NCBI GenBank assembly: GCA_030248065.1
Contig: JASAMV010000365.1
Location: forward strand, 38,103-102,102
Direction of reading: 5' to 3'
Source of the DNA: Rhynchonema sp. JSB1_4
Taxonomy: Eukaryota; Nematoda; Chromadorea; Monhysterida; Xyalidae
DNA: 64,000 nucleotides
The notes under the pieces are model-generated. The model was not told the origin of the DNA. It made no database searches and was given only the letters and a program-made list of their open reading frames with translations. The position numbers and the translations under genes are program-made. Positions 1-64,000 of the stretch are shown in pieces (positions within the stretch are counted from its first letter, which is position 1; each line of letters begins with the position of its first letter).

Positions 1-127
1 AGCTGTTGCTGGACTATACGTGTTTTGTGTGTAATCGCGCAACGCAACGTCATTGCCCCGTCACTAGCCTGCTTTGCGATTCAGGAAAAAAATTTGACCA
101 ATTCTTATAAAGTCATTGTGCGACCAA
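1..127. mobile_element. Tc1/mariner-like MITE, terminal part
   Basis: The segment ends with TIR sequence reading GTCATTGTGCGACCAA followed by TA at 128-129. It is the inverted counterpart of the left end of the complete element at 3913-4186, including the internal block with GATTCAGG and GCAATGACG. The other end lies outside the window. It sits inside a hAT-type MITE whose sequence resumes at 128. Confidence 0.75.
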
Positions 128-1115
128 TACCACTGCATGCAACTACATACACGTTATATGGAGGTCTGATGCAAAATCGAGGTGTACAAGGTCGATATCA
201 GACACGCAAGATTTGGGCTGTAATTCGACATATTGGTGGTCGTATATCACTCAAACGGCATTAGATGCATTAAAATATGTTGTGCGGCATGCTACAATAC
301 ATTACAGCAACATCATTAGTCAACATTAAACCGGGCCCGCCGCTATTGTTTTTTTGGGTTTTCGACCTCGTTTTTTCTGTTTGCATCATTAGTTGACTGT
401 GATCAAGAACATTAACCTTGAAAAAGTTCACCAAAATGACGATTACTGATCGAAATCGATCCACCAACATGGACGTTCGGGAAGAAACCAGCCCAATATT
501 GACGCACAATCTGTGCATGGAAATCAGGACCTGCAAAGCAAAAGTTAAAATTACTGACGGTGGTATAGGCGCCGTGTTACGGTAGCTTGACAAAACATTT
601 GTCTTTTGCAAAACAGGTTATGTTTTATCCGGCTACCGTGACTCGCTGCCTATATCACGCCCCGCCAGTTATTTTGAATTCTCTTGTAATTCCTGATTAT
701 CATGTGGGGATGTGCGTCAATATTTTGCAGCTTTGTTCCCGATAGGCCATTTTTGCGGATCGATTTTGGTGGGTAATCGCCACTTTGGTGAAGTTCATCA
801 AAACTAAATGTTCTTGATCTCGATGCCAACTAACGATATGAACAAAAACAACGTGGTCGAAAATCCAAAAAACAATAGCGGCGGGGCCCCTTTAACCTCA
901 GGCTGGTCTGAGACCGTAGAATCTGCGCAACATTACCAGACGTTAGCATACAAGTTCGGTCTCAGGCGAAAAGTTTCCAATTTTTGTAGAATATGGTGTA
1001 TCGATTTCATTTCTCCTGGGCCGTCATTTGCAACACTTAACAATAAAATTTTTTTCTTTTTCTCAAGGACCATTTTTCTGATTTTTTTTCAAAAACCTTT
1101 TTTCTGATTTTTTTC
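128..1115 (+). mobile_element. hAT-type MITE (family B), interrupted right part
   Basis: Sequence from 128 matches the interior and right half of the intact copies at 20442-21152 and 24431-25148 (CACTGCATGC, the CGCAAGATTTGGGCTG block, the CATCATTAGT block, the GGTCTGAGACCG block). A TTAA-type MITE (330-891) splits it. The expected CAACCCTG end is missing, so the right tip is truncated or diverged near 1115 in a T-rich stretch. Confidence 0.7.
330..891. mobile_element. piggyBac-like MITE (family D), complete
   Basis: It is flanked by TTAA at 326-329 and 892-895, which is the host sequence CATTAACCTC of the surrounding hAT MITE split and duplicated. The ends are imperfect inverted repeats, ACCGGGCCCGCCGCTATTG on the left and the matching CAATAGCGGCGGGGCCCCT on the right. 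Length is 562 bp, with no credible ORF. TTAA duplications are diagnostic of the piggyBac superfamily; assignment beyond that is inference. Confidence 0.85.
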
Positions 1116-1365
1116 TGTTGGCGCAGAATGAAGAAAAATCTACATTTTTTGGCTCCAACCGCTTCTGCTCGCACAAACGCGGTTTCGCAACCAACTGAAA
1201 TCATCAAATGTCTCAAATTTATGTTCCTATTTTATCCTTCTGGCAAAGTTTTTGGTCATATACATACGCAATTGTGATTGCCGTTTCTGCTGTGATTCCT
1301 GTGGACCATGACCTCCATTAAAGCAAATAGAGCGGAGGCACCCAGTGGCAGTGCTGTGGCTGGGG
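1116..1365. other. Gene-free AT-rich stretch
   Basis: T-rich sequence with runs of TTTTCTGATTTTTT, followed by ordinary unique-looking DNA. No ORF, repeat or RNA gene is supported. Confidence 0.5.
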
Positions 1366-2075
1366 GAGTGGTTTCGCGATTTCGCGCTTTGCCGCGCTTT
1401 CGTTCGCGCCCAAGCGTTTCGCTTTTTTTCGCGCTCTCTTGCTTTGATGCTTTTGAACAAAAAAATCTTTTATTAATTATTCAGAAATGTTGTTAATATT
1501 CATATCCTGAGAACGAATCATTATTCTTTTCAGTTCAGAGAAGGAAAAACGACAAGATGGCGACAGTCATGAACATGATGGTTTTGTTATGTCGTTCATC
1601 TACACATGAAGGCTGCTAAGGACTCTGAACACTAACCATTAACTATGCACTACTGATGCAAACCGAATAACCACCCAAACCCAAGCAGAGCAAAGCACCA
1701 ACCATTGATATCACAGCGCATGGATTCAAATGCACCAACAATCCGGCACAGCTTTAAAACTGCTCAAATCTAGATAATCCACTTCCGTTCCAATTCCGGT
1801 GCGATATTGGAAACTGAGCACTCATGCATGGGCTAGGCGGTGTCACTCGCCCAATGTGCGACTGAGTGTGAGACTAATAACTGTTCTGTGCTCCCACTTT
1901 TAATGAAAGCACAAAATTCTGCCCTGTTGCTATTCACAGTATCAAAGCACGAAATTTGCAAAAAAGTTTCGCGCCCGAGCGCGAAATTGAAATTTGCCTT
2001 CGCGCCCTCTTCGCGCCTGGCGCGAATAGCGAAGCGCGAAAAAAAGCGAAATTTTCAGGCGCGAGCCCATTACTA
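1366..2075. mobile_element. hAT-like element with GCGCGAA word arrays (family W)
   Basis: Two clusters of GCGC/TTCGCG/CGCGAA words lie at about 1370-1445 and 1960-2065. The right end reads GCGAGCCCATTACTA, the inverse of TAGTGATGGGCTCGCG at 7403, which defines a shared terminus. TAGTGATGGGC-type tips are common in hAT elements. The left tip could not be fixed. No transposase is visible between the clusters. Confidence 0.5.
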
Positions 2076-2504
2076 GCGCCCATGAAACATCAGCCAGCCA
2101 GCCGTACATTGTGAGCACTGGTGAGGGCGAGAGGACGTTCACTGCATTGAATGAGTATTGATGATGGCCGGGGCACAGTTACAAAAACCACTGTTGGGAG
2201 CAGAATAAGGATGGCTTGACCGACACCCCGTTGCAAGCGAATGTCTGTTGTTTTGGTTGGGAACCCGACCCGTCTTTCTTGTCATTTTGTGCCGAATTTT
2301 TTCTTTTTTTGGCATATGGTTCAGAGCCAGGTCAGCTCGCGTCAGGCGGAAGAGGTTGTGCACGTTCTACGACCTGATTGTCCTTGGTGCATACCTAAGT
2401 CTGCGCCTAAGCCGAAGCCCAAGCCTAGGCGTATGTAGGCCTGGCCCGAAAACATCACCCCAGCCTGCATATGCAGTGCAGCCAGCGCGGTCTAATCTGG
2501 CAAC

Positions 2505-2994
2505 CAGGGTTGGGTAAAAAACCGTATTTTTTTCAAAAAATCGTTTTTTTATAGAAAACGTTTTTTTCAAAACGCCCAGACGACCAAAATATGCCCCCAA
2601 AAAATTGGAAAACGCTTATGTTGGGAAGAAAACGTGGTTAAATGAAGTCATTCTATGTGTTCTGAGGCAAAATAAACGGGTTGCAACCCTTTTCTAGCGA
2701 GTTGTTAAGATCCCATATCAGAGCCGCATCATGGGACCAACTTTGGCCGGGGTCATCATTAAAAGTCAAACTCCGTATATCGACGTATCTCGACAAAGTA
2801 AAAATTGGTCGAAAATTTTTTGAAAAAAAATGGGACAAAAAATTGATTTATCTTGATAATCAGGGTACTTTCCCTAAAAAATCAGGGAAAATCAAGGAAA
2901 TTCAGGATTTAAAAAAACGAAAAACGACCCAGGCGTTTTTAAAAAAACGTCGTTTTTTAAGAAAAAACGCCGTCGTTTTTTTTGCCCAACCCTG
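2505..2994 (+). mobile_element. hAT-type MITE (family A), complete
   Basis: It starts CAGGGTTGGG and ends GCCCAACCCTG. The perfect 8-bp duplication CTGGCAAC flanks it (2497-2504 and 2995-3002). Length is 490 bp. Its ends are rich in ACGTTTTTT/AAAAAACG runs, and the interior matches copies at 3605, 25826 and 30887. The small ORFs within it are not real genes. Confidence 0.92.
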
Positions 2995-3034
2995 CTGGCA
3001 ACGGCACCCGCATAGTTCAGTGTGAGCGTATGTA

Positions 3035-3210
3035 TACTCTGACAGTTCTTTTGGGAGAAACTTTTCAAACGCGTTGCCTGATCTGTAAAGCGCATGATGC
3101 GTGCACTGGCTATAGCGGTCACGTGACTTGTGTAGCCAGTGCACGCATGATGCGCTTTACGGATCAGGCAACGCGGTTGAAAAGTTTCTCCCAAAAGAAT
3201 TGCCAGAGTA
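3035..3210. mobile_element. Palindromic TA-flanked MITE (family C)
   Basis: Almost the whole element is one inverted repeat centred near 3117. Left arm TACTCTGACAGTTCTTTTGG pairs with right arm CCAAAAGAATTGCCAGAGTA. TA lies on both sides (3033-3034, 3211-3212), as in Tc1/mariner insertions. A diverged relative lies at about 6870-7058. It would form a long hairpin if transcribed. Confidence 0.8.
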
Positions 3211-3604
3211 TATGTATGCAGTTCTAGTTTTTCTCTGTAATTTGTGTGGCTGCATTTCATTTTCGTGCTTTCTTGCCACTATCTGCTTTCTGTTTTGTTG
3301 AGATGCGCTGTTGTTTTCGTGTTGTTTGGTGAAACACTGTGGTAAAAATTCTACTTGGAGTGATAAAAATCGGCATCGGTAGGAGACTTTGTTATTTGTG
3401 TTATGCACGCAACTAAAACGGAGCAGTATAGGAATGTAGTTTTGGCTTGCGTTCAAGTTTAAGGATCCGGATTTGGGAGGGGGCGATGTGTCCGATACCT
3501 CCTGGCAAGTGCAGACACGTAGTAGAAATCGATATTGATTGATTGAAACAGCGGTTATGACATGACGCCAACAGATTCCCCAGGTGACCGCTGGTTGTTG
3601 GGGC

Positions 3605-4388
3605 CAGGGTTGGGCAAAAAACGTTTTTTTTAAAAATCGTTTTTTTTAAAAGGTTTTTTTTTTTAAAAAACGTTTTTTTTAAAACGCCCAGATGACCAAA
3701 ATATGCCCCCAAAAAATTGGAAAACGCTCATGTTGGGAAGAAAACGTGGTTAAATGAAGTCATTCTATGTGTTGTGAGGCAAAATAAACAGGTTTCAACC
3801 CTTTTCTGGCGAGTTGCTAAGATCCCATATCAGACCCGCATCGTGGGACCAACTTTGGCCGAGGTCATCACTGAAAGTCAAACTCCGTATATCGACGTAT
3901 CTCGACAAAGTATTGGTCGCACAATGACTTTATAAGAATTGGTCAAATTTTTTTCTTGATTCGTAAAGAGGGAAAGTGACGGGGCAATGACGTTGCGTTA
4001 CGTGATTGCACACAAAGCATGTAGTAAAGGGAATGTTTCAGACCTGCGGCAACGTGGTTGATCTGCTAGATTATTTTCAGCTGAAAATGTTTTGTGAGAA
4101 TCACAAATAGCACAGTGGTTAAGAGTGACTGAACGTGAAAATCAGGATTGATTTGATAAATTCTTATATAGTCATTGTGCGACCAATACAAATTGGTCGA
4201 AAATTTTTTGAAAAAAAATGGGACAAAAAATTGATTTTCCTTGACAATCAGGGTACTTTCCCTGAAAAATCAGGGAAAATCAAGGAGAGTCAGGATTTAA
4301 AAAAAACGAAAAACGACCCAGGCGTTTTTTTTAAAAAAAACGTCGTTTTTTTAAGAAAAAACGCCGTCGTTTTTTTTGCCCAACCCTG
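3605..4388 (+). mobile_element. hAT-type MITE (family A) carrying a nested MITE
   Basis: CAGGGTTGGG at the left, CCCAACCCTG at the right, perfect 8-bp duplication GTTGGGGC (3597-3604, 4389-4396). Compared with the copy at 2505 it is split by a TA-flanked element at 3913-4186, so that insertion is younger. Confidence 0.92.
3913..4186. mobile_element. Tc1/mariner-like MITE, complete
   Basis: TIRs TTGGTCGCACAATGAC and GTCATTGTGCGACCAA are flanked by TA (3911-3912, 4187-4188). The empty site can be read in the sister hAT copy at 2505-2994, where CAAAGTAAAAATTGG is uninterrupted. Length is 274 bp, non-coding. It contains AATGTTTCAG near its middle. Relatives: 1-127 and 40827-41111, and a single end at about 46998. 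Confidence 0.92.
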
Positions 4389-4650
4389 GTTGGGGCCCAT
4401 AAATTGCAACCAGGGGAATCAACGCTCGCGACGTCGTGTGTGAGTGCCCCATACGATCGAAATGCGTGAAAGAGGTCCCCTATATAACACAGCACAAGTA
4501 AACGTTTCTTGCTCACGGTTATGAAAAAAATAAAAATATTTTAACTTCTGAAATTATTGTAGCTTGGAGTTGACTAAGGCCGTGTTTTCACCGTCTTCAC
4601 AATTTCCCCTCAACTTTTTACCTTTCGCAGTTGCTATATGTATGTAAAGG

Positions 4651-4875
4651 TGGAGTTATACTTGTCCATTTTGGGCTTGTAGACAATGAGGACTGATTTT
4701 TGCTATAATTATATTCTGTGATAGGGTTGGAGCACAAATTTCGACCAGCGTAGAAGTTGTTCCCCTGCACCAAATGGACAACTTTTGCGCTGGTCGAAAT
4801 TTGTGCACAAACTATAATTATAGCAAAAATTTGTCCTCATTGTCTACCAGCCAAAAATGGACAAGTATAACTCCA
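4651..4875. mobile_element. Foldback MITE (family X)
   Basis: A 225-bp inverted repeat. TGGAGTTATACTTGTCCATT at the left pairs with the complementary end at 4856-4875. Pairing continues inward through the TATAATTATAG and AATTTCGACCAGCG blocks to a loop near 4760. No clear target duplication was seen. A fragment of its central block recurs near 46548. Confidence 0.75.
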
Positions 4876-5283
4876 GCTTAAGAGTTATGAAATTTTTCGG
4901 CAGTAAACATAAAAAACACTGATAAATGGCTTATAAATTATGTCTTGTTGGAAATCTTGCACGAATGATGAAATTGTGTGCCGTGTTTTCAAATTAGTGA
5001 AAATAATAATACGTTCATGCTAAGTCGCAAATACATTGATCGTCGTTTGCGCCGACCATATGCCCAAACCTTGTGACCAGTTTTTTTGTTTCAAATATTA
5101 GTGGAGGTTCAATTGCCGAGTGTGTTACAGATGCATTTAACGCATGTACACTTTGAGATTGCGCTTAACGACAGCGTTCGTTGCCTTCTGTGAAGTGGGA
5201 AAACCAGTTTCATACAAGAGAGGTTCAAGCTAGAACATTCGCATTTAGTATTTGCGTTTTTCGTGTTAACTAACAGCTGCAAC
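4876..5283. other. Gene-free stretch
   Basis: Unique-looking intergenic DNA. No supported ORF, repeat or RNA gene. Confidence 0.5.
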
Positions 5284-6398
5284 TAGGGTTGCTTAAAAAA
5301 GCTTTTAATAAAAAATAAAAATTTTTTAAGCTCATGTTTTGCTTTTTCAATAAAAAGTTTCCTAAAATTGGCTGAAATGTCCAAAATGCTTTTTCGCGAT
5401 GAAAATTCGACACCTTTTTTGTGTGGACGGGCCATAATTTTCTAAAATCGCGCCTGCGGCGCCTTGTATGTTCCCGAACCTGTACAGGGATGCGCGAGAG
5501 TCATAATGAAAATACATGTCATGGCAGGGTTGTTCCAAAAAAAGTTGTTAATTAAAAAAATAAATTTTTTTTTGAAAATTAGATTTTGCTTTTTTTTAAA
5601 TAAAGCGAAGACGATAAAAATACAAGGCGCCGCGGGCGCGTTTTTGGAAAAATTGTCCCGTCCACAGAAAAAAAGTGCAAATTTTTTACCCCGAAAAAGG
5701 CCATTTTTGGACATTTCAGCCCCTTTTTGGCAACTTTTTTATTAAAAATTTTTTTATTAAATTTTTGCACTTTATTAAAAAATAAAAAAGTTGCCAAAAA
5801 TGGGCTGAAATGTCCAACAATGGCCTTTTTCGGGGTAAAAAATTTGCACTTTTTTTCTGTGGACGGGACAATTTTTCCAAAATCGCGCCCGCGGCGCCTT
5901 GTATTGTCCCCAAACCTGTATGAGGATGCGCGGGGTGGTCTTTTATAGTGATATGGCACCTATAATGTACCACTGCATGCAACTACACGTACACGTTTAT
6001 ATGGAGGTCTGGTGCAAAATCGAAGTGTACAAGGTCGATCAGACACGCAAGATTTGGGCTGTAATTCGATATATTGGTGGTCGTATATCACTCAAACGGC
6101 ATTACATGCATTAAAATATGTTGTGCGGCATGCTACAATACATTACAGCAACATCATTAGTTAACATTAACCTCAGGCTGGTCTGAGACCGTAGAATCTG
6201 CGCAATATTACCAGACGTTAGCATACAAGTTCGGTCTCAAGCGAAAATTTTTCAATTTTTGAAGAATATGTGGTATCGATTTCATTTCTTCTGAGGCGTC
6301 ATTTGCAACACTTCTGATAAAAAAAATTTCGTCAAAAATTTCAAAAAATAATAAAAACAAATAAAAGAATAATAATAAACACATTTTTTCCAACCCTG
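5284..6398 (+). mobile_element. hAT-type MITE (family B), rearranged copy
   Basis: The left tip is TAGGGTTG (first C mutated) and the right tip is CAACCCTG. The 8-bp flanks GCTGCAAC (5276-5283) and GCCGCAAC (6399-6406) match at 7 of 8 positions. A second internal CAGGGTTG tip at 5525 and an inverted duplication at 5630-5900 show that the left half was rearranged or received another copy. The right half (5940-6398) is colinear with the family. Confidence 0.75.
5630..5900. repeat. Inverted duplication inside family B copy
   Basis: The block with GGCGCCGCGGGCGCG and TTTTTGGAAAAATTGTCCCG is repeated in inverse order on the other side of an AT-rich centre near 5760. Intact copies contain this block only once per element. 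Confidence 0.75.
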
Positions 6399-6867
6399 GC
6401 CGCAACTGCTGACGTAATGTTTTGGTGCTGACGAAACGATTTCGACATCAAAGTGTCCCACTGCTGAAGACCCACTTAAAGTTCGAACATTACATACCTA
6501 ATAGCTCTCAGGAAATTGCTTTTGCAACAACCTACATACATTGCTCCATTAAAAGCCCCCAGGGGTTTCAATTGGAAAAGTCCGCTGGGCAACATATTGT
6601 TGTGTGAGCTGCGCGGTGTTCTGTGTTCGGCCATCAGCATTAGCAGTGTGATTGAAAACATTACCTACATATATAACGGCGGGCTTATGTTAAATATCCG
6701 GAAATCGGAATTCGGAAATATTTCCGGAAAACGCATCATTTTGATACGTAAATTTTTGCGTTTTCCGAAAATATTTCTGGAGCCCGGCAATGTTTTATAT
6801 TTTTGGACGCAAATTATTTCCGGATATAACCTAAGTTCGTCCTAAGACTACTAAACACCTTGTATAT

Positions 6868-7058
6868 ACAGTACGTTGACATGAGAGAAACTCTTCAAAC
6901 CCGTTGCCTGAACCGTAAAGCGCTCGAGGTTAACAATTGAGTCGTATTTCGCAAATCACCACGTCAGACTTGTGTGTTGGCTGGTTTATTATCTTTACTG
7001 ATCAGCCAACTCAGTTGAAAATTTTTCCACAAACGTATATTGACTGAGTGTACTGTAT
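6868..7058. mobile_element. Palindromic MITE related to family C
   Basis: The left block (GAGAAACTCTTCAAACCCG, TTGCCTGAACCGTAAAGCGC) matches the family C arm at 3055-3095. The right side carries the diverged inverse (TGAAAATTTTTCCACAAACG), ending near GTACTGTA. Confidence 0.55.
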
Positions 7059-7402
7059 GTAAACCACGGGTATTTTATTCAGAAATATTGAAAAATTGTT
7101 CAAGAAAATTTAAAAAAATCGTTAATAAACATTTTTCAACCCTTGCCGCAACAACTGACGTAATGTTTTGGTGCTGACGAAACGATTTCGACATCAAAGT
7201 GTCCCCCTGCTGAAGACCCACTTAAAGTTCGAACATTGCGTACCTAATAGCTCTCAGGAAATCGCTTTTGCAACAACCTACAGTGTTCCCCCCAAAGCCC
7301 CCAGGGGTTTGAATTGGAAAAGTTCGCTGGACAACATATTGTCGTGTGAGCTGCGCTGTGTTCTGTGTTCGGCCATCAGCATTAGCAGCATTTGCAACTA
7401 AC

Positions 7403-7494
7403 TAGTGATGGGCTCGCGCCTGAAATTTTCGCGCTTTTTTCACGCTATCGCGCTCGGCGCGAAGAGGGCGCGAAATCGCGCTAAAGCGCGTAGG
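7403..7494. mobile_element. hAT-like family W fragment
   Basis: It begins TAGTGATGGGCTCGCG, the inverse of the family W tip at 2060-2075, and continues with dense GCGC/CGCGAA words. It interrupts unit 2 of the tandem duplication next to the GGCCATCAGCATTAGCAG block. Confidence 0.6.
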
Positions 7495-7840
7495 GGTTTG
7501 GCCATTAGCATTAACAGTGTGACTGAAAGCATTATCTATATAAGGGCAGGCTTAGGTTAAATCCAGAAACGGGAATTCGGAAATATTTCCGGAAAACACA
7601 TTATTTTGATATGTAAATTTTTGTGTTTTTCGAAAATATTTCCGTAGCCCGGATATGTTTTGTATTTTTGCGCACGCAAATTATTTCCGGATTTAACCTA
7701 AGTTCATCCTAAGACTACTAAACACCTTATATATACGCTAAAATATATTGTCTGAGTATACTGTATGTAAAGCACTGGTATTTTCTTCAGAAATATTGAA
7801 AAATTGTTCAAAAATTGAATTACTGCAAGCACAATGATTA

Positions 7841-8998
7841 GCTGGATTGCGCGCATTGGCAGGCGGCTGATTCGACGACAGACACCGAGACCAAACGACA
7901 GCATTCTGTTGGAACAACCGTCGCTGTGGACGTGGTTCGAACAGAACTCGTTCTTCAACAGCACCGAACTCTGTTAGTGATGCATTATGTACCAGGTGAT
8001 GCAGAAGGTTTTCGGCTGTGCCCCACCCACCCGCCCTCTGCCTTAGGTTTGTGGTTCTACTCGATGTAGTTGCCCTGACTTGCCAACACAAGCTGTATAG
8101 CCGCACTTTTTCTTCGTTTGTTTAGTTAGTCCACTTCCGCACTGTTTTTAGTTCATGATTTCGCTGTCCAACTATCGTAAACGCATCGTGTTTGTGCAGC
8201 AGTTGATCAAAATCAGCACCGCCTCTTCGCACCTGCCACGTTGGTACCTGGCCAAGACGTAGGGCCGGTCAAGACGTAAGGTTCGGCGACACGTAGGGTT
8301 GGACAAGACGTAGGGTAAGCGGCAAGACGTAGGGTTCACTGGACAACATGTAGGGTTCATGGAATTTAGAAAGTTTAAAAAGTGCTACGAACCTGCCATG
8401 GATTCAGATGTATTACCGTGGTTCAGCGCATGACATGCACCCACTCTGTTTGAAGTCATATTGAGCATGAGATATGCACGATTGGACCGTTTTATCCGAA
8501 ACATCACAAGTTGTCAAAAATATGACATATGCCCCTCACAAGGTAAATGTTAAATTATCAAGCACGCAAGCTGAAATGAAGCTGGCACGTGCGTACCTTC
8601 ACCGATTTCAACCATTCAGGTACCAAACAATTCCGGCTGCGATGCTGAACACATTGATTTCACTCATTTCATGATTGCTTAAAGTTTCGTTGGTCAAATG
8701 AGCGATATACGCCATGACCCAGAGCAATTGACTTAGACTGTAGTTTTAACTTACAATTAGCTGCTCATGCACGGAACCGATCGATCAAGAAATTCACGGA
8801 TTTAATGGCACGTGTGTGTAAATAGGGTACTCGCTTGAACGTGTCTCAGCATGAACAGGCCTGAATTCTTGGTAAATACTGTTATACAGTTGTTGTTCAT
8901 CCTTCAAAAGGCAACTTAACTTTCAAGTGCCCTTCTTTTGCATCACCAGTCTACATCAACAGACAACAGGAATTGTCATCCACTGTTAAAAACATCAA
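7841..8998. other. Gene-free stretch with a short minisatellite
   Basis: No convincing gene. Short ORFs (for example 8474-8674) lack any recognisable domain or splice context. The only structure is a degenerate array at about 8255-8360. Confidence 0.45.
8255..8360. repeat. Degenerate ACGTAGGGTT minisatellite
   Basis: Six imperfect copies of CAAGACGTAGGGTT, spaced about 15-20 bp apart. Spacing and variability exclude a true telomere array. Confidence 0.6.
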
Positions 8999-9184
8999 GG
9001 CCGCACTCAGACAAACGCGAAAAGCGAAAAGTTCAGCACAACAGTAACTCCTTAACCACGGGCCTAAACCACGGTGATGCTCAAACAAAATGTTTCAGAG
9101 GCTGTTTGGCGTGCGTTGTGGATGATGACTACGCTAAAAAACCTTTTGCTTTTCATCGCTTTTCGCGTTTGTCTGAGGGCGGCC
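8999..9184. mobile_element. Harbinger-like MITE (family K), complete
   Basis: TIRs GGCCGCACTCAGACAAACGC and the complementary GTTTGTCTGAGGGCGGCC. The 3-bp duplication CAA lies at 8996-8998 and 9185-9187. Length is 186 bp. AATGTTTCAG sits at its centre (about 9090). The second copy at 34222-35252 has TAA duplications. Three-bp duplications with GGCC tips fit PIF/Harbinger. Confidence 0.85.
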
Positions 9185-9238
9185 CAAAGGAACGGTTATA
9201 GCGGCCAGCTATTGCGTTAGTAACTTCTCAAACCAAAA

Positions 9239-9577
9239 CTTAGGGCGGGAAATTTACGTGAAATACCTGTTTTCCGCGGGAAATTTACGGGAAATTTCTA
9301 TTTCCAACGGGAAATTTAAGGGAAATTCCTATTTCGCGCCGAAAATCAGCGGGAAATATCACTATTTCCCGCGGGAAATTTCCCATTTTCCCGCGGGAAA
9401 TGGGCCTTTTCCGGCAATTTCCCGTCCATCAAAATTCGGAAAATCATTTCCGCGGCATTTCCCGTCCTTCAAAACCTCAAACTTCCATTTACCGCAAAAA
9501 TTCCCGGACCCTTGGGGAAAACGGGAAATTTCCCCAACTTTTCCCGTCCTTCAAAAAAAATTCCCGCGCAAGCCCTA
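9239..9577. mobile_element. Element with CGGGAAATTT word array (family T)
   Basis: Left end TAGGGCGGGAAATTT, right end AAATTCCCGCGCAAGCCCTA. The interior holds more than ten variants of CGGGAAATTT or its complement AAATTTCCCG. No target duplication was confirmed. The open frame through it (106 codons) is a by-product of the repeat. Confidence 0.6.
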
Positions 9578-9868
9578 GTTCTAACGGCTTGTTGTTAAAG
9601 TTCTCTGATTTTAGGTGGTCTGAGACTGTTGTTCACAGCGCGAACCAAGAAAGAACGAGCCCTACGCATGCTGGTGCTTGTCCCACTGATTGTCGGAGCT
9701 GCGTCACATATGGTTAGTTCGGTGACTGTGTTTGGTCTTCGACATACGGTATTCCTCAATAATTGAAACCCTGGGCTTATATTTTTTCCTCGACCGACCT
9801 CGGAGCTTCTATTAGAGGGGCTGGGCTTCTATTGGGAACTGGGTGCTTCTATTTTTTTTAGCAAAGGC

Positions 9869-10050
9869 AAACTACGCCAACACGAGCCCGATCCCGATTT
9901 CGCCGGTGGTGTGCTTACAAAACGAATAGAAAGTGAAAATCTCCAGGCTCCATTTTGTCTTGTTCAACGTGTAACATTTGCCAAATCGGCAGCCAAGTCA
10001 GAATGTTTCACTATTCTGCCAGCTGCGAAATCACAGCGACTGAGAGAGGG
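9869..10050. mobile_element. MITE family Q, copy 1 (right end missing)
   Basis: Starts AAACTACGCCAACACGAGCC and is colinear with family Q through AATGTTTCACTATTCTGCC, then diverges before the expected inverted end. Confidence 0.65.
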
Positions 10051-10159
10051 GCTCTGAGTCGGCCAAGCATGTGGCGCCAAAGCGCCACAACGGTGAAGTG
10101 CTTATCCGTTACAGCACGCGCGAAATACACGCGAGCTCATTGCTTGGTGTCATTTGCCT

Positions 10160-10351
10160 GTAAAGGCAAACTACATCAACACGAGCCCGATTTCGGGGGT
10201 GACGTGTATTCAAAATGAGAAAGAGAAAATCATCATGCCCCATTTTGTGTTCTTCAACGTGTGACATTTCCCGAATTAACAGCCACGTCAGAATGTTTCA
10301 CGATTCCGCCAGTTGCGAAATTGAGCTCATGTTTGTGTAGTTGGCCTTTAC
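10160..10351. mobile_element. MITE family Q, copy 2
   Basis: Ends GTAAAGGCAAACTAC and GTAGTTGGCCTTTAC form the TIR. Length is 192 bp. It carries AATGTTTCACG at about 10292. The third copy is at about 39985-40175. Confidence 0.75.
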
Positions 10352-10735
10352 ATTATGGGAAGCTTCCGTTAGGAGACGGGCTGAGTTATCCTTTTCACAA
10401 AATCCTTCCTAAATTATGTATGCAAAATGCTCTCTTTAACCCCAAACAGCAACGCATCAGAGAAATGGTGCACTGAAAATCGAGGCCAATTCCGCTTACG
10501 ATTTCCGTTTTCCAGGCGCTGACGTCCGGCGATTACGCACGACACGTCGACACGACGCAGGAGACCAAATTCACCAGTGTCGATGACTACGACAATATGA
10601 ACTGGACGTTCTACATAATGGGGGGGTGTTTGATTATTATAATTTTTTTTCCCAGAGGGCCTCAATAATCTCTCCTCTTTTCTTTTTCTGACCCACTATA
10701 AATTATTTAGCTCTATGGTTTTAAACAAACACAAA

Positions 10736-11217
10736 AAAATTTTTTTTTTTTTTTACTTCTTATTTTTTTTTCTTTTTTTTTTTTTTTCCCCCCCCCCTCC
10801 TCCCCCCCCCCCCCCCCCCCCCCCCTCTCTCCCCCCTTTCCCCCCCTTTCCCCCCCCCCACCCCCCTTTCCCCCCCCCCCCCCCCCCCCCCTCTCCTTTT
10901 CCCCCCCCCCGCCCCTCCTCCCTCCGCCCTTCCTCTCCCCCTTTTTTTTTTTTTCCCCCCCCCCCCCCCCCTTTCCCTCCCCCCCTCCATTTTAAATTTT
11001 TTATCTTTTTTTTTTTTTCTACTTTCCCCCCACACAACCCTCACATATATAATAACTATAAAATACCCCACTATCCCCATTTATCACGCCAATCAACCCA
11101 TCACCCATCACTTTCCCATTTCTTTCAACTTTCGCCCACTTTTCTCTTCCCTTTTTTTTTCTTTTTCTTTTTTTTCTCTTTCCTCAACCCTCTTTTTTCC
11201 TTTTTTCCCCCCCCCCG
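10736..11217. repeat. Polypyrimidine (T/C) tract, about 480 bp
   Basis: The plus strand is almost purely T and C, in long homopolymer runs, with very few purines before about 11030. Apparent ORFs on both strands (Pro/Phe-rich on plus, Gly/Lys-rich on minus) are composition artefacts. Such tracts can form triplex DNA. They are also error-prone in sequencing, so the exact length is uncertain. Confidence 0.85.
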
Positions 11218-11429
11218 CAAGAAACCCCCCGGGACGAGACACACACACAGCAAAAAATAGTTGGACGATGCAAGCTGATGCATTTTGCATCAGAAAAGTT
11301 CATTTTGCAGCCCAGTTGGCTTTGCATCAGCTTGCATCACGAATAAATGAGAAAGAAAATAGAGAAGTTTGCATCAGATTAGCATCAAAGACGAGCTGAT
11401 GCGCTTAATGCAGGATACCAACAGATATC

Positions 11430-11858
11430 GAAAGGCTTGCCGCCATTTGACTTCCCCTTCATCCCTCAATTAAAAGTTGTCACGCTTTGCTAAATCGCTG
11501 CTAAAATTGGTCTCTTCCACATTTCAGACCAATTGCTATTATTATTGTTGCCGAATTTGCCACATTTGCGCATTTTGAACGTTATTTGGATCTTGTCTTT
11601 CGATTTATCAATCAACATCGCTGTGTCGTGTGTCTCGTCCTGTGTTGACCAGTGCTACCGTTCAATTTTTGGTTCGTTTGTTCTCTTTCTATTTTTTTCT
11701 AATTTTTGCGTGGTCCCAGTAGGTTCTCGTAGTTCTTCCACGTTGTTCTTGTTCGTTCCGTTTCCTGCTCACATTTACCCATCATATTGTAAATTTCCCA
11801 GCCTACAAACAGGCTTTTGCGAATAGCTCAATAAAGACTTGACTTGACTTGACTTATT
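11430..11858 (+). mobile_element. Possible non-LTR retrotransposon 3' end
   Basis: The stretch ends with AATAAA followed by the short tandem tail GACTTGACTTGACTTGACTT (about 11831-11857). Poly(A) signals followed by a 5-bp simple repeat are typical of invertebrate LINE or SINE 3' ends. No reverse transcriptase frame is present upstream, so it would be a severely 5'-truncated copy. Confidence 0.4.
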
Positions 11859-12461
11859 TTTTCAAGTTTTCGACGAAAAAAACTGTGTCGAAAAAATTTG
11901 AACTGTCGGCGTCGGAACTTTTCGGAAAAAATCTCAATAAAAAGGGTATTTTGGCGATTTTTGACGACACTGACCAAAAAATTACTCAATTTATACCTGA
12001 AAATGCCTGTTTTTGGCGTAAATTTGCCTATTTTAGGCAACAATTGGGGGAGCAGACGCAGTGTTGTGGCAGGCAAATGGTTGCAAGGTACCCTTGGGGG
12101 GGATGGATCCAAAAAAATACAAAAAAATCTTCTAAAAGTACCAAAAAGTGGTTCTAAAAGTGTCTGAATCAGAGTTTTCTTGCGGCAGCAAGCGATTTTT
12201 GACACTTTTGCACTTTTTGACAATCTGCAAAAAAGGTGAGCTATTTTACATTGCTGTAACTCAGCACGTTGCTTGGTGAATGTCGCTAAATGCAATCTGC
12301 AACAGCGTGAAACACGAAAAAATTTTGTCCCAGAGCGGTGTAGAACCCTGACCGAGGTGCTCGTAGTCCAACGCACACAGCGCGTGGTATGCGCGACCAC
12401 AGCAATGCACGTTCTAAACCATGTATTTATCAGTTGCTGTGTGTTTCGCGCACTGGCTGCC

Positions 12462-12500
12462 TGTGTGTGTGCGCGTGTGTGTGTGTGCTGTGTGTGCATA
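12462..12500. repeat. (GT)n microsatellite
   Basis: Interrupted GT repeat (TGTGTGTGCGCGTGTGTGTG). An antisense frame of 243 codons across 11828-12559 crosses this repeat and has no domain features. Confidence 0.7.
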
Positions 12501-13159
12501 AAACTTAACGTGGCGGTTTCCTTCACCAAACAGGCACAAGCGCATTTGCGCATTCGCATGTGAGTTATTTGGTGACTATTGGCAGCGGAGAATAGTGCTT
12601 CATTGCAACGAGCCCCCCGCCCCCCAAAATAGAAAATCTCGGATCCCCAGGGGGTTGTTAAAAAAGGTCAATTTTTTAGAGGAAAATTGAGCAAAATCAG
12701 TGTTGGAAGCGCAAAACTGGTCATTTTGGGGTTATGCTTACGCTAGCAAGCGATTTTGAGCATTATGGAGGTCTTTACCCGTAAAAAAGGGGCATCGAAA
12801 GTGTTACTAAACATCATTGTGTCGTTTGTTTCCGTCCTCTTGTGGCGTTTTTCATATTTTGAAATGCACAATTCTGTTTTCTGCAATAGTGTTTGCATGC
12901 ACTCACTGGATTTCGTGCCATTTCCATGAACGACATAACACAGTGTATAGTCTGTTGATTATATTTCGACATAGTGTATAAGCCCCATTCAGCGATGTTT
13001 GGAGCGGGCTGGGTCGACGCCATTCTAAATGAATGTTTCAGGCATTGCCAACCCATTCGCAGAGCCATTGAACATTGTTGGTGCTGTGCGATGACAGGCC
13101 ACGTGTTTTTGCGCCACGCGGCAAGCAATGTTCAATCGGTCTTTTCCCTGATTTAGCAA

Positions 13160-14160
13160 TGCTTGAAACAGCCCAACAGGCGGCTTATAAACAGCTTTTA
13201 AGGGAAATTTGTCAGCAAACAACAGGTTTCCGAAATAAGATCCCGCCGCTATTGTTTTCTTGGTTTTCGACCACGGTTTTTTCATTTATATCGTTTGTTG
13301 GCATCGAGATCAAGAACATTAGCTTTGACGAACTTCACCAAAGTGGCAATTACCCGCCGAAATCCACCCGCTAAGATGGTCTATCTGGAACAAAATGTTC
13401 TTTATCCCAGTCCCAACTAACGATTAAAATAAAAAAATCGTGGTCCAAAACCCAAAAAAACAATAGCGGCGGGCCCGGTTTAAGAAGTACTGCACACGTG
13501 GTGTGAGAAGCAACAGCCGGCTTATAAACAGCTTTTAAGGGAAATTTATCAGGAAACAACAGCTTTCCGAAATAAAGTATTAAGAAGTACTGCACACGAG
13601 GTGTGAGACACAACAGGCCAACAGGCGGCTTATAAACAGCTTTCAAGGGAAATTTATCAGCGAACAACAGGTTTCCGAAATAAGGTGTTAAAAAGTACTG
13701 CACACGTGGTGTGAGACCAGCCGGCTTATAAACAGCTTTTAAGGGAAATTTATCAGGAAACAACAGGTTTCCGAAATAAAGTGTTAAGAAGTACTGCACA
13801 CGTGGTGTGAGACGCAACAGCCCAACAGGTGGCTTATAAACAGCTTTCAAGGGAAATTTATCAGCGAACAACAGGTTTCCGAAATAAGGTGTTAAGAAGT
13901 ACTGCACACGTTGTGTGAGACAAGCCGGCTTATAAACAGCTTTTAAGGGAAATTTATCAGGAAACAACAGGTTTCCGAAATAAAGTGTTAAGAAGTACTG
14001 CACACGTGGTGTGAGACGCAACAGCCCAACAGGTGGCTTATAAACAGCTTTCAAGGGAAATTTATCAGCGAACAACAGGTTTCCGAAATAAGGTGTTAAG
14101 AAGTACTGCACACGTGGTGTGAGACAAGCCGGCTTATAAACAGCTTTTAAGGGAAATTCA
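13160..14160. repeat. Satellite array with 205-bp higher-order unit
   Basis: Eight monomers carry GGCTTATAAACAGCTT (about 13172, 13518, 13627, 13723, 13832, 13928, 14036, 14131). Two monomer types of about 96 and 109 bp alternate, which gives a 205-bp dimer repeated about three times. Each contains GAAGTACTGCACACG and AACAACAGGTTTCCG. The first monomer is separated from the rest by a TTAA-type MITE. The 277-codon antisense frame here is a repeat artefact. Confidence 0.85.
13241..13482. mobile_element. piggyBac-like MITE (family D) inside the satellite
   Basis: CCCGCCGCTATTG at the left and CAATAGCGGCGGGCCCGGT at the right, followed by TTAA. It lies in the satellite motif GTGTTAAGAAGTACTGC. 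The left TTAA and first bases are lost (GAAATAAGATCCC). It is shorter internally than the copy at 330-891. Confidence 0.75.
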
Positions 14161-16493
14161 AGAAGAAGGTGTTCTGTTTGGCTCTCAAGTGGATCTGTGC
14201 TCATACCTACAGTGCTTGCATTCCAAGTAATGTACGTACAGTACTAAGCCAAAACGAACCACACGCACACAAAACAAGCTGGTGCACCCAAGAAGGTGTT
14301 CTGTTTGGCTCTCATGTGGATCTGTGCTCGTAACTACAGTGTTTGCATTCCAAGTAATGTATGTACAGTGCTACATAAGCCAAAACGAATCACACGCACA
14401 CAAAACAGCTCACACGCACACAAAACAAGCCGGTGCGTCCAAGAAAGCGTTCCGTTTGCATTACATGTGGATCTGTGCCCATACCTACCGTGCTTGCATT
14501 CCAAGTAATGTACGTACAGTACTAACCCAAAACGAACCCACACGCACACAAAACAAGCTGGTGCACCCAAGTAGGTGTTCTGTTGGGCTTGCATGCTGAT
14601 CTGTGCAACATACCCACCGTGCTTGCTTTCCAAGTAATGTACGTGCGGTACTAAGCCAAAACAAACCACACGCACAAAAAACAAGCTGGTGCACCCGCCA
14701 AGAAGGTGTTCTGTTTGGCTCTCATGTGGATCTGTGCAACATATCCACCGTGCTTGCTTTCCAAGTAATGTACGTACAGTACCAAGCCAAAACAAACCAC
14801 ACGCACACAAAACAAGCTGGTGCACCCAAGAAGGTGTTCTGTATGGCTCTCATGTGGATTCTGTGCCACACACCTACAGTGCTTGCTTTCCAAGTAATGT
14901 ACGTACAGTACTAAGCCAAAGCGAACCACACGCACACAAAACAAGCCGGTGCACCCAAGAAGGTTTTCTGTTTGGCTATCATGTGGATTCTGTGCCACAC
15001 ACCTACAGTGCTTGCTTTCCAAGTAATGTACGTACAGTACTAAGCCAAAGCGAACCACACGCACACAAAACAAGCCGGTGCGCCCAAGAAAGCGTTCCGT
15101 TTGCATTACATGTGGATCTGTGCAACATACCCACCGTGCTTGCTTTCCAAGTAATGTACGTACAGTACCAAGCCAAAACAAACCACACGCACACAAAACA
15201 AGCTGGTGCACCCAAGAAGGTGTTCTGTTTGGCTCTCATGTGGATTCTGTGCCACACACCTACAGTGCTTGCTTTCCAAGTAATGTACGTACAGTACTAA
15301 GCCAAAGCGAACCACACGCACACAAAACAAGCCGGTGCACCCAAGAAGGTGTTCTGTTTGGCTATCATGTGGATTCTGTGCCACACACCTACAGTGCTTG
15401 CTTTCCAAGTAATGTACGTACAGTACAAAGCCAAAGCGAACCACACGCACACAAAACAAGCCGGTGCGCCCAAGAAAGCGTTCCGTTTGCATTACATGTG
15501 GATCTGTGCAACATACCCACCGTGCTTGCTTTCCAAGTAATGTACGTACGGTACTAAGCCAAGACAAACCACACGCACACAAAACATGCCGGTGCACCCA
15601 AGAAGGTGTTCTGTTTGGCTCTCAAGTGGATCTGTGCTCATACCTACAGTGCTTGCATTCCAAGTAATGTACGTACAGTACTAAGCCAAAACGAACCACA
15701 CGCACACAAAACAAGCTGGTGCACCCAAGAAGGTGTTCTGTTTGGCTCTCATGTGGATCTGTGCTCGTACCTACAGTGCTTGCATTCCAAGTAATGTACG
15801 AACGGTACTAAGCCAAAACGAACCACACGCACACCAAACAAGCCGGTGCGCCCAAGAAAGCGTTCCGTTTGCATTACATGTGGATCTGTGCCCATACCTA
15901 CCGTGCTTGCATTCCAAGTAATGTACGTACAGTACTAAGCCAAAACGAATCACACGCACACAAAACATGCCGGTGCACCCAAGAAGGTGTCTGTTAGGCT
16001 TTCATGTGGATCTGTGCCACATACCCACAGTGCTTGCATTCCAAGTAATGTACGTACAGTATTAAGCCAAAACGAACCCACATGCACACAAAACAAGCTG
16101 GTGCACCCAAGAAGGTGTTCTGTTTGGCTCTCATGTGGATCTGTGCAACATACCGACCGTGCTAGCTTTCCAAGTAATGTACGTACAGTACCAAGCCAAA
16201 ACAAACACCACACGCACACAAAACAAGCTGGTGCACCAAAGAAGGTGTTCTGTTTGGCTCTCATGTGGATTCTGTGCCACACACCTACAGTGCTTGCTTT
16301 CCAAGTAATGTACGTACAGTACTAAGCCAAAGCGAACCACACGCACACAAAACAAGCCGGTGCGCCCAAGAAAGCGTTCCGTTTGCATTACATGTGGATC
16401 TGTGCCCATACCTACCGTGCTTGCATTCCAAGTAATGTACGTACAGTACTAAGCCAAACGAACCCACACCCACAAAACAAGCTGGTGCACCCC
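14161..16493. repeat. Tandem array of about 18 units, 127-129 bp
   Basis: Each unit contains AAGGTGTTCTGTTTGG (or AAAGCGTTCCGTTTGC), GTGGATCTGTGC, the near-palindromic AATGTACGTACAGTACTAAG and CACACGCACACAAAACAAGC. Unit starts were found at about 14163, 14289, 14441 and onward to 16366. At least three subtypes are interspersed in a semi-regular order. Long overlapping frames on both strands recur with the array and are not genes. Confidence 0.93.
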
Positions 16494-16494
16494 C

Positions 16495-16812
16495 CAAGTG
16501 GGGGCAGTAAACTGACAGAGCCCCCCCCCCCGGAACAAGCTCCCCTCAAGTGGGGGCAGTAAATTGACAGAGCCCCCCCCCGGAATAAGGCCCCAAGCTC
16601 CCCAAGTGGGGGCAGTGAAATGAAAGAGCCCCCCCCCGGAATAAGCTCCCCAAGTGGGGGCAGCAAATTGACAGAGCCCCCCGCCCCGGAATAAGCCCCC
16701 CCCCCAAGTGGGCCCGGGGACAGTGAATTAATAGTGCCCCCCAGAATAAGCCCCCGCCCCGGAACAAGCCCCCCCCCGGTGGGGCAGTGAGTGAAAAGGG
16801 CCCCCCCCCAAA
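16495..16812. repeat. C/G-tract minisatellite, about 50-bp unit
   Basis: About six copies of AAGTGGGGGCAGTAAATTGA followed by CAGAG, a run of 7-12 C, then CGGAATAAGC. It directly abuts the 127-bp array. Confidence 0.85.
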
Positions 16813-17111
16813 AAAACACCGAAACCTAGCCGTCATCTGACCGAAACAAGTGATTTTTGACCACCTGCAAAGTTGATGCAGTCTGAAGCAGTCTGATGCA
16901 ACAGCAACCTACATCAGACACCGCATCAAACGCATCAGACACTTTTTTGATGCTAAGCTGATGCAAGCTGCCTTATACTCTTGCATCAAATTTGCATCAG
17001 CCTGCATCAACTAGCATCGTCCAACTATTTTTTGCTGTGACAAAATCCACCATATTAACAAATTTTCGCTTCCGTCACATTTTTAGCCTATCTACTGTTG
17101 AGATGGACTTG

Positions 17112-17372
17112 TGGCATTTACTGTCAGATGAAGCCCCAACGTTATTGTTGTTTATCGATTAAAATCCAACGTTTTAGCTCTAACGTATCTTGGGCAGAAG
17201 TCGTTCAAATGACGGCACCGTAGACGCTGGTCCGATTACAAGCCCGGTTGTAGTTCCAAGTCCAACGCATGGACCTCAATGAACACGATTTTTCTAAAGA
17301 TACGTTAGAGCTAGAATTTTGGATTTTGATCGATGAACAACAATAACGTTGGGCTTCATCGGACAGTAAACA
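17112..17372. mobile_element. Foldback MITE (family CC)
   Basis: TTTACTGTCAGATGAAGCCC at the left pairs with the inverse at 17353-17372. Pairing runs inward through AACGTTATTGTTG and TAGCTCTAACGTATCTT. The centre is near 17240. The minus-strand 113-codon frame over it is not supported. Confidence 0.7.
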
Positions 17373-18841
17373 CCGCACTTCCATCACAACTGTGGGCAGG
17401 TTATAAAAGCGAAAATTTGCTAAAATTGAGAATTTTGTGTAAAATTCATCAATTGCTCGTACCTCCAAGTATGCAGATGAATCAACATAGTTTTGCACAT
17501 AATTAACAACAATTATATTTTTGCTATCTGGCGTGCCATATATCACCTTGGTACATCGTTTTTAAAATAGCAAATTATGACATAGAAGTGTGCTTGGGGT
17601 CCCCAGAAAAGGGCCAAAAAGTTGAGGCTCGCAACAAACAGTTAAGCGAACTTTTGTCGAAACTTATCAGCGATGGGAAATTAGTCTTTGATCGCTTAAA
17701 ACGCTTGAATAGTGTGATAAATGGGCTTTGTTACCTATTTTATAGTAAAGTTCTGTGTGCTGTCTATGTGGCCCAAAAATACAACGGAAAAATTTTTTTC
17801 TAAATTTTGCGTGGTTTTGGCAAAGTAGCGCGAGCTGTGGTAGTGCTAAAAAAGTGAATATAATTTTAGATTAAAGCCAAGGCGTTTATGAAACATTTTT
17901 TTTATCAAACGGCACATTAAGAACGTGCGAAACAGATCGGTATTTTATTTTGATGGTGCGGTGGTAGGGTCAAAATTTTTTACGTTTCAGCCCTTCGTGC
18001 TCAGACAGGGAGCTGATATGGGAAAAAATTTTCTTGGCCGTGAGTGTTTTGGACCAAACCCAGTCACCGTGCCAAGTTTCATTGAGATTGGTTTTGGTCG
18101 AATATATATGGCGGAGACCCTTTAAGCTATGTGTGGATGTTTGATACATCATGAGACGGACGTTGTCACGATGTGGTTCTTTAGCGTACATACTTGTTTG
18201 CGATCAAAAGCGCTCGAGCCAGACCAGGAATTAGCCGTGTTTACTCATATGTGAGTGCGCTATTCTCGGATGGTCTGTAACTTGACGAGCTGATGTTTCA
18301 CAAGGTGCTTCACACTGATGTATTGATAGCAATCAATAATTGTTGAGATTGATGAGCATTTAATGTGCAGACCAAGTTGAAATAGTTTATTCAAGATCGA
18401 CCTTGGGGCATGATAACAAGAGTGGGCATGTCAAAAGTGGTCATCAATGTGCATGACAACAAGTGCCGAGTAGGTAGAAATCAGCACCAAGAAATTTGGC
18501 GGCAAGTGGGCCTACCTACATAGGTCTGTACCACTTGATAACTTGCTCACAGCGACGCCGATGTGCATGATAACTACGCCTAGGAGGCCAAAGAATGGCT
18601 GGACCGAAGTTTCTGCATACCGGACTTGGATCCTATACATTCACTCGCGACAAAGCTGTATAGGGGAAGCAAACATAAAAACTCAAACATGACAAATTTC
18701 TGATGTTCAAACAAAGCAAAAACGCAGCGCTACATTGAAAACAATCCTGACTGACATGGTACGTATAATCGACGCACAGAACATCAGCCTCAAGTTTGAG
18801 CATAATCAACTGACTGTTAATCTTGCATCCATCGTCAGGCG
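17373..18841. other. Gene-free stretch
   Basis: No supported gene. A 71-codon frame at 17588-17803 has no recognisable features. Copies of TGAAACAT occur at about 17889 and 18292. Confidence 0.4.
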
Positions 18842-19633
18842 CAGGGTTGGATTAAAAAATTTTTTTATTATCGAACTTTTTTTTTTTAAAAAAAAAAAAC
18901 TTTTTAAAATTTTTTTTTTAAAAATCACTTTTTTTTATTCCGGACCCCCAAAAAATTGGTTTCTAGAAAAATGAAATTTCTGAAATCATGTTACTTAGGT
19001 ATGTTTTGAGGGACACTAAAGAGAACTTCTCCACTGACTTGCATGTTTATGTCGATCACCTGCGATCTAGCCCATTTGGTCATAACTTTGAGAACCCGCC
19101 CGAAGGTAACTCTGTGGGCATATATGACAAAGGGAAGACCAACCTTCTGTTTGTGAATTTGGGGATAAATTTAAATAGAGATAAAGAGTTACACCACACT
19201 CATGTTGTGTGACAAAAGCAGCAAATGACAAATCCACACAACTGCAAATAGGCGAGCAAAGTGGAGTCTGTCGATAGCTTACGTCGATAGCTCAATAACT
19301 GCACAGTATACGGTATGGGGTGTCCTATATTATACGTGCAGCGATTGTTGGGATGTCTGGGAACTGTATGAGTCCATTACAACGCCATTTTAAACTGAAA
19401 TATAAGCGCCGCAGGCGATTTTTTGAGAATGATGAGCAATAAAACGCATGAAAACATACATTTTTACCTTAAAAAAGTGAGAAAATAACGAAAAAAAGGG
19501 GAAAAATAATAAAAAAAAGTGGACCTACTTTTTAAAATTTTAAAATAAAAAAAGTGGCCAAATTTTTTTTTTTTAAAAAAAAAATTTTTTTTTTACAAAA
19601 AAATTTTTACTTTTTTTTTTTAATCCAACCCTG
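18842..19633 (+). mobile_element. hAT-type element (family F), complete
   Basis: CAGGGTTGGATT at the left and AATCCAACCCTG at the right. Perfect 8-bp duplication GTCAGGCG (18834-18841, 19634-19641). Length is 792 bp. Both ends carry long A/T homopolymers. The interior is unlike families A, B, G or O. Short frames inside are not supported. Confidence 0.92.
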
Positions 19634-20191
19634 GTCAGGCGGTTGCTCAAATTCAATGTTCGTGTCCAAAACATTTTGATTGATCGCCGGCAGTGTTTGC
19701 ATGCATATGCCTCGTGGGCTTTTAGGCCGTGTAGACCTATTCAATAATTGTATTGATGTTGTGCACATACCTGTGGTTTATACCCGAAGTAAAAGACAGA
19801 CAGACCATGACATGTAATTTCAGTATGGCTCTTGCGTATCACAGTAGCGAATATGACCACATCGAAAAATGACTGTATTTCTGCGCCCATATTTAAGTTG
19901 TGCCCACATCGAATTCCTCGTGCCCGAAAACCCCCAGTACCCAACTTTTAATTGGATTGAAGTCCATTTACGTGGGTTTCCTGCTCATTCTCCTGGTGAC
20001 GTTTGTAACACATGTATGCGTTGACGATCCCCTCGTGAGGAGTCACGTGACAAAAATTTTGAGTTTTCAAATTTTTTTGTGTAACTCCCCTAGGTATTTC
20101 ACTTGAAACGGCGTTTGCGCTACTTTTTTCTGATTAAAAATTTTTTTGTGTTTTTATAAAAAACAGCACTCTCATAAATTTTTTAACCCTG

Positions 20192-20392
20192 ATGGGTACT
20201 ACTGCCACTTTTATCGTCCTGTCGTGTTACAGTGCGACTTTCATTTCAGACAAAACGATGGAATGGTTTAGCACGGTGATGAAGTCAGCTCTTGCGAGCA
20301 GCCCTGTTGATTTCTGGTTCGACATGTATGAGACGAAGATGTTGGATGAAACAAGTTATTTTACTGGAGCAACGTTAGTTCTCTTATTGTAA
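20192..20392 (+). CDS. Hypothetical short coding segment
   Basis: A 66-codon frame with a stop at its end and less repetitive composition than its surroundings. Translation begins MGTTATFIVLSCYSATFISD: a hydrophobic segment ending in an SCYSATFIS stretch, followed by a polar part. The hydrophobic/YSA pattern is loosely reminiscent of the third membrane segment of ionotropic-receptor-like channels, but that is weak. It could be one exon of a split gene or chance. It lies 49 bp before a hAT MITE (20442). Confidence 0.2.
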   Translation: MGTTATFIVLSCYSATFISDKTMEWFSTVMKSALASSPVDFWFDMYETKMLDETSYFTGATLVLLL

Positions 20393-20441
20393 TAAAAAGG
20401 GGAGTTTCTCCGGAAAAGAAAGTAGTTGTGAATCAATAAGT

Positions 20442-21152
20442 CAGGGTTGTTTCAAAAAAAAGTGGTTAATTAAAAAAAATTTAAAAAAACAAATTTTTTT
20501 TTTGAAACTCAGATTTTGCTTTTTTTTAATAAAAAAAAGTTGCCCAAAAAGGGCTGAAATGTCCAAAAATGGCCTTTTTCGAGGCCAGAAATTGGCACTT
20601 TTTTCCTGTGGACGGGACAATTTTTCCAAAATCGCGCCTGCGGCGCCCTGTTTTGTCCCCAAATCCGTACAGGGATGCGCGGGGCTGGTCTTTTATAGTG
20701 ATGTGGCACCGATAACGTACTACTGCATGCTACTACGCATGTATATATGCAAGTCTGGTGCAAAACCGGGCGCGCAAAGTCGATCTGACACGCAAGATCT
20801 GTGCTGTAATCGATATTTTGATGGTCGTATACCAGATATACGGCATTGGATGCATTAAAATACGTTGTACTGCATGCCACAATACATTAGAGTAACATCG
20901 TTAGTCAACATCAACCTCAGACTGGTCGGAGACAATAGAATCTGCACAATACTAACGGGTGTCACCACACAAGTTGGGTCTCAGGCGAAAATTTTTCAAT
21001 TTTTGAAAAATATGTTGTATCGATTTCATTTATCCTGAAACGTCGTTTGCAACACTTTTTCTAATAAAAAAAATTTTCGTCAAAAAAAAATCAAAAAAAA
21101 ATTTTTTTTCAAAGAAAAAAGCTCGTTAATAAAAAATTTTTTTTCAACCCTG
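20442..21152 (+). mobile_element. hAT-type MITE (family B), complete
   Basis: CAGGGTTGTTTC left end, TTTTCAACCCTG right end, perfect 8-bp duplication CAATAAGT (20434-20441, 21153-21160). Length is 711 bp. It contains the family blocks GGCCTTTTTCGAGG, TGCGGCGCCCTG, CACGCAAGAT and TTTGCAACACTTTTTC. It is the best-preserved reference for fragments at 128, 5284, 22263 and 24431. Confidence 0.93.
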
Positions 21153-21324
21153 CAATAAGTTTGCGTACAGACGTGTACGACATGAGCACCACAACCTCCT
21201 CCTTGGATCCGCTTGTCGATCCAGCTTTTTGGGGGTGGAAATAGCTTTTTTGACGGATTTTGGAAATGGCGCGGCCAGGTGCGAACGCGGTTGCTTCGAA
21301 TGCGGATCACATCCCCAACGTCCG

Positions 21325-22243
21325 CAGCTGCGTTTAGCGGGTTAGCAGATCAGCGGGTTGCGGATTAGCGGGCCTGCTTTCTACTCACGCTTTTGCATTC
21401 ACAATGGAAATTCGGAAAAGCGGATTAGCGTGTCCGCTAATCCGCTGACCCGCTAATCCGTAATCCGCAAAACACGTTTGTCTTCACAGTGCGCGCTGTT
21501 TCACTTTTTCGTTTACGAAGGTAATCACCATTCAATCCACTCAATTCTTTGATTTCGGAATAGTTTTCTTTAAAAGATAGTTTTGAACACATTAATCCGC
21601 AGATGGATGTTAAAAAGAGCAGTTTACCAAGCAGCAAAATGGAATAAAAATATTCCCAATGAACGCAGCATGTTGAATTACTCAACAATCTTTCACTCAA
21701 CCTACAAAGTTGAGCTGGAGAATTTTCAGTTTATGGTGGTAACCACTGGCGCTTTTGTCATTGACAAGGCCCAGGGCGCCATTGCAGTCTGGCATTATGG
21801 GCCGAAACTGCATCCACACAGATCTAACGCAATGCGTGCCCACAGGGCTAAATCGTATCGTTATTGATCTATCATCTTTTGTGCAAAGCACGTCCACAAG
21901 ACAGCACCCAGTGCACATTATTATGTAGAATTACCCATGTGCAAACTTATTTTATACTCTGGCATCATTTTCAAAGCAAAGTAAACATTTCTGAAGACGC
22001 GTCCACTGCCCTAATCCGCAAAAAATAGAACCGGTTCTAATCGCAAAAAGCGGATTAGCGTGCACGCTAATCCGCTAATCCGCTTTGCATTGTGAAGCGT
22101 ACGCATTCAGCGGATTAGCGGGTTAGCGGGTGTGAAAGCCAGCTGACCCGCTAATCGGCTTTTCGCATTGTGAATGCAAAAGCGTGCGCATCTCGCCCGC
22201 TAATCAGCTAACCCGCTAATCCGCTTGCATTGTGAATGCGGCC
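21325..22243. mobile_element. Harbinger-like element with GCGGATTAGCGG words (family N)
   Basis: The right end reads TTGCATTGTGAATGCGGCC followed by TTA. Both flanks hold many tandem variants of GCGGATTAGCGGGTTAGCGG in both orientations (about 21335-21470 and 22010-22230), interspersed with GCATTCACAATG-like blocks. The left tip could not be placed. The interior has no transposase. Related in design to the element at 42230-46781. Confidence 0.6.
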
Positions 22244-22262
22244 TTAGCTCGATACCGCCGAT

Positions 22263-22974
22263 CAGGGTTGAAAAAAATTTTTTTATTAACGAGCTTTTTT
22301 TTAAAAAAAATTTGTTTTGATTTTTTTTGACGAAAAATTTTTTTATTAGAAAAAGTGTTGCAAACGACGTTTCAGGATAAATGAAATCGATACAACATAT
22401 TTTTCAAAAATTGAAAAATTTTCGCCTCAGACCGAACTTGTGTGGTGACACCCGGTAGTATTGTGCAGATTCCATGGTCTCCGACCAGTCTGAGGTTGAT
22501 GTTCACTAACGATGTTACTCTGATGTATTGTAGCATGCCGTACAACGTATCTTAATGCATCTAATGCCGTATATCTGATATACGACCATCAAAATATCGA
22601 TTACAGCCCAAATCTTGCGCGTCAGATCGACTTTGCGCGCCCGGTTTTGCACCAGACCTGCATATATACATGTGTAGTAGCATGCAGTGGTACATTATCG
22701 GTGCCACATCACTATAAAAGACCAGCCCCGCGCATCCCTGTACGGATTTGGGGACAATACAGGGCGCCGCAGGCGCGATTTTGGAAAAATTGTCTCGTCC
22801 ACAGAGAAAAAGTGCCAATTTTTTGCCTCGGAAAAGGCCATTTTTGGACATTTTAGCCCATTTTGGGCAACTTTTTTTTATTAAAAAAAAAGCAAAATCT
22901 GAGTTTCAAAAAAAAAAATTTTTTTTTAACAAAAATTTTTTTTTAATTGACCACTTTTTTTTGAAACAACCCTG
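22263..22974 (-). mobile_element. hAT-type MITE (family B), complete, inverted
   Basis: CAGGGTTGAAAA at the left, GAAACAACCCTG at the right, perfect 8-bp duplication CCGCCGAT (22255-22262, 22975-22982). Length is 712 bp. Same family as 20442-21152, opposite orientation. Confidence 0.93.
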
Positions 22975-23201
22975 CCGCCGATGGTGATTCGGGATGGCCG
23001 ATTCGGTCTCAAACATAGACCTGAAGTCAATTATTGACATTTCATTAAGTTTCCCGTGTAAAGGTAGCTTTTCACATATTGGGTGGAAAGTTGGATAGGG
23101 GTGGAAAGTGAGACGGGGTGGAAAGTGAGACAGTGGTGGAAAGTGGGACTCACTGATTGCCTGCCTCGAGTTCGAACGGGAGTTTCCCTGCGCCTGTAAA
23201 A

Positions 23202-23735
23202 ATGCACGAGACAGCGAAATTAGAAATTTACAATAATTATTCGTTGATCCACAGGCTCCTGTCGCTGCTCAACTACAAGGAAAGCAAATATACGATCGCA
23301 GCCAGGTCGTGTGCTGATGCGCTCAATTTCACTCTTGCGTCTGTTGGAGCATCGAAGGGCAATTCACGTACAGGAAGCATCTTCCTCAAACGATGCTTCA
23401 AAATGCTGGGCTTGAGCACCGGTGGTGAACGGGATGTTAAAGACAAGAAACAACTCATTTCTGCCATGTCGCGTCTTATTCTGAGGGACATTTTGAAGGC
23501 TGGAGAATTCTCTAATAATCACACGCCCAATCTGACCGAGTATGTCCAAGCTGCATACCGAAAATATCTCCAGGGTGGTGTAACCGTGGCTCAACAAGTG
23601 AAAATAATCTATGACTCGTATGCGGCCGATCAGTTGCAGTTTGGTGTTGAAGACGGCCAAAGGAACAACGTAACTCTGTCAGAACTGGCTGCGAGTATTG
23701 CCCCCATGCCGAATGTTAGCGTGAAATTAAGTTAA
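23202..23735 (+). CDS. Hypothetical protein, 177 aa, family unknown
   Basis: A single frame starting with ATG (MHETAKLEIYNNYSLIHRLL) and ending with TAA. The composition is balanced, with regular amphipathic helices (for example residues 10-40 and 85-100) and no low complexity, which sets it apart from other short frames here. The frame stays open another 15 codons upstream without an ATG, so it may be an exon of a larger gene. No domain is recognised. The stop lies 5 bp before a TTAA that flanks the left tip of a family D MITE (23745). Upstream at 23075-23150 is a short GGTGGAAAGTGAGAC repeat. Probably real coding DNA, but function unknown. Confidence 0.45.
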   Translation: MHETAKLEIYNNYSLIHRLLSLLNYKESKYTIAARSCADALNFTLASVGASKGNSRTGSIFLKRCFKMLGLSTGGERDVKDKKQLISAMSRLILRDILKAGEFSNNHTPNLTEYVQAAYRKYLQGGVTVAQQVKIIYDSYAADQLQFGVEDGQRNNVTLSELAASIAPMPNVSVKLS

Positions 23736-23744
23736 TATTATTAA

Positions 23745-24000
23745 AACCGGCCCCGCCGCTGTTGTTTTTGGTTTTCGAAACTGGTTTATTCGGCTCGGAT
23801 TTGAATTTTCCTTTGTAAAACCTGATTTCCATGCACAGACTGTGCGTCAATGCTGAACTGGCTTCATAGTTGAGAAAAAACTGATTCTTTATATTTCGCG
23901 AAAAAAACAAAAGAACGCAAAGTTTCGAGAGGATAAATTTCCAGAACAGGGCATTAGATAACAGGTATAGCAGAGCGAAGCAGACCAACATTACTGCACT
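23745..24000. mobile_element. piggyBac-like MITE (family D), left end
   Basis: TTAA at 23741-23744 precedes AACCGGCCCCGCCGCTGTTG, the family D left tip, followed by the characteristic GGTTTTCGAAACTGG block. The right end was not found, so the element is truncated or replaced near 24000. Confidence 0.6.
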
Positions 24001-24230
24001 CTGTATACATAACTATGTGCACTGTTTGTAGTGGCTCTGTGCCCTCTCTGTGCACAGATATGACGAAACTCTGTTTATGAGTTTGCACGCAGTGGCCCAA
24101 CAATAAGATCTGCTGGTGGGGCTTTTTGGAGGCAAATTTGCCAGAGGCGGCGTTCGCATTGACGAGCCCTGACGCCTCGGTCTGTCTGCGAAAGCATGGC
24201 GAGACAGGCCAATGTTACTGCACTCAGTAC

Positions 24231-25630
24231 CAGTGGTTTTTTTAAAAATTCGTTCCAAAAGTTAAAAAAAATTTTTTTTTATTATTTCAAAATTCGAAAA
24301 TTTCTCTATTTTTTTGCTCTAAAAGTGCTATTTTTTGCATAAAAATTGCTACTGTTAACATCACCCGACCCTACCATCGGTGTATTGGGTGCCATAATCG
24401 TTGTTTTGTGGCATCTAGACATAGTGCACACAGGGTTGTTTCAAAAAAAAAGTGGTCAATTAAAAAATTTTTTTTTTAAAAAAAAATTTTTTTTTTTTTG
24501 AAACTCAGATTTTGCTTTTTTTTAATAAAAAAAAGTTGCCCAAAATGGGCTAAAATGTCCAAAAATGGCCTTTTTCGAGGCAAAAAATTGGCACTTTTTT
24601 TCTGTGGACGAGACAATTTTTCCAAAATCGCGCCTGCGGCGCCCTGTATTGTCCCCAAATCCGTACAGGGATGCGCGGGGCTGGTCTTTTATAGTGATGT
24701 GGCACCGATAATGTACTACTACATGCTACTACACATGTATATATGCAGGTCTTGTGCAAAACCGGGCGCGCAAAGTCGATCTGACGCGCAAGATTTGGGC
24801 TGTAATCGATATTTTGATGGTCGTATCTCAGATATACGGCATTAGATGCATTAAAATACGTTGTACGGCATGCTACAATACATCAGAGTAACATCGTTAG
24901 TGAACATCAACCTCAGACTGGTCGGAGACCATGGAATCTGCACAATACTACCGGGTGTCACCACACAAGTTCGGTCTGAGGCGAAAATTTTTCAATTTTT
25001 GAAAAATATGTTGTATCGATTTCATTTATCCTGAAACGTCGTTTGCAACACTTTTTCTAATAAAAAAATTTTTCGTCAAAAAAAATCAAAAAAAAATTTT
25101 TTTTTTAAAAAAAAAGCTCGTTAATAAAAAATTTTTTTTTCAACCCTGAGTGCACACACTCACATGGCCTCTCATATGATTACACATGTACATGTGACTG
25201 GGTGGGCATGCATTTATCCATGCAACAGACCCGAAAGCAGTGATTCGGTGTGATATTCACTCTATATGTACACTGTTTGTCACATATTTGCATTGGTCGT
25301 GTACCAAGAGGCAATAGTTTCACCCAAATTTACCGTCTTGAGTGTCACAAAGCCACACCAAGGCACCCACACCACGTGGGGGAAGTGTACGGGTGTGTAC
25401 CTGACTATTGTTGGTACTCATTGACCATTGTTTAGTATTGTTTTCGTGTCGTGAGTGCTTTATATGCACTTACCACACGTTATGGAAGAAAAATGCCACT
25501 ATTTTTTGCTTTAGCGCTCATTTTTTTTCGTTTCTGGCAGTTTTTGGCTGGAATAAAAAAAAAATTTTTTAAATTAAAAAAAAATTAAAAAAAAGAGGTT
25601 TGAATAAAAAATTTTTTTTATTAACCACTG
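24231..25630 (+). mobile_element. hAT-type element (family G) with nested family B MITE
   Basis: CAGTGGTTTTTTT left end and TTAACCACTG right end. Perfect 8-bp duplication CTCAGTAC (24223-24230, 25631-25638). Without the nested copy (24431-25148 plus its 8-bp duplication) it is about 674 bp, close to the uninterrupted inverted copy at 37338-38077. That empty copy shows the exact insertion point. Confidence 0.93.
24431..25148 (+). mobile_element. hAT-type MITE (family B), nested
   Basis: CAGGGTTGTTTC to CAACCCTG, perfect 8-bp duplication AGTGCACA (24423-24430, 25149-25156). Length is 718 bp. It lies inside family G, so this copy is younger than its host. Confidence 0.94.
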
Positions 25631-25825
25631 CTCAGTACACATGGTACTCACTGCGAACATTGTGTGGTTTTTCCACACAATTCTTCGTGGTTTTTTTTAT
25701 AAAGAAAAGTGGTGTAAATAATGAGGAAGGCAGAATATACTTTGGAGCTTTTTTCTCCGTTTTGTCATCCAGCACAGAATATTTTCGAAAGAAAAGGTTC
25801 TAAAACATGATGTATTCCGCAATCT

Positions 25826-26280
25826 AATCTTTAAAAAAAACGTTTTTTTAAACGCCCAGATGACCAAAATATGCCCCCCCCAAAATTGAAAAACGCTCAT
25901 GTTGGGAAGAAAACGTGGTTAAATGAAGTAATTCTATGTGTTCTGAGGCAAAATAAACGGGTTTCAACCCTTTTCTAGCGAGTTGTTAAGATCCCATATC
26001 AGACCCGCATCATGGGACCAACTTTGGCCGGGGTCATCATTGAAAGTCAAACTGCGCATATCGACGTATCTCGACAAAGTAAGAATTGGTCGAAAATTTT
26101 TTGAAAAAAATGGGACAAAAAAATTGATTTTCCTTGATAATCAGGGTACCTTCCCTGAAAAAAATCAAGGAAAATCAAGGAAAGTCAGGATTTAAAAAAA
26201 AACGAAAAACGACCAAGGCGTTTTTTAAAAAAAACATCGTTTTTTTAAGAAAAAACGCCGTCGTTTTTTTTGCCCAACCC
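25826..26280 (+). mobile_element. hAT-type MITE (family A), left-truncated
   Basis: Colinear with 2505-2994 from the AACGCCCAGATGACC block to the right end, which reads GCCCAACCCTTG with one inserted base. The left CAGGGTTGGG tip is absent. Confidence 0.75.
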
Positions 26281-26464
26281 TTGTTCTAACCACTGGATGG
26301 CACCTCGGCATTGATAAAAATCCAGAATGTCGAAAAAATGGGGATTAAAAACGCCATTTTTTGTCAAAAGCGGTACAATTTTTCATGGAAATTTATTTTC
26401 GGCCCAAAAGGACCCGGTATTGGTTGGTTTTTTTACAAAAGGCCGGTTCTTTTCCGCCCGAACT

Positions 26465-26621
26465 ATAGCTGCTTTGTTCCCGAACTGCCACGTTGGTGGA
26501 TCGATTGCGGTGGGCAATCATCACTTTGGCGAAGTTCTTCAAGATTAATGTTCGTGATTCCAGTGCCAACTAACGATTTAAACAAGTCCAGAACGCGAAA
26601 AACAATAGCGGTCGGCCCGGT
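26465..26621. mobile_element. piggyBac-like MITE (family D), right part
   Basis: Matches the right portion of the copy at 330-891 (the TGGATCGATT block, the GCCAACTAACGAT block) and ends CAATAGCGGTCGGCCCGGT followed by TTAA at 26622-26625. The left end was not found. Confidence 0.65.
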
Positions 26622-26625
26622 TTAA

Positions 26626-27025
26626 CCTCGTATTATTATTCTTATTTTTAATGTGCATAGCAGGCACGGTGGCTCCCAGAGGAAATTGGTGAAAAACTAG
26701 CGCCCTCCAAACTCGCAGAAAAAGAAAAAAACAATTTTAGCCCCGGGGGCTGAACGTTTCCACGTCAAGCCCTTGCGGGCGAGGAAAATTTTGCGTTTTC
26801 ATCGTTCTCAGTGGGCACTTTTTCGAGGAGCGTTTTGATATCCTGCGACTGTATTTGAAAGTAGTATGTATGTAATTCAGACCGTTTTCATAACATCAAA
26901 TAACAGCGGAAAAACAACGTAAAAGTACGATACCGTATTTCTCTGAAGGCGGCCTTCAAATAATGCACGCGTAGAGCGTATCGCGGGAAAACAGTCAGTA
27001 AAATGCAGCTTTTGATTGTGAATAG
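26626..27025. other. Gene-free stretch
   Basis: No supported gene. Short minus-strand frames at 26877-27191 have no domain evidence. Confidence 0.4.
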
Positions 27026-27029
27026 GTTC

Positions 27030-27475
27030 AAACGGGATTGTAGGTTCTGGACCAGGATCGGGACCAACTCCATCCATAAATTTTCGGGATCGAGATTCGG
27101 TGTCGGGATTCGAAAAAATAAGTTCGGGATCGGAATTAGCGCAAGTGTTTTTAGTTGTGTAAGAACCGAAGATTTTGTGGCTCTTTTTCAAATTTACCGC
27201 TAGAAATCAGTTGAGAGCTTTTTTGTTAATAAAGCTGGTGTAAACTGGGATGATCTTGAGTTAAAACATGCAACCTGATGAAAGAAATGACATTCTTGAG
27301 CGCAAAATGACGAAAAATAACGGATGATGAAAGGCTTCCAATCCCGAAATATAGCGGGATCGGGATCGGGTTTAGAATGCGAGACCGGGATTTATTTTGA
27401 AATTTTCGGAATCGGGATCGGATCAAAAACCCTTTAGGATCGGGATCAAGATCCAAATTGCACCCTAATTGTGAA
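27030..27475. mobile_element. Element with GGGATCGG word array (family Z)
   Basis: Two clusters of GGGATCGGGATCGG-type words (about 27045-27145 and 27350-27460) flank a short unique centre. The right side ends near AAATTGCACCCTAATTG. Same two-cluster design as families N, M, S and W. Exact tips and target duplication were not established. Confidence 0.45.
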
Positions 27476-28120
27476 GGCAAAAAAAGCGCAGAGCGGATTG
27501 CGGAACTTGTTTGGATCCGCGATTCGCCCGACGTGTTTGCTACACGATGAGAAACGCCGGTGGCGGATCGCAGATTAAGGTGGCCCACAAAACCTCTTTT
27601 TTGAGTTAGAACTGGTTCTATGTTTTGCGTATTGGCGTGGCGCATGCTTATTTATTTATTATTATAATGGGCGACAATGAGACTCAACGTATAATATACA
27701 TACGTATAGGTACGTTTTCAATGGTGTAAAATACGATGGCGAGGTCTGTTTTGCTGTAAAATTGTTTTAGGAACCATTAATTCACAACATAAAGGTCAAG
27801 CCACACGGTATTAGTGTGACCGAAGAAGAAGGCTTGAAGCCTTTTTGGGGAATAACGCAATGATGGTTTCGGTCGATAACTCGAGAAAATGATGTTTCAG
27901 TCAAATCAGGACATGAATTCTTCACGGGTCTAAGGTAACCCCGTACTTTACTCAAACAGTGAACATTCTTCGCAAGGACTAAAATTTCAGAACATGATTA
28001 TGTTACTCTAAACACGCAACCCGCGGTTTGCATTGTGAAGGCAATGCGGAGAACGGAGCGCGGGCCCGCCTTTTTTGGATCCGCGATCCACTCTACGAGT
28101 GCATTGTGAAGACCGCGTAA
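27470..28120. mobile_element. Harbinger-like element with GGATCCGCGAT words
   Basis: GGATCCGCGATTCGCC and GGATCCGCGATCCAC occur near opposite ends (27511, 28078), each close to an ATTGTGAAGGC or GCATTGTGAAGACCGC block resembling the ends of families M and N. Boundaries are tentative. Confidence 0.4.
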
Positions 28121-28129
28121 TAGATGCTC

Positions 28130-28465
28130 ACGGCGGACGGGGGCTTCTAGTAGGGAGAAAATTCAATTTTTTCCACATGCTTAAATAGGAGGCTTTATTA
28201 GAGGGGAGTTTCTATTAGAAGGGTGCTTCACTTTCTTAATAAATTCTAGAGAAAAATACGGAATTTTAGGCACAAATGTAGAGAGATTTTTAAACAGTCT
28301 TGGCATGTTTACTACCGGCTAGCTGATGTTTCCGACTGGTCGAGGAAAACATGAATTCAATTATACACCGGGGGGGGGCTTTAAGCGGAAAATTTTCCAC
28401 TTACCACTTAACGCCCCCGAGGCTCTGTTCGGAAGCCGAGGCTCTATTCGGGGGGCGGGTGTTTA
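28130..28465. repeat. Short-word repeat region
   Basis: Variants of GGCTTCTATTAGAGGGG and GAGGCTCTATTCGG, also present at 9770-9850, scattered around a G-run (28369-28378). Probably part of another TIR element; ends not resolved. Confidence 0.35.
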
Positions 28466-28534
28466 ACTTGAAAACTCCGGTGGTTGCTGCTATTGAAGCA
28501 AACTTGTTTGCTTTCGTTTGTTTCTGCTGACCAG

Positions 28535-29032
28535 CTCAGTCTATGCAAATATACTCCACCAAGCCCAGTTGTAATCATAAAACCGATTATCTTCAGTCCG
28601 GCGCTCAGCTGATTGCACTCGATGACGACATTGAATGCTGGTCGATGCCGTTGAACCGGACTCACTACGAAAAAGTCTTGGACTTCAGCATTTATGATCG
28701 TGCACTAATATCCATTATGCAGCGGCAACTGACTCAACATCGCGATGACATGTCACAGATTGTTAGGTTCTACAACAACTTTATCATACGCGAATCGTGG
28801 TTAGAACCGAATGGCATCGGCATTACGCTGGAGCCGATCACTCAGATCAACCGCCGTAACAGAAGCAAACCGCGATCAATCACAGTGTCTGTCGACGCAG
28901 AGTATTCACTCGTGAATTCTGACCGATCACCGTGCGACGAGCATCAACATCGCACCATGTACGATTGTTACTTTGAGTGTCGTAGACTGGCCATCGAACA
29001 CTACCTCAAGTGCACGCCGATGACATACACAG
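28535..29032 (+). CDS. Internal exon, DEG/ENaC-like channel ectodomain
   Basis: A 498-bp open segment preceded by a good acceptor (a T-rich tract ending GACCAG) and followed by a donor (ACACAG then GTTAGA). Both boundaries are phase 1. The translation ends TMYDCYFECRRLAIEHYLKC then TP, which resembles the conserved C-x3-C ... C-x-P signature before the second membrane segment of DEG/ENaC (amiloride-sensitive sodium channel) subunits. The preceding GIGITLEPITQ region and basic loop are placed as in that family. One of the usual cysteines of the CxC motif is missing. No other exon was found; reading across a tiny candidate intron to an acceptor at about 29069 meets a stop within about a dozen codons. 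It may be an orphaned exon, a pseudogene or part of a gene split over long introns. Confidence 0.45.
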
Positions 29033-29234
29033 GTTAGAAAGACGCGACAGCGTTACCTAACAATTGCAGGGCAAACCGACGTGACTCCTAATCACGGCTG
29101 TTGACCCCGAAAGTCTTGTGAGTGCGAATGCCTCTGGCTTGAAGATAGCCCGTTGCCGCACGTATCATGGTCAGATTTCTGTTGGACAGCTTGGTAATCC
29201 ACTGCGGTCAGGAAGCTGCTGTTTAATCTTGGGT

Positions 29235-29475
29235 GGCAGTAAACTGTATATAAACAAATATCGTGTAGTCGAGCCACCGACTCATGAGACTCCTGGTACG
29301 GTTCCACGTGTATCGAAACATTTCGAAAACAAAAGAAAGAGAAGTTGGATATGCTTATGCGTTTTCACTTTCTCTTTCTTTTGTCTTCGAAAAGTTTCGA
29401 AACAGGTGAAACCGTATCAGGCGTCTCATGAGCCTGTATGGTTGAACTACTGTATACATCGCGTTACTCGACCCT
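29235..29475. mobile_element. Foldback MITE (family BB)
   Basis: The blocks GACTCATGAGACTCC and GTATCGAAACATTTCG in the left arm are mirrored by CGAAAAGTTTCGAAAC and GCGTCTCATGAGCC on the right. The centre lies near 29355 (AAAGAAAGAGAAG with CTTTCTCTTTC). The right side ends near CGCGTTACTCGACCC, a sequence also found beside the hAT element at 37293. Confidence 0.6.
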
Positions 29476-30194
29476 AATCTGGCGAGACGATTGGTTGCTT
29501 CCTGATGTTTCACGGCCACGTTGAATTTTGCCCCTTGTGAAAAACAACCGAAAAAATTTGAAACGCTGCTCCGACACGAATAGACGCTTGCAATGTTTGA
29601 CACTTGATTGACATGAACTTTCAACATTGTGACAAAAACAGTAATGCACAACAGTTTTTGAATAAAAAACGAAAGCTTTCAGAAACCTGGACATTTTTTG
29701 TTGAAATAAATTGTCAATTTACAAACAAAAATTCACGAACTATCAAGCCAGCCTGTGCTTTTCTGTTTTCAAAACCCCACGCCGTTCACACAACGTTTAC
29801 AGGGGTTGAAAGACTTTTTTAAAAACTTTTGCCAGATAGATTCGAACGAAAAAGGCCAAATCTGATCGATTTTGTGTTTGGGACAAAAATCAGTTCTTTG
29901 GGTCGGGTATATTACGTATGCAAAATATTTCTTGAAAACTCCCTTTTTAAGCCGAGATATAGCCCAAGAAAGGAAATTTTGTGCCCTGTTATAATTTAAA
30001 GCACACTATTATAACTATGGTTCTGCGCAAAGAGTGGCTGAAAAATTAGGACCAAAAACAGAAAAAATCACGTTTTTTTGCCCAAGGGTGACCGAAAAAT
30101 GCTTCCACGCGCCTCCAGCGAAACCATGGATCCTGACGCTTTGCTCGGGCGATTGTCTTTCCAAATAAATTAAAAAATTTCACTTCGGTTCATA

Positions 30195-30797
30195 GGGTGA
30201 TATTTTCGAAACGGTGTAAAGGTCAGTTGGGTGTAAAGGTCGGTGAAAAGCTCGGTGTGAGAAAGTTCAGTGTAAGCTCGGCGTAAGCTTGAAACATTGC
30301 ACGCTGACCAAGCAGCAGACGCGCGTTTCTAAACGAATGGTCAACTTTGACAGTCTGCTGTGCTAATGTAGGTCGTTTGTTTGCAATCTAGTTCATTTAA
30401 GCTGGTTGTAGAAACGTTTTAAAGGAATATTTTTAAGTTGCCTGACATTCCGCCGTAAGGCTATTGAGAAATTGAACATTCACTGACGGCGGTACCAAAA
30501 AATTTGATGCCGCTAACTGATCGCAGCACGAAATCAAAACTGCTCCATAAAAGGTCACGAAATTTTTAAATATCGTTTAAAAACGCTTGTGCAACTAGCC
30601 TAAACAAACAGTATTGCAAACAGACGATTTACACTTGCACAGCAAACTGTCAAAGTTGACCTTTCGTTTAGAAACGCGCGTCTGCTGCTGGCTCAGCGTG
30701 CACTGTTTGAAGCTTACACTGAACTTTCTCACACCGAGCTTTCCACCGACCCTTACACCCAACTGACCTTTACACCGTTTCGAAAATATCACCCAAT
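30195..30797. mobile_element. Foldback element (family I), copy 1
   Basis: The left arm (GGGTGATATTTTCGAAACGG, then GTGTAAAGGTCAGTTGGG) pairs with a complementary right arm over about 200 bp, including GACGCGCGTTTCTAAACG. The word GTGTAAAGGTCGG is repeated in the arms. TTGAAACATTGC lies at 30288. A shorter relative is at 33925-34148. Confidence 0.75.
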
Positions 30798-30886
30798 CGA
30801 TTGCGTAGCACCACTTACAAAACACCTCCACACCACCACCCCATGTGCGCCAGCCAGCCAGCCTGCGAGCGTGCGCGCGTGTAATC

Positions 30887-31383
30887 CAGGGTTGGGTAAA
30901 AAACGTTTTTTTTAAAAATCTTGTTTTTAATAAACGTTTAAAAAAACGTTTTTTTAAACACCCAGATGACCAAAATATGCCCCCAAAAAATTGGAAAACG
31001 CTCATGTTGGGAAGAAAACGTGGTTAAATGAAGTAATTCTATGTGTTCTGAGGCAAAATAAACGGGTTTCAACCTTTTTCTAGCGAGTTGTTAAGATCCC
31101 ATATCAGACCCGCATCATGGGACCAACTTTGCCCGGGGTCATCAATGAAAGTCAAACTCCGTATATCGACGTATCTCGACAAAGTAAAAATTGGTCGAAA
31201 ATTTTTTGAAAAAAAATGGGACAAAAAATTGAATTCCCTTGATAATCAGGGTACTTTCCCTAAAAAAATCAGGGAAAATCAAGGAAATTCAGGATTTAAA
31301 AAACGAAAAACGACCCAGGCGTTTTTAAAGAAAAAACGTCGTTTTTTTAGAAAAAACGCCGTCGTTTTTTTTGCTCAACCCTG
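30887..31383 (+). mobile_element. hAT-type MITE (family A), complete
   Basis: CAGGGTTGGG to CAACCCTG. The 8-bp flanks GTGTAATC (30879-30886) and GTGTGATC (31384-31391) differ at one position. Length is 497 bp. Colinear with 2505-2994. Confidence 0.9.
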
Positions 31384-31531
31384 GTGTGATCTGGCGGCTC
31401 AATATTATTTTATGCAGGTGGTGGTAGCGTAGCTGGCAGAACTATGGGGAATTGTTTTACAATTACACGCGATTATTGAGCAAAAAATAAATTTGTTCAC
31501 AATGTTCTACAAGTCTGAAACTTAATATTAA

Positions 31532-33193
31532 AGGGCTCGGGACATAACCGAAGGAAGGGTAGCAGGACATTACATTGTTACATACCGTTGGAAAGCATTC
31601 TGACAGCCTATGTCACGCACAAATTTTAAGCTCCTTGGAGTTTCGCTATCTCTTGGTAGAGCGACTTTTCGTTCCAGAAAAAAGTGAATTTTTGCCCAAA
31701 TTGGAACGGCCGGTGCAGAAACCCCAAATGAGTTGAAGGTCAAGTAACACGTGGATAGGATTACAACAGCTTCTGAATAGCTTACCGTCAAACTTCAGTC
31801 GCTCAAAGCATTGCTTCACACGGTGAGGGTGCGAAACGTTCCAAAAATCGGCCTTATTTTTCGAGAACACAAGTTTGTCCCTAAATTTTGAGGCCACGCT
31901 TAGCGCTGCGGAAATAAGAATGCAATGGGGAAATAGAGCATCGCCGAAAGTACCAGAAAATAAGGTTTTTAAATGTTTTAACTCATGGCTAGCTCCGTGA
32001 CAGGCCTAAAAATCTATTAAATTTCCGCTAAATTAGGTGGTTACATTCATCGCCAGAATTGTGACACATAAAGGCCACAGATTGTATCGGATTCGAAACA
32101 AAAAAATGAGAGAAACGTCTGGTTTAACAACTTATCGAGGTCCGAAGACCCAAGGTCTACAGATCTCTCGGGGCAGCCATACTAACCTGAATATGATATT
32201 CAGCTATAAACGGTTATTGTTAACAGCTATTGTAAATGTGATAGCACCAAACAATGTATCTCGGCAGTAGCTTTCGAACGATATATAACAAGCCCCAATA
32301 AATTCTTACGCTTAAGGGCAGAGGCTAAAAAATTGCTTTTTTGACGATTCTGGAATGAACCGTCACGTCACCGTGTGCGATTTCGGAATTTTGACCGTTT
32401 CTTGTCCATAGTAAGAGATAGTATGGGCATGTTATATATCGTTCGATAGCTACGTTGAAGCTACATCGTTTGATGCTATCAAATGTGCAATAATCTTTAA
32501 CAGTGACGACATATAGCCAAATATCTTATTCAGGCTGGCATGGCTGCAGCAGCCGGACAATGGAGCTTGAAGTCTTGAAACTCGTCTAGATTGTTGGACT
32601 GTGCGTTTATCTGACTTTCTCGTTTCCGATGCAATGCAATACGTGGCTTATTTACGTCACATTTCCGTCAATGAATGCAACGATGCAGTCTAGTGGCAAT
32701 TTTTATGTCTTTTTCGGCCTGTCACGCCGGTATATATCTAAGTGTTTCCAAATTTAAAAACCTTATTTTCTGATACTTTCGAAAATGCTCTATTTTTCTA
32801 TTGCATTGTCATTTCTGCAACACAAAGCGCGGCCTCAAAATTTAGAGACAAACTTGTGTTTTCGAAAAATGTGGCCGATTTTTGGAACATTTCGCACCCT
32901 CACCGAGTGAAGCAATGCCTTGAGCGACTGAAGTTCTCATGATAAGTAATCCAGAAGCCTTTGTAATCCTATCCACGTGTTACTTGACTTTCAACTCATT
33001 TGGGGTTTCTGCACCTGTCGTTTCAATTTGCGCAAAAATTCACTTTTTTTCTGGAACGAAAAGTCGCTCTACCAAGAGATAGCGAATCTCTAAGGAGCTT
33101 AACATTTGTGCGTGACATATGCTGTCACAGTGCTTTCCAACGATGTATAACACTGCGCTCTGCTTCCCTTCCTTCGGTTGTGTCCCGAGCCCT
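31532..33193. mobile_element. TTAA-flanked foldback element (family H)
   Basis: TTAA lies at 31528-31531 and 33194-33197. The ends AGGGCTCGGGACATAACCG and the inverse GTGTCCCGAGCCCT start an inverted repeat of about 450 bp per arm (blocks CCTTGGAGTTTCGCTATCTC, ACCCCAAATGAGTTGAAGGT, CACACGGTGAGGGTGCGAAA). Pairing resumes around the centre near 32360 (AACGATATATAAC with its inverse). The element is essentially one 1.66-kb hairpin. A diverged arm fragment is at about 38797-39080. Confidence 0.8.
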
Positions 33194-33799
33194 TTAAAGG
33201 TGTTGTACGGGGAATTTCAAAATCGTTTGCCAGAATTGCTATTCGTAGGTTCGCTATTCATCTACACAATCAAAAACATCATTTTTCAGACTCGATTTTT
33301 TTGAACTTTGGTGCACAAAGTGTCCAGACCCATGGTTTCGCTGGAGGCGCGTGGAAGCATTTTTCGGTCACCCTTTAAGTTGGGCAAAAAACGTGGTTTT
33401 TTCTATGTGTTTGGTCAATTTTTCAGCCACTCTTTGCGCAGATAGCATAGTTATTAAAGTGTGATTCAACCGGAAGCATTGATCAACAATCTGGTGAAGA
33501 CAGCTTCTCGAAATTCCATCCACAAAAATAGTTATGACTTTTTAAGTATTTTTCTCCTCGGCCTTTTTTGGGCTCAGCACAAAATTTCCTTTTTTGAGCT
33601 GTATCCCGGCTTGGACAAGGAATTTTCAAAAAATATTTTGCATACGTAATATACCCGTCAGATATAATGGTTTAATACACAAACTCGAATTCGATAAAAT
33701 TTGACCCCGTCCGTATGAAAAACGTTCGACTTTCTCAAGCAAAGTGTCTTGATTAAACGAGTCTTTCTTTAGAAAACTTATTGATTTTTTGAAGAAAAT

Positions 33800-33925
33800 T
33801 CTTTTTATTATAAAAAAAGTGTTGCAAATGACGTTTCAGGAGAAATGAAATGCATACAACATATTTTTTAAGAATTTAAAAATTTTCGCCTGAGACCGAA
33901 CTTGTGTGGTGACGTCACTGAGGGT
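33800..33925. mobile_element. hAT family B fragment
   Basis: Contains AAGTGTTGCAAATGACG, TTTCAGGAGAAATGAAATGC and GCCTGAGACCGAACTTGTG, the inverse of the right portion of family B. It is cut by family I at about 33925, and the GAGACCGAACTTGTG piece recurs at 34150. Confidence 0.6.
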
Positions 33926-34148
33926 GGAATTTTCGAAACGGCGTAAAGGTCAGTTGGGTGTAAAGGTCGGTGTAAAGTTCGGTCGAAAGCTCGGTCGGCG
34001 TCGCTCGGTGTAAACGTGAAACATTGCCTGTTATTAACGTGGAATGTTTCAAGTTTACACCGAGGTCTATCACACTGAGCTGTCGACCGAGTTTTCCACC
34101 GACCTTTACATCCAAGTGACCTTTACACCGTTTCGAAAATATCACCCT
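33925..34148. mobile_element. Foldback element (family I), copy 2
   Basis: GGGTGGAATTTTCGAAACGG at the left and CGTTTCGAAAATATCACCC at the right. Arms carry GTGTAAAGGTCGG words. Near the centre are GTGAAACATTGCC and GGAATGTTTCAAG, an inverted pair of the window-wide octamer. Confidence 0.75.
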
Positions 34149-34221
34149 GAGACCGAACTTGTGAGGCAATGCGGTCTACGGTCTCTGACCGGTCTGAGGT
34201 TTTATGTTGACTGAACCGTAA

Positions 34222-35252
34222 GGCCGCACTCACACAAACGCGAAAAGCGAAAAGTTCAGCACAACAGCAATTCTTTAAAGTGAAAGGGACATCATTCATA
34301 TTTGGGAAATGGGACCATTTTTTATCACTGGAACTGAAAGCCGCAATCAAGCTGACCATTCTTCAAAAACAAGCACCGTCGAAACGTGTAGAATGAACTG
34401 TCAAAAATTGTGCCAAAGGTGCACCTCTGAGAGTATAAGCACCAACTGATCCAGCCCCCCCCCGTGCTTGATTTTCATGCATCGTACGGAAACAGCACAT
34501 CTCCGAACGAACGAAGTTGGAAAATCGATGTTGTACGATATGATCACCTTTCGTTGCGTCCACAGCGTATACGTAGTCTTATATATGTAAATGCAATCAC
34601 CGAAACATTTTCATTTGACTTCCGAACCGCTGGTTGACACATCGAACTGAAAATGTTTCGGTGATTACAGACCATGTACATTGGGGACGCAACAGAAGGT
34701 GGTCCACCAAAGGTATCGACCTGCGAATGGACACCGATACTGGTGCAGTTCTATGAAGCAAAAACCAATACGGCAAATTTGACCGGTTCCAGAACCGGTG
34801 TCAGAAACGCGAAATAGGCCTTTTTGAAGCACTTATGATTTTTTCAACTTACTCCGTCGCTGTGATGATCATATTGTGCAACATCGATTTTCCAACTTCG
34901 TTCGTTCGGTGATGTGCTGTTTCCGTACGATGGCTGAAAATCAAGCACGGGGGCAGCTAGATCAGTTGGTGCTTGTACTCCCAGAGGTGCACCTTTGGCA
35001 CACTTTTTGACAGTTCATTTTACACTTTTCGACGGTGCTTGCTTTTGAAGAATGGTCCTTGATTGCGGCTTTCACTTCCAGCAATAAAAAAAATGGTCCC
35101 ATTTTCCAATTATGAATTATGTCCCTTCCACCTTAACCACGGACCTAGACCACGGTGATGATCAAACAAAATGTTTCAGATGCTGTTTAGCGTGCGCGGA
35201 TGATGACTACGCAGAAAAACTTTTCGCTTTTCGCGTTTGTCTGAGGGCGGCC
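34222..35252. mobile_element. Harbinger-like MITE (family K) with nested element
   Basis: GGCCGCACTCACACAAACGC to GTTTGTCTGAGGGCGGCC, flanked by TAA (34219-34221, 35253-35255). Compared with the 186-bp copy at 8999, it is split at TTAA by 34279-35132. Confidence 0.88.
34279..35132. mobile_element. TTAA-flanked foldback element (family L)
   Basis: TTAA at 34275-34278 and 35133-35136; the uninterrupted TTAACCACGGGCC site is seen at 9053. The arms (AGTGAAAGGGACATCATTCA with inverse; AAGTTGGAAAATCGATG with inverse) extend about 280 bp each. An inner inverted pair TCACCGAAACATTTTCA / TGAAAATGTTTCGGTGA lies at about 34597-34668. Length is 854 bp. Confidence 0.85.
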
Positions 35253-35334
35253 TAACGGTGTCTCATGAGCTGGTGGTCGGACTATACTTTTGGCAAAACA
35301 CGTGTGCAGCCAACCCGAACACACGATTGTATGT

Positions 35335-36890
35335 CAAAACTTCATGTGGGAAAATACTTCATGTTGGTATAAAACTTCATCTGTGTCAACAGTTCATGTC
35401 TAAAAACCTCATGTGAGACAACACTTCATGTCCATAGTTAAGGGGAACCGAGCGGTTTCTGCCTTCCCGCTCACTTGTGCCTAACGCTGCAACAGCCAAA
35501 TGTGGTACATGGTTTTGTCTAGTACGTAGGTACACTTATCCAACACCAAATCAATTGGAAGTTGCAGCTATCGTGATATTTGGTATGAAGTGTAAAGTGT
35601 CACTTCATGTACCCTTATATCCTGCGTTCATGAATGTCATTTGATGCACACACTTTGCGGTTTCGAGTGGTACGCGAGTTAGGTGCATTTGAAGATGGTG
35701 AAAGTATATATCAATCGAATCCCGTCATCAAGCTGCGTGTCGTGGTGTACGTGAAAATATCGAAATTTAGAACACGAAGCTGTCAGGATCCGAAAACCAA
35801 TGGAGCGCATGAGTGTGATGGGCACCTATGTACTATGTACATATGTATGTACAAGTTGCAGTTCGTCATAATGGGAGACTGATTTAGATTTAGATAGAAT
35901 CTGATGTTTAGATTTGTATAATTTCAGAAGGTTAAATGAGTTTGTCACAACATGCAGTCCATGAAGCAAACAGCCGCGTGACCCTAAAAAGCGGTGAACC
36001 TGACAGTCATACAGCACTTCATTCTCTTTGTTGTGCGCAAACATGCATGCCCGGGCAACGGCAGAGCCCACATTATAAGATCTCTTGCATGCACATGCAA
36101 TGTCACCTTTGTGTACCGGCTGTGAGTTTGGCTAGGGAACTTTTCATCGATTTGCCACCGATAGGCATGATAACAACAGATGTTGCTATTAACGAATACA
36201 CAGTATGCATGTACATACACTCTTATTGCGTCTGTTTTTATTTGTTCTTCATTCTGAGTCACATTAGGTTCGCACTGACGATGACACTCTGACAATACCG
36301 TACGAAGGATGCTTCTGTTATCATGCTCATTAGTGCACAATGGCATTGCAAACTGTACCCAACCCAAACTACATACAGTAAGTGTTAACAATACAACAAT
36401 AACAGGAGCAATATCGTATCACAAAACCAGCTCGTATGTGTTTTTGTGGTTGGCCCTCTGGTGCATCCGCACTGATGATTATCTGGTGCACCGTCCTTCT
36501 GTGAAACAAGTAAAACCGGGCCACCAGGAATCCGCAGCATTATTACACTAGGGTTGACCGGATTATTTCGGAAAAAATAAGCATGAGCAGCTGCGTACAT
36601 GCAGCAAAACTGAAGTCACATGACCCTGAAAATTGAATAACTGCCGGGCACGAGTTTTACTAGTGCCCAGTACGACATACAGTTGCCTGTTTACACGTTG
36701 CCCTTGGTTACAGTTGCACCCCACACGCGCAGACATGAAGTGTTCTGCTTGGGTACGGTAGCAGAGGTGAGACAACACTTCATGGCATGAACTGTTGTCT
36801 CACATGAAGTGTTTCAGACTTCACATGAAGTGTTGACTCGCATGAACTTTCTTCTCACATGAAGTATTGACACGGAATGAAGTGTTGTCC
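35335..36890. mobile_element. Element with ACTTCATGTGAGAC word arrays (family S)
   Basis: ACTTCATGT-type words occur about 6 times at 35340-35430 and, mostly inverted as CACATGAAGTGTTGAC, about 6 times at 36770-36885. This gives a TIR-like arrangement around 1.3 kb of unique DNA. Frames in the interior (35634-35882, 35936-36292) have no domain support. Target duplication not identified. Confidence 0.5.
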
Positions 36891-37074
36891 TCGGACCGAA
36901 CACACACACAACTTGCCTGATTCAGCAAGTTCGCACGTGGATGTCCGTGTTGTAGTTTAGATTCAATATTGCAAGTTCCGATAACAATGTTCCAGGCTTT
37001 AGGCAAACACAGGTGGACAAAAAGGAAATGAAAGAGATTGCACTGGCACATTTGGATGACACATTTGGATTGCA

Positions 37075-37215
37075 CAACCTTGTGTGAGCTCCTGAGCTGT
37101 GTACAGTTTTAAAAAATGAAAAGCACAGGCTCTGGACAAATAGTGGATTTTTTTTGCAATTGGCAACTTTTTCATTCACCACACATGCCTAAAATTACAC
37201 GAGTACAAAATCCTA
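37075..37215. repeat. Dispersed repeat, also at 46785-46925
   Basis: The block TTGTGTGAGCT ... AAAAGCACA ... GCAATTGGCAACTT ... ATTCACCACA ... ATGCCTAAAATT appears in the same order at 46788-46915, with about 75-80 percent similarity by eye. Nature unknown. Confidence 0.6.
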
Positions 37216-37337
37216 ACAAAAAATAGCCAGGTTTCTGAAACCTTTTATATTTTCCTTCGATTATGTATTTCGAATTTTATTTATTTATTAGGGTCGAGTA
37301 ACACGATGTCCAATCTTTGTTTATACATATATGTATA

Positions 37338-38077
37338 CAGTGGTTAATAAAAAAATTTTTTTATTCAAACCCCATTTTTTTTTTAAAAAAAAAATTTTTT
37401 TTTTTAATTTAAAAAAAAATTTTTTTATTCCAGCCAAAAACTGCCAGAAACGAAAAAAATGAGCGCTAAAGCAAAAAATAGTGGCATTTTTCTTCCATAA
37501 CGTGTGGTAAGTGCATATAAAGCACTCACGACACGAAAACAATACTAAACAATGGTCAATGAGTACCAACAGTAGTCAGGTACACACCCGTACACTTCCT
37601 CCACGTGGTGTGGGTGCCTTGGTGTGGCTTTGTGACACTCAAGACGGTAAATTTGGGTGAAACTATTGCCTCTTGGTACACGACCAATGCAAATATGTGA
37701 CAAACAGTGTAAATATAGAGTGAATATCACACCGAATCACTGCTTTCGGGTCTGTTGCATGGATAAATGCATGCCCACCCAGTCACATGTACATGTGTAA
37801 TCATATGAGAGGCCATGTGAGTGTGTGCACTATGTCTAGATGCCACAAAACAACGATTATGGCACCCAATACACCCATGGTAGGGTCGGGTGATGTTAAC
37901 AGTAGCAATTTTTATGCAAAAAATAGCACTTTTAGAGCAAAAAAATAGAGAAATTTTCGAATTTTGAAATAATAAAAAAAAAATTTTTTTTTTAACTTTT
38001 GGAACGAATTTTTTTTTTTAAAAAAAAAAATTTTTTTTTAATAAAAAAAAAAAAATTTTTTTTTTAAAAAACCACTG
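37338..38077 (-). mobile_element. hAT-type element (family G), complete, inverted
   Basis: CAGTGGTTAATAAAA left end, TTAAAAAACCACTG right end, perfect 8-bp duplication TATGTATA (37330-37337, 38078-38085). Length is 740 bp. Reverse-complement relative of 24231-25630 without the nested insertion; its GTGCACACTCACATGG equivalent is intact at about 37820. Confidence 0.93.
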
Positions 38078-38754
38078 TATGTATATACTACCTCAATTCA
38101 AACGTGGTCGAAGGGTTCTTGATTAGCAGCTTTAAGGTTGAACAGTCATGGCCCATATTTTAGGTGAGCACAGGAAGTATCCGACGTGCAAACTAAGTGC
38201 GTATCTGTCCTTTGACTTTGCTCCGTACACCCTGTCAATGTTCGGTCGTCTGTGGCGTATGGCCCACGCCTCGAATGACACGAGTGATGAAGACGCTCGG
38301 GCTCGTTATTGGTCGCCGATGGAGGATCGATGCAGGAAATCGTGCAGGACAATTCCTAAATGCAGGTATAATGCCAAGCGCCAAACACGCTTTGCAACCC
38401 ATCAATTTCTGGGCTGAGTTTGAAATAATATTCCTCGTATTCACCATGGGGTTCTAAGCGAGTTCTCGGTTATTCTGTGGTGTTTCTAATGTCGTTCCAC
38501 CAAAGTGTTCCCACGGTTAACGAGTGGGATTCTGGATCAGTTATAAGCCAGTTCACGTGGTTGAGGATGGGCACCTCGAATAGAACTCCGGAACTAGTAC
38601 ATTTGCTCAGGAACAGTCTTCGAGAACAAAGAAATGAAAGAGAAAAAAAATAACGATATTGATACGGCTTGGCAAGATTCAGACTTATGTGTGAGGAACT
38701 TTAAAAATTTTTTGGTTACTTGGTTTTCACGTTTGACACAGAGTACATCGGGGC

Positions 38755-39085
38755 AGGGTTGGGCAAAAAAAATTAAAAAATTTTTTTTCAAAAGGCTTAT
38801 GACATAACCGTAGGAAGGGCAGCAGGGCATAGTGTTACACACCGTTGGAAAGGACTCTGACAGCATTATGTCACACACAAATGTTAAGCTCCTTGGAGGT
38901 TCGCTATCTCTAGGGAAAGGGACTTTTCGTTCCAGAAAAAAGTGAATTTTTTCACAACTTGGAACGACCTGTGCAGAAACCCCAAATGAACTGGAGGTCA
39001 CGTATTACGTGCATTGGATTACATACAACAGCTTCTGGATAACTTGCCATCACAACTTCAGTCCCTCAAAGCATGTATAGTCTTT
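38755..39085. mobile_element. hAT tip joined to family H arm fragment
   Basis: CAGGGTTGGGCAAAAAA at about 38755 is a hAT family A-like left tip. Within 40 bp it passes into about 280 bp matching one arm of the foldback element at 31532 (TATGACATAACCG, CTCCTTGGAGGTTCGCTATC, AAACCCCAAATGAACTGGAG). The rest of the hAT copy is absent. Confidence 0.6.
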
Positions 39086-39195
39086 CATTTTATTCTCGGT
39101 CCAAACAAAGTATACAGCAAATGTTTCATCGCAACAGCAGCCATCAAGTAACACGTATAACACGTTGTCGACCTGTTCGTCATCACCACGACGAT

Positions 39196-39888
39196 CAGGG
39201 TTGGAAAAAAAATTTTTTTTAAACAAGTTTTTTAAAAAAAAATTTTTTTTTTTTAAAAATTTTTTTTTAAAAGTCGGAGATTCGGGGAAATTTTACCAAA
39301 TTTGCCTAAAAAACGCGCAAAATCGCGAAAAAAATGCAACTTTAATTGACAAGTCACTTTTGTGGCTTGGTTTGCATCACTTATCAAGGGTGTTTACGTC
39401 ATTTCGGTACGATCCAACAGTCTGTGCTTGATATGGACCGATGATTGCTGCTCTGTGGTATCGGACACAACAGTTTGTGGCCGAATAAGCAAGATTCACT
39501 CATAAACCACACAGAATTGAGAATATAAGCTGCAGAAATACTTGTCGGGCAGCTGAATCAGTCGTATATGACCTACCTGATGGGGTATGACATCGAAGTA
39601 CCATGTAGGCACATGCATACTGTGTCCCATGTATCAAGGGAAGGTATAATAACATCATTTGGGGTATCTTAGGTACCAAATACATGCCCCAAAGGTGATT
39701 TTGTGAAGAAAATTTTTCGACCCTTGAGAAAAAATGACAAAAAATAACCCCAAAAAAGGCCATTTTTGGACGTTTTAGAACATTTTGTTCCCCCGAAAAT
39801 TTAAAAAAAAAATTTTTTTTTGAAAAGATTTTTCAAAAACCTTTTTTTAAAAAAAAATTTTTTTTTTAAATTTTTTTGCCCAACCCTG
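39196..39888 (+). mobile_element. hAT-type element (family O), complete
   Basis: CAGGGTTGGAAAA to GCCCAACCCTG, perfect 8-bp duplication ACGACGAT (39188-39195, 39889-39896). Length is 693 bp. The right half (from GGAAGGTATAATAACATC) is repeated at 41885-42137. Confidence 0.92.
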
Positions 39889-39984
39889 ACGACGATGACT
39901 GCTGTTTTCAAGGCGTTGAAACATTTTCTGCATGCCGCCTCTTGACTGTTATAAAACGGAAAGACTATACAGTCCGTGACGAAT

Positions 39985-40175
39985 TATAGGCAAACTACGC
40001 CAACACGAGCCCGATTTCAGAGGTGGTGAACTTGCAAAACGCAAAGAAAGAGAATATCATCATGCTCCATGTTGTATGCCACAACGTGTAACGTTTCCCA
40101 AATCAGCAGCCACGTCATGAATGTTTCACCATTTTGCCAGCTCCGAAATCGGGCCCGTGTTGGCGTAGTTTTACT
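39985..40175. mobile_element. MITE family Q, copy 3
   Basis: CAAACTACGCCAACACGAGC at the left pairs with the GTGTTGGCGTAGTTT end. The interior matches 10160-10351 and includes AATGTTTCACC at 40120. It interrupts the left TIR of family Y. Confidence 0.75.
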
Positions 40176-40826
40176 TTATGTGGCCACTTTGCAACGCCGG
40201 CCCGCACGCCAGGCGTTGTGCACATAAGTATAGGGTGATCTGCAAGAGTACGGTAGCTTGGCAATAGGAAAAGTTAGCGCGCGCCGCGCGCGCGCCGTTT
40301 TCCAATAATCACACAGGATGCATATGGAATGAGTAACAGCGACCATTTATTTATGCAATGAATACACAATTTATCAAAACGCGAGATCAGTTTTGAATGT
40401 TGCGTGAACAAATTTGCCGTTTGTCTGTTTTAGCATGTCACAAAGCTTTTGCAGGTTGATTTTTGATCTCAGCTTTTGTGGGCATATCTTCGATGTGCTT
40501 TTCCGTATTGGATTTGAAACAGCAAAGCTGAAAAGAAACACGTTCAAGCCAGAAGAAAAGAAATGAACAAACACTGCACTAACATGACTGCCAGAGAAAG
40601 CGGATAATATGATGAAAAACAAGCACGCAACACAAAATTAAACATTACAGCATCTGGTGTATGTATTTTGTTTGTTGCTTGCGTTTTGTGGTGCCCTGCT
40701 CAGCTTGTTTCCGCAGCAAACATAAGGATGATCTGCATGTGTGATTGGTCATTGGGTGATTGCAGACGCACCCCACAATTCTCTCCGTTTTTACTTCCAT
40801 AACTTGCTGCCCGACACCATGTGATA

Positions 40827-41111
40827 TTGGTCGCACAATGACCGTATGAGAATCCATCCAAAACCACCCTTGATCTTCAGGATTCCAAAGATGAGCCAAG
40901 CTTAACCACTGCGCTATTTGTATTTCTTACAAAACATTTTCATCTGAAAATAAACCAGCCAGTCAACCACGTTTTTAATCCCTGAAACATTTCGCTTACT
41001 GCATAGTTTATGTGGGATTACACGTTGGCGCGCAATTTTAATTTGAATTTTCTGGCTTGTCAATTCAGGAAAAATTTTGGATGGATTCTCATATAGTCAT
41101 TGTGCGACCAA
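40827..41111. mobile_element. Tc1/mariner-like MITE, inverted copy
   Basis: TTGGTCGCACAATGACCG to GTCATTGTGCGACCAA, flanked by TA (40825-40826, 41112-41113). Length is 285 bp. Same family as 3913-4186 in opposite orientation; CTGAAACATTTCG lies near the centre. Confidence 0.9.
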
Positions 41112-41404
41112 TACACACTTGAACAGCTTCAGTCGCTGCAAATAGCACGCACGTTTGAATTGCCGCCTTTAGATGTATAATAAAACTGAAAAGAAACGCG
41201 CGCGGCGCGCGCGCCATTTGCCCTGTGAAGAAACCACAAATCAAGCCGACCGCCCTATGCTTATGTGCATAACGCCCGGCGCACGCGCCGCGTGCGCGCT
41301 AGCGTTGCAAAGTGGCCTCATAATTTGTCACGGACTGTATGTGCTAACAGTCTGACGGAGTAAAATAATCTATGTGCCAGCACGGGGAAAATAATCTAAG
41401 TACC

Positions 41405-41822
41405 CGCCTATACCCACGTGTATACTTGCGGGCCGGAAAAAACCGTTTTTTTTGGAAAAAAAACCGAAAAAACCGTTTTTTTCCGAGGCCCGGAAAATAC
41501 GTTTTTATTTTTCCGGAAATTTTTCCAAGTGGCAACTTTTGGAAAAAACGGTTTTTTTCCAAAAATTTCCGAGAAATTTTCCAAGGTTGCGAAAGGATGT
41601 TATCAAAACCAATGTAAATCGACGCTAAACAGTTCTAAATGAGCACTTTAATCTCCAAGTGTATTTTTAGCCCGTTTCAGGCCATTTCCCGGCAAAATTT
41701 TCTTCAAAATAGGCGTTTTTGGACCATGGGTATCCTTAAGTACTGGACAAATATTTGGAAAAAAACGGTTTTTTTCCAAAAATATATTTTGCGGAAAAAT
41801 ACGCAAGTATACCCACGTGTAT
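41405..41822. mobile_element. TIR element with GGAAAAAACGG words (family P)
   Basis: TATACCCACGTGTATACTTG near the left end is mirrored by CAAGTATACCCACGTGTAT at the right. Inside, palindromic words GGAAAAAACGGTTTTTTTCC are repeated in both orientations. Target duplication not established. Confidence 0.55.
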
Positions 41823-41849
41823 TGGACATAGTTTTTGGCTATGCTGACC

Positions 41850-42137
41850 AAAAAGCTGTGAGACTATCGTCGTCATGTATCACGGGAAGGTATAATAACA
41901 TCATTTGGGGCATCTTAGGTACCAAATACATGTCCCAAAAGTGATTTTATGAAGAAAAATTTTATTTATGGTTTTATGAAAATTTTTCGACCGTTGAGAA
42001 AAAATGACAAAAAAATAACCCCCAAAAAGGCCACTTTTGGACGTTTTAGAACATTTTGTTCCCCCGATAATTTAAAAAAAATTTTCAAAAACTTTTTTGA
42101 AAAAACATTTTTTTAAAAATTTTTTTGCCCGACCCTG
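41850..42137 (+). mobile_element. hAT-type element (family O), right fragment
   Basis: Colinear with the right half of 39196-39888 and ends GCCCGACCCTG. The left half is missing, apparently replaced by sequence adjoining family P. Confidence 0.75.
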
Positions 42138-42548
42138 GCCGGCATAGCGACAACACAGCAATGTTTCAGCTGGCAAGCTTTGTCGTGTGTGTGCGCTGTG
42201 GAATGGCTGCCTTGCGCATGTTGTGGTAAGGCCGTCTTCACAATGACACGGTTTCACGGTTTTACGGTTTCACGTTTTCTCGTTTGTTGTCTTCACAATG
42301 ACACGGTTTCACGGTTTTCCGGTTTCACGGTTTTACGGTTTCACGTTTTCACGGTTTCACGGTTGGTGTCTTCACAATGACGCGGTTTCACGGTTTGGTC
42401 TAATTGTTTTCAAACCGTGAAACCGGATAAAAACCAATTAGAACCGGTTCTAATTTTATCACGGTTTTGGTGCGTCAGATGCATGCATTTGACACTGGAT
42501 GGGTCCAAAACATAAGAATTGGATGTTATAACACGTTATCTGGTGTAC

Positions 42549-42837
42549 TGATAGGTTCAGTTATTATTATTATTTACAAGACCACCCGCTAGGCTGCGCT
42601 GCGTACGCACACATACACACACAACACAGCACAGCACCACTAGCTGGCTGGCTGACCGGTGGTCAGTCAGTCAGATGCGTTGTTTATGCTCAGCGCGCGC
42701 CTGCCTAGGTAACCTAATGCGTTTCTATGTATTCTTGTATTGTTTATTATTATGTGTCTTTGTTTGAAACATCACCCAAGCTTAATAACGGTTTTTACCC
42801 ATATACTTGAGGTTAATAATAAATTGGGTACCTAACA
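42549..42837 (+). repeat. 5' long terminal repeat
   Basis: Starts TGATAGGT and ends ACCTAACA, a near-perfect terminal inverted repeat with canonical TG...CA. It contains CACAACACAGCACAGCACC, the short palindromic CTAGCTGGCTGGCTGACC region and TTTGAAACATCACCC at 42765. Confidence 0.93.
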
Positions 42838-42841
42838 TTAT

Positions 42842-42859
42842 TGGTGAGCCCGAGTTGCC
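42842..42859 (+). other. Putative primer binding site
   Basis: TGGTGAGCCCGAGTTGCC follows the 5' LTR by four bases. It begins TGG, complementary to the CCA 3' end of a tRNA, as usual for retrotransposon primer sites. The tRNA is not identified. Confidence 0.7.
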
Positions 42860-42873
42860 ACCACAACGAAATT

Positions 42874-43197
42874 GCAAACGTGCAATCAAGCGGATCGTCG
42901 AAAAGTCGAAACGTCGACTCAAGTGCAAACGTGCACCACGAATCGAAGCGTCCGCTGAAGTCGAAACGTCGACACGAAGTGCAAACGTGCACCACACTCG
43001 GTTCAACGTCTACTGAGCCGATCTACTGCAAACGTGCAGTTCCAACGCCAAACGAACATTATCGACAGGCAAACGTGCCACCGGTTCAAAATCTACTGAA
43101 CCGCCGCTCTGCAAACGTGCAGCTGACATTGGTCTCGACACTGCAAACGTGCAGTCACCGCTTCTCACGTTCACCGTCTTCCAACTGCAAACGTGCA
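42874..43197 (+). repeat. Eight copies of GCAAACGTGCA in LTR element leader
   Basis: Copies begin at 42874, 42925, 42981, 43028, 43069 (last base C), 43111, 43143 and 43187, spaced 32-56 bp. TGCA at both ends makes each unit quasi-palindromic. GTCGAAACGTCGAC also occurs twice. An overlapping 142-codon frame (42841-43269) is shaped by the repeat and unlikely to be a protein. Confidence 0.93.
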
Positions 43198-44149
43198 GTA
43201 ACGTACAGTCACACACAAGCGTCACATCACTGCGAACAATCTTCGTCAAACGAACGTTGGTACAAGTGAAAACCATCAGCCAACAGTGAGTATACAACGT
43301 GAACGGCCCTAAGTAGTTTTCCTGTACAATTTTAACGCTTTTTTGTGCATTTTCATCAAGTTTTGACATAACCGTATTCTGTCACATTTCGCTTCGTACA
43401 TTCGTGTCTTAATTCATATATTGCTTGTGCATATTGTGCTCGCGTTTTTCTGCATTGGTCAATTGCTTCGCGCACACACACACATACGCTGCTGTTGCCT
43501 GCTCGCACACAACTGCATACGTATCCACACAAGCAGAGTGACCCAGCCGTTGTCTCACATACGTGTACATACATAGTACACAAATACGCTACCAGTCGGT
43601 ATCCTCGCTGTTTTTCACGCACAAACAGCTACTACCGTACGCTCCATACATACCACACATACCGCTTTCCCCAATATCACCTTGTCTATATATAGGCACA
43701 TTCATTGCCACATTTGACCTTCTTATCTATCTGCCTGTATCTGTCCATCAATAAATATATTCCAACCGCACCTGTTCCATTGCTTCGGAACACCACAACG
43801 CCCGCACCAAAAGGTTAGTCTGTGTCTGCGCTATACATAACACTATGTACAGCGCCTGAACAGGAGGTCCCAGACACAATCGCACGGTTTATACTCTCGT
43901 TCTGACTTAATTCATTTATACTCTTGTTTCGTTCAGTTAACACAACGTTCAGTTTTGACTGTTAATTGACCCTAATGTCCGTTTGAAAGCATTCAAGTTT
44001 GCTGATTTACAAATTTTCAGTTCTTCACACCTAGCCTACGTTACGCTATCGCCTGAACTTACTTCAGTTCACTTGTCCTTCGTCCTTTCGTTATAACCAC
44101 ACTGCTTATTTTCTAACCCTCGTTTGTTATTCTGTTCCAGTGACCGAAA

Positions 44150-45016
44150 ATGGAACCTCAACCTCAAATCATGTATCCGAAGGTGCACATCCCTCATTGG
44201 GACGGGAAGAGCAGTTTCAAGGAATGGATGGACCTGTATGAAACGAAGGGGAACATCAACAGATGGACCGACGAGATGCGCTGGCGCAGCCTTTCCGAAT
44301 ATGTGCCGCTGCACATCACAAAAGGTTTCATCCAGACGTTACCACTGGATGTTCAAACCGATTGGTCGAAATTGAAAGCCGCACTCACAGTTGCCCTGAG
44401 CAACCCGCGCGAACCACAGTACGCCAGACGTCAATTGCATCGAGTCAAGAATCAACCGTCGGAGAGCATCGATGAATATTATGCCCGCGTGATGCAGCTG
44501 GGCGCGAGCGCATTTCCAACGAAGTCACAGGCCCAATTGGACGAGGAACTAGCTGCGCCGTTCCTCGAGGGACTGCCAATCGAATATCAACGACACATCA
44601 CGCTGGCCACGATCTACAAATCGGAGTCAACACCGACCGTCGATTCCATTAAGGCGTGCTGGAAAGTCGCCAAAGAGTTGCTCCAATTGGACGAATACGT
44701 ACACGATCAGACGCCGATCGACGTCGCTTCGGTGCTCAAGGCCGAACGAAAACCGCAACAACCCAGCCAGCGTGGGTTGCCTCGTCATCGACGCACCGAG
44801 ACGGACCTGGCGACCGCCATGACGCAACTTCAAACAGAACGTCGTATGCCCAAATGCTTTCGTTGCCAAGGACTCGGGCATATTGGACGCTTCTGTCCGA
44901 TCTACGGAGATCACGTCGACCAACAACCCACACCGCAATATCAACCTCATCTTCTTAGCTCAAGTTTTCATCCTCTAAGTACCAACTCCATCCCTTTAGT
45001 ACCTTATCTCCAATAG
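44150..45016 (+). CDS. gag: Retrotransposon Gag polyprotein, 288 aa
   Basis: The structural protein that packages the element RNA into virus-like particles. It starts at the first ATG of the frame (MEPQPQIMYPKVHIPHWDGK) and ends at TAG. Residues about 10-180 have the layout of the Retrotrans_gag capsid domain: HIPHWDG near the start, then WMDLYETKGNINRW, then the helical core with LPLDVQTDWSKLKAAL and the FLEGLPIEYQ motif. Residues 236-249 form a perfect CX2CX4HX4C zinc knuckle (CFRCQGLGHIGRFC), the nucleocapsid signature. The frame stops about 40 residues after the knuckle. It appears intact, with no frameshift or stop. It lies between the LTRs with a 1.3-kb leader; no pol follows, and the 600 bp between its stop and the PPT is T-rich and non-coding. 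Confidence 0.92.
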   Translation: MEPQPQIMYPKVHIPHWDGKSSFKEWMDLYETKGNINRWTDEMRWRSLSEYVPLHITKGFIQTLPLDVQTDWSKLKAALTVALSNPREPQYARRQLHRVKNQPSESIDEYYARVMQLGASAFPTKSQAQLDEELAAPFLEGLPIEYQRHITLATIYKSESTPTVDSIKACWKVAKELLQLDEYVHDQTPIDVASVLKAERKPQQPSQRGLPRHRRTETDLATAMTQLQTERRMPKCFRCQGLGHIGRFCPIYGDHVDQQPTPQYQPHLLSSSFHPLSTNSIPLVPYLQ

Positions 45017-45609
45017 TTCATCATCAACCACGTAGACTTCCTATCTGTTTATTCACTGCACAACTGGTCACTCACATGGCACACACATGCAAATCACGCA
45101 AACAAACGTTCGCGCGGCGTTTTTGCTGATTTTTTTTGCATTTCTTGGGTTGCGACTAAATTGTATCGTTTTTTTTCTTTGTCTCTCATGGGATTGGCCA
45201 TCCCTGGACACTACTACATTGTCTAGACAGTTTCTGTGCGACGGATTGATCACCTTAGCGTTTGAACCTTGTTTGGACAACTTAATGACAAAAAAAGAGT
45301 TTCTCCCCACAGTTTTTCACACTTTTTAACTTGTGGTACATGGCAACAACATAACTTTTACCTTAATGTTAGTTTACCCACCTCAACCTGGACACGCACA
45401 ACCTTCTGATATCCCAAACATGATCACATACTTGTTTTGATCAATTTTTTTAGATTTTCATGTTTCTATGTTTTTGTGTTTTCGTATCTTATGTTTAATT
45501 ACATCTTTTCGCATTTTGATTTTCTTGTAATCCTCACGTTTGTTTGACCGCAATTCTTACTATGTACGATGTTTTTTTGTTTCTACTTTTGTCTCTCGAT
45601 CTTCTTTTT
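45017..45609 (+). other. Non-coding 3' part of LTR element
   Basis: T-rich DNA with short frames only. No reverse transcriptase (YXDD), RNase H or integrase motif could be found in any frame. Confidence 0.7.
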
Positions 45610-45624
45610 AAAGGGGAGAAGAAA
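45610..45624 (+). other. Polypurine tract
   Basis: AAAGGGGAGAAGAAA lies directly before the TG of the 3' LTR, the standard position of the plus-strand primer. Confidence 0.9.
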
Positions 45625-45913
45625 TGATAGGTTCAGTTATTATTATTATTTACAAGACCACCCGCTAGGCTGCGCTGCGTACGCACACATACACACACAA
45701 CACAGCACAGCACCACTAGCTGGCTGGCTGACCGGTGGTCAGTCAGTCAGATGCGTTGTTTATGCTCAGCGCGCGCCTGCCTAGGTAACCTAATGCGTTT
45801 CTATGTATTCTTGTATTGTTTATTATTATGTGTCTTTGTTTGAAACATCACCCAAGCTTAATAACGGTTTTTACCCATATACTTGAGGTTAATAATAAAT
45901 TGGGTACCTAACA
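45625..45913 (+). repeat. 3' long terminal repeat
   Basis: Same length (289 bp) and sequence as 42549-42837 on reading; no substitution was noticed. It carries TTTGAAACATCACCC at about 45838. Confidence 0.93.
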
Positions 45914-46924
45914 TTATAGTTTTCCGTCATCCGGTAAGAAAATCTGGTTTCACCATAAAAATGAATGAATAACTTTTGAACCGCAGTTTTCCTGCCAAAA
46001 AAGTACCCAGAATTGCAGAATTTAGCCTTATACCCTTCCAAAACCTTCTCGATTTCTGTGATAAAACACCTTTGCGCATGCATAAGTTGGTGATTAGATC
46101 GACTCAGCTTTTGGGTTATACTCATGTCGTCAACCGAGATCGTTAACTGTCGTTCTCGCAAGATTCTTTTTATACCAATCTTTATTTCATTTTGTGTACG
46201 TAAGCCTGTCACTAAAGTTCAACTTTGTTTTTGTTTTCAAAGATCGTACGTTTTGTAACGTTTGTTCGTGTTTGTGTGCTCATATCATAAATTGCAAGTG
46301 CTGAATGGCAAGTCACACTTCCCGAGCTCCCAGACAGCACGTGACCGAAAGGGAGTCATTTGGTCTCGAAGGTCACTCAATAGTTAACCTTGAGATCAAA
46401 TGTGACCAAACATGTCTCATTTTGGATCTGCGCTGCCTAACTAATGAAAAATTTGTGACCAAAGATGTCATAAATACATCTAAACGACGTCACTGACCCT
46501 CTTGTGACGTTTAAATAAGGTATTTTATGATTTGCTGATACCGCTAGCTTCGACCAGTGTAAAAGTTGTTCAAGACGTCAAGTACTGCAGATTTCAAACG
46601 CATTTTATTTGAGCTTGGCCATAATTCCGACTGCACATTATGTTGGCAACCGTAAAACCGTGAAACCGTAAAACCGTGTCATTGTGAAGACACCAATTTG
46701 AAACCGTGAAACCGTGAAACCGGAAAACCGTGAAACCGTAAAACCGGAAAACCGTGAAACCGTGTCATTGTGAAGACGGCCTAAACGTTGTGTGAGCTGT
46801 GTAGGGTTTTGAAAAACTAAAAGCACATCCTGCGCACAGGACAATTAGACGATTTTTTATTTGCAATTGACAACTTACGTCATTCACCACAGATGCCTAA
46901 AATTCAGCAGCAGTAAAAGGGTGC

Positions 46925-47640
46925 ATCAAAAAGGCTTGATTTTTCGGAGTGTTTCGTTTATCATTTGTCACACCTGGCGTTTCGTGCAATGCTTTGGTAT
47001 TGGTCGCACAATGACTTTATAAGAATCTACGAGAACGCATTAGCGTTTCGCAGTACTTTGAGATTAGACCACGAACTAGGAAAAAGCTGGATTTGGTCGT
47101 TGGTAATGTTCTTATCAGAAAGATAGGTTAATGTGATGAAATCGTGTGGCAAACATTTTTTCCAACATGCACGTGAAACATCAGCGTGCTCGAAAAACTG
47201 ATTTTTCCCTATACCTCACGTGTTATATCGGCGATGCTGGTGTGAACGCGTGTGATTGGTTTTGAAAGATGTTTTGATTGTTTTCTAGTTGTAGTCAAGC
47301 CATAACAAAACGCTGAAAATTTGAGCTCGATCGGGCAACGGGAAAGTGGTTTTTCAGACACCCGAAAATCGTGACTTCCGGCGGCCACACTTTATGCTAC
47401 CATTGCTATCTCCTCCCAGGAAACTGAACCGATCCGGTCGAGTCATGTACCAATCGATTTGTCTCATCGAGATCTAGGGATCGCAAAAAAAGCAAAAAAT
47501 AATATTCATTATATCGCGAGAAATTGAGGTTGAAAGTTTGCATGCGAATGTGGGCGCAGTTTGCTGTGGCGCTAAGCGCGCCAAGTGGGCGCTGATTGGT
47601 TGTAAATTCGCGCCTTTTCTTTTTCACTTTTTTCTTTTTC
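46925..47640. other. Gene-free stretch
   Basis: Includes one TTGGTCGCACAATGAC mariner-type end at about 46998-47026 without its partner, and GTGAAACATCAGCG at 47173. No gene is supported. Confidence 0.4.
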
Positions 47641-48905
47641 TTTTTTGGTGCAGCGGTGCTTGGCAGAGCCGGCCCGTGCTCCCAATCGGCCGGCCCGGCC
47701 CGGCACTATCTTCAAAAACGCTGGCCCGGCCCGGCCCGAATCAAAAGCCCAAAATCGCGGCCCGGCCCGGCCGCCCCGATTAGGACCCCTGCATGGACCC
47801 CATTTGGGGCTGTATTTGGGGGATTATTGGGGGTCACTGACCCTCATTTTATTTAGGAGGGGGATGCTGCCCGGCGCAGTCCTCCAAATCGCGGATGCAA
47901 GAATACAGGTTGGAGAGGTTGGCTTGCTTTGTTTTTGGTTGGGTTTTTTGAGGTTTGGGGGCATAGTTTTTTTTTCAAAATTCACTGGGTGCAACTTGCA
48001 CCTAATATGTCAAATTCTTGGTGCAACTTGCACCTAGAATTTTGTTTTACGAACAAAGTGTGAAAAATCTAGGTGCAAGTTGCACCTAACCTCCAGTTTT
48101 TAGGTGCAATTCTGAAATTTTAGGTGCAAATTGCACCTAAAAAGTGTCTAAAAAAACCTATGTTTGGGGGGTTTATTCTGGGCGGTCTGCATTTTGGGGG
48201 GTGGCTATATTTGGGAGGTGATTCAGTGAGGAGGGGGCCCGGCCCGGTTGGCCCGATTGCGACCTGATTTAGGGGGCTGTATTTGGTGGGGGGGGCTTTA
48301 TTTGGGGCGGGGGTGATTCACTGACCCCATTTAGGAGGGGGGCAGCTCGGTCCGGCCTAATCCTCAAAATCTCCGTCCCGGCCCGGCCCGGCCAGAACTA
48401 AACGCCCGAAATCGCGGCCCGGCCGGCCCGATTGCGACCTCTGGACGGTCTGCATTTTGGGAGGGCTATATTTGGGGGGTTATTCAGTGAGGAGGGGCCC
48501 GGCCCGGTTGGCCCGATTGCGACCTGATTTAGAGGGCTGTATTTGGTGGGGGGGGCTTTTGGGGGGGGGTGATTCACTGACCCCATTTAGGAGGGGGCCC
48601 GGCCCGGCCCGGCCCGGCCTGCCCCGGCGCGGCCGGCCCGATTGCGACCTCATTTAGGGGGGCTGCATTTGGGGGGGCTGATTCACTGACCCCATTTATT
48701 TATTAGCAGGGGGTGTGGCCCGGCTCGGCCCGGCCCGGTCCGGTCCGAACCAAAAGCCCAAAATCGCGGCCCGGCTCGACCTCTGGGGCTTTTGTTTGGG
48801 GGGGGGGCTTTTTTGGGGGGGCAGAGGTCGCAATCGGGCCGGCCCGACCTCGATTTTGGGCTTTTGGCTCGGGCCGGGCCGGGCCGGGCCGGGCACCCCG
48901 GCCCG
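47640..48905. repeat. G/C-rich minisatellite cluster
   Basis: Repeated GGCCCGGCCCGG tracts alternate with GATTGCGACCTGATTTAGG, GGGGGGGCTTT and GATTCACTGACCCCATTTAG blocks, with unit lengths of about 100-160 bp (48240, 48490, 48590, 48650). Many runs of five or more G on the plus strand suit G-quadruplex formation. Open frames here are composition artefacts. Confidence 0.85.
47988..48145. repeat. Cluster of TAGGTGCAAGTTGCACCTA palindromes
   Basis: Five perfect or near-perfect palindromes of the type TAGGTGCAAGTTGCACCTA lie at about 47990, 48018, 48070, 48103 (half) and 48121, separated by 15-45 bp. Confidence 0.85.
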
Positions 48906-49009
48906 AAGCTTCTGAAGTGACTTATTTTACTGAAAATGTAGGTTGTTTTTGTCAAAAATACTAAAATTTCTGACGGATTCAGCAAGTAAGTGATCAGTAT
49001 TGTCCAGTG

Positions 49010-49335
49010 GTGTGGCTACCCATGCGTGCAATCAACCTACTGTACCACCAGAAAGGCCTGCAATCAACCTACCTGCTGTACCGGCCGAGCTAGGGGGGAC
49101 AAAATTTTCTTATGGCTAAATTTAGATGAAAATGACTGTAAAACGCTCATTTCTCGCGCAGCGCGCGATTTTTCGATTATTTGGAGTGAAAAATATCGAT
49201 TATATACGATTTTGAGCCAAAAATAGTAACCTATTGTACCAGCCGGGGGGCGGCGACCTACCTACTGTACCAGGATGGCGCGTCATCTATCTTACCTACC
49301 TACTGTAATTAGGGGGGACCCCCACCCCCGCAGCC
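49010..49335. repeat. Degenerate CAACCTACCTACTGTACC repeats
   Basis: Five spaced copies of CCTACTGTACC, with short G runs (GGGGGGAC) nearby. Probably part of a small TIR element (GTGTGGCTACCCATGC against GCAGCCACACC near the ends). Confidence 0.55.
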
Positions 49336-49589
49336 ACACCATTGGTATTGTCTATCTGGCGACTTTTTCATGGCAAGCAATGAATTTTCAACCAAAAAAT
49401 AGATTCAAAAATCGCAAAAATTATGACAAAAATTGGGTTAAAATCTGAGCCAAAAATTCGGGCCGGGCCGGGCCGGAGATTTGGGGGTTCGGGCCGTTGC
49501 AATATCGTTCAGGACAATATCAAAGGCTGCTTTGTGTATTTTTTGTCATGATGGTTTTTGTTAGTAAGCCTTAATTATTGCTTGTTCAG

Positions 49590-49763
49590 GAAACCTGGCG
49601 GGTTCCAGTCCAATGTGGTTGTGATGGGTGCGGTACTCGCATGTTTCTTACTCGAGATCGATGCACTGAACACTCTGGGCGATGGACGGGGAAAGACGAC
49701 GCCATACAAGAAATTACAATTCCTTGTGCTCATTTTGACAGCGCTTTTCACGGTTATTATTCG
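49590..49763 (+). CDS. Possible cysteine-rich exon
   Basis: A 174-bp open segment between an acceptor-like TTGTTCAG and a good donor (TTCG then GTGAGC). The translation begins ETWRVPVQCGCDGCGTRMFL and contains CGCDGCG plus two more cysteines, with coding-like composition unlike the AT-rich flanks. No family is recognised and no partner exon was found. It could be chance. Confidence 0.25.
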
Positions 49764-51017
49764 GTGAGCTTTATTTTGGAATTTTTCGGTGGGCTTCATT
49801 TTGGAAATTTTTGCGAAATTTTTTTTGAAGATATAGCGACGCATAAACTTTTGTCAGAATTGTTGCGTAAGGGCATCGGCCTCATGAACGGGCGCCGGGA
49901 CTGTGGTTAATTTGGGCTGAGGGGCATTTTGTGGTAGAATTGGCACATTCTGCCTGTGTCCGCGAGTGCAGTTTCTGTGATCTGCTGCCGCCCTAGGGAG
50001 CTCGTCGCCGGGGCAGATGCACTTGAGCACGCCACCTACTGTCACTCGCCAGACAGCTAGCAACGCGCCCGGACCGACAAGAGTCACGCCGAAGTGACCG
50101 TCTCAGCGCGCAAGTCAGCCCTGGACCAAAATCCACACGCCTCGCGATGGCAACTCGGACGGCGCGGCTTGATCCTGGTGACAATCTAGTCACCCGCTTT
50201 CCTGCAATAAATGAAGCACAAGCAAACGGTCTCAGGCACGCAAGCACAAAACCAATAAGACAAGCCCAGCAATCTAGCTGGCTGTTTCGCTTCCACGTAT
50301 TGCACGAAAAGCACCCCGAAGTCGACTTCAACAGCACGTTTTACGCTATATAACGAATAACGGAAATAACAGGAATGAAAGATAGATTTAACGGCAATAA
50401 TATCAAATATTCAATAAAATATCTCGCGACTCCAAAACGGGCAGAAACACACAACGACGAACACTGAAAAATCTGATTTACGAGAAGGGAGAATTTACGA
50501 TTTACGGAAGAGAAATCAAACGACGATAGAGATCAACGCTGAGCCAGTCCATTTGAATTTCCATGCTCAGCAACAGTCAACACTGTCCGAACAGACGACT
50601 TTCAGCTTGCAGACGACGATATGAAGACGGCATATGTCCAATGTCACATCTCCCCGCACCAGTTCCTTCAAATGCCCTCATTTGATCGATGTTGAATGAA
50701 GAAGAATGGAAGCTGTTCGTGTCCACCCGGCCATAGTTGGAGTAGGCCTTGAAGAAACCGTCGAACGAATAGGGATCGCAGATGGCACCGACGACGAATT
50801 GAATAGCACACCAGCGATTGAGATGGAATTGAATTGAATAGAATTGACGTGTGGATATAGCAGTCAGGATACGGGTTTTCACCAGTCACCGAAGTGGGTT
50901 TCACCGTACCTTGCCGAAGCAAGAGGTGTGGGTTACTCACCCCAAATCCCAGACGAACACCCGCAGGTGATACACCGCTCGTACCGGTTTAAGTCCTGAC
51001 CGATAATAGAGCAGCTG
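49764..51017. other. Stretch without a supported gene
   Basis: GC content rises toward that of the giant gene. Several short frames exist on both strands (for example 50577-50882 minus), but none shows a domain or a clear splice pattern. It may hold 3' exons or untranslated sequence of the minus-strand giant gene. Confidence 0.3.
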
Positions 51018-51245
51018 CTAGCCCATAGGCGCAGGCTGATCCACGATGGAGACGGTTTCGGCAGCGAAGGTGGACGGCAAGCTGGGTAGACGACCAGCCA
51101 ACCCCTCGAAGGTTGTCACCTCAGGTGAAGTAGTCCTGTCCGGTGACCGCCAGAACAGCACGACGCCAGCGTCGTAGAAGGAACGAGTCGCGCACATCGA
51201 ACATTGCATCAACGTTTCGCCATCACACAAACGAGCCGTGCTGTT
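51018..51245 (-). CDS. Possible additional coding segment, minus strand
   Basis: A minus-strand frame reading LCDGETLMQCSMCATRSFYD and then AGVVLFWRSPDRT to a stop, with base composition like the giant gene and an acceptor-like AAC AG upstream near 51255. It lies 500 bp beyond the giant gene stop on the same strand. It could be an exon of a neighbour or a relic. No homology is recognised. Confidence 0.25.
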   Translation of the reverse strand, partial: NSTARLCDGETLMQCSMCATRSFYDAGVVLFWRSPDRTTSPEVTTFEGLAGRLPSLPSTFAAETVSIVDQPAPMG

Positions 51246-51642
51246 GAATGGTTTTCTGTGTCAAACAGGGAGTCAAACAAAGCGACCAACGCCGAGCTTA
51301 CATCGCCGTAAGCTAAATGGTCATAAACAGGGCAATTTACCTCTTACTAGGCAGGGTCACAATACAAAAGTGTAAAACCGCAGTCAAACTGTGCGGACAA
51401 GCACCGGTTTTACCAGGGGACTGCAGTGTCTCCTGTGCCCCAACCCTGGATGACTTTAATATCAAACCATTCAAAGCGTACAATCACCGTACGAAGTCAT
51501 CACACAAAATAAAAACGCGGTAATCACCCGCTGACACTTTGTCGCGAGTGAAACATCACAATTCTTACCATAGAAATGTGGAAATAAAATTTGCGCACAA
51601 AAAGTCAAACCATAAAAATTAGAAATGCGGCTAAGAGGCATT

Positions 51643-51740
51643 ATGCACCTCACCATACGCATTATGCACGCATGGATTTATAAAGGGGCCTTATGCACCC
51701 CACCACACGCATTATGCACGTGTGGATTTTCACACCACAC
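51643..51740. repeat. Short direct repeat downstream of giant gene
   Basis: Two adjacent copies of GCACCYCACCAYACGCATTA followed by TGCACG, about 50 bp apart, just past the stop codon on the minus strand. Each contains the GCATTATGC palindrome, so the 3' untranslated RNA could fold into hairpins. Confidence 0.7.
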
Positions 51741-51749
51741 AGTCACGTT

Positions 51750-54700
51750 CTAGTGCTGCATGCCCGAGGACATGCCAGCACCACCCTGATCATGCTCATC
51801 ACGACGACTCTGATGACCACCACGTCCAAATCGCGGGTCACGCGACTTTGAACGATCACCACGTTGGTCACGTCGTTTCGCTGAGCTCGGTCGTGCCTCG
51901 TCCGGTTCACGCGATGCCGACTGTTGTTTGGCACGCTTGCTGCGCCCCATCGCGGGCGGACCCTGAGGACCTTGTTGGCCCCAGCCACTTGGTCCAGCCG
52001 CACCTGACACATTTGGCGCTTGACCAGCCGGCAATGGTTGGTACACCTGTTTCGTTCGGTAACCCGCTGGCGGAAACTGCGCCCGCTGTTGCGGCTGTTG
52101 TTGTTGTTGTGGCGGATAAATGACTTGCTGCTGTGGTTGCTGCTGGCGCAATTGCTCCTGCAACGAAGCAATCTGCTGCTGCATCTGTTGCATCGCAGCA
52201 CCACCACCCAGCGGCACCAAGTTCGGACCACTCAACGGACCACGGCCGCCGCGACCTCCACGGCCGCCGCCACGACCACCACTGGCCGAACCACCACCTC
52301 CACGGGGTTGTCGCGCATGCCATGGTTTGCGCGAACGCGACCTGCCACGACCGTGTCCCTTCGCCGGGAACCCACGTCGCGGTGGAATGTCGTTGTCGTC
52401 ATACATGGCCAGTCCCGCAGTGGCACTACTCGACGTAGTCGCCACAGTGCCGTGGGACGCCGGACGAACTGGTTGTTCTTCACGCGGTCGCTGAACATCG
52501 TGCGCCGACTGCGTACTTGTCGGCCTTCCACCCCCCTCCTGCTCTTGCGACTGACCCAGTCGCAGCAGGTGTGTGAGGAATTTCATGTAGTTCGACGAGT
52601 CCAACTGTGTCGGATCGACATGACTTCGATAGTCATCAATCTCGGTCACGAGACGTGCGTCCTCCCAATCAGCAGACTTGGCAACACCACCCAGATAGTC
52701 CTCAATGTCTTCAACAGACACCCAGTTGCCATCCGGGCGTGTCAGTTTGTCACACGCCATCAGATCATTGCTCGGCCACGGTTCCATCGGTGGCGTGATC
52801 TGATAACACGACTCTTTCACGTTCCACCACAAATAGGCCGCAAATATGCGCGAGAAATACACCAAGCGCATTTCCGAACCGGCCAACAATCGGTATCTCT
52901 GACCACTGGCCCTGTCCTCGTACCACAATTGTGCGTAGAAGTCACCCCACGGACATTTCGTGTGCGAATGAGCACACACCGCACAGATGCCGATATTCTT
53001 GCCCGTCCACGGGTACGGCAGTTTCGACACGAATGAATCGAGCAGTGTCAAATTTTGATAGTTCAGTTTTGCGCCTCGCAATTTCGTGGGCGCTTCGAGT
53101 TTGTTGTCCAAATTGGACGTGCCCATCATGACATCTGCCACATTCACCGGACCATGCCCATTGGTCTCATAGAACTCATCAATCCATGCCTCCAGCTCGT
53201 TCAGGTCACCGATCGGTTTCGGGCTGAGCATGAACGTCAAATGATGATTGCGCTGTCGCAGCTCAATCATCATGTCCACAATGCGGGTCAACGCAATGCG
53301 GCATTCGACCATTTTCGACGTCCAAACTCCATAGTAACGGCCCGTGTACACCTGATACCACATGCTACCAATGTAGGCATGACGGGCAGGTGTACCGATC
53401 GCACTTTGGTACTGTTGGATCGTGCCCTGGAACTGGCTGGGCTCAATGACCTCACGCGTGGCATCATCCAGCATGGGTTCATAGCATTGCGGATTGCAAC
53501 ATTCATCCTGCTGTGCGTCGTCATTCCAATACACGTCAGCCGTGCAACGCACACAGCACTTGATACTTTGGAACACGACCCAGGGTACGGCGGGCATGTC
53601 GTACAGATTCATTTTCACACCCGTATTAGGCGGCATTGTCGGGTATTTAGCCATATTGAGCTGCTCTTGCAAAGTCAGCTTGTTCCAACCCGACACGCGT
53701 TCTTTGGCACTCAAGCCCTCTTTGTCCGGGTTCAACTGAACAGCGAATTGTGAGTACGGACGGCCCTCATAGTGGCCATGTGTCAAGCCCCGTGACAATG
53801 GGTCAACCAGGTTGTACTCATCCATCACTCGAATGTAGATTTGTGATCGCGGTTTCAGAAATTTGAGTGACACGCGATATTCGGGTTTGAGTGTGGGATC
53901 GTACCAGACCACATCATCAGGCAATTGGGCATAGATCTCTTCATGCAAGGCCTCAAATCCGTCTGAGTCTGAACGGATTTCACCTGAGCCCTGCGATGGT
54001 GGTTCATTCACAGAATCCACGTCATCGGCCTCAGCCTGTGGCAACGGTGAGGCCTCCGGCTCTTCCATAGCCAGCTCACCACCGTGCACCGGTTCATCAC
54101 CGATCATTCTGCGCTGAGCCTCAAACGTGCGCAGCTGTTGGTAACTGCGTTGCAACATGTTCACAGTTTCTTGTGGCTCGCAATTCATCAAGTCACCAGC
54201 TGACTGCAGCAGCTTGTATGCCACGGTCGTGTCATCTTCGGCCTGTGCGCGCACTATCGTCTGGTATCGCTTGCCACACAGCGAAATCACCTGCTTAGCC
54301 CAATCACGGACTGGCGGACTAGCATGATTCAGCAAGTCGACAATGGTCTGATATGAGGTCGGCACGCCCGGCGGCAAAGCAAATGCCTGGGCCATGTGCA
54401 TGCCGATCAAGCAGTCAGCATGGGCCTCAATATTCGATTGAGTTGGTCGGCCAAATATGGTCGGCGTGTTTGGTGCCGACAACGGATCGGTCAACGGCAT
54501 GGGCTTCAGCCGATGTTTCATGGCAGTGATTTGCGCATTCAAAATATCACACAGGCGCAACATCTCTTCGCCTTCAGCCTGCCAGATTTCCTTGTCCACA
54601 GCCTGAGCCATCATGAACACCAAGTACAGATGGTACAGGGTCACTTCTGAACCCGCTGGCTCTGCGGACTGACTGACACGTTCAATCAACGTGCGGGCTT

Positions 54701-57700
54701 TGTCGACCCAAGCCTTGACATCCGATTTTGACTGCGGGATATCGTCCCATTTCAACTTGAACTGTTCGAACGTGACGAGTCCGAACTCGCTTTCGCGCTG
54801 TGGCATTGTCTGACGTGCCTTGCGCAACCGTTCAGCACACGAATCAGCAGCCTGATCATCAGGTTCAGCTGTCGTGAACACGACCTCACCAGCGTCGGTT
54901 TTGTTCACCAGAGCCTGCGCCATCTTGCGCACCGAATAAGCGCTCAAGCCACAGGTCGGCTCGTTCTGTTCATGCCGAATGGAATTGTCGGCCAACGCCA
55001 GCGCGGCTTGCAGCGAACTGCCAAGCTCCTCCAGTGAACCCAGTGGCAACCTGGGCGAGTCACCAGTGTATCGTGGTGGCCAATCTGTCTGACGATTGAA
55101 CTGATATGCCGGCAGATTTTTCAAGTGACCGGCCAATTGCATGTAAATGCCACACACGGTCACGCGTTTCAGCTCCTCTGTCTTGGCCGGCATGCTCATG
55201 TAGCCGCGCGACAGTGGATTGTGGAGCCGTTTGTGATGACCATAACGCAGGTCATGCAGCACAAAGAAGGCAAAATTCAGTTCCTTCAAAACAGCATCAG
55301 TGACCACCTTTTGATGCACTGCACCACCGGTCCTTTTGTACCATTTCGCGGGCACTTTGGTACGGGTCTGATTGTACCTCAAACGGAACAGCTTATGTTC
55401 CTCATCCTGATCAGACACCGAATCCTGCTTGCTCGTCGGCACACAGTCCTTCAGCAGACGTGGCTTTTTCATGTGCAACAAATGCACATTGCCGACACTT
55501 TGTGGAACCACAGTCTGGTTGTCATATTTCAGTGCCAATGTTGCATAGGCCAACTGCACCGTCGTGGTGTATCGCTCACCACTCAGAAACGGCAGTTTGG
55601 ACGTCTCCAGATAGTCACTCATGGCATCTGACGCCAGTATCATGGACATGTGCTGTGTGTGTTCGATCGGTTTGATGAAATCGATCTCGGGAACACCAAA
55701 CTCAACCCGGTCATTCGTGACGGCAGCCGTACGTTTGCTTTCAAGCATGGCTGGTTGTTCGTTCAGTCGGCCCGCAGCCGACGCCAGCACATATGCATTG
55801 CCACACACAAGCGGCACATTGATCTCGGGGTCAATCTCGAACCCAGTCCACATGTGCATTTTGTACTCCTGCGCCTGATCCGAAGAACAGAGCGCCACAG
55901 CCACGTGATTGCACACCAGTTGTGTGTAATTCGAGTTGTCAGACGTGGCGAAGTACATGACCGGTGTACTGTCAAACGGTTCGGTCAGACCTTGCGAGTC
56001 AATCGCAATGTATGGTGACCGAAATTCCTCCACCGGCGCACCACTTCGGTACAACGATCGCTTGTACACGTTCGGCTTCATCACATTCATGTACAGCGGG
56101 CCAGCCAATCTCGACTCGGCCGCGTGGTTGAGCAAGGCGAAACAGGCCATCGGGTCCCGTTCACCTGCGGTGTTCAGACTGTCCTCCACGCCCACTGTGC
56201 TGATGGGCTGCATCAGTTCACAACACACATGCACGCTGCGCAAATAATACTGCAGCATCAGATCACCAGCCTCCAGCAACAACGCTGTGGTAGGCACTTT
56301 TGATGGGTCCCTGGTGCCCATGACTGCGGTACTGATCTTAGCACCAGCCAAATTGCAGAATTCACGGCCCACTTCGACAATACGCAGCTCAACCTGCTGT
56401 CGATCCAGTGGTTTGTTTGTGGCCGTCATTTCGTCTGTCAGGATTTTGGAGAACGATTTTGCACAGTGCAACACTGTGGCCAGCACCAAGTCGACAGGTG
56501 CCTCGTTCTCGCGCCACGCGATTGGTTGTTGTTTCAGGTCTTGTTTGAAATCATCACGTGCGTTCAGCAGCACATCAGGTGCTTCAACACCATTCATGCA
56601 CGTGAGTGGATTGGTCAGGCGTCCACTTTCAACGAACTGCAGCATGGTTTGCAGCGAACCACGCAAAGGACGCATAATTTCGTCATCGTACCGTTTGGGA
56701 TCACACACAGCAAGCACATACATGCAATCAATGCCCTCTTGCACGTCTTGTGCGGCATACCAGTACTTGCACTGTGTGGATTCGTCGTTCAAATTGCCCA
56801 TGTGCATACGGTCCAGCCAACCAGCATGGTACATGTCTGCACCCGGCACCTCACCGGCCGTATAGGCAAAATCACACGGTTTATTTTCAAGATACGTGCT
56901 GCTCGTATAGCGACGCATCTTGTCTTTCTGGGCCTTCATCGTGTGGCTGTCACGCATGATATGCAATGTGCCCAATGTCATCATTTGGTGCGATGGGCCA
57001 CCATGTTCTTCATTCATGCTCATGGACATTGGCAGTTTGCGCGAATCAAACACGATCGCGGACATATCACAGCCAAATGCGCGAGCAAACGCAACCTGAT
57101 CACCGTGTTTGCGATTGCGACGGTCCTGATCATGGGTACCGTGCATATAGAACACGCCGGCGTTCTGTAGGTCATTCACCGACGGATCGTCACAAAACAG
57201 CTGCTTGAACTCATCACACGGTTCGTCTGAGCCAGGTTTGTTCACACAACCGGCCTCAATGATCCACACGACACCTGTGAAGAATGCCACCTGCAGCAGC
57301 ACCAGAATGTCGTAATCACACCATTCCTCTGTTGTGGTGTGAATCACCTCGTGTGTGGTCCAGTAGGGCAGCACGCCCCACTTCTCCATGCACATGTGCA
57401 TGAGCAGCTCGTTCGCACTTTTGGTCTTCTTTTTCAGTGCCGTGAAAAAGCTCGTGTCGAAATCTGTGGACTGGAAGTGATCGAATTCAGCATCGATCAT
57501 GGCACCTCCCAGCATTCGACGAGCTCGCATGGCGATCTTTGTGAACTCGACAAAATGGTCATATGAGTCCACCACAATGACCTGTTTGATCACGCCCAGT
57601 GGCCTACGTGCGGCCAACATGCACTGATACCAGCTCATGATCAGATTATACATCATCGTGATCTTGGCTGATGTGTTTTGGGCACGCGCACCATATTCCA

Positions 57701-58832
57701 GCGTGACAATGCCCTTCAAGGCAGTCACCATGTATTTGTGCGTGTTTTGAATGCCGATGTAACTGGCTGCCTGTTCCATCTTGTGCAGCACTGCCTGCAG
57801 CACTTCAGTCGACAGTTCACGAGCCGTACACGCCAAGTACAGCACTCGTGTGTTTTCGAACATTTTGGCCATGCCCCGATATGAGTTCGGCACAGCGCAC
57901 GGCTCATTGGTGTTTGCTGCATTGCACGCACCATCCCAGCCTGTGCGCATCGGGTCCAACATAGCCATATGGTGATTCGGCATTCGTTTATTGACCGAGA
58001 TCACACCCGGTTTCATGGCATCGAACCAACCGATTTTGTTGTTCTTGGCATCACGGCCAAAGAAACCCTTCGTGGCCACGGTCATGTGGTCCACCTGTCG
58101 CAAATCGGTGTTCTTTTCGCGTTCAATCTCACTGAACGGCACTGGCAGCATGTGCCCGGTCGACAATGCCTCTTGACGTTCTTCATAACGTCGGCTGATA
58201 TTCAAACCGTCAACCGGTTTGTGACGTTGCGCGCGTCCGAACAGGTCCACCTGACCAATGTGCAACACTTTGCACAAACGACGCAAGCGCAGCAACGGGC
58301 TGCCAGCAAACACGCCCCGCAACCAGTCACTGTGGATGCGGTCGGGCTGTTTGTCGTTCACCACCACCATCGGTCGATTCAGTGGATCCGGGTCCCAAAA
58401 ATTCACCTCCGACGACCCGGGGGCCCGGTCCATCTTGCGGTACTGTTCCAGTTTCAGACCCAGTCGGTGCAACGGCTCACCGCTGAGCGTCACAGTGCCT
58501 TGTGGTGTCTGGAATTTCATCACACCAGCACCTTGCGAGTTAGCAACACTCGCACCTGGGGCAGGTTCATGTGCCCCGGCACTGGGATTCGGCACCACCT
58601 CCATCTGAGTCTCGGTGCCCGCACTGGCACCTGCGGTCGAACTGGAACTGGTCGTAACCGGGTCGGTGTGGGTGACAGACTCCCCGGCAGCAGCCTCCAG
58701 CTGCTCCTGAGCCACTTCCATGTCCACCTCGTCACCACCGCCCAACAAAGCCTCTTCTTGCTCTGCAGTCAACCCCGTCTCACCTGGATCTGCACGTTTC
58801 CGAGACCTCGATCTCTTGTCCCGTTTGCTCAT
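51750..58832 (-). CDS. Giant single-exon protein, 2360 aa, family unknown
   Basis: One uninterrupted 7.1-kb frame. The start was set at 58832 (MSKRDKRSRSRKR) because the paralogue at 61858 begins there and has an in-frame stop three codons upstream; the longer frame to 58940 opens only with TTG. Layout: basic/RS-like residues 1-15; Ser/Glu-rich low complexity to about 105; a long well-folded-looking body from about 105 to 1570; an acidic Pro/Ser linker at about 1590-1630; a second folded region to about 2080 with two Cys clusters (CCVRC...CCNPQC near 1758-1782; CAVCAHSHTKC near 1950-1965) that could bind zinc; then a tail with an RGG box (about 2170-2205), poly-Gln/Pro (about 2214-2250) and an Arg/Ser/Gly-rich end. 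The tail implies RNA or RNP binding. No enzyme, helicase, polymerase or GTPase motif was found. GC is clearly higher than in the flanks. Candidates: cellular RNP protein, virus-derived structural protein, or selfish-element gene; undecided. Confidence 0.93.
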   Translation of the reverse strand: MSKRDKRSRSRKRADPGETGLTAEQEEALLGGGDEVDMEVAQEQLEAAAGESVTHTDPVTTSSSSTAGASAGTETQMEVVPNPSAGAHEPAPGASVANSQGAGVMKFQTPQGTVTLSGEPLHRLGLKLEQYRKMDRAPGSSEVNFWDPDPLNRPMVVVNDKQPDRIHSDWLRGVFAGSPLLRLRRLCKVLHIGQVDLFGRAQRHKPVDGLNISRRYEERQEALSTGHMLPVPFSEIEREKNTDLRQVDHMTVATKGFFGRDAKNNKIGWFDAMKPGVISVNKRMPNHHMAMLDPMRTGWDGACNAANTNEPCAVPNSYRGMAKMFENTRVLYLACTARELSTEVLQAVLHKMEQAASYIGIQNTHKYMVTALKGIVTLEYGARAQNTSAKITMMYNLIMSWYQCMLAARRPLGVIKQVIVVDSYDHFVEFTKIAMRARRMLGGAMIDAEFDHFQSTDFDTSFFTALKKKTKSANELLMHMCMEKWGVLPYWTTHEVIHTTTEEWCDYDILVLLQVAFFTGVVWIIEAGCVNKPGSDEPCDEFKQLFCDDPSVNDLQNAGVFYMHGTHDQDRRNRKHGDQVAFARAFGCDMSAIVFDSRKLPMSMSMNEEHGGPSHQMMTLGTLHIMRDSHTMKAQKDKMRRYTSSTYLENKPCDFAYTAGEVPGADMYHAGWLDRMHMGNLNDESTQCKYWYAAQDVQEGIDCMYVLAVCDPKRYDDEIMRPLRGSLQTMLQFVESGRLTNPLTCMNGVEAPDVLLNARDDFKQDLKQQPIAWRENEAPVDLVLATVLHCAKSFSKILTDEMTATNKPLDRQQVELRIVEVGREFCNLAGAKISTAVMGTRDPSKVPTTALLLEAGDLMLQYYLRSVHVCCELMQPISTVGVEDSLNTAGERDPMACFALLNHAAESRLAGPLYMNVMKPNVYKRSLYRSGAPVEEFRSPYIAIDSQGLTEPFDSTPVMYFATSDNSNYTQLVCNHVAVALCSSDQAQEYKMHMWTGFEIDPEINVPLVCGNAYVLASAAGRLNEQPAMLESKRTAAVTNDRVEFGVPEIDFIKPIEHTQHMSMILASDAMSDYLETSKLPFLSGERYTTTVQLAYATLALKYDNQTVVPQSVGNVHLLHMKKPRLLKDCVPTSKQDSVSDQDEEHKLFRLRYNQTRTKVPAKWYKRTGGAVHQKVVTDAVLKELNFAFFVLHDLRYGHHKRLHNPLSRGYMSMPAKTEELKRVTVCGIYMQLAGHLKNLPAYQFNRQTDWPPRYTGDSPRLPLGSLEELGSSLQAALALADNSIRHEQNEPTCGLSAYSVRKMAQALVNKTDAGEVVFTTAEPDDQAADSCAERLRKARQTMPQRESEFGLVTFEQFKLKWDDIPQSKSDVKAWVDKARTLIERVSQSAEPAGSEVTLYHLYLVFMMAQAVDKEIWQAEGEEMLRLCDILNAQITAMKHRLKPMPLTDPLSAPNTPTIFGRPTQSNIEAHADCLIGMHMAQAFALPPGVPTSYQTIVDLLNHASPPVRDWAKQVISLCGKRYQTIVRAQAEDDTTVAYKLLQSAGDLMNCEPQETVNMLQRSYQQLRTFEAQRRMIGDEPVHGGELAMEEPEASPLPQAEADDVDSVNEPPSQGSGEIRSDSDGFEALHEEIYAQLPDDVVWYDPTLKPEYRVSLKFLKPRSQIYIRVMDEYNLVDPLSRGLTHGHYEGRPYSQFAVQLNPDKEGLSAKERVSGWNKLTLQEQLNMAKYPTMPPNTGVKMNLYDMPAVPWVVFQSIKCCVRCTADVYWNDDAQQDECCNPQCYEPMLDDATREVIEPSQFQGTIQQYQSAIGTPARHAYIGSMWYQVYTGRYYGVWTSKMVECRIALTRIVDMMIELRQRNHHLTFMLSPKPIGDLNELEAWIDEFYETNGHGPVNVADVMMGTSNLDNKLEAPTKLRGAKLNYQNLTLLDSFVSKLPYPWTGKNIGICAVCAHSHTKCPWGDFYAQLWYEDRASGQRYRLLAGSEMRLVYFSRIFAAYLWWNVKESCYQITPPMEPWPSNDLMACDKLTRPDGNWVSVEDIEDYLGGVAKSADWEDARLVTEIDDYRSHVDPTQLDSSNYMKFLTHLLRLGQSQEQEGGGRPTSTQSAHDVQRPREEQPVRPASHGTVATTSSSATAGLAMYDDNDIPPRRGFPAKGHGRGRSRSRKPWHARQPRGGGGSASGGRGGGRGGRGGRGPLSGPNLVPLGGGAAMQQMQQQIASLQEQLRQQQPQQQVIYPPQQQQQPQQRAQFPPAGYRTKQVYQPLPAGQAPNVSGAAGPSGWGQQGPQGPPAMGRSKRAKQQSASREPDEARPSSAKRRDQRGDRSKSRDPRFGRGGHQSRRDEHDQGGAGMSSGMQH

Positions 58833-58947
58833 CTTGACTCGCTTCTTGCTGTCCGACGATGTTGTTGTTATCACAGCGCTTGAAGTCGCAAAATTCGAGT
58901 GCGATAAATGATAATGGCAGTCGAAATTCAGACTCTGCAAAAGTGGA

Positions 58948-58957
58948 GTGAAACATC
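58948..58957 (-). promoter_or_regulatory. GATGTTTCAC motif upstream of giant gene 1
   Basis: On the minus strand GATGTTTCACTCCAC lies about 116 bp before the ATG. The other arm has GATGTTTTACTCCAC at 61731, about 120 bp before its ATG, with one substitution. The same 12-mer GATGTTTCACTC recurs about 200 bp beyond the stop codon (51549), in the same orientation. Confidence 0.45.
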
Positions 58958-59681
58958 ATTTTGTGCCGTCACGCACAAACATCACAGCAAACAAAACGCG
59001 CGAGCGAACAGTGTGGGCTGCCGCATCCATTTTCACAAGCCGCCTCGACCGGCATAATGGCTTTAAAGTGCTCCCCGCACAACAGCGTCAGCCTCACACC
59101 GCATGAGCGTGCTGCAAGCCAGATTCACGGTCGTTTCAACAGAAACGCCCCATTTCTGGCCTCAAAATGTGGAACTGCAACAGTGAAGCCGTCAGTGGCC
59201 ACAGACAGAATGAATATCTGGGTGCCTCAGTGGCACAGACTGCCAGGCCCCGGGGGTTGATCACCCCCCAGGGTCTTTTCGACCTGGCCCTAGGCAAAAC
59301 ACGCCCAAAAATGGTATTCCGCCCGTTTTCACAGACAGCCACAGCTGAAATAGCTGTTTTCCTCACAGTTTTGAGCCAAAATGTGGACAAAACGTTCGGG
59401 CCGGAGTGGCCAACTCCCGGCTTTTTGGGGTTTTCGACCTCGCACGTCTGCGGAAACGAAAAATCAGAGCAAAACTCAGCTCCCCCCCCAGTTGCGCAAC
59501 ACCAACGCAACTTTTCACAGGTTTTTGCGGCAAATCAGTGGCATCGGCCCACCTCTCCCTGCGATCCAGCGGGATTCCTGCGATCTAAAACGTTATTTGC
59601 AAATGAAATGAGAAAACAAAATGCGAAACGAAAGGAATTTCGTCTCCCTTTTCGCAGAATTTCTCTTTCTTTGTTTTGCAA

Positions 59682-59703
59682 TTTACGGTCCACGGACCGT
59701 AAA
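59682..59703. promoter_or_regulatory. Perfect 10-bp-arm palindrome, arm 1
   Basis: TTTACGGTCC and GGACCGTAAA separated by AC, about 850 bp upstream of the gene 1 ATG. The identical palindrome (loop GT by strand) is at 60984-61005 in the other arm at about the same distance from its ATG. It could be a dimeric protein site or a hairpin. Confidence 0.75.
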
Positions 59704-59880
59704 GTCTCGTTTCGGTGCGTCACTTTCCATGCGTCAGGGGTCACCACACCTGCAGTGGGGATAACGCATTCGCACATGCAAACAAAACATGGCGCACGTA
59801 AGCGCCAACAAAACAAAACTGAAACATCAGTTAGTTCAACGCAAAAAGGCTCGTTTCGACAGAGCCAACGCAAAATTTAA

Positions 59881-60825
59881 CGAAAATAACGGACACAGCC
59901 CGAGCAAAGGGCTGGTCAAACATAAAATAACGTGGCAAACGCAACAAAATAGAGTCAAACTCAAACTAACTAAAAAAAAATATAAGCAAAAAAAAGGATA
60001 TAAAATAAAATCTCTCCAATTCCCCCCCCCCCCAATCCTTTTTCCCTTTTTCAAAAACTTTGCGTTTGGCATACACACGAGTGACAGTCAATGTTTGGAT
60101 TGGAGGAATTTATGAGATATGGATCGCTGGGTATCACCTCTCAGTCATTGGTTTTTGAAGCGACAAAGGAGGTGCGGGAGTAGTCCTCGCTTTGCATTTG
60201 GTCATACACCACTTTTCTCTCACCACCTCTCTCCTTCTCTGCCGACCCTTCCCCTTGTCTCCCTCTCTGGGCGTCGCAACGACAAATGCTGGTTGTTCAA
60301 GCAAATGCCTCCACTGCTCGCCCCCCGGTCTCTTGTTTGGGGGCTTTTGAGGGGAAGTTTGTGCTGGTGCGTTTCTGGGTGGTGGATGGACAAAGTGAGC
60401 TGGAAAGATGGCGCAAGGAGGGAAATTGAAGATTGTGGTTGGTGACGGGTTGGGTGTATGACGAAGGGCAAGGCGAGGTAAAGTTGCTGAGCAGGTCGTT
60501 ATGGTGCGGGTGTTCAGAAGATGAGGTGTATGGTGGAGAGGGGACAGCGATTCAAGTGATCTAAACTGGTTGTGCGAGAGATTCATGAAGGTGTGGCTGG
60601 TACTCGGTTGTGTATGTGCCGAAACGCAGAAGTTAGGAAGAGTTGTGAAAGGGAGAGGATGCGCGCTAAATTGCGGGCGGACGGTGGAGAGATTGAGGAG
60701 GAGCAAAATTGAATATGATATAGTACAATTTATTTTGTTATATTTTTTTTTTGTCGTTTGAGTTTGACTTTATTTGTTGGTTTCACGTATTTAGTTGCTG
60801 TCGGTGTTGGTTTTTTTTCGTTAAA
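59881..60825. other. Centre of the inverted duplication
   Basis: The outer parts (59881-60000 and 60690-60825) are still weakly inverted copies of each other (GTCAAACTCAAAC, TTTAACGAAAA). The inner 60010-60690 is unique. It contains a C12 run and switches from pyrimidine-rich to purine-rich near 60360. A minus-strand frame of 190 codons (60134-60706) is Pro/Thr/Ser-rich and follows this skew; it is not supported as a gene. Confidence 0.6.
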
Positions 60826-61857
60826 TTTTGGTTGGCTCTGTAAACGAGCTTTTTCGTTGAACTAACTGATGTTTAGTTTGTTTTGTTGGCGCTTACGTGC
60901 GCCATGTTTTGTTTGCATGTGCGAATGCGTTATCCCCACTAGGTGTGTGACCCCTGACGCATGGAAAGTGACGCACGAACGACTTTACGGTCCGTGGACC
61001 GTAAATTGCAAAACAAAGAAAGAGAAATTCTGCGAAAAGGGAGACGAAATTCCTTTCGTTTCGCATTCTGTTTTTCTCATTTTCTTTTGCAAATACCGTT
61101 TAGATCGCAGGAATCCCGCTGGATCGCAGGGAGAGGTGGGCCGATGCCACTGAGATGCCGCAAGAGCCTGTGAAAAGTTGCGTTGGTGTTGCGCAACTGG
61201 GGGGGGAGCTGAGTTTTGCTCTGTTTTTCGTTGCCGCAGACGTGCGAGGTCGAAAACCCCAAAAAGCCGGGAGTTGGCCACTCCGGCCCGAACGTTTTGC
61301 CCACGTTTTGGCTCAATTTTGTATGAAAACGTCTATTCTAGCTGCGGCAGTCCGAAAAATGGGCGGAATCTTGACTTTTGGGCGTGTTTTGCCTAGGGCG
61401 GGGTTGGAAAGACCCTGGGGGGAGCGCTACCCCCGGGGCCTGGCAGACTCTGTCACTGAGGCACCTGATTGTCTGCTCCGTCTGTGGCCTCGGACGGCTG
61501 CAGTGAAACATTCACTGCAATTTTGAGGCCATTGAGGGGCGTTCCTGAAGAGAACGACCGTGAATTTAGGCTTCAGCTCGCTCACGCGATGTGTGGCTGA
61601 CGCTGTTGTGCGGGGAGCACTAAAAAGCCATTATGCCGGTCGAGGCGGCTTGTGAAAATAAAAGCGGCAGCCCACATTGTCCGCTCGCGCGTTTATTTTG
61701 CTGTGATGTTTGTGCGTGACAGCACAAAGTGATGTTTTACTCCACTTTTGCAGAGTCAAAAATTCGATTGCCGTTATCATTTCACCGCATTCGATTTTGT
61801 GACGTCAAGTGCTGCGAGAAACAACAACATCGTTGGACGGCAAGTGACTGAGCCGAG
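60826..61857 (+). promoter_or_regulatory. Upstream arm of giant gene 2
   Basis: Inverted counterpart of 58833-59880, colinear over about 1.03 kb with scattered substitutions and small indels. It keeps the 22-nt palindrome (60984-61005), AATCCCGCTGGATCGCAGG and the CGGTCGAGGCGG block. It shows GATGTTTAGTTTG and GATGTTTTACTCC where arm 1 has intact GATGTTTCA. Confidence 0.6.
60984..61005. promoter_or_regulatory. Perfect 10-bp-arm palindrome, arm 2
   Basis: TTTACGGTCC and GGACCGTAAA separated by GT, about 853 bp before the gene 2 ATG; counterpart of 59682-59703. Flanking bases have diverged while both stems are unchanged. Confidence 0.75.
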
Positions 61858-64000
61858 ATGAGCAAACGAGACAAACGATCGAAGTCTCGGAAACGGACCG
61901 ATCCAGGTGAGACGGGGTTGACTGCAGAGCAAGAAGAGGCTTTGTTGGGCGGTGGTGAAGAGGCTGACATGGAGGTGACTCAGGAGCAGCTGCAGGCTGC
62001 TGCCGGAGAGTCCGTCACCCACACCGACCCGGTGACAATGAGTTCCAGTACGACTGCAGGTGCCAGTGAGGGCACCGACACCCAGATGGAGACGGTGCCG
62101 GATCCCAGTGCCGGGGCACATGAACCTGCCCCTGGTGCGAGTGTTGCCAACTCGCAAGGTGCTGGTGTGATGAAATTCCAGACACCACAAGGCACTGTGA
62201 CGCTCAGCGGTGAGCCGTTGCACCGTCTGGGTCTGAAACTGGAACAGTACCGCAAGATGGACCGGGCCCCTGGGTCGTCAGAGGTGAATTTTTGGGACCC
62301 GGACCCACTGAACCGACCAATGGTGATGGTGAACGACAAACAGCCCGACCGCATCCACAGTGACTGGTTGCGGGGCGTGTTTGCTGGCAGTCCGTTGTTG
62401 CGCTTGCGTCGTTTGTGCAAGGTGTTGCACATTGGTCAGGTGGACCTGTTCGGACGCGCACAACGCCACAAACCGGTTGACGGTTTGAACATCAGCCGGC
62501 GCTATGAGGAGCGTCAGGAGGCTCTGTCGACCGGGCATATGCTGCCAGTGCCGTTCAGTGAGATCGAACGTGAAAAGAACACCGATTTGCGGCAGGTGGA
62601 CCACATGACCGTGGCCACGAAAGGTTTCTTCGGCCGTGATGCCAAGAACAATAAAATCGGTTGGTTCGATGCCATGAAACCGGGTGTGATCTCGGTGAAC
62701 AAACGAATGCCGAACCATCACATGGCTATGTTGGACCCGATGCGCACAGGCTGGGACGGTGTATGCAATGCAGCAAACACCAATGAGCCGTGCGCTGTGC
62801 CGAACTCATATCGGGGCATGGCCAAAATGTTCGAAAACACACGAGTGCTGTACTTGGCGTGTACGGCTCGTGAATTGTCGACTGAAGTGCTGCAGGCAGT
62901 GCTGCACAAGATGGAACAGGCAGCCAGTTACATCGGCATTCAAAACACGCACAAATACATGGTGACTGCCTTGAAGGGCATTGTCACGCTGGAATATGGT
63001 GCGCGTGCTCAGAACACATCAGCCAAGATCACGATGATGTATAATCTGATCATGAGCTGGTATCAGTGCATGTTGGCCGCACGTAGGCCACTGGGCGTGA
63101 TCAAACAGGTCATTGTGGTGGACTCATATGACCATTTTGTGGAGTTCACAAAGATCGCCATGCGCGCTCGTCGAATGCTGGGAGGTGCCATGATCGATGC
63201 TGAATTCGATCACTTCCAGTCCACAGATTTCGACACGAGCTTTTTCACGGCACTGAAAAAGAAGACCAAAAGTGCGAACGAGCTGCTCATGCACATGTGC
63301 ATGGAGAAGTGGGGCGTGCTGCCCTACTGGACCACACACGAGGTGATTCACACCACGACAGAGGAATGGTGTGATTACGACATTCTGGTGCTGCTGCAGG
63401 TGGCATTCTTCACAGGTGTCGTGTGGATCATTGAGGCCGGTTGTGTGAACAAACCTGGCTCGGATGAACCGTGTGATGAGTTCAAGCAGCTGTTTTGTGA
63501 CGATCCGTCGGTGAATGACCTACAGAACGCCGGCGTGTTCTATATGCACGGTACCCATGATCAGGACCGTCGCAATCGCAAACACGGTGATCAGGTTGCG
63601 TTTGCTCGCGCATTTGGCTGTGATATGTCAGCGATCGTGTTTGATTCGCGCAAACTGCCAATGTCCATGAGTATGAATGAGGATCATGGTGGCCCATCGC
63701 ACCAAATGATGACATTGGGCACATTGCATATCATGCGTGACAGCCACACGATGAAGGCCCAGAAAGACAAGATGCGTCGCTATACGAGCAGCACGTATCT
63801 TGAAAACAAACCGTGTGATTTTGCCTATACGGCCGGTGAGGTGCCAGGTGCAGACATGTACCATGCTGGATGGCTGGACCGTATGCACATGGGCAATTTG
63901 AACGACGAATCCACACAGTGCAAGTACTGGTACGCTGCACAAGACGTGCAAGAGGGCATTGATTGCATGTACGTGCTTGCTGTGTGCGATCCCAAACGGT
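61858..64000 (+). CDS. Giant protein paralogue 2, N-terminal 714 codons
   Basis: Starts MSKRDKRSKSRKRTDPGETG with an in-frame TGA three codons upstream, and stays open to the window end. It aligns without gaps over most of its length to residues 1-714 of the protein encoded at 51750-58832. Differences concentrate in the Ser/Glu-rich segment (residues 30-90). In the folded body they are few (for example V to M in the VVVND stretch, A to V, E to D in NEEHGG). Of six changed codons in three 60-bp blocks compared, five are synonymous. It is transcribed away from gene 1. Function unknown as for gene 1; the C-terminal RGG/Gln tail would lie outside the window. Confidence 0.93.
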   Translation, partial: MSKRDKRSKSRKRTDPGETGLTAEQEEALLGGGEEADMEVTQEQLQAAAGESVTHTDPVTMSSSTTAGASEGTDTQMETVPDPSAGAHEPAPGASVANSQGAGVMKFQTPQGTVTLSGEPLHRLGLKLEQYRKMDRAPGSSEVNFWDPDPLNRPMVMVNDKQPDRIHSDWLRGVFAGSPLLRLRRLCKVLHIGQVDLFGRAQRHKPVDGLNISRRYEERQEALSTGHMLPVPFSEIEREKNTDLRQVDHMTVATKGFFGRDAKNNKIGWFDAMKPGVISVNKRMPNHHMAMLDPMRTGWDGVCNAANTNEPCAVPNSYRGMAKMFENTRVLYLACTARELSTEVLQAVLHKMEQAASYIGIQNTHKYMVTALKGIVTLEYGARAQNTSAKITMMYNLIMSWYQCMLAARRPLGVIKQVIVVDSYDHFVEFTKIAMRARRMLGGAMIDAEFDHFQSTDFDTSFFTALKKKTKSANELLMHMCMEKWGVLPYWTTHEVIHTTTEEWCDYDILVLLQVAFFTGVVWIIEAGCVNKPGSDEPCDEFKQLFCDDPSVNDLQNAGVFYMHGTHDQDRRNRKHGDQVAFARAFGCDMSAIVFDSRKLPMSMSMNEDHGGPSHQMMTLGTLHIMRDSHTMKAQKDKMRRYTSSTYLENKPCDFAYTAGEVPGADMYHAGWLDRMHMGNLNDESTQCKYWYAAQDVQEGIDCMYVLAVCDPKR

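What the first reader, a model, noticed from the sequence alone, without database searches (positions are those of the whole stretch)
51750..64000. Head-to-head pair of giant intronless genes in a large inverted duplication
Seen: a 2360-codon single-exon gene on minus and the first 714 codons of a near-identical copy on plus, sharing about 1 kb of upstream sequence around a 0.7-kb unique centre. The surroundings are transposon-rich, so two such long intact frames imply active constraint, gene conversion between arms, or very recent duplication. Most changes seen are synonymous, which favours constraint. The arrangement resembles a bidirectional expression unit, or the inner part of a large element with inverted gene arms.
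Basis: partly seen in the sequence, partly recalled or inferred. Interest (0 to 1): 0.88.

Follow-up and report, generated by a model that had tools for sequence, protein, structure and literature searches.

The report
Giant extra gene in nematode retrotransposons
The two giant open genes are not host genes but copies of a very large, strongly conserved third gene of unknown origin carried by a roughly 19-kilobase virus-like jumping element of a nematode, and their mirror-image arrangement may be only an accident of insertion or of genome assembly.

Summary
In detail: a 2360-codon single-exon frame (51750-58832, minus), the first 714 codons of a second copy (61858-63999, plus), shared upstream DNA, a 0.73-kb centre, mostly synonymous differences (dN/dS 0.066). 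The window ends where its contig ends, so arm 2 cannot be followed. The interpretation changes. The host is a nematode. [quoted passage not shown] LTR 0.67 kb, ATAG target duplication, gag-pol frame of 2543 codons). It is the element's ORF3. A second family (73% identical in pol, 33% in ORF3) has the same order, a third probably too, and weak matches suggest more, in frames up to 2495 codons. ORF3 is under strong purifying selection and has no detected relative in Pfam, NCBIfam, PDB sequences or a 5.8-billion protein set where pol finds 1182. A splice-acceptor-like sequence lies about 100 nt before its ATG. It has no evident signal peptide or membrane anchor, and has a zinc-knuckle-like motif and a basic tail. 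I infer an RNA-binding accessory protein working like CERV of Cer1 (moderate confidence). The head-to-head pair is two different 5'-truncated copies and may be a misassembly.

The parts
49976..50648 (-). 3' LTR of copy 1 (673 bp, TGTGA...TCACA)
   Evidence: Aligned with five other LTR copies; C1705 has it at both ends in direct orientation; 40 genome matches scored of 109 candidates, this one included
50649..51749 (-). 1.1-kb region between ORF3 stop and 3' LTR, ending in a short purine-rich tract (GGTGCGGGGAGA) directly before the LTR
   Evidence: sense sequence before the LTR; role as polypurine tract inferred
51750..58832 (-). ORF3 copy 1: 2360 codons plus stop, intact
58931..58944 (-). Candidate 3' splice acceptor of copy 1 (ACTTTTGCAG|AGTC), exon would start 102 nt before the ATG
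   Evidence: TTTT(N)CAG present in 7 of 7 aligned copies; family B has TCTATTTTCAG upstream of its ORF3; splicing itself not shown
58833..59995 (-). Spacer of copy 1 between ORF3 and the former pol end (homology stops 46 bp after the pol stop); gag, pol and 5' LTR missing
59996..60417 (.). Part of the centre with no match elsewhere in the assembly
   Evidence: the DNA search skips simple repeats and very common words
60418..60728 (+). Degenerate remnant of the pol 3' end belonging to copy 2 (73% identity over 266 bases by BLAST; 9 private deletion events; stops in all three frames)
60729..61857 (+). Spacer of copy 2; candidate splice acceptor at 61744-61757
61858..63999 (+). ORF3 copy 2, first 714 codons, open to the contig end

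Best explanation
Both giant frames are copies of ORF3 of a giant Ty3/gypsy LTR retrotransposon family of a nematode. The element reads 5' LTR - gag-pol (one frame, 2543 codons in C1532) - 1.2-kb spacer - ORF3 (2360 codons) - 1.1 kb - 3' LTR, about 19 kb in all. Shown: the order, the LTRs, a target duplication, the pol domains, purifying selection, and the same pol-ORF3 order in a second family. Inferred: ORF3 is made from a spliced (cis- or trans-spliced) subgenomic mRNA using the acceptor about 100 nt before its ATG, as env and CERV mRNAs are; the protein is soluble, binds RNA through a zinc-knuckle-like motif (near residue 1950) and a basic, low-complexity tail, and serves the element's own RNA (nuclear export, packaging or particle structure) rather than membrane fusion. 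The window holds two different 5'-truncated copies lying head to head; whether that join exists in the chromosome is undecided. The confidence given is for identity as ORF3 of this element; for the RNA-binding accessory role it is about 0.35.
For: Copies on other contigs. gag-pol or pol directly upstream on the same strand in C1532, C3381, C3362 and C1705; Pfam RVT_1, RT_RNaseH, H2C2, rve, CCHC and weak Retrotrans_gag. C1705 has two direct LTRs (5 substitutions in 644 aligned bases) with ATAG on both outer sides. Family B: C2778 has the pol end (68% over 88 aa) and then an open frame of 2423 codons, 33% identical to ORF3 over residues 62-2074; C56 carries the matching gag-pol, 73% (same tail as C2778 by eye). 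Four contigs outside A and B appear in both the pol and the ORF3-core searches (C4018, C4835, C4847, C1973); in 4 of 4 the core match lies 2.26-2.74 kb downstream of pol on the same strand, against 2.51 kb in four family A copies; three of them score identically, so they count as about one further family. dN/dS 0.052-0.206 over 18 family A comparisons of more than 300 codons and 0.032-0.046 over 3 family B pairs. Private changes: arm 2 13 synonymous, 0 nonsynonymous; arm 1 10 and 1; neutral expectation 25% synonymous. Acceptor sequence in 7 of 7 aligned copies. Highest 19-residue hydropathy mean 2.2, inside a conserved core; CAVCxHxHT..KCPW shared by both families.
Against: No complete element was seen in one contig; the layout is read from several partial copies. 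No transcript data. No homologue and no usable structure: the single-sequence model of residues 61-1060 has mean pLDDT 32. Tail dipeptides: only RG/GR in family A exceeds shuffles clearly (18 against 10.1; 11 of 2000 shuffles as high); RS/SR (A 10 against 6.4, B 18 against 14.2) and RG/GR in B (4 against 6.6) do not, so 'SR/RGG protein' is composition, not proof. Family A ORF3 as a whole is slightly acidic (pI 6.2; B 8.4). SL1 (RF00198) gave no match here, but none in the 14 controls either.
Confidence: 0.88

Rival explanations
1. The head-to-head join is an assembly chimera: two contig pieces that both break just after pol were joined through a poor-quality centre.
For: The window ends at the contig end. 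Copy 1 stops 46 bp after the pol stop, and five other pol copies have a contig end close by: distance from the last matched pol codon to the contig end is 74 bp (C5094), 119 (C3871), 68 (C56), 258 (C2255), 172 (C4090). Inverted repeats of over 1 kb touch the contig end in 3 of 10 ends examined (C217 start, C217 end, C3286 start); C2778 start is a fourth when its two loci are compared. The centre has no other match.
Against: The arms differ by codon-structured substitutions with no ORF indel, so this is not a fold-back of one molecule. Four family A copies (C1532, C3381, C3362, C1705) run through the spot unbroken. The contig ends looked at were mostly chosen because they carry the element.
Confidence: 0.5
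2. The head-to-head pair is real: two 5'-truncated copies juxtaposed by insertion, deletion or an inverted-dimer step of replication; inverted pairs of related copies lie also at C2778 and C3286.
For: C2778: 559 aligned bases with 5 substitutions near the centre, 542 with 31 further out; C3286: arms of 1053 bases, 99.6%.
Against: All three touch contig ends; breakpoints differ between them; no LTR end was seen at the window junction.
Confidence: 0.45
3. ORF3 is an envelope or fusion protein, making the element an infectious retrovirus.
For: Position after pol with a splice-acceptor-like sequence is the env position; ORF3 diverges faster (33% identity) than pol (73%) between families.
Against: No evident signal peptide (judged by eye), no clear membrane anchor by hydropathy, no Pfam env or PDB match.
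Confidence: 0.15
4. ORF3 was captured from an RNA or DNA virus (for instance a capsid gene).
For: LTR elements capture viral genes: a nodavirus gene in a Bel/Pao element of Bursaphelenchus (PMC5177903, passages read).
Against: No match to any Pfam family, to IMG/VR contigs by the pattern scan, or in the protein database.
Confidence: 0.25
5. ORF3 at this locus has been co-opted by the host and is selected in place, which would explain an intact frame beside a decayed pol tail.
For: Arm 2: pol tail with 108 private differences of 264 compared sites and 9 private deletion events, ORF3 with 13 synonymous and 0 nonsynonymous private changes.
Against: ORF3 synonymous sites of arm 2 are also young (dS 0.125-0.152 to the other family A copies), so selection in place does not explain the contrast; recombination, conversion or a bad consensus would.
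Confidence: 0.05
6. Bidirectional host gene pair, as first proposed.
For: Head-to-head orientation in the window.
Against: The other copies read lie behind pol in LTR elements, and the centre occurs nowhere else in the assembly.
Confidence: 0.02

Closest known systems
Cer1 and its CERV protein, C. elegans (PMC10309623; outline, abstract and 12 passages read)
   Same: Nematode Ty3/gypsy element; extra frame between pol and 3' LTR without homology outside nematodes; made from a spliced mRNA; highly divergent between species; not env-like.
   Different: CERV is 517 aa and shares exons with gag; ORF3 is 2360 aa. No sequence comparison with CERV was made. CERV's need in export of genomic RNA is shown by experiment, ORF3's role is not.
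Burro giant gypsy elements, planarians (PMC6431247; passages read)
   Same: Giant gypsy-like elements of an invertebrate with large extra coding capacity.
   Different: Burro puts recognisable domains (BIR, ankyrin, BCL2-like, env-like) into one 4873-aa gag-pol polyprotein; here the extra protein is a separate frame after pol without known domains.
ORF3 of bdelloid rotifer LTR elements (PMC5408684; passages read)
   Same: Non-envelope ORF3 after pol, described there as typically expressed from spliced messages.
   Different: Those are of recognisable kinds (GDSL esterase, DEDDy exonuclease, coiled-coil or membrane proteins, env).
Nodavirus-like gene in a Bel/Pao element, Bursaphelenchus (PMC5177903; passages read)
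   Same: Extra gene captured by a nematode LTR element.
   Different: A degenerate element with a recognisable RdRp; here a multi-copy conserved family.
Ogre and Retand elements, plants (Ogre from PMC6431247 passages; Retand PMC11963269 seen in a search listing only)
   Same: Long gypsy elements with extra frames or a long internal region.
   Different: Other hosts; no relation tested.

Membership tests
Ty3/gypsy (Metaviridae) LTR retrotransposon | Direct LTRs, TG...CA, short target duplication | tested here: met
   C1705: LTRs at 36079.. and 47061-47722, ends TGTGA/TCACA, ATAG on both sides. Tested in this one copy; the window copy shows only its 3' LTR.
Ty3/gypsy (Metaviridae) LTR retrotransposon | gag with CCHC knuckles and pol order PR-RT-RNaseH-IN | tested here: met
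   In the C1532 piece: CCHC 250-267, RVT_1 938-1097, RNase H 1187-1289, H2C2 1556-1610, rve 1630-1725; protease motif DSG seen by eye only; Retrotrans_gag below cut-off. Absent from both window copies.
Ty3/gypsy (Metaviridae) LTR retrotransposon | Primer binding site after 5' LTR, polypurine tract before 3' LTR | tested here: inconclusive
   TGGTGAGCCCGACAAG two bases after the LTR in C1705 and C1532, diverging in C3381; purine-rich GGTGCGGGGAGA before the 3' LTR. No tRNA was matched.
Retroviral/gypsy envelope protein | Signal peptide, ectodomain, transmembrane anchor | tested here: not met
   Hydropathy profile only, no dedicated predictor: best 19-residue mean 2.2 at residue 509 inside a conserved core; no env Pfam match
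CERV-like regulator (works like) | Env-position frame from a spliced mRNA | tested here: inconclusive
   Position met; acceptor sequence in 7 of 7 aligned copies; no RNA data
CERV-like regulator (member of) | Sequence homology and gag-shared exons | not tested
   CERV sequence was not held; sizes differ more than fourfold
Burro-type giant gypsy | Extra domains inside one gag-pol polyprotein | tested here: not met
   gag-pol frame of 2543 codons with ordinary domains found; extra protein separate
Head-to-head duplicated host gene pair | Both genes host genes outside mobile elements | tested here: not met
   Copy 1 has a 3' LTR; copies read elsewhere lie behind pol

The most novel reading that the evidence does not exclude
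ORF3 founds a giant protein superfamily, at least three and perhaps seven or more families in one genome, that has been a fixed, selected component of a nematode lineage of giant Ty3/gypsy elements since before those families split: a 260-kDa RNA-binding particle or nuclear protein with no relative in any known virus or cell, and the recurrent inverted pairs are dimer products of its unusual replication.
Probability: 0.3. Interest if true: 0.78.

Novelty: new variant of a known kind. Interest (0 to 1): 0.6.

Why it matters
LTR elements usually carry gag and pol and sometimes env. A conserved 2360-residue third protein, over a third of the element's length, with no relative found in a 5.8-billion protein set, suggests that a major viral-type protein class can remain unseen inside animal genomes. 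If it acts like CERV it would offer a second system for how nematode retroelements move unspliced RNA out of the nucleus; if it is structural, a new kind of retroelement particle. It also warns that giant intact orphan genes in invertebrate assemblies can be element genes.

Tried and rejected
Protein database with ORF3 alone (7215 candidates) and with a 5-row alignment (7999 candidates scored): none at E 0.001; pol as positive control gave 1182 of 3873 candidates. IMG/VR scan: 14 stretches matched a pattern, none confirmed. PDB by sequence and by profile: 2 and 3 rows, best E 0.21 and 0.4. Pfam at E up to 10 gave one row at E 0.4; NCBIfam at E up to 1 none. Rfam (gathering) and tRNA scans of the window: none. 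Structure of residues 61-1060 from one sequence: pLDDT 32, so no fold search was made. The second half was not folded: the machine was busy. Host co-option at this locus was set aside because the synonymous sites are young as well.

Local decoy: reversed and shuffled versions of ORF3 residues 430-720 against the loci held at that time in the local database gave nothing below E 0.63; no genome-wide decoy was run, so the weak rows rest on their E-values and positions.

Not resolved: whether families with about 60% pol identity (C1533 and others) carry ORF3; of the more distant pol contigs only four were seen with an ORF3 match, and others such as C1313, C3101 and C3507 showed none (50 candidates, all scored) and were not read. 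A confirming search with ORF3 residues 1700-2070 was asked for eight times and never answered.
Full report
What is there. The window is bases 38103-102102 of contig C217 (102102 bases) in a 204-Mb genome of 5747 contigs. The host is a nematode: 57 matches to the cuticle collagen N domain PF01484, against none in 14 control genomes; that this domain marks nematodes is recalled. The giant minus frame 51750-58832 (2360 codons) and the plus frame 61858-63999 (714 codons, open at the contig end) are as described. The inverted match is 56690-59995 against 60729-64000, 92.5% overall, 96% in the coding part, with no coding indel.

Where else it occurs. A protein search of the genome gave 24 matching stretches, of families A and B together (311 candidates, 20 scored). 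Copies on C3362 (full length, open), C3381 and C1532 (cut by contig ends), C1705 (3' part of ORF3 deleted) and C3229 (frameshifted) were read piece by piece. In C1532, C3381, C3362 and C1705 gag-pol or part of it lies directly upstream on the same strand; in C1532 it is open for 2543 codons and carries CCHC, RVT_1, RNase H, H2C2 and rve domains. C3362 lacks part of gag, and C1705's pol is broken.

Element ends. A 0.67-kb repeat begins TGTGA and ends TCACA. C1705 has it at both ends in the same orientation, flanked by ATAG on either side. Its two LTRs differ at 5 of 644 aligned bases, plus 18 gap positions, so the insertion looks young although its inside is deleted. The LTR search listed 40 matches (109 candidates, 40 scored); 7 of the 40 begin 1.75-1.92 kb from a contig's first base, so copies are probably under-assembled. 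Adding lengths (C1532 from its LTR to the ORF3 ATG, the window from that ATG to the end of the 3' LTR) gives about 19.0 kb.

Window copies. Copy 1 keeps its 3' LTR (49976-50648), ORF3, the spacer and 46 bp beyond the pol stop. Copy 2 keeps a degenerate pol remnant (60418-60728), the spacer and ORF3 to the contig end. Copy 1 lacks gag and pol, copy 2 all but the pol remnant. They are not sisters over the 714 shared codons: nucleotide differences are 3.9% between the arms, 1.6% between copy 1 and C3381, 2.4% between copy 1 and C3362. Divergence is uneven along ORF3 (between the arms dS 0.27 in the first 300 codons, 0.05 in the next 300), which suggests recombination among copies.

Selection. dN/dS is 0.066 between the arms, 0.052-0.206 over the 18 family A comparisons of more than 300 codons (highest with C1705, partly because its frame runs past a deletion) and 0.032-0.046 within family B (3 pairs). 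Changes private to one copy among six are 13 synonymous and 0 nonsynonymous in copy 2, 10 and 1 in copy 1, 7 and 1 in C3362, 5 and 0 in C3381, but 12 and 7 in C1705 and 13 and 8 in C1532; 25% synonymous is expected without selection. Between A and B dN/dS is 0.34-0.51 with saturated dS, which is not informative by itself.

A family of giant ORF3s. C2778 holds an open frame of 2423 codons, 33% identical to ORF3 over residues 62-2074, preceded by a pol end 68% identical over 88 residues. C56 carries a gag-pol frame 73% identical to family A in pol, with the same tail as C2778 by eye, and its contig ends 68 bp after it. A search with residues 430-720 at E up to 1 gave 46 matches; 22 lie outside families A and B, 9 of these at E below 1e-3, and 7 of the 22 sit in open frames of over 2000 codons (up to 2495). 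Four of the 22 are on contigs that also appear in the pol search (C4018, C4835, C4847, C1973), and in all four the match is downstream of pol on the same strand, at 2.26-2.74 kb; four family A copies have 2.51 kb. Three of these four give identical scores, so they support about one further family, C. Other distant pol contigs showed no ORF3 match and were not read. Four weak rows with frames under 190 codons are probably chance.

What the protein looks like. 264 kDa (family A) and about 270 kDa (family B), no evident signal peptide (judged from sequence, not by a predictor), one moderately hydrophobic stretch inside a conserved core. Both families share CAVCxHxHT..KCPW, close to but not the same as a CCHC knuckle, and a second cysteine cluster near residue 1760. 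Both end in basic low-complexity tails with NLS-like strings; RG/GR pairs exceed shuffles only in family A, RS/SR pairs in neither clearly. No relative was found in Pfam, NCBIfam, PDB sequences, IMG/VR or the protein database, while the same database returned 1182 pol relatives. The word-based search can miss very distant relatives.

Expression. TTTT(N)CAG stands about 100 nt before the ATG in 7 of 7 aligned copies, inside a variable stretch, and family B has TCTATTTTCAG upstream of its frame. That it resembles the nematode splice acceptor consensus is recalled, not tested. The closest parallel is CERV of Cer1, from a spliced mRNA and needed for export of genomic RNA (PMC10309623, abstract and passages). 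I judge a CERV-like or particle-related RNA-binding role most likely, at about 0.35; env is disfavoured.

The head-to-head join. Copy 1 stops 46 bp after the pol stop. Five other pol copies have a contig end 68-258 bp beyond their last pol codon: C5094, C3871, C56, C2255, C4090; four family A copies run through unbroken. Inverted repeats over 1 kb touch the contig end in 3 of 10 ends examined (a fourth end has only a 103-base match), and also at C2778. The centre matches nothing else. These suggest a possible chimera. Against that, the arms carry codon-structured differences. The pol remnant of copy 2 is 73% identical over 266 bases by BLAST and 25-55% per 60-column block with gaps counted, while its spacer and ORF3 are young; I have no good explanation other than recombination or a poor consensus.

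Novelty. Six literature searches (they listed 20 of 84, 20 of 171, 15 of 41, 12 of 36, 1 of 1 and 7 of 7 papers; listings read, four papers opened for passages) showed no description of a giant ORF3 in nematode gypsy elements; most subscription papers are not covered. I rate it a new variant of a known kind.

Noticed in passing
window 14411-16492: Tandem array, 129-bp unit, about 16 copies, 88% matches; related arrays on C3229 around 7866-11391 and 19441-19973.
   Followed up: no
window 13480-14158: Second tandem array, 204-bp unit, 3.3 copies, 96% matches.
   Followed up: no
window 31528-33197: 1.7-kb imperfect palindrome (76% to its own reverse complement); a 90% copy on C1532 (21136-22735) abuts the 5' LTR of the giant element there.
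   Followed up: partly
window 20442-21152, 22262-22974, 24431-25149: Three copies of a 0.71-kb repeat at 93-97%, the middle one inverted, with a more diverged copy near 5744-6398.
   Followed up: no
window 44150-45016: 288-aa frame with a weak Retrotrans_gag match below the curated cut-off.
   Followed up: no
window 564-3947: 3.4 kb duplicated at 99% further up the same contig (C217 30231-33613).
   Followed up: no
L026 1-1262 and 2531-3792 (start of contig C217): Inverted repeat, 97.9%, touching the other end of the window's own contig.
   Followed up: partly
L039 1-2679 (start of contig C3286): Palindrome with 99.6% identical arms made of family B ORF3 pieces with an internal deletion, again touching the contig start.
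   Followed up: partly
window 10001-12000: Strong strand asymmetry, GC skew -0.31 and AT skew -0.17.
   Followed up: no
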